This document shows, one piece after another, positions 1 through 45,727 of a stretch of DNA of 45,727 nt. Where the stretch lies: contig NZ_LDOS01000004.1 of assembly GCF_002077135.1 (NCBI RefSeq), forward strand, positions 1 through 45,727. Reading direction: 5' to 3'. Under the pieces are notes generated by a model. The model had not been told where the DNA came from. It did no database searches and saw nothing but the letters and a program-made list of their open reading frames with translations. A program made the translations under genes and the position numbers. This DNA comes from Metallibacterium scheffleri (lineage in GTDB: Bacteria > Pseudomonadota > Gammaproteobacteria > Xanthomonadales > Rhodanobacteraceae). Positions within the stretch are counted from its first letter, which is position 1; every line of letters starts with the position of its first letter.

Positions 1-439
1 CAGTTTCGAGTCAAAGACGATTCGATCACTGACAGCGGATAGCTCGCCCCGGTCGCCAACCTGGCCATATCGCTAACAAAGCGTGGCGAGCGAACCCAGT
101 GGAATAGGTATCCACCATCCAACCTCTCGGGACGCGGCCGTACCACGCAGAATCCAGTGGACGCGGTCGCGCCATCGAGCTTCTGAGGCACACGCGCAAC
201 CGCATTTAAGTTGGGTCGAACCGTCGACACGAGAACATCGTCAGTGCGAATGAGCTGCCGCGCCCTGCTTGGGGCGTCTACACAGGCGAGCTGTCGCGCA
301 CCTGTAATCGCCTTGGCATCCTGGTCGACTGCGCTTAGGTCGATGTATGTAAAGGCACTATCAGGGTCATCGCGCTCAGGCACCCAGGATGTCACCGCTC
401 CACAAGTTCCCCGATCGTGGCATGCGGCACAGCGCTCAT
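1..439 (-). CDS. hsdS: HsdS 5' part, left copy (partial)
   Basis: This is the beginning of the type I specificity subunit as it appears in the left terminal repeat; the same gene is complete at the other end. The ATG overlaps the hsdM stop codon as ATGA. In this copy a missing G near base 396 ends the frame after about 15 codons, while the other copy carries that G but lacks a C near base 411. Merging the copies restores one continuous frame. This is a duplicate view of one gene, not a second gene. Confidence 0.8.
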
Positions 440-589
440 CCGAGCATCCCCTCCAGCTCCTTCATCCCCTGCTGGATCTCCTCCTCCAGCGTCGCCAGCT
501 CGGCGAGGATCTCTTTCGGCGCGCGGTGTTCGATCGCCTCGTGCACCACTTCCTTGTAGCGGTTGAGCGAGAGGTCGTAGCCCTGAGCG
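1..589. repeat. Terminal direct repeat, left copy
   Basis: This stretch recurs as the last 590 bases of the window. Three one-base differences separate the copies: a G run near base 38, a G run near base 396 and a C run near base 411. All three are in homopolymers, as expected for long-read consensus errors. The repeat carries the 5' part of hsdS and the 3' end of hsdM on the minus strand, so genes run continuously from one end of the window into the other. The simplest reading is assembly overlap of a circular molecule or circularised contig. Confidence 0.93.
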
Positions 590-1972
590 GCGATGTCGGC
601 CTTGGCCACGCAGAAGCTCTGCGCGGTGCGCGGGCGTTCGCGCTCGGCGCCGTCGCGTTCGGCCCAGCGTGCCAGCACGTCGGGCAGGTTGTTCTTGGCG
701 TGCTCCTCCGCGCTGAGCGCCAAGCGCGGTGTTGGGCCGAGCTTGTCCTCGGCCAGCAACGGCGCGCGCTTGTCGTCGAGGCTCCAGCCGTCGGCCTCGA
801 CCTCGTAGAACCAGACGTGATCGGTGCCACCGGAGTTGGTCTTGGTGAACAGCAGATCGCGGTGGAGACGCCCGCGTAGGGCCGGAAGACACCGCCGGGC
901 AGCTTGACCACGGCATCGAGCTTCTGGTCCTCGACCAGCATCCGGCGCAGCGCCCTGTGCGCGGTGCTGGAGCCGAACAGCACGCCATCGGCACGATCAC
1001 AGCGGCACGGCCACCGGGCTTGAGCAGGCGCAGGAAGAGCGCGAGGAACAGCAGCTCGGTCTTCTTGGTCTTGACGATCTGCAGCAGATCCTTGGCCGTG
1101 TTCTCGTAGTCCAGGCTGCCGGCGAAGGGTGGATTGGCCAGCACCAGCGTGTACTTCTCTTCCTCGCCGGCGTGGTCCTGGGCGAGGGAGTCGCGGTAGC
1201 GGATGTCGGGGTTCTCCACGCCGTGCAGCAGCATGTTCATGCTGCCGATGCGCAACATGGTGTTGTCGAAGTCGAAGCCGTGGAACATGCGGTGATGGAA
1301 GTGCTCGCGCAGCCTGGCGTCGTGCAGGATGTCCGGGTAGCGCTCGCGCAGGACTTCGCCCGCCTCGACCAGGAATCCCGCCGTGCCGCAGGCCGGATCG
1401 CAGATGACATCGGTGGGCTGCGGCGCGGTCAGCTCCACCATCAGCCGGATGATGTGGCGCGGGGTACGGAACTGGCCGTTCTGCCCGGCGCTGGCGATCT
1501 TGCCGAGCATGTATTTCGTAGAGGTCGCCCTTGGTGTCGCGATCCTCCATCGGCCACGGCGTCGAGCAGGTCCACCACCTTGGACAGCAGCGCCGGCGTG
1601 GGGATGGTGAAGCGCGCGTCCTTCATGTGGTGCGCGTAGGTGGACTCGTCACCGCCCAGCGTGCGCAAAACGGGAAGACATGGTCGCCAACGACGACGTA
1701 CATGTCGCCCGGGGCAAGTGCTTGAAGCGCGACCAGCGCAGATCCTCGTAGGGGCGGCCCCTGGGATCGATGCCTTCGGGAACACCCGCTGTGCCATCGG
1801 CCTGTTTGAGCCGCGCGGACTTGTTCTCCTCCAGCGTCTGCAGGTCGTCCAGCCGTCGCAGGAAGAGCAGGTAGGTGATCTGCTCGATGACTTCCAGCGG
1901 ATTGGAGATGCCGCCGGACCAGAAGGCGTTCCAGACTTGGTCGATTTGGTTCTTGATGGTGCCGGTGATCAT
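436..1972 (-). CDS. hsdM: Type I restriction-modification DNA methyltransferase HsdM (apparent frameshifts)
   Basis: HsdM is the adenine-N6 methylating subunit of a type I restriction-modification complex and works with HsdS and HsdR. The start region ([20 protein letters not shown]) and the stretch [20 protein letters not shown] match the helical N-terminal domain. The SAM-binding motif [10 protein letters not shown] and the catalytic NPPF motif follow, then a C-terminal segment ending KELEGMLG. The total length, about 512 codons, is normal for the family. The reading frame changes about six times, roughly at 1712, 1672, 1548, 1515, 985 and 868, but the translation stays family-like throughout. 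The breaks therefore look like single-base consensus errors near the contig end and not genuine decay. The stop overlaps the hsdS start by four bases (ATGA), and hsdS continues at the other end of the window. Confidence 0.85.
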
Positions 1973-2081
1973 GCGGGCAGGGTTCCGGTTATCAGCGTGG
2001 TGCGCGACCGTCTCTCAGCACGCGTCCGGAGAGGCGATCAATGATGATCTAAAGCGTAATACGTTGGGCGCGCGATGCGAT

Positions 2082-3525
2082 TTACGCTGCTTCAGCCGGA
2101 ATCCTCACTGCAACCAGACCGTGTCCCGGGCGGTGTCTGGCAGAACGGCCAGCGATGCGTCGTGGGCGCGCTTCGCGCGGCGCAGGATCAATGCCAGTTT
2201 CGGCGATGCGCCGCGCATCGGTCTTGTCGAGCCTGCTTGCCGTAACAATCTCCGGAACGATCTTGTACAGCATGACACGCTTGATCTGGATGAGGCCAAG
2301 CGCATCGAGCGCAGGCTGGATCGCCTGCTCAAACAGCTTGGACTTGTGCTTGCCGTGCTGCACCCTGCGCGCCTGTCGATAGGCAGCAAGCACCTGATTC
2401 TGGACGTGCAGGATCTCGGGTTGCTTGCAGCCTGCATGATCCGCAACGAGAGCCAGCGAGGGCAGATAGCAGACCGCCGCGCGCCGCAGCAGATTACGCA
2501 GCGCAACTTGAAGGCGGACGGAGCCGCGAAGACGGCTGCGCGGTGTCAGCGGGAGATAGTCGAAGCCTTGCCAGAATCCGAAGAACGGCTCGCGCTGCGC
2601 GGTCCTGACCGGATCGAGCAGGATGTCCAGCACGGAGCAGCCATGCATCCCGGCCAGGTTCACGAGCATCTTGAGCGAAATTTTCGTGGCGGGTGCATAG
2701 GACCACAGCGATACGACCGAGCGCAGCGCGGACGGCAAATCCGCTCGATCACCGTGCATAACGCTGAAGGCTTCCAGAAATTGGTGGAAGCGATCTGCGG
2801 GCAATTTTTCTTGCGCGGGATCCGAGCAGAGCTCGATCACCTGGTCGACTTGCGATTCGACCCAGCGATCCAATGGGGTCAGGTGTGCGCTAACCGGCTC
2901 TGCGTCCCATCCGAGAGGTGTTCGGCAAAATCGACAGGCTCGCCGCGCCCCGGTAATGTGTACGGACCGGCTGCGCTTTGCCGCAGGATCGGCAGCGGTC
3001 CACGAGTTCACTGCCATGCAGCGAGCAGAGCTTCTTGATCTCGATCGACCAGGTGAGCGGCTCTGCAGATCTGTCCACATCCCACTGCAAGTAACACACA
3101 GGGCACCAGCGTCTGGCGCGCGCCGCACTGGAGAAGGCGTGCACGCCCATCACCGCGGAGCAGGCCCATGGCGTGCCATGGCGAAGGAGATCGTTCTGGC
3201 CGGTCAGCCGCTCGATGGCCGCGATACGCGCTTCAAGCTCCGTTTCATTGCACAGGAACGGAGACGACGTGCCATGCGGCGGAAAGAGGATCTGTCCTGC
3301 CGCAGCGTTGCAGATCTCGAGCATCCTGTCATGCGTGATGCCCACGAGATCCACGAGACGTATCAGGTAGTGATCGAGGCTCTCGACCTGTGCAGTCCCG
3401 GTGCCGCGCAGCTGCAGCGGCGGCAGCGCCGTCCACATCCTGGCCTGGGGTGGCGACAATGGCTTGAAGGATTGTTCGGGCGCCATCGTGCTTGACATCG
3501 ACATTGCAGTTATTTCGTGCATCAA
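2082..3525 (-). CDS. tniQ2: Second TniQ/TnsD-family target-selection protein (one frameshift)
   Basis: TniQ/TnsD proteins choose insertion sites for Tn7-like transposons and hand the target to TnsC. The N-terminal part contains the TniQ core (MWTALPP, QVESLDHYLIRL, ERLTGQNDLL) and a zinc-binding region with RRWCPVCY, LCSLHGSELVDRC and CGKAQP. After a frame change near 2945, in a GC-rich C run, it continues with CRFCRTPLGWDAEPV and a long C-terminal region ending at 2082. It is clearly related to the TniQ downstream of tnsC but divergent, especially in the C-terminal half. It is transcribed away from the tnsAB module and toward hsdM, 109 bp away. The single break is probably a sequencing error because the reading on both sides is well preserved. 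The start could also lie about 29 codons downstream, at the Met before WTALPP. Confidence 0.78.
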
Positions 3526-3901
3526 TGAGAAGTCGCCATGCTGGTCAAGCGTGAACGCCGCCGGTCATGGCGGGCCGGGCAGTAGAAGCCGCCTGGCCAG
3601 TGTGCCGTGGTGAGGCATGGTAGGTCTTGGCTTCGGTGCAGTACCGCTGCATATGCTCGACCAGCGCAGGCCCTGTCGATGCGCTTTTCAACTGCCGCAG
3701 GCTGGCCAACAGCACGACATTGATCCGACATGTCTCGGTGCCCATGGAGGAGAGGCCGTTATCGTGACCCGCAGGCGTCGCAATTCATGAGACGGAGGGC
3801 TGTAGTTCCGGGCGAGCAACGATTTGCCCGTCTTGACGCATGGTCAACCATAACCCTGCAAGCCGATCCATTGTCGATGCGCGCCAACAGGCACGTCTAT
3901 C
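3526..3901. other. Intergenic region without a recognised gene
   Basis: Only short overlapping open frames on the minus strand occur here, the longest about 66 codons, and none resembles a known family. The segment lies between the start of the second tniQ and the end of a minus-strand hypothetical gene, so it may hold the tniQ2 promoter. No repeat or strong hairpin was noticed. Confidence 0.4.
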
Positions 3902-4768
3902 TTAGGTCGTCGGGGGTGACGGTCGATGTGACTTCTTAAGAGTCGCCCTGCGCTGCTCGCGGCGCCGTTGCTGGTCGCGCCAGACTGTGCCGGGGATCCA
4001 GTGCGCAGGCAGCACGGGATCCTCGATCTCGACGAATCGATGTGTCAACGGATCGCGCGGCCGATATTCGCGGATCGGCTCGTGGTTCGGATCAGACGCC
4101 TGGCGCTTGATGATGTCGAGATCGACATCGAACATGATGAACGTCGAGATCTCCCGATACCTCACCGTTTCGAGCAACTTGAAGAGTTGATCGACGTGTG
4201 GAGCCAGCCATGACTCCTTGAGCGCCGCCGGCGCGGCCCGGTAAACATCCATACACGCCGTAAAGTGGTAGTCCAGCTCACCTTGAGCTTCACACATGCG
4301 TGCGACCCAGACCGCGGCGATGAATCCCCAGATGTCGCCACGCCTCACGAGACTCGACGTGTCCTTCTCGTGCAGGGTTGGCACCCAGTGACGACGCTCG
4401 CGGAGTTCCTCGTCGTTCGGGAATCTCCAAACGATCAGCGGAACACGCGTTTCGCGGTAGGGCGCGAAGAGCTTCCGTAACTCTTGAACGGTGAACGGGC
4501 GATCTTCAAGTAGCGGGAACAGTGGAGAATCGAAAACGGCCAGTGTGCCTGACAATAGGCGCTCGATTCGTTGTGCGGACAGGCGCGTCGGCAGGGCTTT
4601 TCCCGTTCGCCACTTGTCAGCAAGGCTCGATCTGGCTCGGCCGCGGTACACGCACTCCCTGACGAAATCCCGCCACGCAAGCCCTGATCGTCGTACTGCA
4701 TACTCAAGCCAGATCTTGGTGTGGAATTCACGAACTGGCTGGGCACCCTTACTTTTGCTGCCGTCCAT
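3902..4768 (-). CDS. Hypothetical protein beside the Tn7-like module, possible HTH N-terminus
   Basis: I do not recognise this 288-residue protein. The chosen ATG (MDGSKSKGAQPVREF) leaves a 138-bp divergent gap to the HTH gene at 4907; a longer frame to 4903 would leave almost no promoter. The first 70 residues are basic and helical (LAWRDFVRECVYRGRARSSL), compatible with a DNA-binding domain. The middle and C-terminal parts are mixed alpha/beta with a basic tail. It sits between the second tniQ and the tnsAB operon and is divergent from the small HTH gene, so a regulatory or accessory role in transposition is possible, but this is inferred only from position. Confidence 0.55.
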   Translation of the reverse strand: MDGSKSKGAQPVREFHTKIWLEYAVRRSGLAWRDFVRECVYRGRARSSLADKWRTGKALPTRLSAQRIERLLSGTLAVFDSPLFPLLEDRPFTVQELRKLFAPYRETRVPLIVWRFPNDEELRERRHWVPTLHEKDTSSLVRRGDIWGFIAAVWVARMCEAQGELDYHFTACMDVYRAAPAALKESWLAPHVDQLFKLLETVRYREISTFIMFDVDLDIIKRQASDPNHEPIREYRPRDPLTHRFVEIEDPVLPAHWIPGTVWRDQQRRREQRRATLKKSHRPSPPTT

Positions 4769-4906
4769 GTGACGAAGGGTGTCAACGAAACTGGTACGCA
4801 CGTGAGTCAAATTCTCGCTGGTGCACTCGATCGCAATTGACGCATCGAGCGCTGTTGATACTGAGCAATACTCCGCGAGCGACAGACCCGCCGGAGTGGC
4901 CACCGC

Positions 4907-5191
4907 ATGGCAACCAAAAGACTAGCGCAGACCAGCGGCGACCGTGTGCAGCGAGTTGAGGACGGCTTGGTTCTCAGGTACGGCCCCTTGCTGACCATGG
5001 CCGATGTTTCAGAGGTTCTGCGCTACCCAAGCGTCCAAGCGGTGCAGAAGGCTCGGCTGCGGGGCAGTCTGCCGATCAAGATGGTTCGAATCCCGCCTCG
5101 GCGAGGCTGGTTCGTCAGCAGTCGCAGCCTCGCAGAGTTTCTTGCAACCGTGGAATTGCAGTCGGCAGGCGAGGGCTGCTCGAAAGAGTAA
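4907..5191 (+). CDS. Small helix-turn-helix protein upstream of tnsAB
   Basis: This 94-residue protein has an HTH-like core, LLTMADVSEVLRYPSVQAVQ, followed by a basic wing-like segment (KMVRIPPRRGWFVSSRSLAE). The arrangement resembles small excisionase-like or activator-type DNA-binding proteins. A purine-rich GGAG lies about 12 bases before the ATG. The gene precedes the tnsAB-tnsC-tniQ operon on the same strand, separated by about 250 bp holding two strong hairpins. A role as regulator of the transposition operon is plausible from context. The family assignment is not certain. Confidence 0.6.
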   Translation: MATKRLAQTSGDRVQRVEDGLVLRYGPLLTMADVSEVLRYPSVQAVQKARLRGSLPIKMVRIPPRRGWFVSSRSLAEFLATVELQSAGEGCSKE

Positions 5192-5292
5192 GGCCTCACC
5201 GCCATGAGCTGATGGTTGGGAGTGGGTTAGGCACCAGCACAAGTCTCAGGAGCATCCGGTGGACACGAGCTAACTGCAAATCGCTTCAACGA

Positions 5293-5357
5293 AAGAGCCC
5301 ACGGGTGGCAACCCATGGGCTCTTGGAGGTGCAGACATTAGACCCGTCAGCACCTCC
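5293..5357 (+). promoter_or_regulatory. Two tandem hairpins in the tnsAB leader
   Basis: The first hairpin pairs 5293-5306 with 5311-5324 (14-bp stem, one mismatch, loop GGCA). The second pairs 5325-5332 with 5350-5357 (GGAGGTGC with GCACCTCC). They abut directly and lie about 80 bases before the tnsAB start. There is no clear T-run after either stem, so a classical terminator is not obvious. They could be leader RNA structure, an attenuator or a protein-binding site. Confidence 0.55.
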
Positions 5358-5438
5358 AGTGTACGCGGCACGAGCCGCGAGTCAAGTGCGCCCTGCGGTT
5401 CGGGTAGGGGCGCTTTTCCTCAACACTTGGAGGCAGGT

Positions 5439-7910
5439 ATGAATGATCAAGTATTGACGCCAGCAGGCGGGATTGGCACAGCGCACGAGCGCAGTTGGCG
5501 TGGGGAGCGGGAGGCGGTTTACCAGACGCTTGCCCTGACTGCCGCCCAGCAGCGCTCCATAGAGGAATTGGTTCGCTTGAGCCCTGCCCGCGCGGTGGGC
5601 AAGGGCGCTTTACGCAACATTCGCGGGAGTCTGCCATCGAAAAAGTGTGAGGCGCTGCGGCTCTTCGAGTCGCACACGGTGGAGCGGATGTTCCTGTATG
5701 AACTCGAGTTGGACCCGCAGGTCGTCGGGTATGTCACGCAGGTCCCGCTGACCCGTGTTGAGCGGCGTTTGCCCAACGGGCGCCGGCACATCGCGGCAGC
5801 GACCCTGGATGTCCTGGTCTTCTCGCGCAACGCCATCACCCTCGTGGAGTGCAAAGACCTGAGCTGGTTGCGCGCGCATGAGGATCGCAAGGGCTGGTCC
5901 TGCAACGACGGAACCTGGAGCTGTGAACCCTATGCACGCTGGGCGGTGGCGCATGGGCTTGCCTTCCGCGTCTGGCATCCGCCTTTTCCCTTTGCCATCT
6001 ATCTCCGAAACCTGGAGCTTCTCTTCACGCGCTTGGGCGAACCGCTCGACAAGGCAGCCGAGCCTGCAGCAGCCAAGATCCCGAGGCTGCTGAGAAACCA
6101 CACCTTCACTTGGGCCGATTTACGTGCGCAACTGCCTGGCATCGATGGACGCTCGTTGACAATTCTGTTGGCCCAGCGGCAGCTCTTTGGCACGATCCAG
6201 AGTGATCCGATCGGCGCAGATGCATTCCGCATCTTCGGGGACGAAGCACAGGCGCTGGAAGTCGATCAGGCCCTGCTTCACGCGCGCGCGCGGATGCTGG
6301 GGACCCCAGGTGAGGAAGTACCGGCCGCCACGCCATCGACGGCAGTAGCGCATTGCGCCATGCGCCGACTGCAGCGTTTGCAGGCCATCGAGAAGGGCGA
6401 GGCCAGGCCGACGCGGCGCATGCGCAAACTCGCCAAGCAGGTTGCCGAGGCCGTGCAGAAGGGCGTCACGCCCTATGACGCTTGTCTGCCCTCCTATGCC
6501 GTGAGCGGGAATCGCCTGGCGCGCCTGGATGAGACCCAACAATCTTTGTTGCGCAGGGCAGTCAAGGATTTCCAAGGTCGAACGCCACCAATAGCGATCA
6601 CCAGTGCGTGGACTCTGCTGGAAACGGAATGCAGTGCGGCCGAAGCCGATGCGCCGTCGATCACGACCTTCCGGCGTGCCCTGCGTGCTGAGGATCCAGC
6701 ACTTAGGGCTTTGAAAACGGGCGGCATGCGTGCCTACCAGGCCACAGCGGCGCGGAGTGATCCGCGCCTGCGTTCCGGCGCGGCGAGCGGTTTCCTGCAC
6801 ACGGTCCACATCGACAGTTCGAAGCGCGATGTGCGCGCCTCGTCCGAGCTGAAACGACTGATCGACCAGCGCCGCGCACTCAAGGACGACGCCGGGCGCG
6901 GCTACGACAGCTTCTACATCGCTGTGGACGAATCCTCCGACTCTGTCGTCGGCCACGCATTTGTTGTTGGACCCTCACGCATCGAGGGTGTGGCCTTGCT
7001 CATGCGCGAGATCGTGCATCGGCATGGCGCGCTGCCGCGTGCCATCGTGGACGATCGCGGTCCGGACAACCAAAGCCGCTGGCTGAAGCAATTCGCTCTC
7101 AGCCGGGGCATTACCTTGCTTGATACGATGTCTGGAGGAAGTCGATCCAACAGCCAGGCTGAGAATCGCATCGGCCAGGTCAACGCGCGTGTCTCCCAGC
7201 GGTTGCCGGGGAGCACGCTACCGGATAAGGCCGGACGCTCGGTCGATGGCAAATTCAAAAGCCTGATGACGGCCAAGCTCGAGTTCTTGCAGCTCTGCGG
7301 GCTGATCGAAGCATTCCTTTATGAGGACGTTCCGCACATCCCGAATGCACAGGGAGAAACTCCGCAGCAGAGGAAGGAAGCCGCGGTCGAGCGCCTCGGC
7401 ACGCTGGGTATCCCTTGCCTCTTCGATGATGAGCTGCTGTTTGCAACGTCACCGCGCTGGACGGGTGGCTTCGTTGCAAACGAGAGACGCGGCATCCGGC
7501 TGGGCAATCACGATTTCACTTCGCTCGAGGTGCGCAACGCACTGCGGACAGGCACGCCCCAGGAACTGCGATTGGACGCCGCCGATCCCAGCGTGCTGCA
7601 TGTCATCATCAATGGGCAGCGGCTCAGGGCGTTTCACGGCAAGGTGCAACAACGCGCCGCACTGAGTGCTGCGGAGCGCCTCTGGCTGCGCCTGGTCGAG
7701 CCCGCCATCCAGGCCGCCAACCGCGACCAGAAGACTCAAGTCGAGCGCAAGCTGAGCCAGCGCATGGAGCGTGCGCGCGCGGCGGCCGACGCGCATACCC
7801 ATCTGCATCCGTCGGCGACTGTGGATGCCAGTGAAGTTTCGTCCATGGAAGATCCGGCAACGGCACGCTGGACAGAGCTGTGGGATGACGCCGCTGCGGA
7901 GATTCGCTGA
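5439..7910 (+). CDS. tnsAB: TnsA-TnsB fusion transposase of a Tn7-like element
   Basis: This 823-residue protein combines the two nucleases that excise and join a Tn7-like transposon. The N-terminal part is TnsA-like, with candidate catalytic residues E77 (in FESHTVERM), D124 (LDVLVFSRN) and E137/K139 (LVECKDL), the order expected for a TnsA endonuclease. The rest is TnsB-like, with HTH-type segments and an RNase H-fold DDE core. Candidate catalytic residues are D459 (VHIDSSKRD), D539 (VDDRGPDN) and E575 (SNSQAENRIG), spaced 80 and 35 residues apart. The ATG at 5439 has a good GGAGG five bases upstream. Its stop overlaps the tnsC start by one base (TGATG). TnsA-TnsB fusions are known in several Tn7-like lineages, including some CRISPR-associated ones, but no cas gene is present here. 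Confidence 0.9.
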   Translation: MNDQVLTPAGGIGTAHERSWRGEREAVYQTLALTAAQQRSIEELVRLSPARAVGKGALRNIRGSLPSKKCEALRLFESHTVERMFLYELELDPQVVGYVTQVPLTRVERRLPNGRRHIAAATLDVLVFSRNAITLVECKDLSWLRAHEDRKGWSCNDGTWSCEPYARWAVAHGLAFRVWHPPFPFAIYLRNLELLFTRLGEPLDKAAEPAAAKIPRLLRNHTFTWADLRAQLPGIDGRSLTILLAQRQLFGTIQSDPIGADAFRIFGDEAQALEVDQALLHARARMLGTPGEEVPAATPSTAVAHCAMRRLQRLQAIEKGEARPTRRMRKLAKQVAEAVQKGVTPYDACLPSYAVSGNRLARLDETQQSLLRRAVKDFQGRTPPIAITSAWTLLETECSAAEADAPSITTFRRALRAEDPALRALKTGGMRAYQATAARSDPRLRSGAASGFLHTVHIDSSKRDVRASSELKRLIDQRRALKDDAGRGYDSFYIAVDESSDSVVGHAFVVGPSRIEGVALLMREIVHRHGALPRAIVDDRGPDNQSRWLKQFALSRGITLLDTMSGGSRSNSQAENRIGQVNARVSQRLPGSTLPDKAGRSVDGKFKSLMTAKLEFLQLCGLIEAFLYEDVPHIPNAQGETPQQRKEAAVERLGTLGIPCLFDDELLFATSPRWTGGFVANERRGIRLGNHDFTSLEVRNALRTGTPQELRLDAADPSVLHVIINGQRLRAFHGKVQQRAALSAAERLWLRLVEPAIQAANRDQKTQVERKLSQRMERARAAADAHTHLHPSATVDASEVSSMEDPATARWTELWDDAAAEIR

Positions 7911-8911
7911 TGGATCTGCTTGAGCATCCGCATTTTGTCGAGGCGCGCGCACGGCTGCGCGCCGTGCTTGGTAATCCAACAGCGGGGCGCATGATCTTTC
8001 TGGTCGGTCCCACCGGGGTCGGCAAGACGACGTTGCGCCACGCCGTGTTCCGCGATCTGGTCGGTAGCCCACAGCAGTGGGGCCAGGGCCGTATTCCCCT
8101 CATCGAGGTCTACGCCGAGCTGCCGGCCAACGCGTATTTCACCTCCAAAGCGTTTGCCCAGACGCTGGTGGAGATGGTCACGTTCCCACGGCTCGGCTGG
8201 ATGAAAGGCGGTGCCCATCGCGAAGCGTGCGAAGTCTTCGAACGCGAGGTGGATCAAGCGCGCGCCCAGCTCGATGGGGTGGATTATTCGCGCGTGCCCG
8301 AGACACGGCTCTGGGGCATCTTTGCGCAACTGGCGCGCACACGCGCAGTCAAAACGGTCTCGGTGGAACAGGCGGCGTCCCTGTGCGTGGTCCGCCGCAA
8401 CAAGCAGCCCGCCGATCACATCCTGCACTTGATGGGGATTGCCGAACAGCTCGAGCTCAACTTCGTGCTGACGGGTGTGACAGCGATGTCCGAGCTGTGG
8501 ATGACGCGCCCGGAGATCCGCCGACGCGCGCACATCGTCTTGATGCGACCGTATTCCCCCTATCGCGAGGAAGATCGCAAGCATTTCGTGGCACTGCTGC
8601 GTGCGATCGAGAACGAGTATGCCGTCGAGCAGGGCGTGCTGCGCGGCATGATCGAGGATCTGTTTGTCGAAACCGCAGGGATCGTCGGCGAGCTTATCCG
8701 GCTGGCAGACGACAGCAGGATGCGCGCCCAGCAGTCCGGACGGGAAGCGATCAGCGAGGTGGACCTGCGCGCCTCCTTTCACAATGACGCCGCCGCGAAA
8801 CAGATGTGGGAAGACGTCCGTCTGTTCGAGGAACTGTGTGCACCCGGTGATCCGCGCGCGCTGAAGAAGCAGGTCCTGCATGAATTGCCACCGAAGGAGC
8901 GGCGCGCATGA
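7910..8911 (+). CDS. tnsC: TnsC/TniB-family AAA+ transposition regulator
   Basis: This 333-residue ATPase should bridge the target selector (TniQ) and the transposase (TnsAB). The Walker A motif VGPTGVGKTT lies around residues 32-41. Conserved downstream segments include LNFVLTGVTAMSELW, compatible with the sensor region of this family. The length fits TniB/TnsC-like ATPases. It starts on the last base of the tnsAB stop codon and its own stop overlaps the tniQ start by four bases (ATGA), so the three genes are translationally coupled. No truncation is visible. Confidence 0.87.
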   Translation: MDLLEHPHFVEARARLRAVLGNPTAGRMIFLVGPTGVGKTTLRHAVFRDLVGSPQQWGQGRIPLIEVYAELPANAYFTSKAFAQTLVEMVTFPRLGWMKGGAHREACEVFEREVDQARAQLDGVDYSRVPETRLWGIFAQLARTRAVKTVSVEQAASLCVVRRNKQPADHILHLMGIAEQLELNFVLTGVTAMSELWMTRPEIRRRAHIVLMRPYSPYREEDRKHFVALLRAIENEYAVEQGVLRGMIEDLFVETAGIVGELIRLADDSRMRAQQSGREAISEVDLRASFHNDAAAKQMWEDVRLFEELCAPGDPRALKKQVLHELPPKERRA

Positions 8912-10167
8912 AGGAATTCCTCTGGACGGCCTTGCCTCCGCAGCCGCTGCGGCACACGGCCACATCGCAAGTGGAGTCGCTTGCACACTACGTGCTGCGG
9001 ATGAGTGAGATCTTGGGGCTGCCGCTCGCATCGCTGATCAAGCAAGCTGGCATGCAGAAGGCGGCTTGCGCGATTCCATGCTGCGGACTGCTGCCCTGCA
9101 CCGAGCAGACCCTTCGGGCCATGGAGCATCTCACCGGTCAAAATGACCTTCGATGCGGCACCCTGTGGGCGGTCTCCCGAGCGCTCAGTCTGCATGGCGC
9201 CGGCACAAAAAGTCGGCCGCGGCGCTGGTGTCCAAACTGCTATGCGGAGCAAACCCGGGAAGAGTGGAGTGAGCCGCTGGCCTGGTTGATCCGATTGATG
9301 CAGACCTGCCCCACGCACGGTTGCGCACTGGTGGATCGATGCCGAATCTGCGGCGACACGCAGCCGCATGGCGACTCGGTGGTTCAACGCCGCCAATGTC
9401 GCCAATGCGCAGCATCGCTGGGATGGTGCACCGGTTCGGCGCACCTGGTGCAAAGCGCACTCGAGCGCTGGATCGACGCCCAAGTCCTAGCAATCGTCAA
9501 CTATGCCGCAAATCCGCAAAGTCCACAGCTTCCGGCCGACGCATTCCACAAGGCATGCCTGCATTTGCAGCGCATCCCGGAACGCTGGGCCCTTGTTCCC
9601 GCCGTAGTCCGGTCTCGCTTGCGCCGAGGGACCCGACGTCTCTTGCCGCCGCCGACGCTTGAATTGTTGCTGGAAGTCGCGGCGACCCAGCATTGTGACG
9701 TGGTGCCGCTGCTGACGGCGCCTGATGCCACCTTCCAGAGCGCGCTCTGGTCCCCGCTATCGGACAGGCAGGACGCTGGCTTGCGCAGACCGGCAATGCC
9801 CCGGCTACGGCTACGGGTCGTGTTGGATCACCTCATGGGTGAAGGGCCAGCCGCCCACCTCCCCCCGGTGGTGTGCATCCTGTCGCGCCTGGGTCTGGAG
9901 CTAGACGAGGCGCGACAAGCGGAGCCCGTTCGCGTCGCGCGGTACCAGCAGCGCTACCTCCGTCAGGGTCCGAGTGCCAGGCTGCGCCGGCTCGACATCG
10001 CGGTTGCGCGGACCCTGCGGTCCGTCGCATTGACGCAGCATCTGGTGCCGGCGCCGGCGCATTTGATCCGCTGGCGACAACGCCTGACGACTCAGCTGGG
10101 GGCCGTCGATGCGAGTCGCGTCTGCGTGACCGCGGTCGAACTCAGCAGCTTGACGGTGGAAGCGTGA
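8908..10167 (+). CDS. tniQ: TniQ-family target-selection protein
   Basis: This 419-residue TniQ has the family N-terminus (LWTALPPQPL, QVESLAHYVLRMSEILGLP, EHLTGQNDLR) and a zinc-binding region with RRWCPNCY, CPTHGCALVDRCRICG and RQCRQC pairs. The C-terminal half is helical and ends TAVELSSLTVEA. TniQ recognises a target site or an adaptor and recruits TnsC. It closes the tnsAB-tnsC-tniQ operon. Copies of its 3' end recur at 11411-11490 and 22114-22485, and a full-length divergent paralogue lies at 2082-3525. The length is intermediate between short TniQ and long TnsD proteins. Confidence 0.88.
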   Translation: MKEFLWTALPPQPLRHTATSQVESLAHYVLRMSEILGLPLASLIKQAGMQKAACAIPCCGLLPCTEQTLRAMEHLTGQNDLRCGTLWAVSRALSLHGAGTKSRPRRWCPNCYAEQTREEWSEPLAWLIRLMQTCPTHGCALVDRCRICGDTQPHGDSVVQRRQCRQCAASLGWCTGSAHLVQSALERWIDAQVLAIVNYAANPQSPQLPADAFHKACLHLQRIPERWALVPAVVRSRLRRGTRRLLPPPTLELLLEVAATQHCDVVPLLTAPDATFQSALWSPLSDRQDAGLRRPAMPRLRLRVVLDHLMGEGPAAHLPPVVCILSRLGLELDEARQAEPVRVARYQQRYLRQGPSARLRRLDIAVARTLRSVALTQHLVPAPAHLIRWRQRLTTQLGAVDASRVCVTAVELSSLTVEA

Positions 10168-10473
10168 TGCTGCGATATCGTCATGCCCGCTTTGCAGAGC
10201 ATTGTGTCAGCGCCATACACACCGTCTGCGCAGAGAGGGCCCGCTTGCGCGACCGCATGGGTCCGTCAGACCGATCGACCAGTCGTCAGCGCGGGCCACC
10301 GATTCCATATTGCGCAGGTTTCGGCATTTCCTCACGAGGGGAAGCAAAGGGTCCCGACAGCGTCGGTCATGGGGTGACTGCACAGCAAGCGCCGCACCAT
10401 GGCCTGCCTGTCGCATTGAATGGTCAAATTCACGCGTGAGCGCGTGGAATCAGAAGCGAGGTCCATTGCACGT
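10168..10473. other. Intergenic region between tniQ and the first SseB gene
   Basis: About 300 bases with no recognised gene. Short open frames occur in several phases but none resembles a family. The second SseB gene has an XRE regulator immediately upstream, whereas this one has nothing comparable. A promoter for the SseB gene may lie here, but I cannot point to a clear one. Confidence 0.4.
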
Positions 10474-11214
10474 ATGGCATCTGCATCCAAACTAGAAGCA
10501 TTGCTCGAGGTCGCTCGCGCTGCCAAGACGTTCGAGGCCATGGCCCAGGCGGAGCATGCATTTTTCGTTGCGCTCCTGGACGCCACGGTCTACGCCCATC
10601 GGCCGAGCGGCCCGATGCCGCCCGGACGAATACGGTTCATTCAGATCAGGCGACCCGACAATGGCCAGTTGGTTCTTCCGTTTTTTACGGATCAAGCGCA
10701 GGCCGAAGTGCCGCTATCGCCCGAGCGAGCCTTGATCGAGGCGACTGGCCGTCAGTTGTTCGAATGGACGCGGGGCGCGACATTGATCATGAACCCGAAT
10801 CGGGAACAGGCCGTGCTTTACCCGCCGGAGATTGACGCCTTGCTGGCCGGGCGACCGATCGGCACCTTGTCGAGGGAAACCATCCCGCGCGATACGCTCA
10901 CCGATGGATGTCCCCCATCGGTCCCCGAGGACGACCTGGTCGAAGTCCTTCGAGCGTGCTTTGCCGCCGAGGGCACGGTCCGGGCGGGCTATCTGATTGA
11001 GGTCCGGCGCTCGTGTGGCGAGTCGGAGGAGGTCTCTCTCTTGTTGGTCGTGGTGTCGCATGGACGCCATGCAGAGCGGTTGGCCCACGTGATCTCGCTC
11101 GCGCTCGCAACGAGCAAACCGACGACTGCACTCCCCCTGTCGGTGGCATTTCACGATGTCGACCAAGATCTGCCTGCGATCTGCGACCGGGGCATTCAGT
11201 TCTATGGAAGCTAG
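10474..11214 (+). CDS. SseB-domain protein, copy 1
   Basis: This 246-residue protein resembles SseB N-terminal-domain proteins. It has an early helical segment (MAQAEHAFFVALLDATVYAH), a central beta-rich part (IRFIQIRRPDNGQLVLPFFT) and the conserved stretch LIMNPNREQAVLYPPEIDAL. It ends with GIQFYGS, nearly the same as the GIQFYGT end of a second copy at 32179-32913, to which it aligns along its length. The ATG at 10474 was chosen because it matches the start of that paralogue; a longer frame begins at 10420. The molecular function of this family is not firmly known. The gene lies between tniQ and a copy of the tniQ 3' end. Confidence 0.72.
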   Translation: MASASKLEALLEVARAAKTFEAMAQAEHAFFVALLDATVYAHRPSGPMPPGRIRFIQIRRPDNGQLVLPFFTDQAQAEVPLSPERALIEATGRQLFEWTRGATLIMNPNREQAVLYPPEIDALLAGRPIGTLSRETIPRDTLTDGCPPSVPEDDLVEVLRACFAAEGTVRAGYLIEVRRSCGESEEVSLLLVVVSHGRHAERLAHVISLALATSKPTTALPLSVAFHDVDQDLPAICDRGIQFYGS

Positions 11215-11410
11215 CCCTTCGGGCCGGTCGGCATGCAGCCACGCCCACCCTTCCGATCTTCTGAACAAAGGCACAGGCACGAGAACTCACCCCCAATTGC
11301 CGACACGTTTCGCCTGGATCGCATCGGCTTCGAGATCGGATGCGCACGCAACCGTTCGGCTCAATCGCGGATCCGCATGTGGGCTGACGGTGCATGGTGC
11401 AGACACGCTG

Positions 11411-11490
11411 GCAACAAAGCCTGCCGAATCAGCTGGGGGCAGTCGATGCGAGTCGCGTCTGTGTGACTGCGATCGAACTCAGCCATCTGC
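11411..11490 (+). pseudogene. Duplicated fragment of the tniQ 3' end
   Basis: About 80 bases here match the end of tniQ (10075-10155) at roughly 80-85 percent. The shared core is CAGCTGGGGGC followed by GTCGATGCGAGTCGCGTCTG. No longer frame is present. Together with the intact tniQ end, this fragment flanks the SseB gene, suggesting that the SseB segment entered by recombination or insertion next to a second tniQ copy now lost. The rest of 11215-11567 shows nothing recognisable. Confidence 0.75.
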
Positions 11491-11567
11491 CCGCACCAGG
11501 GCGTCGCCGCTGTTGCACTGGATCCTGCAGGTAGCGCCGAGCTTCGGTGCTTGCGGAAAGCCCGCGC

Positions 11568-12101
11568 CTACCCGGGCTGAAGCGCTAGCACCGCGCGCTG
11601 CAGATCCGCCAGCGCGCCCCTGATCGCGCTGGAGACCGGCGGCGAGTCCACCATGCCGCTTTCCGTCAGGTTCGAACCGAGCAGCGGGATGCTGATCGAA
11701 GCCGCCTCGACGATGACGGCCGACATGGTGCGCAGTGTTTCGCGCAATGCAGCGTCAGCGTGCCGTGCGCGCGGCGAAGCGTTGAGCACGGCCTCCGGCT
11801 TGTTGATGAAGGTTTCGCTGCCGACCAGCCAGTCCAGCGCGTTCTTGATGCTGCCGCTCACGCCGTGTGCGTATTCCGGGCTGGCGATCAGCAGCGCGTC
11901 GGCAGCTGCAACCTCGGCATACAGTGCGGCGACCGGTGGCGGCGTGTGCGGCTCGAAATCGGGATTAAAGAGCGGCAGGTCGCCAATGCGGGCAAACAGT
12001 GTGATCGCCATGTCGGGCGGAGCCAGGCGTGCGGCTGCGCGGAGCAGCGCCGAGTTAATGGATGCGGCCCGCAGGCTGCCGGAAATCGCAAGAACTTTCA
12101 T
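11568..12101 (-). CDS. NADPH-dependent FMN reductase family protein
   Basis: This 177-residue flavodoxin-fold protein has the phosphate-binding signature ISGSLRAASINSALLRA at the N-terminus and the flavin-contacting segment SPEYAHGVSGSIKNALDWLV near residues 75-95. These are typical of NAD(P)H-dependent FMN/quinone/chromate-type reductases acting in the cytosol. The length is normal. It stands alone on the minus strand, divergent from the large nuclease-like gene at 12466. It looks like an ordinary metabolic or stress gene among the cargo; the substrate cannot be deduced. Confidence 0.85.
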   Translation of the reverse strand: MKVLAISGSLRAASINSALLRAAARLAPPDMAITLFARIGDLPLFNPDFEPHTPPPVAALYAEVAAADALLIASPEYAHGVSGSIKNALDWLVGSETFINKPEAVLNASPRARHADAALRETLRTMSAVIVEAASISIPLLGSNLTESGMVDSPPVSSAIRGALADLQRAVLALQPG

Positions 12102-12465
12102 GAGCTAGCCAAACAGGACTTCGAGCAAGTGATTGTCCAGCGAGCCCCCACTACGGGCTAATCGCTCTGCCCTGCCTTGCCCCGACGTCGGGTTTCGGCC
12201 CAGAGCCGCCACTTGCGGTCTCGTTCTGGCCGCCACTTAGCCGCCGTTCCCGGGCGCTGCAGAATGCGCGGCTCCACCATAATGCTGCGCTTCCCAATGA
12301 TGGCCGCGAGGTGGACGCTTTCGCCGAATGTTGTCGTGAGCCAGGTCCGTGCGGGGAGAAAGGGCACGAACGCTGCCTGTCTTGTGTCAACCGCTCGGCA
12401 GGATATCCTTGGGAAACAGACGCGAAGAAGACGAATACAGCAATCCAGTGCGGGGAGATTGAGAC
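12102..12465. other. Intergenic region between the FMN reductase and the HSDR_N protein
   Basis: A 364-base divergent region. A minus-strand open stretch at 12158-12367 encodes HLAAIIGKRSIMVEPRILQR, which looks like a piece of a real protein that I cannot place; it may be a gene remnant. A GGGGAG sequence 9-14 bases before 12466 serves as ribosome binding site for the following gene. Confidence 0.4.
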
Positions 12466-14193
12466 ATGGCCATGACCGACATTTACGCGGAGCCGCTAAC
12501 CTTAGAAAGCCTGCAGCAGTTCAAGGCGCTAGCGGCGCTCGGTGCGGATTCGATCGCGGTACTGGCTCGCATTGAGGGTCTAGATGTCGCGGATTTCAAT
12601 GAAGCGGAAGTGCGGGCCAACATCATCGATCCGATGGTCCGCGTTCTCGGGTACGACAAGGGCACCGACTTCTCAGTCGATCTTGAGCGGTACCTGAAGG
12701 TTCTGGAGAAGGACCTAAAGCCCGATTACAAATTCAATTTGTGGCAGGCCGACTTCTGGATCCTTGAGGCCAAGAAGCCGCGCTTCGGGGAAGCCAATTT
12801 TGCATACAAGGATCTGTCCCAAGCCCTTGAGTACGCCGCACACCCGCAGATCAACGCCGCGCTCGTTGTATTGTGCGACGGGATCAAGATCGAGGTATTC
12901 GATCGCGAGGTCGATCTGACGAGGCCGATACTTCACGTCGACCGCGAACACCTGCGACGCGATTTCGGCAAGCTACGCCATCTTCTCGAGCCATGGCAGC
13001 TGTGGTTCTTTCAGAAGCGGCGAATTCTGCGCTCGCTCGACAAGGTTTTCGACCGCGAATTCAACATGCAGCGCGTGGAGGAATTCAAGGCGCTTGTTGA
13101 AGCCAGGCTCAACAGCAAGCGCCAAATCATCCTTGAGAACTTTCGGCGCAATATGAAACCTGACACGGCGGAAGTAAGTGAGATGTTGCTCAGGGCACCG
13201 ATAGAGGACCTGGTTGAGGTGCATCTCTTTCTCAATCACCCGGTCCCGGCGCTAAGAGCGATGACCACTGCCTTGATCAAGCACAGCGAATTCGGCAGCT
13301 TCAGGACGCTATTCAGGATACTCCCCGATCAGCCGCGCGATACCAATGATCTATTCTACGGGCAGGCTCTCAGGTATCTGTTCGAGCTCGCTGAGACGCG
13401 TGAAACCGTCGAATGGTTTCCAGCCTGGCTGGCGCAAGGCCAGCAGAGCAATGTCAAGGTCGAATTCATTGCGCAGCATCTCCTGCGCTTATGCGTTACG
13501 CATTTCGCGGCGGATGAGGCGCGCAAGACCATATTGTTAGCCGCGGCCGCGTTCCGGCGCGTGATCAAGGTTTTGCTGATGTCGAGCGACGTGCAATGGC
13601 GACAGGCGCAAGTCCTCCACATCCTCGATCGTTATCAGACGCCCGAACTCGCATGGAGACAAGCCGTGGCATCGCCAGCGGGGCAAATGTTGGGCATGCT
13701 GGAAAGCGGCACTCTTGGAGCTACCTATCGGTTCGTCGCCGCTTGTCGCGGCGAGCGCGGCGAATTCAAGACTGAGAGCGCGAAGCTCAAATTGAAGGCC
13801 ATTTGGCAGTTCGAAAAGGAAATCCTGAGCGCCATCGATAACTACCCGAAGCTGCGGGAGGAACGCGCTCTCGGCGAGATGCACCCGACCGAGAGTGTGA
13901 GTGTCAACTATGACTTTCTCGGGCACTTTGCGCTTTGCGTTGTCTCATCCATTCCGAAGTGGAAGGAATACATCCTGCAGACACACCAAGCTGAGCTCCG
14001 AACACTGGCTGCGCTCGGATCCTGGAGTGCACGCGAATTGCTAGGCCTTGAGAAGACCGCGCCCTATCCGCCGCTGTCCGACGAAGAGGTAGCAACCCGC
14101 TTCTTCTTTGGAGATATCGCCATGATGCGGGCGCTCAGGAGCGGATACGCCGGTCGGGCCGCCGGCGCCGGCGCGGTCGGCGAGCCGACGTAG
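12466..14193 (+). CDS. Large protein with HSDR_N-like restriction nuclease domain
   Basis: This 575-residue protein begins with a PD-(D/E)XK-like domain of the type found at the N-terminus of HsdR subunits. D87 (KPDYKFN) and E101-A-K103 (WILEAKKP) fit the catalytic D...ExK pattern, preceded by IIDPMVRVLGYD, typical of this group. Residues from about 230 on are leucine-rich and helical, suggesting a solenoid or adaptor region. No helicase or methylase domain is attached. A stand-alone protein of this kind inside a defence-rich island is a candidate restriction or abortive-infection effector. That role is inference; the domain call rests on the motifs. Ribosome binding site GGGGAG is well placed. 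Confidence 0.65.
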   Translation: MAMTDIYAEPLTLESLQQFKALAALGADSIAVLARIEGLDVADFNEAEVRANIIDPMVRVLGYDKGTDFSVDLERYLKVLEKDLKPDYKFNLWQADFWILEAKKPRFGEANFAYKDLSQALEYAAHPQINAALVVLCDGIKIEVFDREVDLTRPILHVDREHLRRDFGKLRHLLEPWQLWFFQKRRILRSLDKVFDREFNMQRVEEFKALVEARLNSKRQIILENFRRNMKPDTAEVSEMLLRAPIEDLVEVHLFLNHPVPALRAMTTALIKHSEFGSFRTLFRILPDQPRDTNDLFYGQALRYLFELAETRETVEWFPAWLAQGQQSNVKVEFIAQHLLRLCVTHFAADEARKTILLAAAAFRRVIKVLLMSSDVQWRQAQVLHILDRYQTPELAWRQAVASPAGQMLGMLESGTLGATYRFVAACRGERGEFKTESAKLKLKAIWQFEKEILSAIDNYPKLREERALGEMHPTESVSVNYDFLGHFALCVVSSIPKWKEYILQTHQAELRTLAALGSWSARELLGLEKTAPYPPLSDEEVATRFFFGDIAMMRALRSGYAGRAAGAGAVGEPT

Positions 14194-14283
14194 TCCTCCT
14201 CAGACTAGTACCGCCATCCGTGCTCCGAATTTCCGCTACTCCAATGATGTGCTGCTAAGCGGCCATCTGCCACTGACCGCTGC

Positions 14284-14325
14284 GGGTCGCAACATGCCAC
14301 TCAGGCGATCAAGACGCCAGCGCTG
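14284..14325 (+). repeat. Dispersed repeat, copy A
   Basis: First of five related segments of about 43 bases with the pattern GGGTCGCA, CATGCCACTCAGG, then a GACGCCAGCGC-like end. It lies just 3' of the minus-strand lipoprotein gene. The rest of 14194-14412 shows no gene; an inverted repeat (GGTTCCGCT...AGCGGATCGGAACC) follows nearby. Confidence 0.7.
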
Positions 14326-14412
14326 TGCTACTGGTTCCGCTGAAGCGGATCGGAACCGACCGGCCCGAAGAAGACGTTCAAGGCACGAATTGTTATTTTA
14401 TTTCGTGAGCAT

Positions 14413-14739
14413 TCAGTGGTGTTCTCTGTTATTGTTGGACTTATGGTTATTGTTACCACAACTTGGGGTCAAATTAATATCCTTGATTTCACTGGTTGAA
14501 GTGATAGAACCCGTGTAAATGTCGTAGCACGACGCATTCACCATCATTGTGTCGCCAGGAAGAAAAGAGCCTTGCATATAGTAGTGACCAAAGCCGTTGG
14601 TACTTGTGCTTGATTTGTCGACCGTTACGACGGCCGCGGCTACTGGAGTCCCAGTATATTTGTTGCGCACTACACCTTGAACAGTAGAACAACCGACCAG
14701 CATCACCACAGTAGCCGCAGCACCCAAAAATTTGTACAT
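14413..14739 (-). CDS. Small AT-rich lipoprotein
   Basis: This 108-residue protein begins MYKFLGAAATVVMLVGC, a signal peptide with lipobox LVGC; Cys17 would be lipidated. The mature part looks like a carboxypeptidase-regulatory-like or transthyretin-like beta domain (VRNKYTGTPVAAAVVTVDKS). The tail is Asn/His/Ser-rich. A GGGGG run about 9 bases upstream supports the start at 14739. The gene is noticeably more AT-rich than its surroundings, a sign of separate acquisition. Copies A and B of the dispersed repeat flank it in the same orientation. Confidence 0.72.
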   Translation of the reverse strand: MYKFLGAAATVVMLVGCSTVQGVVRNKYTGTPVAAAVVTVDKSSTSTNGFGHYYMQGSFLPGDTMMVNASCYDIYTGSITSTSEIKDINLTPSCGNNNHKSNNNREHH

Positions 14740-14838
14740 GCCAAATACCCCCATTTTGTTAGGCAAACCGGTTAAGTTAAGTTGTCGTGCGCCGTGCAGT
14801 GCAATTTAAGCGCACGCGACCCGCGCGGTCAAATTGAA

Positions 14839-14903
14839 CGAGTAAAATGAGACTCCTTCCTTTTTCGGCCTGGAGGCCATGATGGTTTTTACAACTTTCA
14901 GCA
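14839..14903 (+). mobile_element. Solo IS110/IS1111-type left-end remnant
   Basis: This segment resembles the left end of the intact IS110-family element at 33163. Both begin CGAGTAAAA, continue with GAGACT and then share GGCCATGATGGTTTTTACAA followed by TTCAGCA or GTCAGCA. No transposase follows. It appears to be the end of a related element left by recombination or deletion. Confidence 0.7.
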
Positions 14904-14905
14904 AT

Positions 14906-14948
14906 GGGTCGCAGCATGTCACTCAGGCCACCATGACACCAGTGCAGC
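14906..14948 (+). repeat. Dispersed repeat, copy B
   Basis: Second copy (GGGTCGCAGCATGTCACTCA and following). It directly abuts the IS110 left-end remnant and lies upstream of the lipoprotein gene, so copies A and B bracket that gene 622 bases apart. Confidence 0.7.
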
Positions 14949-14986
14949 CGATCCTGGAATGGTCCGGAGGCTGGCTTTACCCTGCC

Positions 14987-15400
14987 TCAGCCGAGCTTGC
15001 GAGTGCGTGGCCGCCCGCCTTTGCGTCCATTCTCGCGCGCAGCGGCAGCCTTCGCGGCGCTGCGCGCACGACCGCCCGAGGCGCCGAGTTGCGCTGCCAT
15101 CCAACCTGGGGAACCGAATACGCCTTGAAGCAGGGCGGGCAGGTAGAGGTCGGCGTCGAGCATGGGCCAGTGCAGACCGAGCCCGGCTGGGCTGACCTCG
15201 ATCTGATTCAGGTCCGCCGGCGAGGCATCCGCTAGCCCCTCCGCCATGGAAGGCGGGAACGCCAGCTCGAGGCCTGTGTTCAAGCGGACGAGGACGCGAT
15301 CGGCGCGGCGATCATAGTGGGCGGACACCGCCCGGGCCTCGCCCCGAAGGCTCGCCATGTTCCTTTCCGCCTCGACCAACTCGCGTTCAGTGATGTTCAT
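14987..15400 (-). CDS. DUF2442 protein, putative antitoxin-like partner
   Basis: This 137-residue protein has a DUF2442 core (LNTGLELAFPPSMAEGLADA, LGLHWPMLDADLYLPALLQG) and a basic C-terminal tail (ARENGRKGGRPRTRK) with an AT-hook-like GRPR that could contact DNA. DUF2442 genes are commonly found beside DUF4160 genes in a toxin-antitoxin-like pairing. Here it overlaps the end of the upstream DUF4160 gene by 14 bases and is read in the same direction. The pairing is clear from the sequence; actual toxin-antitoxin activity is inferred. Confidence 0.8.
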   Translation of the reverse strand: MNITERELVEAERNMASLRGEARAVSAHYDRRADRVLVRLNTGLELAFPPSMAEGLADASPADLNQIEVSPAGLGLHWPMLDADLYLPALLQGVFGSPGWMAAQLGASGGRARSAAKAAAARENGRKGGRPRTRKLG

Positions 15401-15635
15401 GGATGCTCCTCCACTCCTCGCACAGCGTCACCAGGACAGCGGACAGTGCGCGCTTCAAACGGCTAACGGCGGCACGGCTGAACCCGTAATTTTCGCGAAG
15501 CTCGGGCGGGCCGTCCGGGCAATGCAGGACGAACACCGCCTCGCCGTCGCGCCCGATGACATGAACATGCGCAGGACGATGATCATTGGGATAAACGACC
15601 ACGCGCAGGTTGCCGATGCGCCAAACGGTAGGCAT
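15387..15635 (-). CDS. DUF4160 protein, putative toxin-like partner
   Basis: This 82-residue protein matches DUF4160: an N-terminal beta hairpin RVVVYPNDHRPAHVHVIG, VFVLHCPDGPPELRENYG in the middle and a helical end. The H-x-P-x-H-x-H-like core (DHRPAHVHV) is the family hallmark. It is the first gene of a two-gene operon with the DUF2442 protein. Small paired genes of this type are regarded as probable toxin-antitoxin or addiction modules, which suits a mobile island. The start at 15635 gives a complete domain. Confidence 0.8.
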   Translation of the reverse strand: MPTVWRIGNLRVVVYPNDHRPAHVHVIGRDGEAVFVLHCPDGPPELRENYGFSRAAVSRLKRALSAVLVTLCEEWRSIHEHH

Positions 15636-15675
15636 GGCCCAGCTTAGCAGTAACCCAAGCGTTTGGGAAGATGGA

Positions 15676-15740
15676 TCACCCCAGCTTCTTCGCCAGATCC
15701 GTCGCCTGCGGATGGTAGTACCGCATCATGTTGACGCCGA
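15676..15740 (-). pseudogene. Possible tyrosine-recombinase C-terminal tail
   Basis: On the minus strand an open stretch ends with MMRYYHPQATDLAKKLG before a stop, similar to the extreme C-terminus of some phage-type integrases. Nothing upstream continues the domain. If correct, it is a fossil of an integrase that once moved part of this island. The rest of 15636-16003 shows no gene. The match is short, so the call is weak. Confidence 0.35.
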
Positions 15741-16003
15741 TGAAAACTGACCATCATGCCGGTTCGCGGCTGAGCCATTCCTACAAGAATCCGCAAGCCA
15801 TGGCAAACGAGTGCGGATTCTTAGAAATGCTGGCCGCGGTGCTGGTGATTGTTGACCGCTGACGATGGTATTGAGTCTGCCGCGTTGTTGCCCTCGAAGT
15901 AGTTGCCGTGTTGCGGCATGATCATGCGGATATCCGGCAGCACAGAACCTCGGCTGGGACGTGGGCGACGACATGAATGACGCGCGGGCCGAGTACGGGA
16001 TCG

Positions 16004-18421
16004 ATGGTTGAGCCCGATTCCATGGCGGCGCTGCAGGCCGAAAACGCCCGCCTGATCGCGTTGCTGGAATCGCGCGGCATCGATTGGCGGTTGCCAACGA
16101 AGCCCGCGCCGTCCGTGCAAGAGCCCGAGCCGTCGCGTCTCTCGACGCAGGCGAAGGTGGCGCTGTTCCGCCGCCTGTTTCGTGGCCGCACGGATGTCCA
16201 CGCGCTGCGCTGGGAAAGCACGGCATCGGGCAAGTCGGGTTATTCGCCGGCCTGCGCCAACGACCGATTTACCCGCAAGATCCCCGTGCATGGCGACGCG
16301 GCCCGCAGCGCGTGGGCCGGCGATGGTCCGGGTGCATCGCGTGCCGAGGTTTGCCAGAAGCCACGCATCAAATGCGCCGACTGCGCGCATCGCCTGCTGG
16401 TGCCGCTGTCGGATGCGGTGATCCACGACCATCTGGCCGGCAGGCACACGATCGGGATCTACCCGCTGCTGGAAGACGACACTTGCTGCTTCCTCGCCGT
16501 CGATTTCGACGAGGCCGAATGGCGGGAAGACGCTCGCGCGTTCGTGCAGTCCTGCGATGAGCTCGGCGTGCCGGTCACTCTGGAGATTTCCCGATCCGGC
16601 AATGGCGCCCACGCCTGGGTGTTTTTCAGCGGCAGGGTGCCGGCGCGCGATGCACGGCGCCTGGGCACAGCCCTCATCAGTCACACCTGCGCGCGCACGC
16701 GACAACTGAAGCTCGACTCCTACGATCGATTGTTCCCCAATCAGGACACGATGCCCAAGGGCGGCTTCGGCAGCCTGATCGCCCTGCCGCTGCAGAAACG
16801 GCCGCGTGAGCACGGCGGTAGCGTGTTCGTCGATCGTGACCTGCGCCCGTATCTCGACCAGTGGGCTTACTTGGCCTCCATCCAGCCCATGGCGACGCAC
16901 GACATCGAGCCGACCATCCTGCGTGCCTCGGGTGGCGCGCATCCGCTGGACGTGACCTTCATTGACGCGGAGGATCTGGCCACGCCTTGGCAGCGAGCCG
17001 TTCCGGCACAGCAGAAACTGGCGGGCACGATGCCGGACACGCTGGCGGTGACGCTGGCGAATCAGCTCTACTTCGAGAAGGCACGGCTGCCCCAGTCGCT
17101 GGCCAACCGCCTGATCCGCCTGGCCGCGTTTCAGAATCCGGCGTTCTACAGGGCGCAGGCCATGCGGCTGTCGGTGTGGGACAAGCCTCGCGTCATTGGC
17201 CGCGCCGAGAACTATCCGCAGCACATCGCGCTGCCGCGTGGGTGTCTCGAGGCCGCACAAACATTGCTGACCAACAACGGCATCCGTTGCGAGCTGCGCG
17301 ACGAGCGGTACGCGGGTGAGGCGATCGCGGTCGGCTTTGCCGGGACACTGCGCCTCGATCAGGAAACGGCCGCCGTCGCGATGCTGCGCCATGACGCGGG
17401 CGTGCTGTGCGCGCCCACCGCCTTCGGCAAGACCGTGATCGCCGCGGCGATGATCGCGCGGCGTGGCGTGAACACGCTGGTGCTGGTGCATCGTACCGAA
17501 TTGCTCAAGCAATGGCGGGAGCGTCTGCAGGCCTTCCTTGGCGCCGGCAAGGGTGTCATTGGCACCATGGGCGGCGGCAAGGCCCAGCTCACGGGCAGGA
17601 TCGACATCGCCGTGATGCAGTCGTTGTCGCGGCGCGGCGACGTCCATCCGCTGGTGGAGCGCTACGGCCAGGTCATCGTCGATGAATGCCACCACGTTGG
17701 CGCGGTGTCGTTCGACGCCATCCTGAAGCAAACCAAGGCGAGGTATGTGCTCGGCCTGACCGCGACGCCGATCCGCCGCGATGGCCAGCAGCCCATCATC
17801 TTCATGCAGTGCGGGCCGATCCGGCACATGGCCTCAAACCCAGCCGGTGCTCCGCGCGATCTTGTGGTTGTGCCACATATGCGCGACGCGCGCATCGATG
17901 TTCCAGTCACGGCCGGCATTCAAGATGTGTTTCGACACCTTGCCCACGACGCGGAGCGGACGGATGCCATCGCGACAGAAGTCAAGCGTGCCCACGATGC
18001 TGGCCGCAAAGTGCTGGTGCTGACCGAGCGCACCGATCATCTCGACGCCATTCAGGCCGCTTTGGACGGGAAGGTTCCGCCGCCATTCGTCCTGCACGGC
18101 CGCCTGTCCAGGAAGCAGCGCGCGGCGCTGATCGCGGAACTCGAAGCACTGCCGTCTGATGCGCCACGCATTCTGCTGGCCACCGGCAAGCTCGTGGGCG
18201 AAGGCTTCGACCACCCGCCCCTCGACACCCTGGTGCTGGCGATGCCGGTGTCGTGGAAAGGCACCCTGCAGCAATACGCGGGCCGCTTGCACCGGGAACA
18301 TGCCCGCAAGAGCGCTGTGCGCATCATTGATTTCGTCGATGCTGGCCACCCGGTGCTGCTGCGCATGTGGGACAAGCGCCAGCGCGGCTACCGGGCGATG
18401 GGGTACCGCGTGGCCTCGTAA
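16004..18421 (+). CDS. TOTE-type primase-helicase
   Basis: This 805-residue protein joins an archaeo-eukaryotic primase-like domain to a superfamily 2 helicase, the architecture of TOTE conflict-system proteins. The start shows the helical LQAENARLIALLESRGIDW. The primase part carries D167 and D169 (LAVDFDEAE), the SGNGAHAW motif around residues 198-205, and KLDSYDRLFPNQD followed by GGFGSLIALPLQ. A possible zinc site precedes it (CQKPRIKCADCAHR). The helicase part has a Walker A variant APTAFGKT (K476), DECH (560-563), LGLTATP and QQYAGRLHRE. ATG 16004 was preferred over 15977 because it begins the conserved region. TOTE proteins are predicted to act in genome conflicts; the reaction here is inferred from the domains. 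Confidence 0.82.
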   Translation: MVEPDSMAALQAENARLIALLESRGIDWRLPTKPAPSVQEPEPSRLSTQAKVALFRRLFRGRTDVHALRWESTASGKSGYSPACANDRFTRKIPVHGDAARSAWAGDGPGASRAEVCQKPRIKCADCAHRLLVPLSDAVIHDHLAGRHTIGIYPLLEDDTCCFLAVDFDEAEWREDARAFVQSCDELGVPVTLEISRSGNGAHAWVFFSGRVPARDARRLGTALISHTCARTRQLKLDSYDRLFPNQDTMPKGGFGSLIALPLQKRPREHGGSVFVDRDLRPYLDQWAYLASIQPMATHDIEPTILRASGGAHPLDVTFIDAEDLATPWQRAVPAQQKLAGTMPDTLAVTLANQLYFEKARLPQSLANRLIRLAAFQNPAFYRAQAMRLSVWDKPRVIGRAENYPQHIALPRGCLEAAQTLLTNNGIRCELRDERYAGEAIAVGFAGTLRLDQETAAVAMLRHDAGVLCAPTAFGKTVIAAAMIARRGVNTLVLVHRTELLKQWRERLQAFLGAGKGVIGTMGGGKAQLTGRIDIAVMQSLSRRGDVHPLVERYGQVIVDECHHVGAVSFDAILKQTKARYVLGLTATPIRRDGQQPIIFMQCGPIRHMASNPAGAPRDLVVVPHMRDARIDVPVTAGIQDVFRHLAHDAERTDAIATEVKRAHDAGRKVLVLTERTDHLDAIQAALDGKVPPPFVLHGRLSRKQRAALIAELEALPSDAPRILLATGKLVGEGFDHPPLDTLVLAMPVSWKGTLQQYAGRLHREHARKSAVRIIDFVDAGHPVLLRMWDKRQRGYRAMGYRVAS

Positions 18422-18682
18422 GCAGATTGACGAGAAACACTCGTCGCCGCGGCGGTCGCTCATGGTCAAGATCTATCAACGCTCATTCGATGTGGGCGTT
18501 AACCCTGACGGGCTGCTGCCGGCCCATTTCTGCCGGTCACGACCGTCCGCTCTCGGGAATCTCCTACGGAATTGACAATGTCGTTGACGCTGGCGATTGT
18601 GATCGGCATGGTCGGCGCCTTGCCGACACGCCCACGTCGGCGAAGTTGACGCGAGCCAGCGCGCACGCGACATCTGAAGGCG

Positions 18683-18985
18683 ATGGCGGAAGCCGAAGCC
18701 CTGGAACCGTTCGGCAAGGGCTTCCCGCCACCGATCTTCTGCGACCAGGCCATCATCGAGCGATGCCAGCCGATGAAGCCGGATAGTCCGCATCTGACCT
18801 TGCACGTCACTTTCAAACCCCCGGCATTGGTGCGGGTGGTCTGGTTCAACGGGGCCGCCAGGGCGGCCACCCTGGGTCTGGGCCAGGGCCAGCGTATCGA
18901 GCAGATGTACGAGCTGGCTGCCAGCGACTATCCGTTGGGGCCAGGGTACGACCGGCTGGCGCGTGATGTGGCGATCATTGCATGA
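18683..18985 (+). pseudogene. Orphan RecJ C-terminal domain
   Basis: The 100-residue frame matches the C-terminal OB-type domain of the single-strand exonuclease RecJ: EALEPFGKGFPPPIF, then HLTLHV and RVVWFNGA. The catalytic DHH domains are absent; the upstream region 18422-18682 contains no recognisable RecJ sequence. It is probably a gene fragment, though the frame is open and begins with ATG, so expression as a small domain protein cannot be excluded. Its stop region overlaps a longer frame of the next gene. Confidence 0.7.
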
Positions 18986-19071
18986 GCGGGCGCCGGCGAG
19001 CGCCGGCGAGGGGCGGTCGGCCGAGCTTTCAGAGGGTTTCGCGCCGTGCGCCTGGCGAGGATGATGCAGGC

Positions 19072-19401
19072 ATGGACCCGATCGAGCATCCGCGTATGGA
19101 TGTCGTCGAAGTAAAGATTCCGGAGGGCGTCGCGTTTGCCGACCTTCGGGTGGCCCGTGACGCCGACGGGCATGTCAGTTTCACGGTCGATCCACTACAG
19201 CGCATTTGCGAGGCATCCGGCATCGACATGGACACCGTGATGGCTTCGGAGGACAGCGCCGTGGCCTTCATCTTAGGGTGGTATCGCGCGCATCTGGCCT
19301 GCGGTTACGCGCCTGAACCGACGGTCGAAGACCTTCGTGCGGAGGCGGAGGCCGAAGATCGCTACGGCGGCGGGATCTCCTATCCGCCGGGGTCTGGCTG
19401 A
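19072..19401 (+). CDS. Small hypothetical protein
   Basis: This 109-residue protein is not recognised. It has an acidic overall composition (MDVVEVKIPEGVAFADL, DLRAEAEAEDRYGGG) and one hydrophobic helical segment (SAVAFILGWYRAHLACG), without a signal peptide. An AGGATGATGCAGG sequence precedes the ATG. It follows the RecJ fragment and precedes the HD-GYP gene on the same strand, with about 100 bases to the latter. No function is proposed. Confidence 0.5.
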   Translation: MDPIEHPRMDVVEVKIPEGVAFADLRVARDADGHVSFTVDPLQRICEASGIDMDTVMASEDSAVAFILGWYRAHLACGYAPEPTVEDLRAEAEAEDRYGGGISYPPGSG

Positions 19402-19502
19402 CCCGGTTTGGCGGGCAGGATGGGGGTACAGGCGAAGCGCCGCCCTCGGATGGCATGGGACGTGCTTCGGGGTGCATGGCGCCGCGCGGGGACAGGCTGG
19501 GG

Positions 19503-20138
19503 ATGAATTGTGAACGTCATGACTGGAAACGAGCAATCCGGGAGATTCATGGCTCGGACGCCTGTCGCATCGATGGCGCGACCTTGCGGCTCGTCTGCGT
19601 TCTGCTCGCGCGTGAATTGGATTTGGTCGACTACGAAGTCCTCGACCACGGCGCGCGCGTCGCCCATATCGCGGTCCAGCTCGGACGGGCGACGCGGCGG
19701 CTGGACGATGCGCAGCTGCATGGCCTTCACCTGGCTGGGCTGTACCACGATCTCGGCAAGCTCAAGCTGCCGAAAGCCACGGTCAACAAGCCGGGACCGC
19801 TGGACATTGACGAATGGAAGGTGATCCGGCGGCACCCGGAGATCGGACAGGCGATGGTCGGGCAGATACCGGCGCTAGTGGACGCGCACAGCGTGGCAGA
19901 AGCAGTTCGGCATCACCATGAAGCCTGGGACGGGCGCGGCTATCCGGCGGGCCTGGTGGGTCACGGTATTCCGTTGCGCGCGCGCATTCTCGCTGTTGCG
20001 GACACCTGGGATGCGCTGCGGACCCGGCGCGCGTACAAGGAACCGCATGCGTCAGAACACGCGATTGAAGTCATGCAAAACGAAGCGGGGCGTCGACTCG
20101 ATCCGGATCTGGTCGATCTGCTGCTCAGTGCGATTTGA
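19503..20138 (+). CDS. Stand-alone HD-GYP domain protein
   Basis: HD-GYP proteins hydrolyse cyclic di-GMP. This 211-residue protein holds nearly the whole family core: YHDLGKLKLP (HD pair), VNKPGPL, HPEIGQ, HHEAWDGRGYPAGL (HHE and GYP motifs) and AVADTWDALRTRRAYK. The metal-binding residues visible in these motifs are conserved, so activity is likely. There is no receiver or sensor domain; the N-terminal 60 residues are short and helical. ATG 19503 was chosen over 19455 because the extra residues are not family-like. Together with the large GGDEF/EAL protein it gives the island two cyclic di-GMP turnover genes. Confidence 0.85.
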   Translation: MNCERHDWKRAIREIHGSDACRIDGATLRLVCVLLARELDLVDYEVLDHGARVAHIAVQLGRATRRLDDAQLHGLHLAGLYHDLGKLKLPKATVNKPGPLDIDEWKVIRRHPEIGQAMVGQIPALVDAHSVAEAVRHHHEAWDGRGYPAGLVGHGIPLRARILAVADTWDALRTRRAYKEPHASEHAIEVMQNEAGRRLDPDLVDLLLSAI

Positions 20139-20336
20139 CGGGCGATCGCCTCAAAGAATCAGTGCGGCGACGTGGGAGGACGCGGGGATGGAGTTCCCAG
20201 GATTTTGTGGGCACTTTTGGCGAAGGTAGTGAAATCGCTGGAGGTGACATGTGGCCAGAACAACGAAACGATGATAGGGCATGGGCAAAGCAAGTCCAGT
20301 TTCGTAAAGGTCTGGCCGGGCGCACGGCGAAATCTT

Positions 20337-20738
20337 TCACGTCTCGGTGGCACCAGCCGCAGTGCTCGGCATGGCCCGCAGTTGCTCGGTAATCGTGCGG
20401 GTCTTTTCAGTGACGATGTTGCCGGTATGCAAGGTGGACTTGCGCTCGATCAGCAACACCAGGCACTCGTGCTCGGCCACTGGATTGTGGCGAACCCCCT
20501 TCGGTACGATCCACATCTGGCCTTCGCCAAGCTCAACCGCGCCGTTCTCCAATTCGATGCGCAGTGCGCCGCGCAGCACGTAGAACAACTCGTCCTCGTC
20601 GTCATGGGTGTGCCATGCCAACACGCCCTTGATCTTGGCGACCTTGACGTAGGCATCGTCCACTTCGCCCACCACACGCGGAGACCATTGCTCCTGCAGT
20701 GTGGCGGCGATCGCTTCGGGGGAAATGGCAGCGGGCAT
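20337..20738 (-). CDS. Cupin-domain protein
   Basis: This 133-residue single-domain cupin shows the two conserved boxes: WHTHDDEDELFYVLRGALRI and a second box around IVPKGVRHNPVAE. The metal-binding His and Glu residues are present. The start at 20738 is set by AAGGAG eight bases upstream. It lies 43 bases downstream of the racemase-like gene and is probably cotranscribed with it. A small-molecule binding or enzymatic role is likely; the substrate is unknown. Confidence 0.85.
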   Translation of the reverse strand: MPAAISPEAIAATLQEQWSPRVVGEVDDAYVKVAKIKGVLAWHTHDDEDELFYVLRGALRIELENGAVELGEGQMWIVPKGVRHNPVAEHECLVLLIERKSTLHTGNIVTEKTRTITEQLRAMPSTAAGATET

Positions 20739-20781
20739 CGAGCAGCTCCTTCGGCGAAGTGTTTTGGTCATGCGAGTGGAA

Positions 20782-21480
20782 TCAGGTCGCCAGCACCTGT
20801 TCCACCAAGGCCGCGGCGTGGATGGCGGTAGTATCCAGAAAGGGAATGCCGGTCGAGCCGTTGTCGGTGAGTATCAGCGGCAATTCCGTGCCGCCGAGTA
20901 TGACGCCGTCGATGCACTCGTGCTGCTTGAGCGATTGCACGATGTCGAGCAGTTGCTGTCGCACGTCAGGATCGAACACGCCGTTGACCCATTCGCGCAT
21001 GTATTTATCGTGGATGTACGCCTGGTCCTGCGGATCGGGCACCACAAGTTCGATGCCCTGCGCCGAGAACACTTCGGCATAAAAGCTGCCCTGCATGGTG
21101 AATCGCGTGCCAAACAGGGCGAGTCGCCGCAAGCCTTGTGCCTGCGCGGTCTGGCAGGTGGCCTGGACGATGCTCAGCAAGCGGATCGACGCGCGTCGCT
21201 GCAGCTCGTCGAAGACGATATGCGGGGTGTTGGCTGCCAATAGCGCGACATCCGCACCGGCGCGAGCGAGTGCCTCGACCTCGGTGAGCAGGAAGGCGAT
21301 CAATCCGGCTCTGTCGTCGCGCTCAAGCAACGCTAGCATGGCGCTGAAATCGATGCTGTTGATGATCAGCGACGGATACGCGCCGGACGGCGTTCGCGCG
21401 CGATAGCCGGCGACGACATGCCGGTAGTAGGCGATCGTCGATTCCGGCCCGATACCACCGATAATGCCGGCTTGGGTCAT
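20782..21480 (-). CDS. Aspartate/glutamate racemase superfamily protein lacking both catalytic cysteines
   Basis: This 232-residue protein has the fold signature of the Asp/Glu racemase superfamily: IIGGIGPESTIAYY at the N-terminus, LLAANTPHIVFDEL in the middle and LGGTELPLIL near residue 200. Active racemases carry Cys in CNT and in GCTE; here these are Ala (AANT) and Gly (GGTE), as confirmed from the codons. Ordinary two-base racemization is therefore unlikely, and the protein may bind or convert another ligand. It is the first gene of a likely two-gene unit with the cupin. Confidence 0.82.
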   Translation of the reverse strand: MTQAGIIGGIGPESTIAYYRHVVAGYRARTPSGAYPSLIINSIDFSAMLALLERDDRAGLIAFLLTEVEALARAGADVALLAANTPHIVFDELQRRASIRLLSIVQATCQTAQAQGLRRLALFGTRFTMQGSFYAEVFSAQGIELVVPDPQDQAYIHDKYMREWVNGVFDPDVRQQLLDIVQSLKQHECIDGVILGGTELPLILTDNGSTGIPFLDTTAIHAAALVEQVLAT

Positions 21481-21578
21481 ACGGTCGTGGTCCGCAGGGA
21501 GTTATCCAAGCATGGTGCAGCGGCGATCCTGCAATCGCAAGCGCATCGCCGGCAAGACAAGCCATGCGTGCCGGTAGC

Positions 21579-21770
21579 TCAGGGTTTGACCACCACCGTT
21601 CAGACCATGCCCAGTCCTTCGTGCAGCAGGCAGTGATAGTGGTAAGTACTGGAGACCGTGGAACTTCGCTGGTACATGTCCTTAGCTCTTAAGAAAGCCG
21701 AACCGTTGGCGGCGACCACGCGCAAGCCATGCCAGTCCGTTGGATCGATGTGGATGGCGCGGCTGACCCG
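21579..21770 (-). pseudogene. Multicopper oxidase C-terminal remnant
   Basis: The minus strand reads YHYHCLLHEGLGMV, a stop, then TVVVKP and a second stop. The HCxxxHxxxGM pattern is the type 1 copper region at the C-terminus of multicopper oxidases. Upstream sequence (DWHGLRVVAANG) may be a degraded part of the same domain. Only the tail remains, and it contains an in-frame stop, so it is not functional. Confidence 0.5.
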
Positions 21771-21908
21771 GCTCCAGCATTGGAGCTGGTGTGGGCAGAC
21801 AATAAGAAACGCAATTGCGGCAGCGTGGCGGCTCGCACAGTCACTATTCTGCCGCCGCTCCCAAGAAAATGGGTGCCCCCAAAGCAGCCGTTCGCGACCG
21901 GCTGAAAC

Positions 21909-21950
21909 GGGTCGCACTGTGCCACTCGGGCCAGCGTGATGCCAGCACTG
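21909..21950 (+). repeat. Dispersed repeat, copy E
   Basis: A solo copy (GGGTCGCACTGTGCCACTCG followed by GCCAGC) in the remnant zone, not flanking a gene. The surrounding 21771-22113 region contains no recognised gene. Confidence 0.65.
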
Positions 21951-22113
21951 CACTGCGCGGTATCCGCGGTCATCGCCCCTGCGGCGCGCCACCGGTCGCC
22001 GCCGTTCATCTGAAATGAGCGGCGCCCTTTGCGCCCTCAACATGGCCCTCGACGCGAACTTCGCGCACAACCTCCGGCGGTGACGATGCGGCCGAACTTT
22101 CGGCCCTGACGGG

Positions 22114-22485
22114 TTGGATTGGACTATCTGTTGGACGAAGCGCCGGCCGCCTATCTACCGCCGCTGGCGTCTATCGCCGCTGGCGTCCATCCTGCCGCGC
22201 CTGGGCATGGAACCGGCACAGGCTCGACAAAGCCGAACCTGGACGGGTCGCGCGCTACCCCAGCAGCGCTACGTCCGGCAGGACACGAGCGCACGGCTGC
22301 GCCGGCTGGTGGACATTGCGGTGGCGCAGACCCTACATTCATCCGCTCTGAACAGCACACTGGTGCCGACACCGGCGCAGCGGGTGCAATTGCGCTAGCG
22401 CCTTGCGCGGCATCTGGCGGTAGAGGATGTTGGCAGGGTGTGCGCGACAGCGATGGACCCGGGCAGCCTGCCGGTGGTTGGGTGA
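22114..22485 (+). pseudogene. TniQ C-terminal remnant
   Basis: This frame parallels the C-terminal third of the tniQ product: PRLGMEPAQARQ, LPQQRYVRQDTSARLRRLVD, VAQTLHSSAL and VPTPAQRVQLR match LSRLGLELDEARQ, YQQRYLRQGPSARLRRLD, VARTLRSVAL and VPAPAHLIRWR. It continues in frame after one TAG to RLARHLAVEDVGRVCATAMD and ends VVG. It is therefore a truncated, nonsense-broken third tniQ lineage, distinct in sequence from both full-length copies. Confidence 0.82.
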
Positions 22486-22653
22486 TGCAGACCACAGTTC
22501 AGCGTGCTGCGTTGCAATATAAGCACATTGAGATACAAGAAACTTCCTGAACGCGTCGCGCCATTCTCATTTGACAACAGTTCTCATTGAAAATCATGAA
22601 GTGTAGTGAAAACAATGGATTGACGCTTCAGCACCGCTCCAAAAGTCAGTGAC

Positions 22654-22804
22654 ACCAAAGTTGGTACAGGGCGTTTTGACACCAAAGTCGGTGCATTTGG
22701 TACAAACTTTGGTGTTTCGACCACAAGTGGTCGAGAAACCATAGTCGGTACACGAAAGAAACCAAAGTCGGTGTATTTCCCCCGGTTTCTGCACAAACTA
22801 TGGT
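22654..22804. repeat. Six-site iteron-like array
   Basis: Six 12-base sites related to ACCAAAGTCGGT start at 22654, 22681, 22702 (inverted), 22738, 22761 and 22793 (inverted). Spacing is about 20-36 bases. A dyad GACCACAAGTGGTC (22719-22732) lies in the middle. Each site is itself a near-palindrome (ACCAA...TTGGT). Such arrays are typical of transposon ends bound by TnsB-like transposases or of replication iterons. The array follows the TniQ remnant by about 170 bases. No coding gene was recognised in 22486-22924. Confidence 0.75.
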
Positions 22805-22924
22805 TTTCCTGCACTGCAGCACGGCAGTTGCCGCCGCGATTTATCGCTACGCGCCCAGCGGCCGGTAACGGCCCTTTGCGGACATTCAGCGTTCGAGCTA
22901 AGCGGGCGATGACGGCAGTACCGT

Positions 22925-23048
22925 GGCTGAAGCCGGGCCGCTCGACCGGCATTTCCCAGCCCATCTCATACTCGAAGTCGGTGAAAATCAGCTGGCGCTT
23001 CTGTCTCTTGATGAGCTTGATCAGGTCACGCAACCGTCTGCGCACCGA
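22925..23048 (-). pseudogene. Fragment of an hsdR gene
   Basis: The minus strand encodes VRRRLRDLIKLIKRQKRQ, FTDFEYEMGWEMPVE and PGFSHGT, matching the segment of the intact HsdR encoded around 37511-37627 (MRRRLRDLIKLIERQKRK, YTDFEDEMGGEMPVE, PGFSQGT) at roughly 85 percent. Neither side continues the gene. It is a relic of a second, related type I restriction subunit or of a partial duplication. Confidence 0.85.
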
Positions 23049-23093
23049 CACCGCACTGGATGCCATCAAGGCAGCCATAGCGCCGCAGTTACC

Positions 23094-25238
23094 TCACGTC
23101 AGGCAGCATTTTTTGTACTTTTTACCGCTGCCGCATGGACAAGGGTCATTGCGACCCACCTTGACTCGCGCCACGGCTGCCTCTCGCAGGAGAGCGGTCG
23201 GTTTGTCTGATTTGTTCATGCTCTTCGTGAGCGTGTCCATGGTGTCATCTTGCTTCCATGGAAAATTGAGATTGACCCCAAAGCGCAGCGTCTGATCCTT
23301 CGGGTACACGCAGACCCCGAACCAGCTGTCCGAATGCTGGGTGTACTTCCGCGCGTTGCAATGCCTTTCGAGCGCCGGGCCGGCAACGTCTATCGGATCG
23401 CTGTTGAAGTGAATCGTGAGGCCTGTTCCGCCATCTAACCCTACAGTGACATCGTGGTTCTTGCCACCTACAACGCTGCGCTTGGCAAGCATGTCCATAC
23501 ATGCGCTGACCTCAAGCACCGTGTCTTCGCCAAGCGTCAGTAGCATGAACCCAAGATCGATGGTCGCGGGGTGAGGCCGAGCTTCGATTGCCTTGACCAA
23601 GCGCCCCAGCGCTGTCGCGCTGAGCCGCGTCAGAATTCCCTCTGGAGTGCGCTTTCCTGGGATGCCTTCGCGCCGAGCCAGCATCGCCACATCCAGATCT
23701 GCTGAGATTTCGTCATCCAGAAAAACCTTGTCGTAATTGTCTTCCAGCCAGAGATTCTTCTTCAGATGGTAGGAAAGGATCGTCAGCTCATGTGACGCCA
23801 TCAGCTTGTCGGTGTACCCAGTCCGACGATCCACATAGCTCAAGAAGTGCAGCGGTGAGCTGAGCATTTCGGTGATCGCGTCGAGAGCGAAAACGTCCAT
23901 GACAAAGGGCGGGGAAATCGTGTCAGTCGCCGAGAATTTCAAGAATTGGCGGGCCTGAAAGCTCAACGCCGGATAGTGGTCTGAGATCAGACAAATCACG
24001 TAGATCCGCTTGAGGCTTGCTGGCAGCGTCACAGGGTCGCCGGCGGCATCTTTGAAGGAGCACTTGCCTTCCTCGATCAGCTTTGCGCAACGATAGGCTT
24101 GATCACTGGAATCCTGAATGCTCTTTTTAAAGTCGTCCTTGATCTGCAGGTCATTGCCACGCCGGGCCTCGAGCGTCAGACGCTTAGATTTCGCCTGAAG
24201 CACGATAGCGTGATTGCCGAACAGCACCAGCACGTCGATTTCAGCGAGCTTGGTGTCCTTTGATTCGTAGATGTCGATGTTGGCAACAACGTTATCCGCG
24301 CCGAAGACCTGTCGCAGGCGTTCAGCGGCGAACTGCTCGGTAAAGACGCCGCGGTTCTGCATGGCTGTGCTGACATAGGCCTTGTCAGCGCCCATCCAGT
24401 AAAACGGCGCTTCATACAGCGCTTCCACGAGGCTGTAGATGTGGAAGTGCAAGTAGTTTCCATCCGGCATGCGGATGAGCGGACTGGCGTTGGCGATGTT
24501 GAAATCGTCCAGCGCGTTGAATTGCTCGTTGCGCGCGCTTGGTGGAACTGCAAACGCGGACAGAATCCTATCTACGGTTGCGGGGTCGATGTGACCGTAG
24601 TCGGCGACTTCCTGAACCGAAAACGAATTTCCGGGCAAGAGCGCCTCCATCTCTTGGGGCGCGACGCACATGTCACGCATGATGCTGTTCGATTTTTCAT
24701 CCAACACTTGCGAAATGCAGACCACGACCCTGTGAGCATCGCGGATTGAAAATCCCTTGTTGGCGATGAGCCAATGGTCATCGTTTGCGTACTTCATGGG
24801 GGAGAAGTCGCGGTACTGAAAGCTGTACGCGGACTCTCCACCATAGAAGATCGGCTCGCGCAATGCAGCGCCGCTCGTGAAAGGATTGAAGCCTTCCTCG
24901 GCAATTTTGGCGGGATCGATGTGCTTCCAGAACGAAGGCGACATCGCGTGGTGGATCTCTTCCAGTAAAGCTTCTGTGGATTCGACGTACCTTTCCACGA
25001 CCGGGGGCGCCGGAAGTGTGTAGTCAATCGGGCTTTTGAGCATGAGTCCGATGAGGGTCGATATCTCGGTGCGGATCAGCCGGCGATTCGAAAAGAGGTG
25101 CTGCATGTCCTCGGCCGTCATCTCCCCTGAATAGCTGATGGTGTTGTCACGCCAGCATAAGTAAGCAATGGCATGTACGTAGCCCGGTGACGCACAGAGG
25201 CTTGCCAACTCGTCAAATATCTCTTGCTCACTACGCAT
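23094..25238 (-). CDS. Large SEC-C protein with a restriction-nuclease-like core
   Basis: This 714-residue protein ends with a SEC-C zinc motif (GRNDPCPCGSGKKYKKCC). In the middle, E333-I-D335 and Q348-A-K350 (AEIDVLVLFGNHAIVLQAKS) match the catalytic arrangement of a PD-(D/E)XK nuclease, similar to the NERD group, preceded by GVFTEQFAAERLRQVFG. The N-terminal 300 residues are helical and unknown. The C-terminal part has mixed helices and a beta region. ATG 25238 (MRSEQEIFDELASL) was chosen because the upstream extension is not protein-like. Similar SEC-C nucleases occur in defence-rich regions; a role in defence is inferred. Confidence 0.7.
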   Translation of the reverse strand: MRSEQEIFDELASLCASPGYVHAIAYLCWRDNTISYSGEMTAEDMQHLFSNRRLIRTEISTLIGLMLKSPIDYTLPAPPVVERYVESTEALLEEIHHAMSPSFWKHIDPAKIAEEGFNPFTSGAALREPIFYGGESAYSFQYRDFSPMKYANDDHWLIANKGFSIRDAHRVVVCISQVLDEKSNSIMRDMCVAPQEMEALLPGNSFSVQEVADYGHIDPATVDRILSAFAVPPSARNEQFNALDDFNIANASPLIRMPDGNYLHFHIYSLVEALYEAPFYWMGADKAYVSTAMQNRGVFTEQFAAERLRQVFGADNVVANIDIYESKDTKLAEIDVLVLFGNHAIVLQAKSKRLTLEARRGNDLQIKDDFKKSIQDSSDQAYRCAKLIEEGKCSFKDAAGDPVTLPASLKRIYVICLISDHYPALSFQARQFLKFSATDTISPPFVMDVFALDAITEMLSSPLHFLSYVDRRTGYTDKLMASHELTILSYHLKKNLWLEDNYDKVFLDDEISADLDVAMLARREGIPGKRTPEGILTRLSATALGRLVKAIEARPHPATIDLGFMLLTLGEDTVLEVSACMDMLAKRSVVGGKNHDVTVGLDGGTGLTIHFNSDPIDVAGPALERHCNARKYTQHSDSWFGVCVYPKDQTLRFGVNLNFPWKQDDTMDTLTKSMNKSDKPTALLREAAVARVKVGRNDPCPCGSGKKYKKCCLT

Positions 25239-25295
25239 GGCCACAACCCCTCTTTGCCCAACACGTTGGCACCGATCAGAGCATGACCTCTTTGG

Positions 25296-25436
25296 GTGTT
25301 GGCGCCGACGTGAAAGTGACCACTGAGCGAGGACCAACGAACGAGCCGCGTCTTGCATGAATTTTGCAAATTGGTGCGCTTCACGCGGGTCAACGAAAGC
25401 CGGGCGCGTGGCTCAAATTGGCGCTGGCGCCAACAT
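25296..25436 (+). repeat. Truncated copy of the 77-residue gene leader
   Basis: This segment is an inverted copy of 36796-36956, the leader and first codons of the small gene at 36594-36827. Shared landmarks are GTGTTGGCGCCGACGTG, GAGCCGCGTCTTGCATGAAT and GTGGCTCAAATT. In frame it would encode VAQIGAGANI, compared with MAQINVGANT of the intact gene, and then the similarity ends. The element is bounded by inverted repeats containing GTTGGCGCC and GGCGCCAAC, so it looks like a small mobile or recombining unit. No gene was found in the rest of 25239-25727. Confidence 0.7.
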
Positions 25437-25551
25437 TCGGTCGCCTGGCGGCGGGCGAGTGATGCTACGCACACTTCGACATGCTGCGGCGTCGACGCTC
25501 CCCCGCTTTGAGTCGCGTTGCGTGCTAGCCCACGTCGGGGACGTCTGCAAT

Positions 25552-25594
25552 GGGTCGCACTGTGTCACTCAGACCGCCTTGACGCCAGTGTGGC
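25552..25594 (+). repeat. Dispersed repeat, copy C
   Basis: GGGTCGCACTGTGTCACTCA followed by TTGACGCCAG. It lies 3' of the small lipoprotein gene at 25728-26009 and, with copy D, brackets that gene. Confidence 0.7.
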
Positions 25595-25727
25595 CGATGC
25601 CTAGCGACGGGCCCAAGGCCGCGGGCGTACCTCGGCCCTAAGTGGCCACCCGCTGCGCTTGCTCGAACGGCAGCTCTAGAACCAGACGGGTCTGGACAGC
25701 TACCGACACAGACGCTCTACATGTCGT

Positions 25728-26009
25728 TTATTCCTGGCAGAGGTAGGCATTGCCGCTCGCGTTCGGAGTTTCACCATCCTGGATCGTGAGCCAGACGATA
25801 CGATTGGCGCCCATGTCAGCGGCCTTTCCGCGCGCCGCATTCTCGGCGTTCTGCACAAAAAAACCCTGGCCGGTCACAGTGCCGAGAAACTTGCATCCAG
25901 AGACCATCAAAGTGTCTGCGACCTTCACGCGCAGCTCGCTTGCAGTCGGCATTGTCATGCATGAACAGAGGCCTGCACAGAGAATGACCACGATGGCTAC
26001 ACGATTCAT
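25728..26009 (-). CDS. Small DUF4156-like lipoprotein
   Basis: This 93-residue protein starts MNRVAIVVILCAGLCSC, a signal peptide with a lipobox ending at Cys17. The mature part contains SGCKFLGTVTGQGFF and AADMGANRIVWLTIQDG, resembling DUF4156-type small lipoproteins. It is expected in the cell envelope; its function is unknown. Copies C and D of the dispersed repeat flank it 484 bases apart, repeating the arrangement seen around the other small lipoprotein. Confidence 0.75.
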   Translation of the reverse strand: MNRVAIVVILCAGLCSCMTMPTASELRVKVADTLMVSGCKFLGTVTGQGFFVQNAENAARGKAADMGANRIVWLTIQDGETPNASGNAYLCQE

Positions 26010-26035
26010 GGGTGCACCCTGGCTTCCACGTGATC

Positions 26036-26078
26036 GGGTTGCAGCATGCCACTCGGGCAACCATCGCGCCAGCGCAAG
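26036..26078 (+). repeat. Dispersed repeat, copy D
   Basis: GGGTTGCAGCATGCCACTCG followed by ATCGCGCCAGCGC. It lies immediately upstream of the DUF4156-like gene start. Confidence 0.7.
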
Positions 26079-26109
26079 TGGCTCGGGGTTGATCGGGATC
26101 GGCGCGCTG

Positions 26110-26907
26110 CTAGCGACCCAGCCTCGCCAGTGATTCCGCCACGACCCAAGCGACGCCAATCAGGGCGAGATTCAGCGCATTCTCAGACCCGATCCAATGG
26201 CTGGTGGGATCTGCAAGGAGCCACGGCGCCCATACCAGCAGCGCGAAGGACACATACATGGCGGTCAGCAAGATCACGGCGAGGCGGGCCTGCTTGCCCG
26301 TCAAGATCGCAATGCCTGCCGCAATCTGGCCAAACCCGGTCGCATAAGCCCAGAATGCTTGCGTGGGCGGGAGCCACTGGGGCACCAACGGGGCGGTCAA
26401 GTTCATATAGACAAAGTGCGCCCCGCCGAATAACAGCGCACAAACCCCGAACGTCAGTTGGCCCAGGCGCGCTAGGCGTGCCGCCAAAGTTGCTTCAATC
26501 CTGGCGCTCATGGCGTAGATGATCAGCCCGCCCGCTGCAATCGCGAGTTGCTCGGCGATATTGCTGTAAGTGCCAAACTCGGCGTAATGGGCAAGCACCA
26601 CGCGGCCGTTCATCAGAATCACGACAATGAACGCGTAGTACGCCGTCAGTGCTGCGGCGCCCCAAGCCACGGTTCGTCGCCATTCGATGGCCGCGCCCGC
26701 GACGAGCATGAGCAGCGCGGCGGCATAGGCCAGGGCGGTGCGGTCGGGAAAGGCCTTGGGCACCGGCTGCCCCGGATCGAAGGTTCCCCACGCCAGGCAG
26801 AGTACAGCTATCGCCATCACACCCAAGCCATAGACGCGGCAACCAAGGGCCATCGTTGTTTTTCCTGCGGCCATGACTTTCACAGCGGTTCTCCGAGTCG
26901 GCTGCAT
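26110..26907 (-). CDS. DoxX-like integral membrane protein
   Basis: This 265-residue protein has about seven hydrophobic helices (GLGVMAIAVLCLAWG, AAALLMLVAGAAIEW, GAAALTAYYAFIVVILM, GQLTFGVCALLFGGAHF and others). The segment FWAYATGFGQIAAGIAILTG and conserved small residues resemble DoxX-type membrane proteins. The ATG lies two bases after the stop of the upstream VOC gene, suggesting cotranscription. An internal start at 26874 or 26853 is possible. The substrate is unknown. Confidence 0.75.
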   Translation of the reverse strand: MQPTRRTAVKVMAAGKTTMALGCRVYGLGVMAIAVLCLAWGTFDPGQPVPKAFPDRTALAYAAALLMLVAGAAIEWRRTVAWGAAALTAYYAFIVVILMNGRVVLAHYAEFGTYSNIAEQLAIAAGGLIIYAMSARIEATLAARLARLGQLTFGVCALLFGGAHFVYMNLTAPLVPQWLPPTQAFWAYATGFGQIAAGIAILTGKQARLAVILLTAMYVSFALLVWAPWLLADPTSHWIGSENALNLALIGVAWVVAESLARLGR

Positions 26908-26909
26908 CC

Positions 26910-27326
26910 TTATGCCTGCGGCCCGTGGCCCGCTAGCTCCAGCGAAGATAGCGCACTCACCGTGACGTAGTATCCGTCTGGATCCCGAAGCGAGAACTCC
27001 AGTGTTCCAGTGTTCGGATTCACCTGCGGCTCCTCTTTGAGACGCGCGACGAGCGCACGTGCCCGTTTAAGTGTCGTATCGAAATCGTCGACACGGAAGA
27101 ACAAGAGGAGCCCGTTGCCTGGGGTCGCGTTGTCTCGGCTCATCAACGATGGATGTTCGTGCGCCCCCCACTGGTGGAGGCAGAGCAGGACCGTCCCATC
27201 CGCATCGCGGATCTGACCAAAGTCGGCATGGCCTGGGCGCGTCTCCGTCAGGCCGAAAAGCGATTGGTACCACCTGAAACTACTCGGCACATCGCTTACG
27301 CCAATGATCGTCCAGGTGCGTTTCAT
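26910..27326 (-). CDS. VOC/glyoxalase-family protein
   Basis: This 138-residue protein shows the vicinal-oxygen-chelate fold: WTIIGVSDVPSSFRWYQSLF, GLTETRPGHADFGQIRD, LLLFFRVDDFDTTLKRARAL and LEFSLRDPDGYYVTVS. Such proteins include glyoxalases, dioxygenases and antibiotic-binding proteins. The start at 27326 (MKRTWTIIG) removes a non-family extension. It is divergent from the large GGDEF/EAL gene, with 134 bases between them, and is followed at once by the DoxX gene. Confidence 0.85.
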   Translation of the reverse strand: MKRTWTIIGVSDVPSSFRWYQSLFGLTETRPGHADFGQIRDADGTVLLCLHQWGAHEHPSLMSRDNATPGNGLLLFFRVDDFDTTLKRARALVARLKEEPQVNPNTGTLEFSLRDPDGYYVTVSALSSLELAGHGPQA

Positions 27327-27460
27327 GACAAATGCCTCAAGTATCCATCCCAGGCGCGCAACGAAGCGCTCGAGCATGTGCTCGGGCGAGCGCCGGTGAA
27401 TTTTTGTACTCTGGACTTGAAGCCGCCTGATGGTGCGATCACTTCTGGGAGTATCCACGG

Positions 27461-30400
27461 ATGCCTCGACCCCCAATCCCTGTTGATGCTGCGCTGCATG
27501 GGGGCCTATCGGCGCTGCATCGCCTGCTGGTGGAGCACTTCGACGATCGGGATGCCTTCATGGCCGCATGCCTGGACGTCGGCTGTCGGGTACTCGGGCT
27601 TTCGACCGGCATCGTGGGCCGGATCCGGGGCGACGATTACGAGGTGCTCGACCGACACTCGCCGTTGATCGAGATCCAGCCGGGCCATCGTTATCCACTG
27701 GGCGATACCTGGTGCGCGGCGGTCGTCACCTTGCGCCAGACGGTGACCCATGCCGGGACCGACGCGATCGAGCCGATGCGCAGCCATCCGGCCTATGGCG
27801 GGCTGCAGTTGGAGGCGTACATTGGCACGCCGATCGTGGTGGAGGGTGCCGTCTTCGGCACCCTGAGCTTCAGCGACACCTGGGCACGCGCGACGCCGTT
27901 TGCCGCGGACGAGATCGGCATGGCCGAATCGATCGCGGCATTGATTGGCCGTTTCATCGAGCGTCAGCGCGCCGAGACCGGTCGGCAGACGCGCGACCAG
28001 TTTTACCGCAGCGTGGCCGAAACGCTGCCGCTGCTCCACGCCGACGCACCGCGTGAGCGATCGGATGTGATGGGGCAGGTCGCCTTGACGCTGGCGGACA
28101 TCATGGGCCTGCCGCTGGTATGGATCGGCCGGCTCGAACCGGAGGCCATTTGGGTGCAGGCCGTCGGGGTTGCGGGACCGGCGTGCGATTACGTCACGAC
28201 GCTATCCCTCACCGCCGATCCCGCACGACCCGAAGGGCAAGGGCCGATGGGGCGGGCGCTGCGCACGGGCGAGGCATTGCTCACTGCGTTCAGCGATCCG
28301 CTGCTCGCGCCCTGGGCGGATTGGGCGCGGCACTACGGGCTGGGCTCCAGCATCGTCGCCGCGGCGCGAACGCAGGACGGAGGGCAGATGGCGCTGTCGG
28401 TCTATGCGTCGGAGACGGAGCACTTCACCCCCGATCTGCTCGATTGGGCCCAGCGTCTCGCGCGGGAGCTGGCCGCTTTCTGGAACCACCAGGATCTGCT
28501 CCATCGACAGGATCGGCTGGTGCGCTATCAGGCTGCCCAGCGCGAGATCCAGGCCGCGCTGCTGAAGCAGCCCGACCCGCTGTCGATCTATCGGGTGCTG
28601 GCCGAGGCGCTGGTGCGTCATGCCGGCGCCGATGCGGTCGATGTGTTCACCGCTGACGATCCAGGTCCGACACTGCATCGCGTCATGCTGATGGGGCCTT
28701 TGGCTGAAGCGGCCCGTCTCTTGCCGCTGCCCCCCAAGCAGCCTGAGGGGACGACCCGTGCCACGGTCACCCTGGCCTTCAGTACGCGGACCCCGGTGAT
28801 CCGGGTGCATCCCGCGCGTGATCCGTCCATTCCGGCGCAATGGCGCGGCGCGGTGCTCGAGGGGGTCGGCGCGGTGGGCGCATGGCCCGTCTTCGACACG
28901 CCGGATGCGGAGCCCGAGGCCGTGTTCGCGGTTGTTGTAAGCGATCCGGATACCTTCACCGCAGAGCTTCGCGTCCTCATCGGCGAAATCGCGGAGGCAG
29001 CAGGTCTTGCGCTGCGCCAGTTCCATCAGCAGCAGGCACTGGTGTTCGAGCACGAGCGCCAGGAGCGTCTTGCGCTGCATGACCCGCTGACCGGGCTGCC
29101 CAATCGTCGCGCGCTGGAGCACCATCTGGAGGGTGCGCTGGCACGCGCGCGGCGCCATCGCCTGCTGCTCGCGGTCGGCATGCTCGACCTCGACGATTTC
29201 AAGCCGATCAACGATCGCTTCGGCCACGAAGCCGGGGATCGGGTGTTGATCGACGTGGCCAAGCGCCTGAAAGGCGCCCTGCGGGACCACGATTATGTCG
29301 CCCGTCTGGGCGGCGACGAGTTCGTCGTCGTGCTCGAGGACGTCGCCAGCCTCGACGATCTGACGCCGCTGCTGGAGCGGATGCGGGCGCGCTTGGCCGA
29401 GCCCATGGTGATCGGCACCTACTCCACGGGTCTGCACGCCAGCCTGGGCATCGTGGTCTATCCGCTGCACGAAGGCGCCGACACGGGTCACCTGCTGCGC
29501 CTGGCCGATCAGGCCATGTATCGGATCAAGTCGCAGAAGCTCCCCCGCGCGCAGTGGTGGAGCTTTCCCGTGTCTGAGCAGCCGCCGGTTGCCTTGTCGC
29601 CCGTCGAAGTCGACATCAGCGAATTGCTGCCCTATGGACCGCTGGCACAGCGCCTGCTCGGGCCGATCCAGTCCATCCATCACGAGTGGGCCGAGTCCTT
29701 CGTCGATGCGTTCTATGCCCGTCTGGCTGAGCACGCAGGGCCCGCGCAGATCCTGGGCGCGCTCTCCACGCAGGAGTTCGAGCACCTGAAGGCCAAGCAG
29801 CGCGAGCATCTGACGCTGCTGCTCGACCCGGCGCTCAGCGAAGATGGTCATCGCCAGGTCGCAACCCGTGCGGGCCGCATCCATGGCATGGCCGGCATCG
29901 AAGACGCCTGGGTTGCCGAGAGCGTCGCGCTCTTGCGCGCGCAGCTCGATGAACAACTGGCGCCGCTGACCCGTCGCGACCGACGCACGCTGCTGGTCAT
30001 GCACCGACGCCTTGCACTCGATTACCAGTGGCAGTTGGAAGGGTCGCGTGCGGTCCAGCTCGCCCGCGATGGCATTCTCGTACGCATCAGCACCATCGCT
30101 TGGTCAGCGGATCGCTACCTCGAGCTGATCCAGCGTGTGGCCGATACCCTGCTCACCCTCGACGAAGTCGCCGGGTGCGCGATCGGGCGACCGGATGCAA
30201 GTGGCCGGTTTCAGTTTGAGGCGGTGGCCGGCGGCAAAGCCTTCGTCGACTATCTGCGAGCGGTTGAGCGCGGCGTGCCCCCGGATATTCGGGCCGAGGC
30301 CGACCGCGTGGAGGGCAGCGTGGCGATGGGCCGTGCCTGGCGCAGTGGCGAGATCCAGCGCACGCTCAACTATGCCACCGATCCGGCCACGATCACGTGG

Positions 30401-31681
30401 CGCGAGGTGGCGCTGGGTATGGGCATTCGGTCCAATGCAGCCCTCCCGCTGCGCATGCCGCAGGGCACCACCGAAAGTGTGCTGACCCTGTACTCACCGT
30501 TCGTGGGCGGCTTCTCCAGCGCGGGTCAGCAGGCGTTCCTGCTGCACGTGCAGAGCCTGCTGGATCTTGCCTTGGCGCGGTTGCTGCCCAAACTCGAGGG
30601 CGTCGAGGCGGTCCCCTACCTTCTGCGTGACCGCTGGCGCGCCAAGCTGGCGACCGATGACCTGGTGATGTACTACCAGCCGGTGATCGATCTGCGTCAG
30701 GGCCAGCCGGTCGAGGTGGAGGCGCTGGCCCGCATCCGCGAGGACGACGGTCTGATCCTGCCGGCCCGTTTCCTGCCGGCGTTCGGCGAGGACGACCTGC
30801 TGATCCTGTATCGCCAGGGGCTGGCGCAGGCGCTCGCGGCGCGCCGGGAGTGGGCCGCCGGTGGGCTGCCGCTGGGCATCGCCGTCAACCTCCCGTCGAA
30901 CGCACTGCTCGACCGGCGCTATGTGGACAGCACCCGAGAGGCGCTGGAGCGATACCCCTGTCCAGCCGAAACCTTGGTCCTCGAAATCCTCGAGTCGGAG
31001 TGGCTGGAGGAGAGTCCGGAGGCCGAGTCCGGCCTGCTGGCGCTCAAGGCGCTGGGCGTCCAGCTTGCCGAGGACGATCTGGGCTCGGGCTACAGCACGT
31101 TGAGCCGGCTGCGCCACCTCTCCTTTGATCGCGTCAAGATCGACCAGACGCTGGTGCGCCAGATCGCGCGGCAACCGCTGCGGACGCTGCGCTTCGTGAA
31201 CCAGCTGACGCGGCTGGGACACGATCTCGGCGTCAAGGTCGTCGTGGAGGGGATGGAGACGCCGGGCCTGGTGGAAGCGGCGATGATCCTCGGCGCGGAT
31301 CTGGGTCAGGGGTATGCTCTCGCGCGCCCGATGCCGCGCGCTGAAGTCACGGACTGGTGCAGAAGCTTCCACTGGGCGTGCGATCCCATGGTGCCTCGCA
31401 CCGCACTCGGGGCACTGGCGGACTTCATACTCCGGGACGAGCGGCTGCGGATGTTCATGGGCGATCCTGCGATGGTCGAACGAATCGTTCACACGCCATG
31501 TTGGGTGCGGTCCTACCTCGATGCGATCGGTGTCGAGGGAACCCGGCTGGATCAGATCCTTCGGGTTCTGCATCAGGCCGCGCTCCAACACGGGCCTGCC
31601 AGCTCGGACTATGCCGCAGCGCGCGATGCGTTCGTGCAGTGCCTGGTCGAGGAGCGGATCCGTGTCGAGGAAAGCGGTTGA
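27461..31681 (+). CDS. GAF-GGDEF-globin-GAF-EAL cyclic di-GMP signalling protein
   Basis: This 1406-residue protein should make and degrade cyclic di-GMP in response to several signals. About three GAF-like domains fill the first 540 residues. The cyclase domain follows with DPLTGLPNRRALE and LGGDEFVVVLED (GGDEF around 617-621). Residues near 715-870 look like a globin-coupled sensor, with a candidate proximal His in AGRIHGMAGIEDAWV. Another GAF-like domain follows (890-1050), then EAL with VEALARI near 1087, NLPSNAL, LEILESEWLEE, EDDLGSGYS, VKIDQTLV and VVVEGMET. Both catalytic signatures are intact. No transmembrane segment is seen, so it is cytosolic. The globin between GGDEF and EAL suggests haem-based sensing. 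Confidence 0.85.
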   Translation: MPRPPIPVDAALHGGLSALHRLLVEHFDDRDAFMAACLDVGCRVLGLSTGIVGRIRGDDYEVLDRHSPLIEIQPGHRYPLGDTWCAAVVTLRQTVTHAGTDAIEPMRSHPAYGGLQLEAYIGTPIVVEGAVFGTLSFSDTWARATPFAADEIGMAESIAALIGRFIERQRAETGRQTRDQFYRSVAETLPLLHADAPRERSDVMGQVALTLADIMGLPLVWIGRLEPEAIWVQAVGVAGPACDYVTTLSLTADPARPEGQGPMGRALRTGEALLTAFSDPLLAPWADWARHYGLGSSIVAAARTQDGGQMALSVYASETEHFTPDLLDWAQRLARELAAFWNHQDLLHRQDRLVRYQAAQREIQAALLKQPDPLSIYRVLAEALVRHAGADAVDVFTADDPGPTLHRVMLMGPLAEAARLLPLPPKQPEGTTRATVTLAFSTRTPVIRVHPARDPSIPAQWRGAVLEGVGAVGAWPVFDTPDAEPEAVFAVVVSDPDTFTAELRVLIGEIAEAAGLALRQFHQQQALVFEHERQERLALHDPLTGLPNRRALEHHLEGALARARRHRLLLAVGMLDLDDFKPINDRFGHEAGDRVLIDVAKRLKGALRDHDYVARLGGDEFVVVLEDVASLDDLTPLLERMRARLAEPMVIGTYSTGLHASLGIVVYPLHEGADTGHLLRLADQAMYRIKSQKLPRAQWWSFPVSEQPPVALSPVEVDISELLPYGPLAQRLLGPIQSIHHEWAESFVDAFYARLAEHAGPAQILGALSTQEFEHLKAKQREHLTLLLDPALSEDGHRQVATRAGRIHGMAGIEDAWVAESVALLRAQLDEQLAPLTRRDRRTLLVMHRRLALDYQWQLEGSRAVQLARDGILVRISTIAWSADRYLELIQRVADTLLTLDEVAGCAIGRPDASGRFQFEAVAGGKAFVDYLRAVERGVPPDIRAEADRVEGSVAMGRAWRSGEIQRTLNYATDPATITWREVALGMGIRSNAALPLRMPQGTTESVLTLYSPFVGGFSSAGQQAFLLHVQSLLDLALARLLPKLEGVEAVPYLLRDRWRAKLATDDLVMYYQPVIDLRQGQPVEVEALARIREDDGLILPARFLPAFGEDDLLILYRQGLAQALAARREWAAGGLPLGIAVNLPSNALLDRRYVDSTREALERYPCPAETLVLEILESEWLEESPEAESGLLALKALGVQLAEDDLGSGYSTLSRLRHLSFDRVKIDQTLVRQIARQPLRTLRFVNQLTRLGHDLGVKVVVEGMETPGLVEAAMILGADLGQGYALARPMPRAEVTDWCRSFHWACDPMVPRTALGALADFILRDERLRMFMGDPAMVERIVHTPCWVRSYLDAIGVEGTRLDQILRVLHQAALQHGPASSDYAAARDAFVQCLVEERIRVEESG

Positions 31682-31684
31682 TCG

Positions 31685-31985
31685 ATGCGCATTGCCTTCC
31701 TCACGATCAAGCCCCGACTTGGCGCGCACCACGTTATCCAGCTGCAGCGGATCGACTGCCAACACCTCGCGATACAGAAACAGCAGCGCCGACAGCGCCT
31801 GGTTCTGCGTGCCCGCTGCAACATGGCCGCGTACCGCAAGATCAGACAGGAACCGTTCGACCTTCGCCGCGCCCATCGAACGTGGATGGCGCTTGCCTTG
31901 GCTCAAGATGAACCGGCGGATCACGCCACATAGGCCTGCTCAGCTCAAGCACGTCCTCCGCAGTATTGCCCGGTAGTGCGATTCC
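31685..31985 (-). pseudogene. Integron-integrase-like N-terminal remnant
   Basis: The minus strand encodes RRFILSQGKRHPRSMGA, VERFLSDLAVRGHVAAGTQN, QALSALLFLYREVLAVD and LDNVVRAKSG, matching the N-terminal SAM-like domain of IntI-type tyrosine recombinases. EQAYVA precedes it in another frame, one base short of a continuous reading, and further upstream sequence is degraded. The catalytic domain is missing: the reading runs into the antisense of the GGDEF/EAL gene end. It is a dead fragment. Confidence 0.8.
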
Positions 31986-32178
31986 TCCAGACGATCTGTC
32001 ATCGACACGGCGTCCGAATTGCGCGAACCGTCTGCGATGCTCAACATGGTCATGATCATGTAGGCCACGAACGGAACGCGCTGTTTCGGCCAGCGGCGGT
32101 CGCCATTGCCGCCACGGGCACCTTCCATCGTTCGCAGCACAGCCTCATTGAAGAGCTCCTTGGCATCCTGGTATGCCG
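31940..32178 (-). pseudogene. Unrecognised coding remnant
   Basis: An open minus-strand stretch of about 80 codons follows the SseB stop: AYQDAKELFNEAVLRTMEG, RRWPKQRVPFVAYMIMTMLS and DAVSMTDRLEESHYRAI. The composition looks protein-like, but I cannot assign a family. It merges into the integron-integrase remnant and has no convincing start apart from an internal ATG at 32128. It is probably a gene fragment joined to the integrase fossil. Confidence 0.35.
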
Positions 32179-32913
32179 TCAGGTTCCGTAGAACTGGATG
32201 CCGTGATGGAAGAGCTCGGGGAGTTCTTCTTCCGGGGTCATCAACGTCATCATGAGCGGCATCGGCAAGGTATCCAGCACGGGTTTGATCCACAGCGTCG
32301 TGAGCTGCAGCAGCCGTTGCTGGTGGGCTGCCGCCGCGACGATGCCGAGCAGCAGCGAAACGTCGGCCATCTCGGGTCCGCGATGCAGCTCGACCAGATA
32401 GGCGGCGCGCGCGGAAGGCTCGGTCGCGAAGCGCTCGCGCAGCAGCAGGGTCAGGGCGTCGGTCGGGAACGCGGGCGGGCACGTTCCCACCTCCTCCGAC
32501 TCCCGGATGTCTTCGCGCGAGAACTTGCCGATCGGCCGTCCCGCCAGGATGGCGTCCACCTCGGCCGGATGGAGCACGATCTGGTCCACGTTGGGGTTGA
32601 GCATGAGGGTTGCACCGCGGGTCAACTCCAACAGCTCGCGGCCCGTCATGGCGACGATCGCGCGGTTGCCTCGGACCGCCTCGGCTTGTTCGCGGTCGCT
32701 GAACAAGGGCAGGACGGTCTGGCCGTTGTCCGGCCGCACGAACTGTACAAAGCGGATGCGGTCGGGGGGTGAGGGTTCGGGCGGCAAATGGGCGTAAAGC
32801 GTCGCATCGAGCAGGGCGCTGAAGAACGCATCCTGCGCACGGGCGGCCTCGTCGACCCGCGTACACGCTTGGGCGGCCTGCAGGAGTTCCTTGAGCTGTT
32901 GCGCAGACGTCAT
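32179..32913 (-). CDS. SseB-domain protein, copy 2
   Basis: This 244-residue protein is a full-length paralogue of the one at 10474-11214. It shares ARAQDAFFSALLDATLYAH, IRFVQFVRPDNGQTVLPLFS, LMLNPNVDQIVLHPAEVDAI and the ending GIQFYGT. The start at 32913 lies 23 bases after the stop of an XRE regulator gene, so the two form an operon. The family role is poorly known. Two diverged copies in one island, one with a dedicated regulator, point to a conserved accessory module. Confidence 0.75.
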   Translation of the reverse strand: MTSAQQLKELLQAAQACTRVDEAARAQDAFFSALLDATLYAHLPPEPSPPDRIRFVQFVRPDNGQTVLPLFSDREQAEAVRGNRAIVAMTGRELLELTRGATLMLNPNVDQIVLHPAEVDAILAGRPIGKFSREDIRESEEVGTCPPAFPTDALTLLLRERFATEPSARAAYLVELHRGPEMADVSLLLGIVAAAAHQQRLLQLTTLWIKPVLDTLPMPLMMTLMTPEEELPELFHHGIQFYGT

Positions 32914-32936
32914 GGCTGGGGAATTGGCTCGGGTGA

Positions 32937-33161
32937 TCAGTCGACATCGGCAAAGAGCGCACCAAGGGTCACGCCCAACCCCTTGGCCACCCGCTGCAAC
33001 GTCGCCAGGGTGATGTTCTTTTCGCCCCGCTCGATGGCGGAGTAGTAGGCACGATGCATATGGATGCGGTCCGCGAAATCGTCCTGGCTGAGCGCGATGG
33101 CGAGGCGCCGCGCGCGGATCGCCTGTCCGAGCTTCAAAACGAGGGGATTCTTCTTGGCCAT
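32937..33161 (-). CDS. XRE-family transcriptional regulator
   Basis: This 74-residue protein is almost entirely a helix-turn-helix domain: LSQDDFADRIHMHRAYYSAI and ERGEKNITLATLQRVAKGLG. It resembles short Cro/C.protein-like regulators, which often control restriction or toxin genes. The start MAKKNPLVL at 33161 lies within a few bases of the left end of the IS110-family element, so its native promoter has been replaced or separated. It is followed by the second SseB gene and probably controls it. Confidence 0.85.
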   Translation of the reverse strand: MAKKNPLVLKLGQAIRARRLAIALSQDDFADRIHMHRAYYSAIERGEKNITLATLQRVAKGLGVTLGALFADVD

Positions 33162-33245
33162 GCCGAGTAAAAAGAGACTTCCCGCTTCCAACGGCCTCGA
33201 GGGCCATGATGGTTTTTACAACCGTCAGCAGAAGGGGAAGTCTCG

Positions 33246-34343
33246 ATGAGCACTATAACCATGGGCGTGGATTTGGCGAAGAACCTGTTTTCCGTATGTG
33301 CGGTGGATGGCGCCGGACACGTGCAGCGGCGGCAGGATCTCGGGCGTGAAGCGTTTGCGCTGTGGCTGGCGCAGGTGCCGGCCGGCACCGTGGTGGCGAT
33401 GGAGGCATGCAGTGGCGCGCACCATTGGGCGCGGCGCTGTTTGGAGGTCGGTCTGCAGCCGCGCTTGATGGCGGCGCAGTTCGTGACGCCGTTCCGCAAG
33501 AGCCGCACACTGAAGAACGACCGCAACGACGCCGAGGCGATTGCCACGGCGGCACGCCAGGGCAACATGCGCTTTGTGCCGGTCAAGTCGGTCGAGCAGC
33601 AGGCGCGGCTGGCATGGCATCGCGTGCGCGAGGGCTACAAGACCGAAGGGCTGGAGATCAGCAACCGCCTGCGCGGTCTGCTGGCCGAGTTTGGCATCGT
33701 GATGGCGCAGGGTGACCGGGCGTTGCGCATCGCCTTGGCGGATCTCGACGCAGCGGCATCGTTGCCTGCGGAGCTGAAGGAACTGCTGCGCGATCTCAGC
33801 GCGCACTGGGCGCAGGTGCGCGACCGCATCGCCGCGTGCGATGCGCGCATCGAAGCGCACGCCAAGGCGGATGAGCGCTGCGTGCGGCTGCGCGCGCTGA
33901 TCGGCATTGGCCCGCTCACCGCCGATGCGATGGTGGCGAGCGTCGGCTCGGCCAAGGAGTTCAAGAACGGCCGGCAACTGGCCGCATGGCTCGGCCTGGT
34001 GCCGACCCAGCACTCCAGCGGCGGGCACACCCGCCTGGGCACGATCAGTTGCCGCGGCGATGCCTACCTGCGCACGCTGCTGATCCAGGGCGCGCGCAGC
34101 AGCCTGCAGCGCGCCAAGGTGACTGCACAGGATCGGGCCACGCCCGAGCAGATCTGGATCCGCCAACTGGCGTGTCGGATGCCGTTCGGCAAGCTGCTGG
34201 TGGCGATTGCGAACAAACACGCGCGGCAACTGTGGGCGATGCTGGCGCGCGAGGAAGCCTACGACGCCGAGGCGTGGCTGAAGCACCCGATGGTGCAGCG
34301 CCCGGCCGGCAAGCGCGCGGTGAGGATCGCCGGCATGGCATGA
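33246..34343 (+). CDS. IS110-family transposase
   Basis: This 365-residue recombinase has the RuvC-like DEDD domain at the N-terminus: D9 (MGVDLAKNLF), E in VAMEACSG and the pair in LKNDRNDAEAIA. The C-terminal Tnp20-type domain contains LIGIGPLTADAMVASVG, FKNGRQLAAWLGLVP and ISCRGDAYLRTLLIQGA with its conserved serine. The frame is intact and of normal length, so the element may be active. IS110-family recombinases use a bridge RNA encoded in the element's non-coding end. Confidence 0.93.
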   Translation: MSTITMGVDLAKNLFSVCAVDGAGHVQRRQDLGREAFALWLAQVPAGTVVAMEACSGAHHWARRCLEVGLQPRLMAAQFVTPFRKSRTLKNDRNDAEAIATAARQGNMRFVPVKSVEQQARLAWHRVREGYKTEGLEISNRLRGLLAEFGIVMAQGDRALRIALADLDAAASLPAELKELLRDLSAHWAQVRDRIAACDARIEAHAKADERCVRLRALIGIGPLTADAMVASVGSAKEFKNGRQLAAWLGLVPTQHSSGGHTRLGTISCRGDAYLRTLLIQGARSSLQRAKVTAQDRATPEQIWIRQLACRMPFGKLLVAIANKHARQLWAMLAREEAYDAEAWLKHPMVQRPAGKRAVRIAGMA

Positions 34344-34690
34344 CACGAACGCACATCCTTTCACGTCAGCGCGAAGTGGTCGACAACGGTCAGACCGACC
34401 CGGAGAGAACCTGACTAACCTGCCGGACGTCACCCCGTGTTTCGGCTGATCCCCGAACACCGACGATACCGAAAGACGAACGAGGTCTCCGGGTGCGGTT
34501 TATACCCTGGTCCGCGCCAGCATCAGCGGCGCAACAAGACCGTTTATGGAAATGCAGTCTGACATTCGTTGCATCACCACGCAGCACTGACACGCACGAC
34601 GCAGCAAAGAGGACAACACGATGACCAGCCATGGCCCGAAAGCTCAAGGCAAGAACCTCAAGCGCGCGGCGTTGACGGGAAGTCTCTTAT
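34344..34690 (+). ncRNA. Candidate bridge RNA region of the IS1111-type element
   Basis: About 345 bases between the transposase stop and the right inverted repeat contain no convincing gene. In IS1111-group elements, the bridge RNA that pairs with donor and target DNA is encoded on this side of the transposase. The long right and short left (about 80 bases) non-coding parts fit that layout. I have not determined the fold or the target-binding loops. Confidence 0.5.
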
Positions 34691-34752
34691 GGGCAGGCTA
34701 GGCCGGCGCTACTTTCCCCTCTACTACTGTATAGATAGACTACCTATAGGTT

Positions 34753-35440
34753 TCATATCGCGCAAGCAGCGCCCCTTCCGGCGACGTCGTTCTGCAGCGC
34801 GCTGCGGTTCATCTCGTCTTGAACGTCGAGCCGTATCGGTGCGGGAGATCGCACGCCGGGCAGGCCAGCGCGCCTGAGTTGCTCGGCCATGTACTGCTTG
34901 TCCAGCGACTGGACCGTGTGCCCGTCGAGCTTGAATTCCTTGGCCACATCGCGGACTGACGATTGCCGGCAGCGACGCCCGACGTGCCAGGCAAACCGCT
35001 TCGTGTAGAACGGATTGTCGGCCAGAAAGTCGAGTCGCTCGGTCTTCACCTGGCCGCAGGCGCGGCAGTGGATCCGGCGCACCGCGAATGCCAGCCAAAC
35101 CCGGGTGTCACCGCAGGAGAGGTCGCGGATACGCCGGGGCTTGCGGTCGTACCAGCCCGATTGCGTTCGGCCACAACACCCGCAGACTGTTTTTTTCCCC
35201 GCCGAACCAGCGTGACCACCCGTGCCTTGGGATCGCCGAACACACCCTTGACCGTCGCCTGTGGGCGGAAGCCGGGGAACCGATAGGCATCGAGCAGACG
35301 CCGCGGACGCTTCGCTGCAGTAGGCATCGGCAAAGCGTGCCAGATTTCAGCTCAACGCTGAAGCCCGCAATGCCTTGCTCTGCTTGGGCTACGCCGCGAT
35401 CAGACGTATGGAATCACCCACACGTTTCCACGAAGAGCCC
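34753..35440 (-). mobile_element. ISL3-family remnant
   Basis: A transposase N-terminus begins near 35327 (RRLLDAYRFPGFRPQATV, GVFGDPKARVVTL). After a frame change near 35110 it continues as RRIHCRACGQVKTERLDFLA, ADNPFYTKRFAWHVGRRCR and LDKQYMAEQLRRAGLPG, all ISL3-type. It stops matching near 34840, so the catalytic part is gone. A terminal-repeat-like sequence, GGAATCACCC then ACACGTTTCCACGAAGAGCCC, occupies 35410-35440. The element is truncated and inactive. Confidence 0.8.
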
Positions 35441-35501
35441 TTTTTGTAATGAGGAGGCCATCGCAGCGGCTCCATCTCCGCGCTTCGCGCGGGACTTGGG
35501 T

Positions 35502-35690
35502 TCAGAGTGGGTCCGGCCGGTTCGGCTGCTCATCAGGCTTCGCCGGTGCAACGCAGCCGACCGGGAACGCTACGGGCGGCGGGCACAGCGCGGCCCAGTC
35601 GTTCTCGGCCTGCCATAGCGTTACCTGCGCGGACGACGCGTCGCCCAACCACGGACCGGGGTTCCACAGGTCGATCGGGTCACGAGGCAT
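35502..35690 (-). CDS. Small protein overlapping the Ntn-hydrolase gene end
   Basis: The 62-residue frame begins MPRDPIDLWNPGPWLGDASS and is rich in Pro and Trp, with no recognised family. Its ATG lies 11 bases inside the 3' end of the Ntn-hydrolase-like gene in another frame, the classic arrangement for translational coupling. It could be the third gene of that small operon. Support is only the overlap and the open frame. Confidence 0.45.
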   Translation of the reverse strand: MPRDPIDLWNPGPWLGDASSAQVTLWQAENDWAALCPPPVAFPVGCVAPAKPDEQPNRPDPL

Positions 35691-36489
35691 GTTGATACCC
35701 CTTGCATTTCTCTGCGAGCTTCTCGACTTCGGCGGTATCCAATGATGGCCGGTCCTTGTGAATTTCCTGTAACACCTGGATGATACCGTCGTCGACGAAC
35801 TTGATGCCCCCGCCGTTAATCACGGCGACGTCCGTCACCTTGCCCACGCCGGGGGCGACCTCCGAGGCGAGCTTCGCCTCGTAGACGTTATGCAGCGCCT
35901 GCGCGAGGCTGCTGGTGCTCTTGTGCCGTGCGAGCGACATGCGGATGGACGCGTGCATCCCACCTGACCCGATGCTGACGGTGCCGACAGTATCCATCGA
36001 CATGACGGTCCCTGGATGTGAAACGACGTGCAGATGCGCACCGTCGGCGTCCACGCCGGCAATCATTATGTCAAGTCCGAGGTTGTGCTGACTGAGCAAC
36101 CCGAGCACCTGGGCCATCACCTGAGACGACGCCGATTGAGCGGCAAGCGTCTGGAACCCCGCAAAGTCTATGCCAAGGAACGGCCTCAGGATCGCCTCCT
36201 CGGCTCGTCGCTTCTTGTGCGCTATGTACACCCCGCCGGCGGTCGTGGCGATCGTCTTGATATCTGGGTGCGGGGTGGCAATTACGCCGGCCTTGGTGCG
36301 GCTGAAAACCTCTTCGCCGTCGGGTACGGACCCCGAGAACAGCATCACGCACTGTGGCGTAAGTTGAAAAATCTTCCGGACCGCTCCTTCCGCCTGGAGG
36401 TTCATCGGCGGCCCGTAGGTCATCATGCGATCGGCAGAGACGACCACCACCTTGCCACCCTCGCAGATGGCTCCTACGCAGACAGTCAT
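35680..36489 (-). CDS. Proteasome-like Ntn-hydrolase family protein
   Basis: This 269-residue protein starts MTVCVGAICEGGKVVVVSAD. Removal of Met would expose Thr as an N-terminal nucleophile, as in proteasome beta subunits. D20 (SADRMMT) and K39 (VRKIFQL) occupy the positions of the proteasomal catalytic Asp and Lys. Further family-like segments are VMLFSGSVPDG, LGLDIMIAGVDADGAHLH and TVGTVSIGSGG. It is not an HslV and lacks a nearby unfoldase, so it is an uncharacterised relative. It lies between a 77-residue gene and an overlapping small gene, suggesting a three-gene module. Proteolytic function is inferred from fold and residues. Confidence 0.7.
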   Translation of the reverse strand: MTVCVGAICEGGKVVVVSADRMMTYGPPMNLQAEGAVRKIFQLTPQCVMLFSGSVPDGEEVFSRTKAGVIATPHPDIKTIATTAGGVYIAHKKRRAEEAILRPFLGIDFAGFQTLAAQSASSQVMAQVLGLLSQHNLGLDIMIAGVDADGAHLHVVSHPGTVMSMDTVGTVSIGSGGMHASIRMSLARHKSTSSLAQALHNVYEAKLASEVAPGVGKVTDVAVINGGGIKFVDDGIIQVLQEIHKDRPSLDTAEVEKLAEKCKGYQHAS

Positions 36490-36593
36490 TGGTTCCCCGT
36501 CGAGTCCGCCGTTGTTATGGGCCGGCAGTTTAGCGCGTTACACCGCGAGGCAAAAGCCCGAGCAGACGGTGAGTTGCGCATGCGCAACGGCAG

Positions 36594-36827
36594 TCACCGA
36601 GTTGTCAGCGTCCGGTAGATCGGCACCCCGTCGGCGTCGACGACGTAGACCGTCACCGGGGAGCAGTCCTCGTCCTGTTCGGCCTGGAGGCGATCCACTT
36701 CCCGCCGAGCGTTCGCGATCACGGCGAAGGCCGCCGGCAGATCTTCGATAGAGATCTCGCCGCCGCGGCGGTGCGCGACGACCCGGAGCTTGTCCGGCGT
36801 GTTGGCGCCGACGTTGATTTGAGCCAT
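36594..36827 (-). CDS. Small hypothetical protein of the Ntn-hydrolase module
   Basis: This 77-residue protein (MAQINVGANTPDKLRVVAHR...) has a short beta-rich start, a helical centre (AAFAVIANARREVDRLQAEQ) and a beta end (VTVYVVDADGVPIYRTL). I do not recognise the family. It precedes the Ntn-hydrolase-like gene by 104 bases on the same strand. Its leader and first codons are duplicated at 25296-25436, evidence that the gene or its leader has moved before. Confidence 0.6.
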   Translation of the reverse strand: MAQINVGANTPDKLRVVAHRRGGEISIEDLPAAFAVIANARREVDRLQAEQDEDCSPVTVYVVDADGVPIYRTLTTR

Positions 36828-36951
36828 ACGCCGGGCTTTCGGTGACCCGCCTGAAACGCACCGATTTGCAGGATTCATGCAAGACGCGGCTCGTTTGCCT
36901 TGGCTCAATCGCGGACTGGCATGTGGGTCACTTCCACGTCGGCGCCAACAC
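36799..36951. repeat. 153-bp segment bounded by a 16-bp inverted repeat
   Basis: GTGTTGGCGCCGACGT (36799-36814) and its exact complement ACGTCGGCGCCAACAC (36936-36951) enclose the start of the 77-residue gene and its upstream region. A related, inverted copy at 25296-25436 has similar but less perfect boundaries. This may be a miniature mobile unit, or an operator pair that was copied with the leader. Confidence 0.65.
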
Positions 36952-37018
36952 TTTGGCGTCGACTTGGCAAAGCAGGTGTTTGAACCACCCCGGCTTTCGT
37001 GGAGACTGGTTGGTCTGA
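36951..37018 (+). mobile_element. Nested insertion-sequence scars downstream of hsdR
   Basis: Bases 36951-36985 read FGVDLAKQVF in one frame, the start of an IS110-type transposase, and stop there. From 36981 the sequence TGAACCACCCCGGCTTTCGT with the following GGAGACTGG resembles a terminal inverted repeat of an IS3-family element. The two appear to be remnants of successive insertions beside the hsdR end. Both matches are short. Confidence 0.45.
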
Positions 37019-37027
37019 GTCTGACAT

Positions 37028-40000
37028 TCAAGCCGCAATGGCCGACTGACGCACTTGCTCGATCACCGCCAGCAGTTCATCGACCTGCGCGGACGTGAAA
37101 AGCTCCTCAGGCCCGCGCGGTGTCAGGTCCGTGAAGGGAGATTCGTACAGCATCGCCGCCTCCATCACGCCGTGCTCGGTGAGGTGGTTCACGATCAGGT
37201 TCACGAACTCGATCTGGTTGGCCCCCAGCATCTTGCCATTGAGAAACCCGGCCAAGGCTTCCTTCGCCGCCTGCCGGTCGAGTCCGACCAGCGAGCGAAC
37301 GAAGAGTCCGAGCCCGTGCGATTCCTCGGCGGCGCGTCGGATGTCGTCCGCGGCGCCGACCCCGTTGTCCGCGAGCATGCGCTGAAGCTCAGCGAGATCG
37401 GCGGCGGTCAACGCCTTGTTCATCCGCAACTTGCGAATGGCCACGTGGTCCTGATGCGCGCGCAAGGACGCCTGGGCCTTGGCACGGAATTTCGTGTAGT
37501 CGGTGCCCTGACTGAAGCCGGGCAGTTCGACCGGCATCTCCCCGCCCATCTCATCCTCGAAGTCGGTGTAGATCGGCTTGCGCTTCTGTCTCTCGATGAG
37601 CTTGATCAGGTCACGCAGCCGTCTGCGCATGCCTTCGAGCATGGGGACGGTCACGTCTTGCCACCAGGCGTCGGTCTGGACGTCCTGGATCAGAGCCATC
37701 TGATCGCGCACCGTCGGAATCGCGGATTTCTCCTCCAGCAGTCCGGCGAGCTCTTTGACTTGATCCCGCAACCGGGCGAACCCCGGTTCCGAGCGCAGCA
37801 TCGCGAGCTGGAGATTCAGCACCAGCAGGTCGAAGCGCTTGGCCTCCTCGCCTTCCGGGTCGAGTTCCGTCGGCAGGCCCGCCACCTCGTGCGACAGCTC
37901 CACGAGCGCCTCCGGTGACAAGTTCGTCCATGCCTCGGGATGAGCGTACTTTTCGACGCTGCGCCGTCGCGGCCGCACGATGAAGTTGCCGAGGTTCATG
38001 GCAGCCACCTCGCGATGCAGCAACGCGGCGATTTGTGCGCGCACCTCGTCGGCGGAATCGGGATGCCCGTGCGGTGGCGCCCGTTGCTCGCGCAGCGCAT
38101 CGCGCTGACTTTCCGCCAGCGCCTTGTCCAGTTCGCCGATCAACTCCAGCCGGGCATTGAACAGTCGTTTGCCCAGCGGTGCACCCAACGCGCCCTCGAT
38201 GGCCGGGATGTTCTGGCTGAAGTACTCCAGGTTCTGGCAGTAGTCGAAGACATAGAAAAACTTCTTGTCTTTTCCGGGCTCGAACAGGTCCGGGCAGAGC
38301 CGTGTGCCGCGGCCGAGCATCTGCCAGAACTTGGTCTTCGAGCGCACCAGCTTGAAGAAGACCAGGTTCACCACCTCCGGGATGTCGATGCCCGTGTCCA
38401 GCATGTCCACCGAGAGGGCGATGTGCGGTGCTTTGTCCTTGACCGAGAAGTTGTCGATCAGGCTCTGCGCATACTCGGTCTTGAAGGTGATGACGCGCGC
38501 GAACTCGCCCCTGAAGTGCGGGTAGTTGGCGTTGAAGCGCTCGGCGATGAATTCCGCGTGCGCCTGGTTTTTCGCGAACACGATGGTCTTGCCGAGCCGA
38601 TCGCCGCCGGCCACCGCCAGGCCACGCGTCATCAGGTGCTCCAGCACCTTGTCGACCGTGTCCTTGTTGAACAGCCACTTGTTGACCGCCTCGGCCTCGA
38701 CGCGGTTCGGGACGTTGCCGTCCTCATCCCACTCCAGCGCATCCCACTGGTCCTTGTCGTCTTCCGGGAGATCGTCGTAGCGGATGCCTTCGCGCTGGAA
38801 CTTGAGCGGCACCGAGACGGCCCTGGGCGGTACGAGGAAGCCGTCGCGCACGGCTTCGTCGAGTCCGTAGGCGTCGGTCGGCACGCCGTCCTCGAGATCG
38901 AACAGGCTGTAGGTGTTGCGGTCCACCTCGTCCTTGGGCGTCGCCGTCAGGCCCACGAGCAGCGAGTCGAAGTAGTCGAAGATGGCGCGGTACTTCTGGA
39001 ACACCGAGCGGTGCGCCTCGTCGATGACGACGAGGTCGAAATGCCCGACGCCGAAGCGGCGCTGGCCATCGCGCGTCTCGTCGATCAACCCCATCATCGT
39101 CGGATAGGTGGAGACGAAGACGCGCCCCTCGGCGTCCTTCTCGGTCACCAGGTTCACCGGCGAGGCGTCGGGCAGGAAGTGCTTGAAGGCATTCACCGCC
39201 TGGTTCACCAACGCCACGCGGTCGGCGAGAAACAGAATGCGCTTGGCCCAGTTGCAGCGCATGAGCAGGTCGGCCAGCGCGATCACCGTGCGCGTCTTGC
39301 CGGCGCCCGTCGCCATCACGACCAGCGCCTTGCGGTCGTGGTCGCGCTCGAACGCCTCGGCGATGCGCCGGATGGCGCGCGTCTGGTAATAGCGCTCGAC
39401 GATGGCGCGATTGATCGCGCCCGTGGCCAGCGGCTTGCGCGTGGTGCGGCGCTGGATCGCAAGCTCCAGTTCTGACTTCTTGTAGAAACCTTGCACCGCA
39501 CGCGGGGGGTAGCGGGCGTCGTCCCACAGCCAGTGTTCGTAGCCGTTGGAGTAGAAGATCACCGGGCGCTGGCCGAACTGGCGCTCCAGACAATCGGCGT
39601 AGAGCTTGGCCTGCTGCTGGCCGACGCGCGGATCGCGGCGCGTGCGCTTGGCCTCGACCAGTCCGAGCGGCTTGCCGTCGTCGCCCCACAGCACATAGTC
39701 GACGAAGCCCTTGTCCTCCATGTTGGGCATGCCGGCGACTTCGAACTCGCGGTCCTGCGGCTGATCGAGCGGCCAGCCGGCCTCCTTGAGCAGGAGGTCG
39801 ATGAAGTAGTCGCGGGTTTCGGCCTCGGAGTAGTCGTGCGTATCCGGCTGCGCCGCTGCCGCCTGCTTCGCCGTCGCCACCTCGGCGCGCAGGCGCTTCA
39901 ATTCCTCGTCGAGCGTGGTCTTGTCGGCCAGCAAGGCGGCGAGTTTCTCGTCGCGTTCGCGCAATCCCGCTTCGAGCTGCTGCAGCTGCTCAGCCGTCTG

Positions 40001-40444
40001 GCTGGATGCCGATAGGGGCCTGGGCAACGCGGCTGCGTCGAAGACAAGCCCGGGCGCCGGTCGTGCTGCGCGGCCGTAGGTGCGGGCCAGCCAGTACGTC
40101 ACATGGAACAGTTCCCGGACCGCAACGAGGGCATCGTCGGACGGGATCGCGCGGTGGCTGTGGACCGCGCGGTTGCCCAGCGTGATGATGACCTTCGCCT
40201 TGTTGAACACCGCCTCGCCGGCGGTGATCTTGAAACTGGGCTCGTGGATCAGCGCCGACAGGTTGTCCTGATAGGGAAGGTTGAGCGCGGCGTCGTGCTT
40301 GTAGGTCCAGGCAACGGCCAGTTCGAGTGCTCTGCGCGCATAGAAGCAGGCCGTGCGTGGGTCGGCGTGCACGGCGGCCGCGGCCTTGCCGGCGGCCTCA
40401 TGCACGGTGGGCCATTCGCGTTCAAGGAAATCGAATGGGCTCAC
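37028..40444 (-). CDS. hsdR: Type I restriction endonuclease subunit HsdR
   Basis: HsdR translocates and cuts unmodified DNA in complex with HsdM and HsdS. This 1138-residue protein begins with a DUF4145-like helical domain (residues 5-120) and a coiled-coil-like stretch (160-205). The nuclease domain contains DYVLWGDDGKPLGLVEAKR (D...E-A-K). The motor has VVMATGAGKTRTVIALADL, VIDEAH, LLVGLTATP and QMLGRGTRLCPDLF, followed by the helical C-terminal region. The GTG start overlaps the fic stop by four bases (GTGA). The frame is intact. A fragment of a second copy lies at 22925-23048. Confidence 0.92.
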   Translation of the reverse strand: MSPFDFLEREWPTVHEAAGKAAAAVHADPRTACFYARRALELAVAWTYKHDAALNLPYQDNLSALIHEPSFKITAGEAVFNKAKVIITLGNRAVHSHRAIPSDDALVAVRELFHVTYWLARTYGRAARPAPGLVFDAAALPRPLSASSQTAEQLQQLEAGLRERDEKLAALLADKTTLDEELKRLRAEVATAKQAAAAQPDTHDYSEAETRDYFIDLLLKEAGWPLDQPQDREFEVAGMPNMEDKGFVDYVLWGDDGKPLGLVEAKRTRRDPRVGQQQAKLYADCLERQFGQRPVIFYSNGYEHWLWDDARYPPRAVQGFYKKSELELAIQRRTTRKPLATGAINRAIVERYYQTRAIRRIAEAFERDHDRKALVVMATGAGKTRTVIALADLLMRCNWAKRILFLADRVALVNQAVNAFKHFLPDASPVNLVTEKDAEGRVFVSTYPTMMGLIDETRDGQRRFGVGHFDLVVIDEAHRSVFQKYRAIFDYFDSLLVGLTATPKDEVDRNTYSLFDLEDGVPTDAYGLDEAVRDGFLVPPRAVSVPLKFQREGIRYDDLPEDDKDQWDALEWDEDGNVPNRVEAEAVNKWLFNKDTVDKVLEHLMTRGLAVAGGDRLGKTIVFAKNQAHAEFIAERFNANYPHFRGEFARVITFKTEYAQSLIDNFSVKDKAPHIALSVDMLDTGIDIPEVVNLVFFKLVRSKTKFWQMLGRGTRLCPDLFEPGKDKKFFYVFDYCQNLEYFSQNIPAIEGALGAPLGKRLFNARLELIGELDKALAESQRDALREQRAPPHGHPDSADEVRAQIAALLHREVAAMNLGNFIVRPRRRSVEKYAHPEAWTNLSPEALVELSHEVAGLPTELDPEGEEAKRFDLLVLNLQLAMLRSEPGFARLRDQVKELAGLLEEKSAIPTVRDQMALIQDVQTDAWWQDVTVPMLEGMRRRLRDLIKLIERQKRKPIYTDFEDEMGGEMPVELPGFSQGTDYTKFRAKAQASLRAHQDHVAIRKLRMNKALTAADLAELQRMLADNGVGAADDIRRAAEESHGLGLFVRSLVGLDRQAAKEALAGFLNGKMLGANQIEFVNLIVNHLTEHGVMEAAMLYESPFTDLTPRGPEELFTSAQVDELLAVIEQVRQSAIAA

Positions 40445-41631
40445 GCTTCCGGCTCCACTGGATCGTCAGTGAACAGCCGCACGTACGATTCGTAACGAAA
40501 TCGGCGATGACGCGCGTGGCCGGTCACCTCGACCAGGATCTTCAGCTGCTCCAGGCGAGAGACGAGGTTGTTGGCCGCAGGATAGGTCGTGCCGATGAGG
40601 GCCGCGACATCGTTGACCGCAACGATCGGTCTGTCGAACAGCGATTCCAGCACCTTGTGTCCATTGCCGGCCGCACGCCCAAGGCTGTGCGTGATTTCAG
40701 CCCGATGCGTCTCGCGCAACGCGAGCACCCGGCGCGCGGTCTCCGTGGCCTCGGCGCTGACTTCCGCCACGCCGCGCAGGAAAAAGCGCAGCCAGCCCTC
40801 CCAGTCGCCCGTATCGCGAACCGCCTGCAGGCGTTCGTAGTAGTCCTGCCGATAACGCTTGAAATAGTGCGACAGGTAGAGGACGGGCCGCTGCAGAATG
40901 TTGCGCTCCGTCAGCAGGAAGGTGATCAGCAGGCGGCCGACGCGCCCGTTGCCGTCAAGGAAGGGATGGATGGTCTCAAACTGCGCATGGGCCAGACCAA
41001 TCCGGATCAGCGCTGGCAGATCGTCCTCGCGATGCAGGAACTGCTCCAATTCACCGAGTGCCTGCGGCACCAGCTCAGGTGGCGGTGGTATGAAGCTCGC
41101 CGTCGCCAACGTGCAGCCACCGGGGCCGATCCAGTTCTGGGTGCGGCGCAGCTCCCCCGGGGTCAGCCGGCCACCGCGGACGCCGCGCATCAGTCGCTCA
41201 TGGATTTCGCGGATCAGTCGCACCGATACAGGCAGCTCGGCCAGTCGCTGCAAGCCGTGGTTCATGGCCGCGACGTAATTGACCACTTCCGCGACATCGC
41301 GTGGGCGGGTGTCGGCGCCAAACAGATTGGCTTCGGCGGCCAGCAGATCCTGCAGCGAGCTTTGCGTCCCTTCGATCTGGCTGGACAGCACCGCCTCCTT
41401 GCGCACGTACATCAGCACGAAAAGGTCGGGATTGGGCAGCGTGTGCACCGAGCCGTCGAGGCGACCCAGGGCGCGATCGGCCTCCGAAAGCAAACGCTGC
41501 ATATCGCCCTGGATCATCACGGGCGGTATGGGCGGCAGCAGTGCTGGGATGAATGCGCGGTAGCCGGAGGGCTGGCGCTGATAGCTGCCGGCGCGCAAGG
41601 AATGACCCGTCGAGACCTCGACCATATGCAA
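40441..41631 (-). CDS. fic: Fic-family protein with N-terminal inhibitory motif
   Basis: Fic enzymes transfer AMP or related groups to target proteins. The catalytic motif HPFLDGNGRVGR is complete at residues 222-233. An inhibitory motif of the (S/T)xxxE(G/N) type, SSQIEG, sits at residues 83-88, so this is a self-inhibited (class II) Fic with a Fic_N region before the core. The last third looks like a winged-helix DNA-binding part (AVNDVAALIGTTYPAANNLV). At 396 residues it is complete. It lies inside the type I operon between the AlbA_2 gene and hsdR and has its own 274-bp upstream region with a perfect inverted repeat. Confidence 0.9.
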   Translation of the reverse strand: MHMVEVSTGHSLRAGSYQRQPSGYRAFIPALLPPIPPVMIQGDMQRLLSEADRALGRLDGSVHTLPNPDLFVLMYVRKEAVLSSQIEGTQSSLQDLLAAEANLFGADTRPRDVAEVVNYVAAMNHGLQRLAELPVSVRLIREIHERLMRGVRGGRLTPGELRRTQNWIGPGGCTLATASFIPPPPELVPQALGELEQFLHREDDLPALIRIGLAHAQFETIHPFLDGNGRVGRLLITFLLTERNILQRPVLYLSHYFKRYRQDYYERLQAVRDTGDWEGWLRFFLRGVAEVSAEATETARRVLALRETHRAEITHSLGRAAGNGHKVLESLFDRPIVAVNDVAALIGTTYPAANNLVSRLEQLKILVEVTGHARHRRFRYESYVRLFTDDPVEPEA

Positions 41632-41905
41632 GCCTACCCTTCCTATGCTGGCGCGCCCCTGCTGTATTAAAGGCTCTCTTTAGCATGGAGGCAAGCAGCC
41701 GCCATGCTAAAGGTTCGACGCCATCCAGTCTGAATCTACAAGAGCAGGCATATCGGCGCGGCGCATTCTCATGCATGGCCTAAGCCGTGCGCTAAAGATT
41801 TTTTAGGCGGCGCATTTTTTTGATGCGTTTTATAAAGCACTGTTTTCGGCACACAAATTTTGCGCGCGTCTTTTTTAAGCGTCGAACGGCACTACGCAAA
41901 AATCT
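41632..41905. promoter_or_regulatory. fic upstream region with inverted repeats
   Basis: This AT-rich gap is the largest in the operon. CTTTAGCATGG (41678-41688) and its exact complement CCATGCTAAAG (41702-41712) form an operator-like inverted repeat 47-81 bases upstream of the fic start. Related AAAGATTTTTTAGGC and AAAATCTTTAGGC sequences lie nearer the AlbA_2 gene end. The region probably contains a separate promoter for fic-hsdR, possibly autoregulated by the Fic C-terminal DNA-binding part. Confidence 0.6.
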
Positions 41906-43546
41906 TTAGGCATCGCCCGCACCCTGACCCGATGAGGCCAGCTTCCAGCGTGCCCAGCGGCGCTGATTCGACAAGGCGACCCTGCCTTCCCGGCGCAGCT
42001 CCGCAAGCAGCTGTTGAACCGCCGATGCCGGCAAGGCCGGGAGCACTTGTCGCAACTCGCTCAGCGGCGAGCCCACCTGCCCCACGGTACCCAGATGCTT
42101 CAGCAACAGCGCTTTGTTGGTCTCGTGGTCCAAGCCCTTCTTGCGCGTGTGCACCCCGCGTGCCCCCAAGGCGGCATACATAGCCTGCGACAGCATGTAA
42201 CCGCGGCCACGCCCCACCCGCTCGATCACACCAGCGTCGATCAGTGCCGGCAGACGTTGCTTCAGCGCCTCGCTCAGCGGCTGTTCGCGGCGCAGGTGAT
42301 CCAGCACCAGAAAGTCGGAGGTCGAAAAGCTGCGCAGACGTTCCTCGCCAACGCGCTCAAGAAAGCGCACGAAGGCAGGGCTTTCGATCGCGCCCTCCAG
42401 CGTCAGCCGCACCTCGTGCGCCGAGGTACCGGCGAAGCTCGGCAAGGGCTTGCCCTGTCGAATCGCGCTCTCGAACATCAAATTCATGCCCTGTCCCGAG
42501 CGCTCGATCAGGCCGCACTTCGCCAGCGCCTCGGCCAAGCGGCGGTTGCGCGGATTCTGCTGGTCGAGAATGTTCTCGGGTGTGATGCCGGCCGGCAGCC
42601 CGCCCGGGCTGACGACCTCGAGCCGCCGCGCCCACTGCCGCACGAACACCGAGCGGCCATCGCGATAGTCGCGGTGCGCCACAGCGTTGAGCAGGGCCTC
42701 GCGCACGGTGACTTCATCAAAGCTGGGCACATCCATGCGGAACAGGCCGTCCTGATAGCTCTGGCGTTCGTTGCGCAGGTTGATCTTGGCCCAGATCGCG
42801 TCTTGCCAGAGGAAGAAGCCTTCGCGATATTCCTCGCGGTCCGCCGCCGGACCCGATGCTTCCGAGGATCGGTATTCGAACACCAGTTCGGCCTGGGCCA
42901 GCCGGCGCCCCAACGCCGCGCGGGTGCCGAACAGGATCAGCGCTGCGTAGGTGACACCGCCATTGATCAGCAACTCGGCATCGAAGAGCGTTTGTTCGTC
43001 GGTCCATTGCAGCTTGCGCTCGTCTCGCGTTTTCTTGCCCCATCGCTCGCGAAACAAGGCGATGGCTTGCGCTGCAAGATCGTCGAGCGTAGCGCCGGGA
43101 CAGCATTCGGCGGAGAAGTCAGGCCCGGTCTCGGCGAACATGGCCCGCAATTCCGTATCACTTAGCGCCGCCAGTTTGTCACCCGCCCGCTTGAGGTAAC
43201 GCCCGTCGATCTGCCAGGCCGTGCCGGGAAGTCGCGGCGGCACATGGACGACCAGCACTCGACCGTCGGCGGTTCGCACCTCCTCCACGGGAATGCGATG
43301 CGACAGCCGGTCGTGCAGACCGGCTTCAGCGCGCCCAGGCTCCGCGAACGCTGCCGTGCCGACGATGTGGCGCGGGCGCCGGTCGGTCACGCCGAGAATG
43401 ATCTTGCCGCCACCTTCGTTGGCCAAGGCCACGCAGTACTCCACCAGCTTGTCGAAGTGATAGCTCTGCTTCGCTTCCTTGAACTCGAGGCGAACCCCTT
43501 CGGGCTCGGCCAACCAGTGCTGGAGTTGTTCGGCGGTGGTCTGCAT
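41906..43546 (-). CDS. AlbA_2/Schlafen-type putative DNA-binding protein
   Basis: This 546-residue protein has an N-terminal AlbA_2 domain (LEFKEAKQSYHFDKLVEYCV, ALANEGGGKIILGVTD) and a RecG-related ATP-binding-like region with REALLNAVAHRDYRDG and VVSPGGLPAGITPENIL. A helical HTH-type C-terminus ends with a basic tail. Proteins of this architecture are often annotated as transcriptional regulators or helicase-related and are frequent inside restriction and toxin loci. It is nine bases downstream of the Abi_C gene, with GGGGG as ribosome binding site. Its role in the restriction operon is unknown. Confidence 0.82.
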   Translation of the reverse strand: MQTTAEQLQHWLAEPEGVRLEFKEAKQSYHFDKLVEYCVALANEGGGKIILGVTDRRPRHIVGTAAFAEPGRAEAGLHDRLSHRIPVEEVRTADGRVLVVHVPPRLPGTAWQIDGRYLKRAGDKLAALSDTELRAMFAETGPDFSAECCPGATLDDLAAQAIALFRERWGKKTRDERKLQWTDEQTLFDAELLINGGVTYAALILFGTRAALGRRLAQAELVFEYRSSEASGPAADREEYREGFFLWQDAIWAKINLRNERQSYQDGLFRMDVPSFDEVTVREALLNAVAHRDYRDGRSVFVRQWARRLEVVSPGGLPAGITPENILDQQNPRNRRLAEALAKCGLIERSGQGMNLMFESAIRQGKPLPSFAGTSAHEVRLTLEGAIESPAFVRFLERVGEERLRSFSTSDFLVLDHLRREQPLSEALKQRLPALIDAGVIERVGRGRGYMLSQAMYAALGARGVHTRKKGLDHETNKALLLKHLGTVGQVGSPLSELRQVLPALPASAVQQLLAELRREGRVALSNQRRWARWKLASSGQGAGDA

Positions 43547-43555
43547 GACGCCCCC

Positions 43556-44386
43556 TCAGCCGCCGCGGTACACGACGTCAGCGTCGAGCGCGTTGCTCAG
43601 GTACGGCGTGAACCCGGCAAGCAGGATCGACATGGCTACCATGTCGCGCATGTCGACAGCGCGCAGCGCACCTGCGGGATTTCCGCCGTGCCGAATCCCC
43701 GGATAGTCGCTGGCGAACCCGTAGAGGTTCTTCAATGACGCCTTGATCGCACCATGCGGCCAAGTCGTAACCTGGTTGCATATACCGCTCAACTCGGCCT
43801 CGGTGACGCCGGGCGTCGTTCGTCCGATAGCCTCCAGCAGGTTCACCTGCTTCTGGATGCAGGTCTTGATCTGCCCGTCGGAGCAATCGTGGCGCAGGTT
43901 GCGCATGGCCTCCTCGAACTCCTTCATCAGCGTGTCGAGGTGCGCGTCCAGACACGTCATCCCTCGCAGATCCCGCACGAGGCTGGCGAACATACCGGGC
44001 AGCGTCGGGCACAAGGTACAGGGGCGACGCAGGTCATAGCGGAGGCTGAATTTTTCGATGAACGCGGTGAGCAGGTTGAAGTAGCGATTCGACAGCTCAT
44101 CGCCACGAAATTCTTCTAAGGCGTCGTACGCCGACTCGAAGAAGTCGACGAGCACGCGCTCACCGGCGAAGTCGTTCGCGGTAATCGCTTCGAACGCCAT
44201 GCGACTCTGTACGGGGTTTTCGATGAGATCGGCGAGGTTTCCAACCGAGGGCGGCGCCTTTAGCGCCTTTGCGAGTTCGCGGTACAAGTCGCAGAAGATG
44301 TCCTCCCGCACATCCTCGTGGTCTGTCAGTGGCAGCCAGATCTCGCGCCATGTTTCGGACCATGCGCCGATGAACTCGCCATGCAT
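43556..44386 (-). CDS. Abortive-infection (Abi_C) domain protein
   Basis: This 276-residue protein has a C-terminal Abi_C-like domain: FASDYPGIRHGGNPAGALRA and VDMRDMVAMSILLAGFTPYL are characteristic. The N-terminal 200 residues are helical (LYRELAKALK, FNLLTAFIEKFSLRYDL) without recognised motifs. The ATG at 44386 lies two bases after the hsdS stop (TAACCATG), so the gene belongs to the operon. Abi_C proteins occur as auxiliary genes of restriction systems and in phage abortive infection; the toxin activity is not established here. Confidence 0.82.
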   Translation of the reverse strand: MHGEFIGAWSETWREIWLPLTDHEDVREDIFCDLYRELAKALKAPPSVGNLADLIENPVQSRMAFEAITANDFAGERVLVDFFESAYDALEEFRGDELSNRYFNLLTAFIEKFSLRYDLRRPCTLCPTLPGMFASLVRDLRGMTCLDAHLDTLMKEFEEAMRNLRHDCSDGQIKTCIQKQVNLLEAIGRTTPGVTEAELSGICNQVTTWPHGAIKASLKNLYGFASDYPGIRHGGNPAGALRAVDMRDMVAMSILLAGFTPYLSNALDADVVYRGG

Positions 44387-44388
44387 GG

Positions 44389-45577
44389 TTACAGCTCTCC
44401 CCGGAAGGCGCGGTGCTGGAGGGAGGCGAAAAGCGAGTCCATTTCGCCGAGCCAAGTACGCATATGGCGGTGGATGCTTTCGCTCGCGGCCACTCGGGCA
44501 GCGAACAGGTTCTGCATTTCGCGCGGCGGACGGATGACCCTGAACTGTTCAATCGCTGACTTGGTGATGGCCTCGCGGGTTGCCCCGGCGCGAGCGATTT
44601 TGAGAAGTCGTTCCTTCACCGCCGGGGACAGGAGGCACTGCTCAAGGAAACACGGATTGAAAGCCGACGTCGGGCGGATGATCGCCACATGTTGATTCAC
44701 CCTCGCAGGAAGCACGTCTGCCGGCGCACGGCATACCCGTGCAACGCTCGCGCCCGTGATGTTCAGCAGTACATCGTCAGCTTTAACGACGACACCCTCA
44801 AGCTGTGCGGCTTGTTCGTTATCGATGAATGCAAGGCCGTCTCTCAGGAACGCACCGTCTCGGACATTCATGCTCCTGATGAGCTTGATACCAGCAGCCT
44901 TGTAGGCCTCTTCCCCACCCGAGGCGTCGCTCCGCTCCCGATTTTGATCGCATGGTCGCCGATAGGAACCTGCGGCCACCGCTTCGCATTCGTGGCGGGG
45001 TCGCCGAACATGTCGAGGAAGATGGATTGGGTGAGGGTGTCGAGTTGGGTGAGAGCGGCGCGGCGCTTGGCCCGCAGCGCGTCCGCTTTGTCCAGGATCT
45101 CCGCAATCCGCCGCTGCTCGGGGAGGGGCGGTAGGGGCAGTTTCGAGTCAAAGACGATTCGATCACTGACAGCGGGATAGCTCGCCCCGGTCGCCAACCT
45201 GGCCATATCGCTAACAAAGCGTGGCGAGCGAACCCAGTGGAATAGGTATCCACCATCCAACCTCTCGGGACGCGGCCGTACCACGCAGAATCCAGTGGAC
45301 GCGGTCGCGCCATCGAGCTTCTGAGGCACACGCGCAACCGCATTTAAGTTGGGTCGAACCGTCGACACGAGAACATCGTCAGTGCGAATGAGCTGCCGCG
45401 CCCTGCTTGGGGCGTCTACACAGGCGAGCTGTCGCGCACCTGTAATCGCCTTGGCATCCTGGTCGACTGCGCTTAGGTCGATGTATGTAAAGGCACTATC
45501 AGGGTCATCGCGCTCAGGCACCCAGGATGTCACCGGCTCCACAAGTTCCCGATCGTGGCATGCGGCACAGCGCTCAT
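44389..45577 (-). CDS. hsdS: Type I specificity subunit HsdS (one or two apparent frameshifts)
   Basis: HsdS reads the target sequence for the type I complex. The first target-recognition domain (TYIDLSAVDQDAKAI...) is followed by the central helical spacer PLPPLPEQRRIAEILDKADA and ALTQLDTLTQSIFLDMFGDP. The second domain begins with IGSGATPR, then EEAYKAAGIKLIRSMNVRDG. The gene ends LQHRAFRGEL. A frame change near 44925, in CCCCACCC, splits the two halves, and another near the start is resolved by comparing the two terminal copies. The start ATG overlaps the hsdM stop as ATGA. The complete protein would be about 396 residues, normal for the family. Confidence 0.88.
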
Positions 45578-45727
45578 CCGAGCATCCCCTCCAGCTCCTT
45601 CATCCCCTGCTGGATCTCCTCCTCCAGCGTCGCCAGCTCGGCGAGGATCTCTTTCGGCGCGCGGTGTTCGATCGCCTCGTGCACCACTTCCTTGTAGCGG
45701 TTGAGCGAGAGGTCGTAGCCCTGAGCG
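45138..45727. repeat. Terminal direct repeat, right copy
   Basis: Duplicate of bases 1-589, differing only by three homopolymer indels. This copy has the correct G count in the hsdS 5' region where the left copy lacks one, and lacks one C where the left copy is correct. It contains the hsdM-hsdS junction. Confidence 0.93.
45574..45727 (-). CDS. hsdM: HsdM C-terminal part, right copy (partial)
   Basis: The last 51 codons of hsdM as repeated at the right end, ending [20 protein letters not shown] and G. The gene continues into base 590 onward of the window once the molecule is closed. It is the same gene as at 436-1972. Confidence 0.85.
   Translation of the reverse strand, partial: AQGYDLSLNRYKEVVHEAIEHRAPKEILAELATLEEEIQQGMKELEGMLG

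Follow-up and report, generated by a model that had tools for sequence, protein, structure and literature searches.

Tn7-like transposons combine a TnsB-type transposase and a TnsA nuclease with the AAA+ ATPase TnsC and a TniQ/TnsD protein; cutting and joining are the task of TnsAB, TnsC acts as a bridge, and TniQ picks the site. Their ends are arrays of transposase sites with inverted tips, they insert at one conserved chromosomal site, and a 5-bp target duplication is a hallmark. In CASTs of types I-B2 and I-D a TnsAB fusion and TnsC are accompanied by two TniQ-family proteins, and in Tn6022 an extra protein, TnsF (498 aa), which contains zinc fingers and an inactive tyrosine recombinase, is encoded near a TniQ. 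Two TniQ proteins without CRISPR are not new: the sections on dual TniQ-TnsD transposons in Faure et al. (2023, PMC10293859) report 998 loci, not only CASTs, in which two TniQ-family genes are linked to one TnsC, the usual pair combining a smaller protein with one of more than 400 aa. A two-pathway targeting logic and a non-CRISPR branch of TnsAB elements are described in the relevant parts of a further study (PMC11406308). Regulator genes of the HTH type are also found within Tn7-like elements, namely, according to excerpts of the respective reports, the MerR-type repressor CvkR of the V-K CAST (PMC9938897) and Xre regulators in I-F3 CAST (PMC11406308).

The window analysed here, a stretch of 45,727 nucleotides from Metallibacterium scheffleri, contains the following genes in and around a Tn7-like module:

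2082 to 3128, minus strand: C-terminal part of tniQ2, whose reading frame is interrupted in this contig; homologues elsewhere are a single ORF
2890 to 3525, minus strand: N-terminal part of tniQ2, carrying the TniQ domain (PF06527, 5e-5, 24.3 bits at a cut-off of 27 bits)
3902 to 4768, minus strand: Unk, conserved accessory protein of 288 aa; ATG at 4768, frame open to 4903
4907 to 5191, plus strand: HTH_17-like DNA-binding protein (PF12728, 0.0044, below cut-off; own profile), divergent from Unk
5448 to 7910, plus strand: tnsAB fusion, 820 aa from the ATG; ORF 5427/5448 to 7910
7910 to 8911, plus strand: tnsC, AAA+ ATPase (AAA_16 7e-7, TniB 0.003, both below cut-off)
8908 to 10167, plus strand: tniQ1, 419 aa (PF06527, 7e-8, above cut-off)
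10420 to 11214, plus strand: SseB-like gene, a recurrent companion (PF07179, 1.2e-6)
11406 to 11483, plus strand: fragment of a tniQ 3' end, 90% identical to 10069 to 10146
22114 to 22398, plus strand: fragment of a tniQ C-terminus, before the right end

The three tns genes, all rightward, overlap by 1 base (tnsAB-tnsC) and 4 bases (tnsC-tniQ1), in accordance with the first-pass annotation, and the ORFs of the HTH gene and of Unk indeed lie between the two tniQ genes. Upstream of tnsAB follow HTH, Unk and tniQ2, the latter two leftward, and the gene order is the same in two further genomes, G131 and G134. The SseB-like companion is also matched by Pfam at L057 and L121, and in our reading it is present at L056, L058 and L122 to L124.

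The whole Tn7-like component set is present, with two linked TniQ-family genes alongside a single TnsC. The best solved match of a profile of TnsAB relatives is 9bw1_M ("Integrase", 6.7e-86, best stretch at profile positions 289-780), and a profile of TniQ relatives matches 8v32_J ("TnsD", 7e-34) and 8fcu_P ("TniQ", 1e-29); the three chains are presumably the I-B2 PmcCAST set. The TnsA part of TnsAB is our reading of a motif together with a weak NERD-like match at 118-161 (0.02, below cut-off). Single searches with the TniQs favour the TniQ chain 8fcu_P (2e-8, 1.5e-10) over TnsD 8v32_J (7e-6, 1e-8), and for both proteins the PDB matches cover N-terminal parts only, so that their TnsD-likeness rests on length and profile.

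The claim that a TnsAB fusion and two TniQ proteins occur here without CRISPR-Cas was borne out insofar as neither the repeat search nor the PADLOC scans gave any sign of it. The window contains no CRISPR-like repeats (no 20-mer occurs three times, and none twice at a distance of 40-100 b), no Cas effector set was seen in the PADLOC scans, and a wider scan of most ORFs of the window had none among the best 25 of 156 families. The element resembles the I-B2 and I-D CASTs in its TnsAB fusion, TnsC, two TniQ-family proteins and best PDB profile matches; unlike them, it has no visible CRISPR array or Cas effector set, both its TniQs exceed 400 aa, its site is def-lysM and not a tRNA gene, and its host is proteobacterial. 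It shares two TniQ-family genes and one TnsC with the dual TniQ-TnsD transposons, consistent with in situ duplication, but compared with the pairs covered in those sections of PMC10293859 both proteins are long (419 and about 470 aa) and TniQ2 is encoded leftward, behind Unk. As in Tn6022, an extra protein is encoded near a TniQ; in contrast to TnsF, Unk has only 288 aa and is found, too, with elements that showed no TniQ. As to the features of TnsF, Unk has no Pfam match, and its AlphaFold model (pLDDT 43) is too poor for use.

The two element ends abut near position 22,725 of the window:

22642 to 22725, plus strand: right end (RE), with TnsB-like sites at 22654+ and 22681+ (direct) and 22699- (inverted)
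22726 to 22815, plus strand: left end (LE), with sites at 22738+, 22761+ and 22790-

The tip of the RE reads ...CGACCA or CGACCACA, and the LE starts with TGGTCGAGAAACCATAGTCGGTACA...; both are arrays of transposase sites with inverted tips, as in Tn7-like transposons. The target duplication comprises either 4 b (CAAG/CATG), in which case the tips are symmetric, or 5 b (ACAAG/ACATG), in which case they are offset by one base. From the end blocks it is clear that the window, when read as a circle, represents an entire Tn7-like transposon of about 45.1 kb. The RE block adjoins lysM on contig C1 of the same genome (G000) and in G128, G130, G131, G133 and G134, and the LE block recurs at C1:600221 and, on contig C12 of G134, between def and the island. 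All ten strong RE copies (at least 73 bits), from 6 of the 13 genus genomes, are located either on this contig or within the def-lysM island, those off this contig at lysM or at a tandem junction in the same island. Five of the 13 genomes have an empty site, with def joined to lysM without an element; the state of the site was assigned in all genomes except G135 and G137. The ends and the insertion site, whose definition in relatives the first-pass annotation had suggested, could thus be assigned, and the positions across the genus show the def-lysM intergenic region to be the home site of the element. The RE on C12 of G134 was considered as a second chromosomal site and rejected; we read C12 as flanking that def-lysM island on its left, because it also carries def.

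Contig C1 harbours a 33-kb version of the element, in tandem behind an older element. The RE-LE junction, present once in the window and once in C1 (within 570001-690000), equals a chromosomal tandem junction, and therefore an unplaced tandem copy fits the circular contig as well as an excised circle does.

A second full-length TniQ had been proposed, and this holds for C1 (472 aa; L006:6704-8122) and G134 (468 aa; L041:1493-2899), where tniQ2 is a single ORF, but not for the window, where it is split into two ORFs (3525-2890 and 3128-2082). Between 591 and 11800 the window differs from C1 by 16 single-base indels, two of which, right at the borders of the compared region, are possibly artefactual, and by 3 substitutions; the other 14 indels are at 855-5495, near the contig end, and all three substitutions are beyond 9500. 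The dN/dS values for G000 versus G134 (TniQ2 0.28, TniQ1 0.23, TnsAB 0.14, TnsC 0.12) indicate purifying selection on TniQ2. Because of the intact ORFs and this ratio the frame breaks look like errors at the contig end, and a true pseudogene, which would have spoken against the first-pass annotation, was rejected on the same grounds and on the clustering of the indels. In a tree of 20 rows from one bacterial family, with midpoint root and long branches, TniQ2 groups with TniQ1 and TniQ3 (96/93), which argues that a TniQ1 ancestor was duplicated locally within this lineage, in keeping with the origin published for dual-TniQ elements. The AlphaFold model of TniQ2 has a mean pLDDT of 51, with helices at residues 321-440 (block means 67-88); the top hit of this model in a fold comparison is TnsD 8v32_J (E 7e-4), but with a TM of only 0.17.

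Outside the genus, one of the 13 TnsAB loci (L050) has a second TniQ, which speaks in part against the first-pass annotation; these loci were read at 12-20 kb, with contig ends close upstream in L047 and L055. The second TniQ of L050 lies upstream on the same strand, and thus the leftward arm is not general. TnsAB relatives on plasmids comprise 33 records, one of them over 80% of the query; all are under 60% identity, and plasmid carriage of this TnsAB was therefore rejected.

Unk has no significant match in Pfam, NCBIfam, PHROGs or PADLOC. It is present at 16 loci in 14 of 233 genomes of the bacterial family, with a divergent HTH gene beside it at every one, and in the class at least 2 of 369 genomes, including its own, were found with each of two profiles. 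HTH lies upstream of TnsAB at 20 of the 24 TnsAB loci examined, a set without six of the 29 TnsAB genomes (G069, G077, G131, G145, G155, G174). The pair precedes transposases of the TnsAB, TnsA+TnsB, IS1595 and IS21 types. For 12 of the 16 Unk loci, including L120 and L125, which were read in part, the sequence covered contained no visible second TniQ; three of the 12 adjoin an IS1595-type transposase, and on plasmids Unk adjoins IS21. A TniQ profile found nothing beside the IS1595 and IS21 transposases paired with Unk. Unk and HTH are not TniQ2-specific, and the earlier suggestion that one of them is the adaptor of TniQ2 did not survive this distribution. Searches with the window protein found no Unk on plasmids, relatives were absent from viral contigs, and in L128 and L132, plasmid loci that carry the HTH gene in a Tn7-like gene order, the divergent ORF failed the Unk profile.

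We read the pair, on the basis of gene order and family, as a putative portable transposition-control module. It resembles CvkR (PMC9938897) and the Xre regulators (PMC11406308), as portrayed in those excerpts, in being an HTH regulator-type gene within a Tn7-like element, and differs in its HTH family, its pairing with Unk and its occurrence with IS21 and IS1595. Extra, probably regulatory ORFs are given as typical of IS21 and IS66 members in the pertinent part of PMC3281130, and a literature search found no published description of the shared pair. A more far-reaching version, which we put forward tentatively and at somewhat less than even odds, is that Unk-HTH is a transferable control module acquired by unrelated DDE transposons (Tn7-like with TnsAB or TnsA+TnsB, IS21, IS1595) at an equivalent position, divergently upstream of the transposase, and that in this element its leftward arm gained a duplicated selector.

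The natural reading of the second TniQ is another targeting route, as previously proposed. TnsAB would cut and join, TnsC would bridge, and one TniQ would choose the site. Because of its position as final gene of the rightward operon, TniQ1 is most likely the def-lysM selector. For TniQ2, which has TnsD length, the most likely role is to guide the element to another target; going by the established two-pathway logic, this would probably be a mobile replicon. Through the divergent Unk-HTH module, expression would be divided between HTH-tnsAB-tnsC-tniQ1 as the rightward arm and Unk-tniQ2 as the leftward one, and the module may also set which selector is made. Tandem insertion at the same site would generate the array on C1. 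To this whole reading, a complete def-lysM-homing element with a home selector, a duplicated second-target selector and a control module, we assign a probability of about 0.55.

That the roles are swapped, with TniQ2 selecting def-lysM and TniQ1 serving mobile targets or another site, is unlikely: TniQ2 is the better conserved protein between G000 and G134 (79% versus 68%, and 90% in its middle third), as would fit a fixed chromosomal site, but single-TniQ relatives keep their selector at the place of TniQ1, last in the tns operon. No insertion of this element family outside def-lysM was found among the genus genomes, and therefore the target of TniQ2 is unseen. This would also suit a regulator or decoy that competes for TnsC or confers immunity against further copies, and in CyCAST TnsD-directed homing drops strongly when TniQ is present, according to the section concerned (PMC10293859). 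Yet tandem copies exist, so that immunity would be at best leaky, and TniQ2 retains a full-length C-terminal region with predicted helices; we regard this explanation as a little less probable still than the swap. An adaptor pair of TniQ2 and Unk like TniQ-TnsF, with Unk binding the target, appears very improbable. The two genes are neighbours on one strand in L041, about 105 b apart, and the N-terminal stretch of Unk resembles an HTH in our reading (1 of 15 members matches HTH_31 at 0.0074), but the many Unk loci without a second TniQ and those beside IS1595 and IS21 argue against it.

The element is a defined relative of the TnsAB CAST branch without visible CRISPR. Since both of its ends, its site in the host, unoccupied sites and two full-length selectors are at hand, the role of the second TniQ is directly testable. 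The shared Unk-HTH pair hints at a common control layer across transposon families usually studied apart, and, if the more far-reaching version is true, both the movement of the element and its destination would be under the control of a single bidirectional switch. For the IS1595-linked unit no convincing terminal inverted repeats were found; IS21-linked units had clear arrays at 2 of 11 loci tried, and among the remaining loci L143 had unsuitable bounds.

The cargo of the element includes the following genes:

392 to 1972, minus strand: type I methyltransferase, broken pieces (N6_Mtase, HsdM_N)
15977 to 18421, plus strand: TOTE-type primase-helicase (PF22548, 1.9e-92)
37028 to 40444, minus strand: type I restriction subunit (PADLOC REase_I, 1e-171)
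40441 to 41631, minus strand: SoFic-like protein (PADLOC, 4e-122)

Two of these proteins were matched by CAS-labelled PADLOC models, the primase-helicase (PrimPol 3e-115, Cas3g 6e-8) and the restriction subunit (typeIV_DinG 1e-5); in our reading these matches reflect general primase and helicase similarity.

The gene positions proposed in the first-pass annotation were borne out by the ORFs found in the window. The rightward operon comprises tnsAB, tnsC and tniQ1, which overlap by 1 and 4 bases, and upstream of it lie an HTH_17-like gene (HTH, plus strand) and, on the minus strand, the gene for a 288-residue protein (Unk) and tniQ2. TniQ1 was the sole tns gene product above the cut-off in a single-sequence Pfam search; the remaining tns proteins were identified via matches of profiles of relatives, i.e., the TnsAB profile (13 proteins) matched 9bw1_M (6.7e-86), and the TniQ profile (15 proteins) matched the TnsD chain 8v32_J (7e-34) and the TniQ chain 8fcu_P (1e-29). 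When TniQ1 and TniQ2 were searched singly, 8fcu_P scored above 8v32_J, and the N-terminal parts only were aligned. The combination of dual TniQ, TnsAB fusion and no visible CRISPR is of a kind already described. PMC11406308 reports various non-CRISPR targeting modes among relatives of I-B2 and I-D with a TnsAB fusion, and therefore the present finding extends a described branch. It adds a natural example that is delimited in full, has empty sites and carries two selectors of over 400 aa under selection, and a Unk-HTH module that crosses transposon families.

It had been considered that TniQ2 might be a pseudogene, which is not the case in this lineage. In the window tniQ2 is split into two ORFs; it is a single ORF in a second copy of window positions 1-11807 on contig C1 of the same genome (472 aa) and in another Metallibacterium genome, G134 (468 aa; L041). 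Comparison of window 591-11800 with C1 revealed 16 single-base indels and three substitutions. Fourteen indels cluster close to the contig end (855-5495), where no substitution is found, and the other two sit at the margins of the region compared. This cluster looks like unpolished sequence, which would account for the broken methyltransferase gene in the window as well. Unk in the C1 copy has frame breaks, and thus neither copy is clean. The dN/dS values between C1 and G134 (TniQ2 0.28, TniQ1 0.23, TnsAB 0.14, TnsC 0.12) show that TniQ2 is under constraint.

The window comprises contig C4 from end to end. Its bases 1-589 recur at 45138-45727, and it can therefore be closed into a circle of about 45.1 kb. 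An alignment of the region after tniQ within the genus revealed three transposase-like sites in one block, which ends in ...TTTCGACCACA and lies directly before the host LysM gene. The cargo is rich in defence genes, including type I restriction-modification, a SoFic-like protein and a TOTE-type primase-helicase.

Ends and cargo of the element in the window
22654-22725, right end (RE), same block as before the LysM gene in the genus alignment
starting within two bases of the RE block, left end (LE), second block beside RE
37028-45542, 392-1972, 15977-18421 and 40441-41631, defence cargo
35683-36489, proteasome-subunit-like protein (PF00227, 1.2e-11)
27461-31678, GAF-GGDEF-protoglobin-EAL protein

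On C1 the order is an older element A, RE, LE, an element B with the module of the window, RE and lysM. Element A is degraded and retains fragments of TniQ2 and TnsC together with a further TniQ (TniQ3); element B has 33.1 kb versus 45.1 kb for the window element, and the cargo differs. The left flank in G134, on another contig, is def followed by LE. Because RE precedes lysM and LE adjoins def, the insertion site is the intergenic region between these two genes; Pfam confirmed the deformylase in G134 and LysM in G136. In five of the 13 genus genomes def and lysM are adjacent without an element (L066-L070), and six contain RE, while G135 and G137 were counted in neither group. All ten strong RE copies are at the def-lysM island or on the window contig, and the duplicated target is 4 or 5 b long (ACAAG or CAAG in the own genome, ACATG or CATG in G134). 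These data establish the limits of the element, its host site and the tandem array.

Fragments of tniQ 3' ends are found downstream of tniQ1 and before RE (window 11406-11483 and 22114-22398; L006 16005-16088; L007 2755-3060), as if rounds of tandem insertion and deletion had added cargo. Between 36981 and about 39500 the window and C1 elements differ by 219 substitutions, and none separates them over the stretches from 591 to 9500 and from about 39500 up to 45137, an uneven divergence that points to recent exchange between the copies. A 127-bp direct repeat (89%) is present at 22918-23044 and 37503-37629, and also at C1:606936-607062 (84%). On G134:C42 the host DNA that runs from lysM as far as a tRNA-like 3' end (by reading) is inverted relative to C1:578525-591055.

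TnsAB is present in 29 of 233 Rhodanobacteraceae genomes, the own genome included. The operon HTH-tnsAB-tnsC-tniQ recurs outside the genus with different host-like genes downstream, e.g., a histidine kinase gene (L046) and a PadR-type gene (L053) according to Pfam, and the same genes were read from translations near L047, L050, L054 and L055; these neighbours are suggested as candidate sites. The first-pass expectation that relatives share the second TniQ held only in part, as outside the genus one of 13 TnsAB loci (L050) has it, in loci read at 12-20 kb, with the contigs of L047 and L055 ending a short way upstream. A tree of 20 rows places TniQ2 with TniQ1 and TniQ3 of the genus (96/93), which supports a probable origin by duplication, and the two TniQs of L050 are unresolved long branches. 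The tree fits the repeated in situ TniQ duplication published in PMC10293859.

Fourteen of the 233 family genomes contain Unk, at 16 loci in total, and a divergent HTH gene adjoins it at all 16. The transposase next to HTH is a TnsAB fusion at seven loci, is encoded by separate TnsA-TnsB-TnsC-TniQ genes, in this order, at six, and is of the IS1595 type at three (L117-L119). At the six loci tnsA and tnsB were assigned from their size and their place in the gene order, and the loci tested gave weak HTH-domain hits for TnsB; TniQ fell below the Pfam cut-off or was recognised by profile, and L125 was judged via 87% DNA identity to L124. Two of the IS1595 loci have Pfam matches, and the third, L118, has the 3.3-kb unit in common with L117 (95%) in other surroundings. 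In 20 of the 24 TnsAB loci profiled HTH stands upstream of TnsAB, whether Unk accompanies it or not.

The pair also occurs on plasmids. A search with the HTH protein yielded 13 plasmid records, and five of the seven opened have istA/istB of IS21 next to HTH (in L129 by ORF reading), together with a divergent Unk member. L130 (5e-8) and L129 (1.7e-4) matched the first Unk profile, and L131, L133 and L134 matched at 1e-4 after iteration only; L128 and L132, with Tn7-like gene order, gave no Unk match. With the IS21-linked Unk of L133 as query 19 plasmid records matched, four of them opened before. Among the 15 examined, HTH adjoins Unk in 13 and istA/istB are next in 12 (the istA part of L145 being two annotated hypothetical proteins). 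Three records depart from this arrangement: L149 with IS3 next, L150 with no profile HTH, and L153 with neither. The pair was seen with IS21 at L142, L143, L145-L148, L151, L152, L154 and L155, and at L156 the stretch read shows the pair alone. Two further pairs in the own genome, on C5 and C2, stand in front of IS21-type genes. At L147 and L148 inverted-repeat arrays flank the unit on both sides, beyond istB and beyond Unk, which places the pair within the IS21 element; clear arrays were absent at nine other IS21-linked loci tried, one with unsuitable bounds.

Gene order and the HTH family suggest a regulatory role for the pair, which may control expression of both arms. The presence of the pair fits the statement in PMC3281130 that members of IS21 and IS66 typically have extra ORFs, which are probably regulatory. 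We infer that TniQ1 most likely serves def-lysM and that TniQ2 would have another target. An SseB-like gene (window 10420-11214) recurs near such Tn7-like modules, either immediately behind tniQ or on the far side of Unk (L056-L058, L121-L124). Pfam identifies it in the window and in L057 and L121; in the others it was read from translations.
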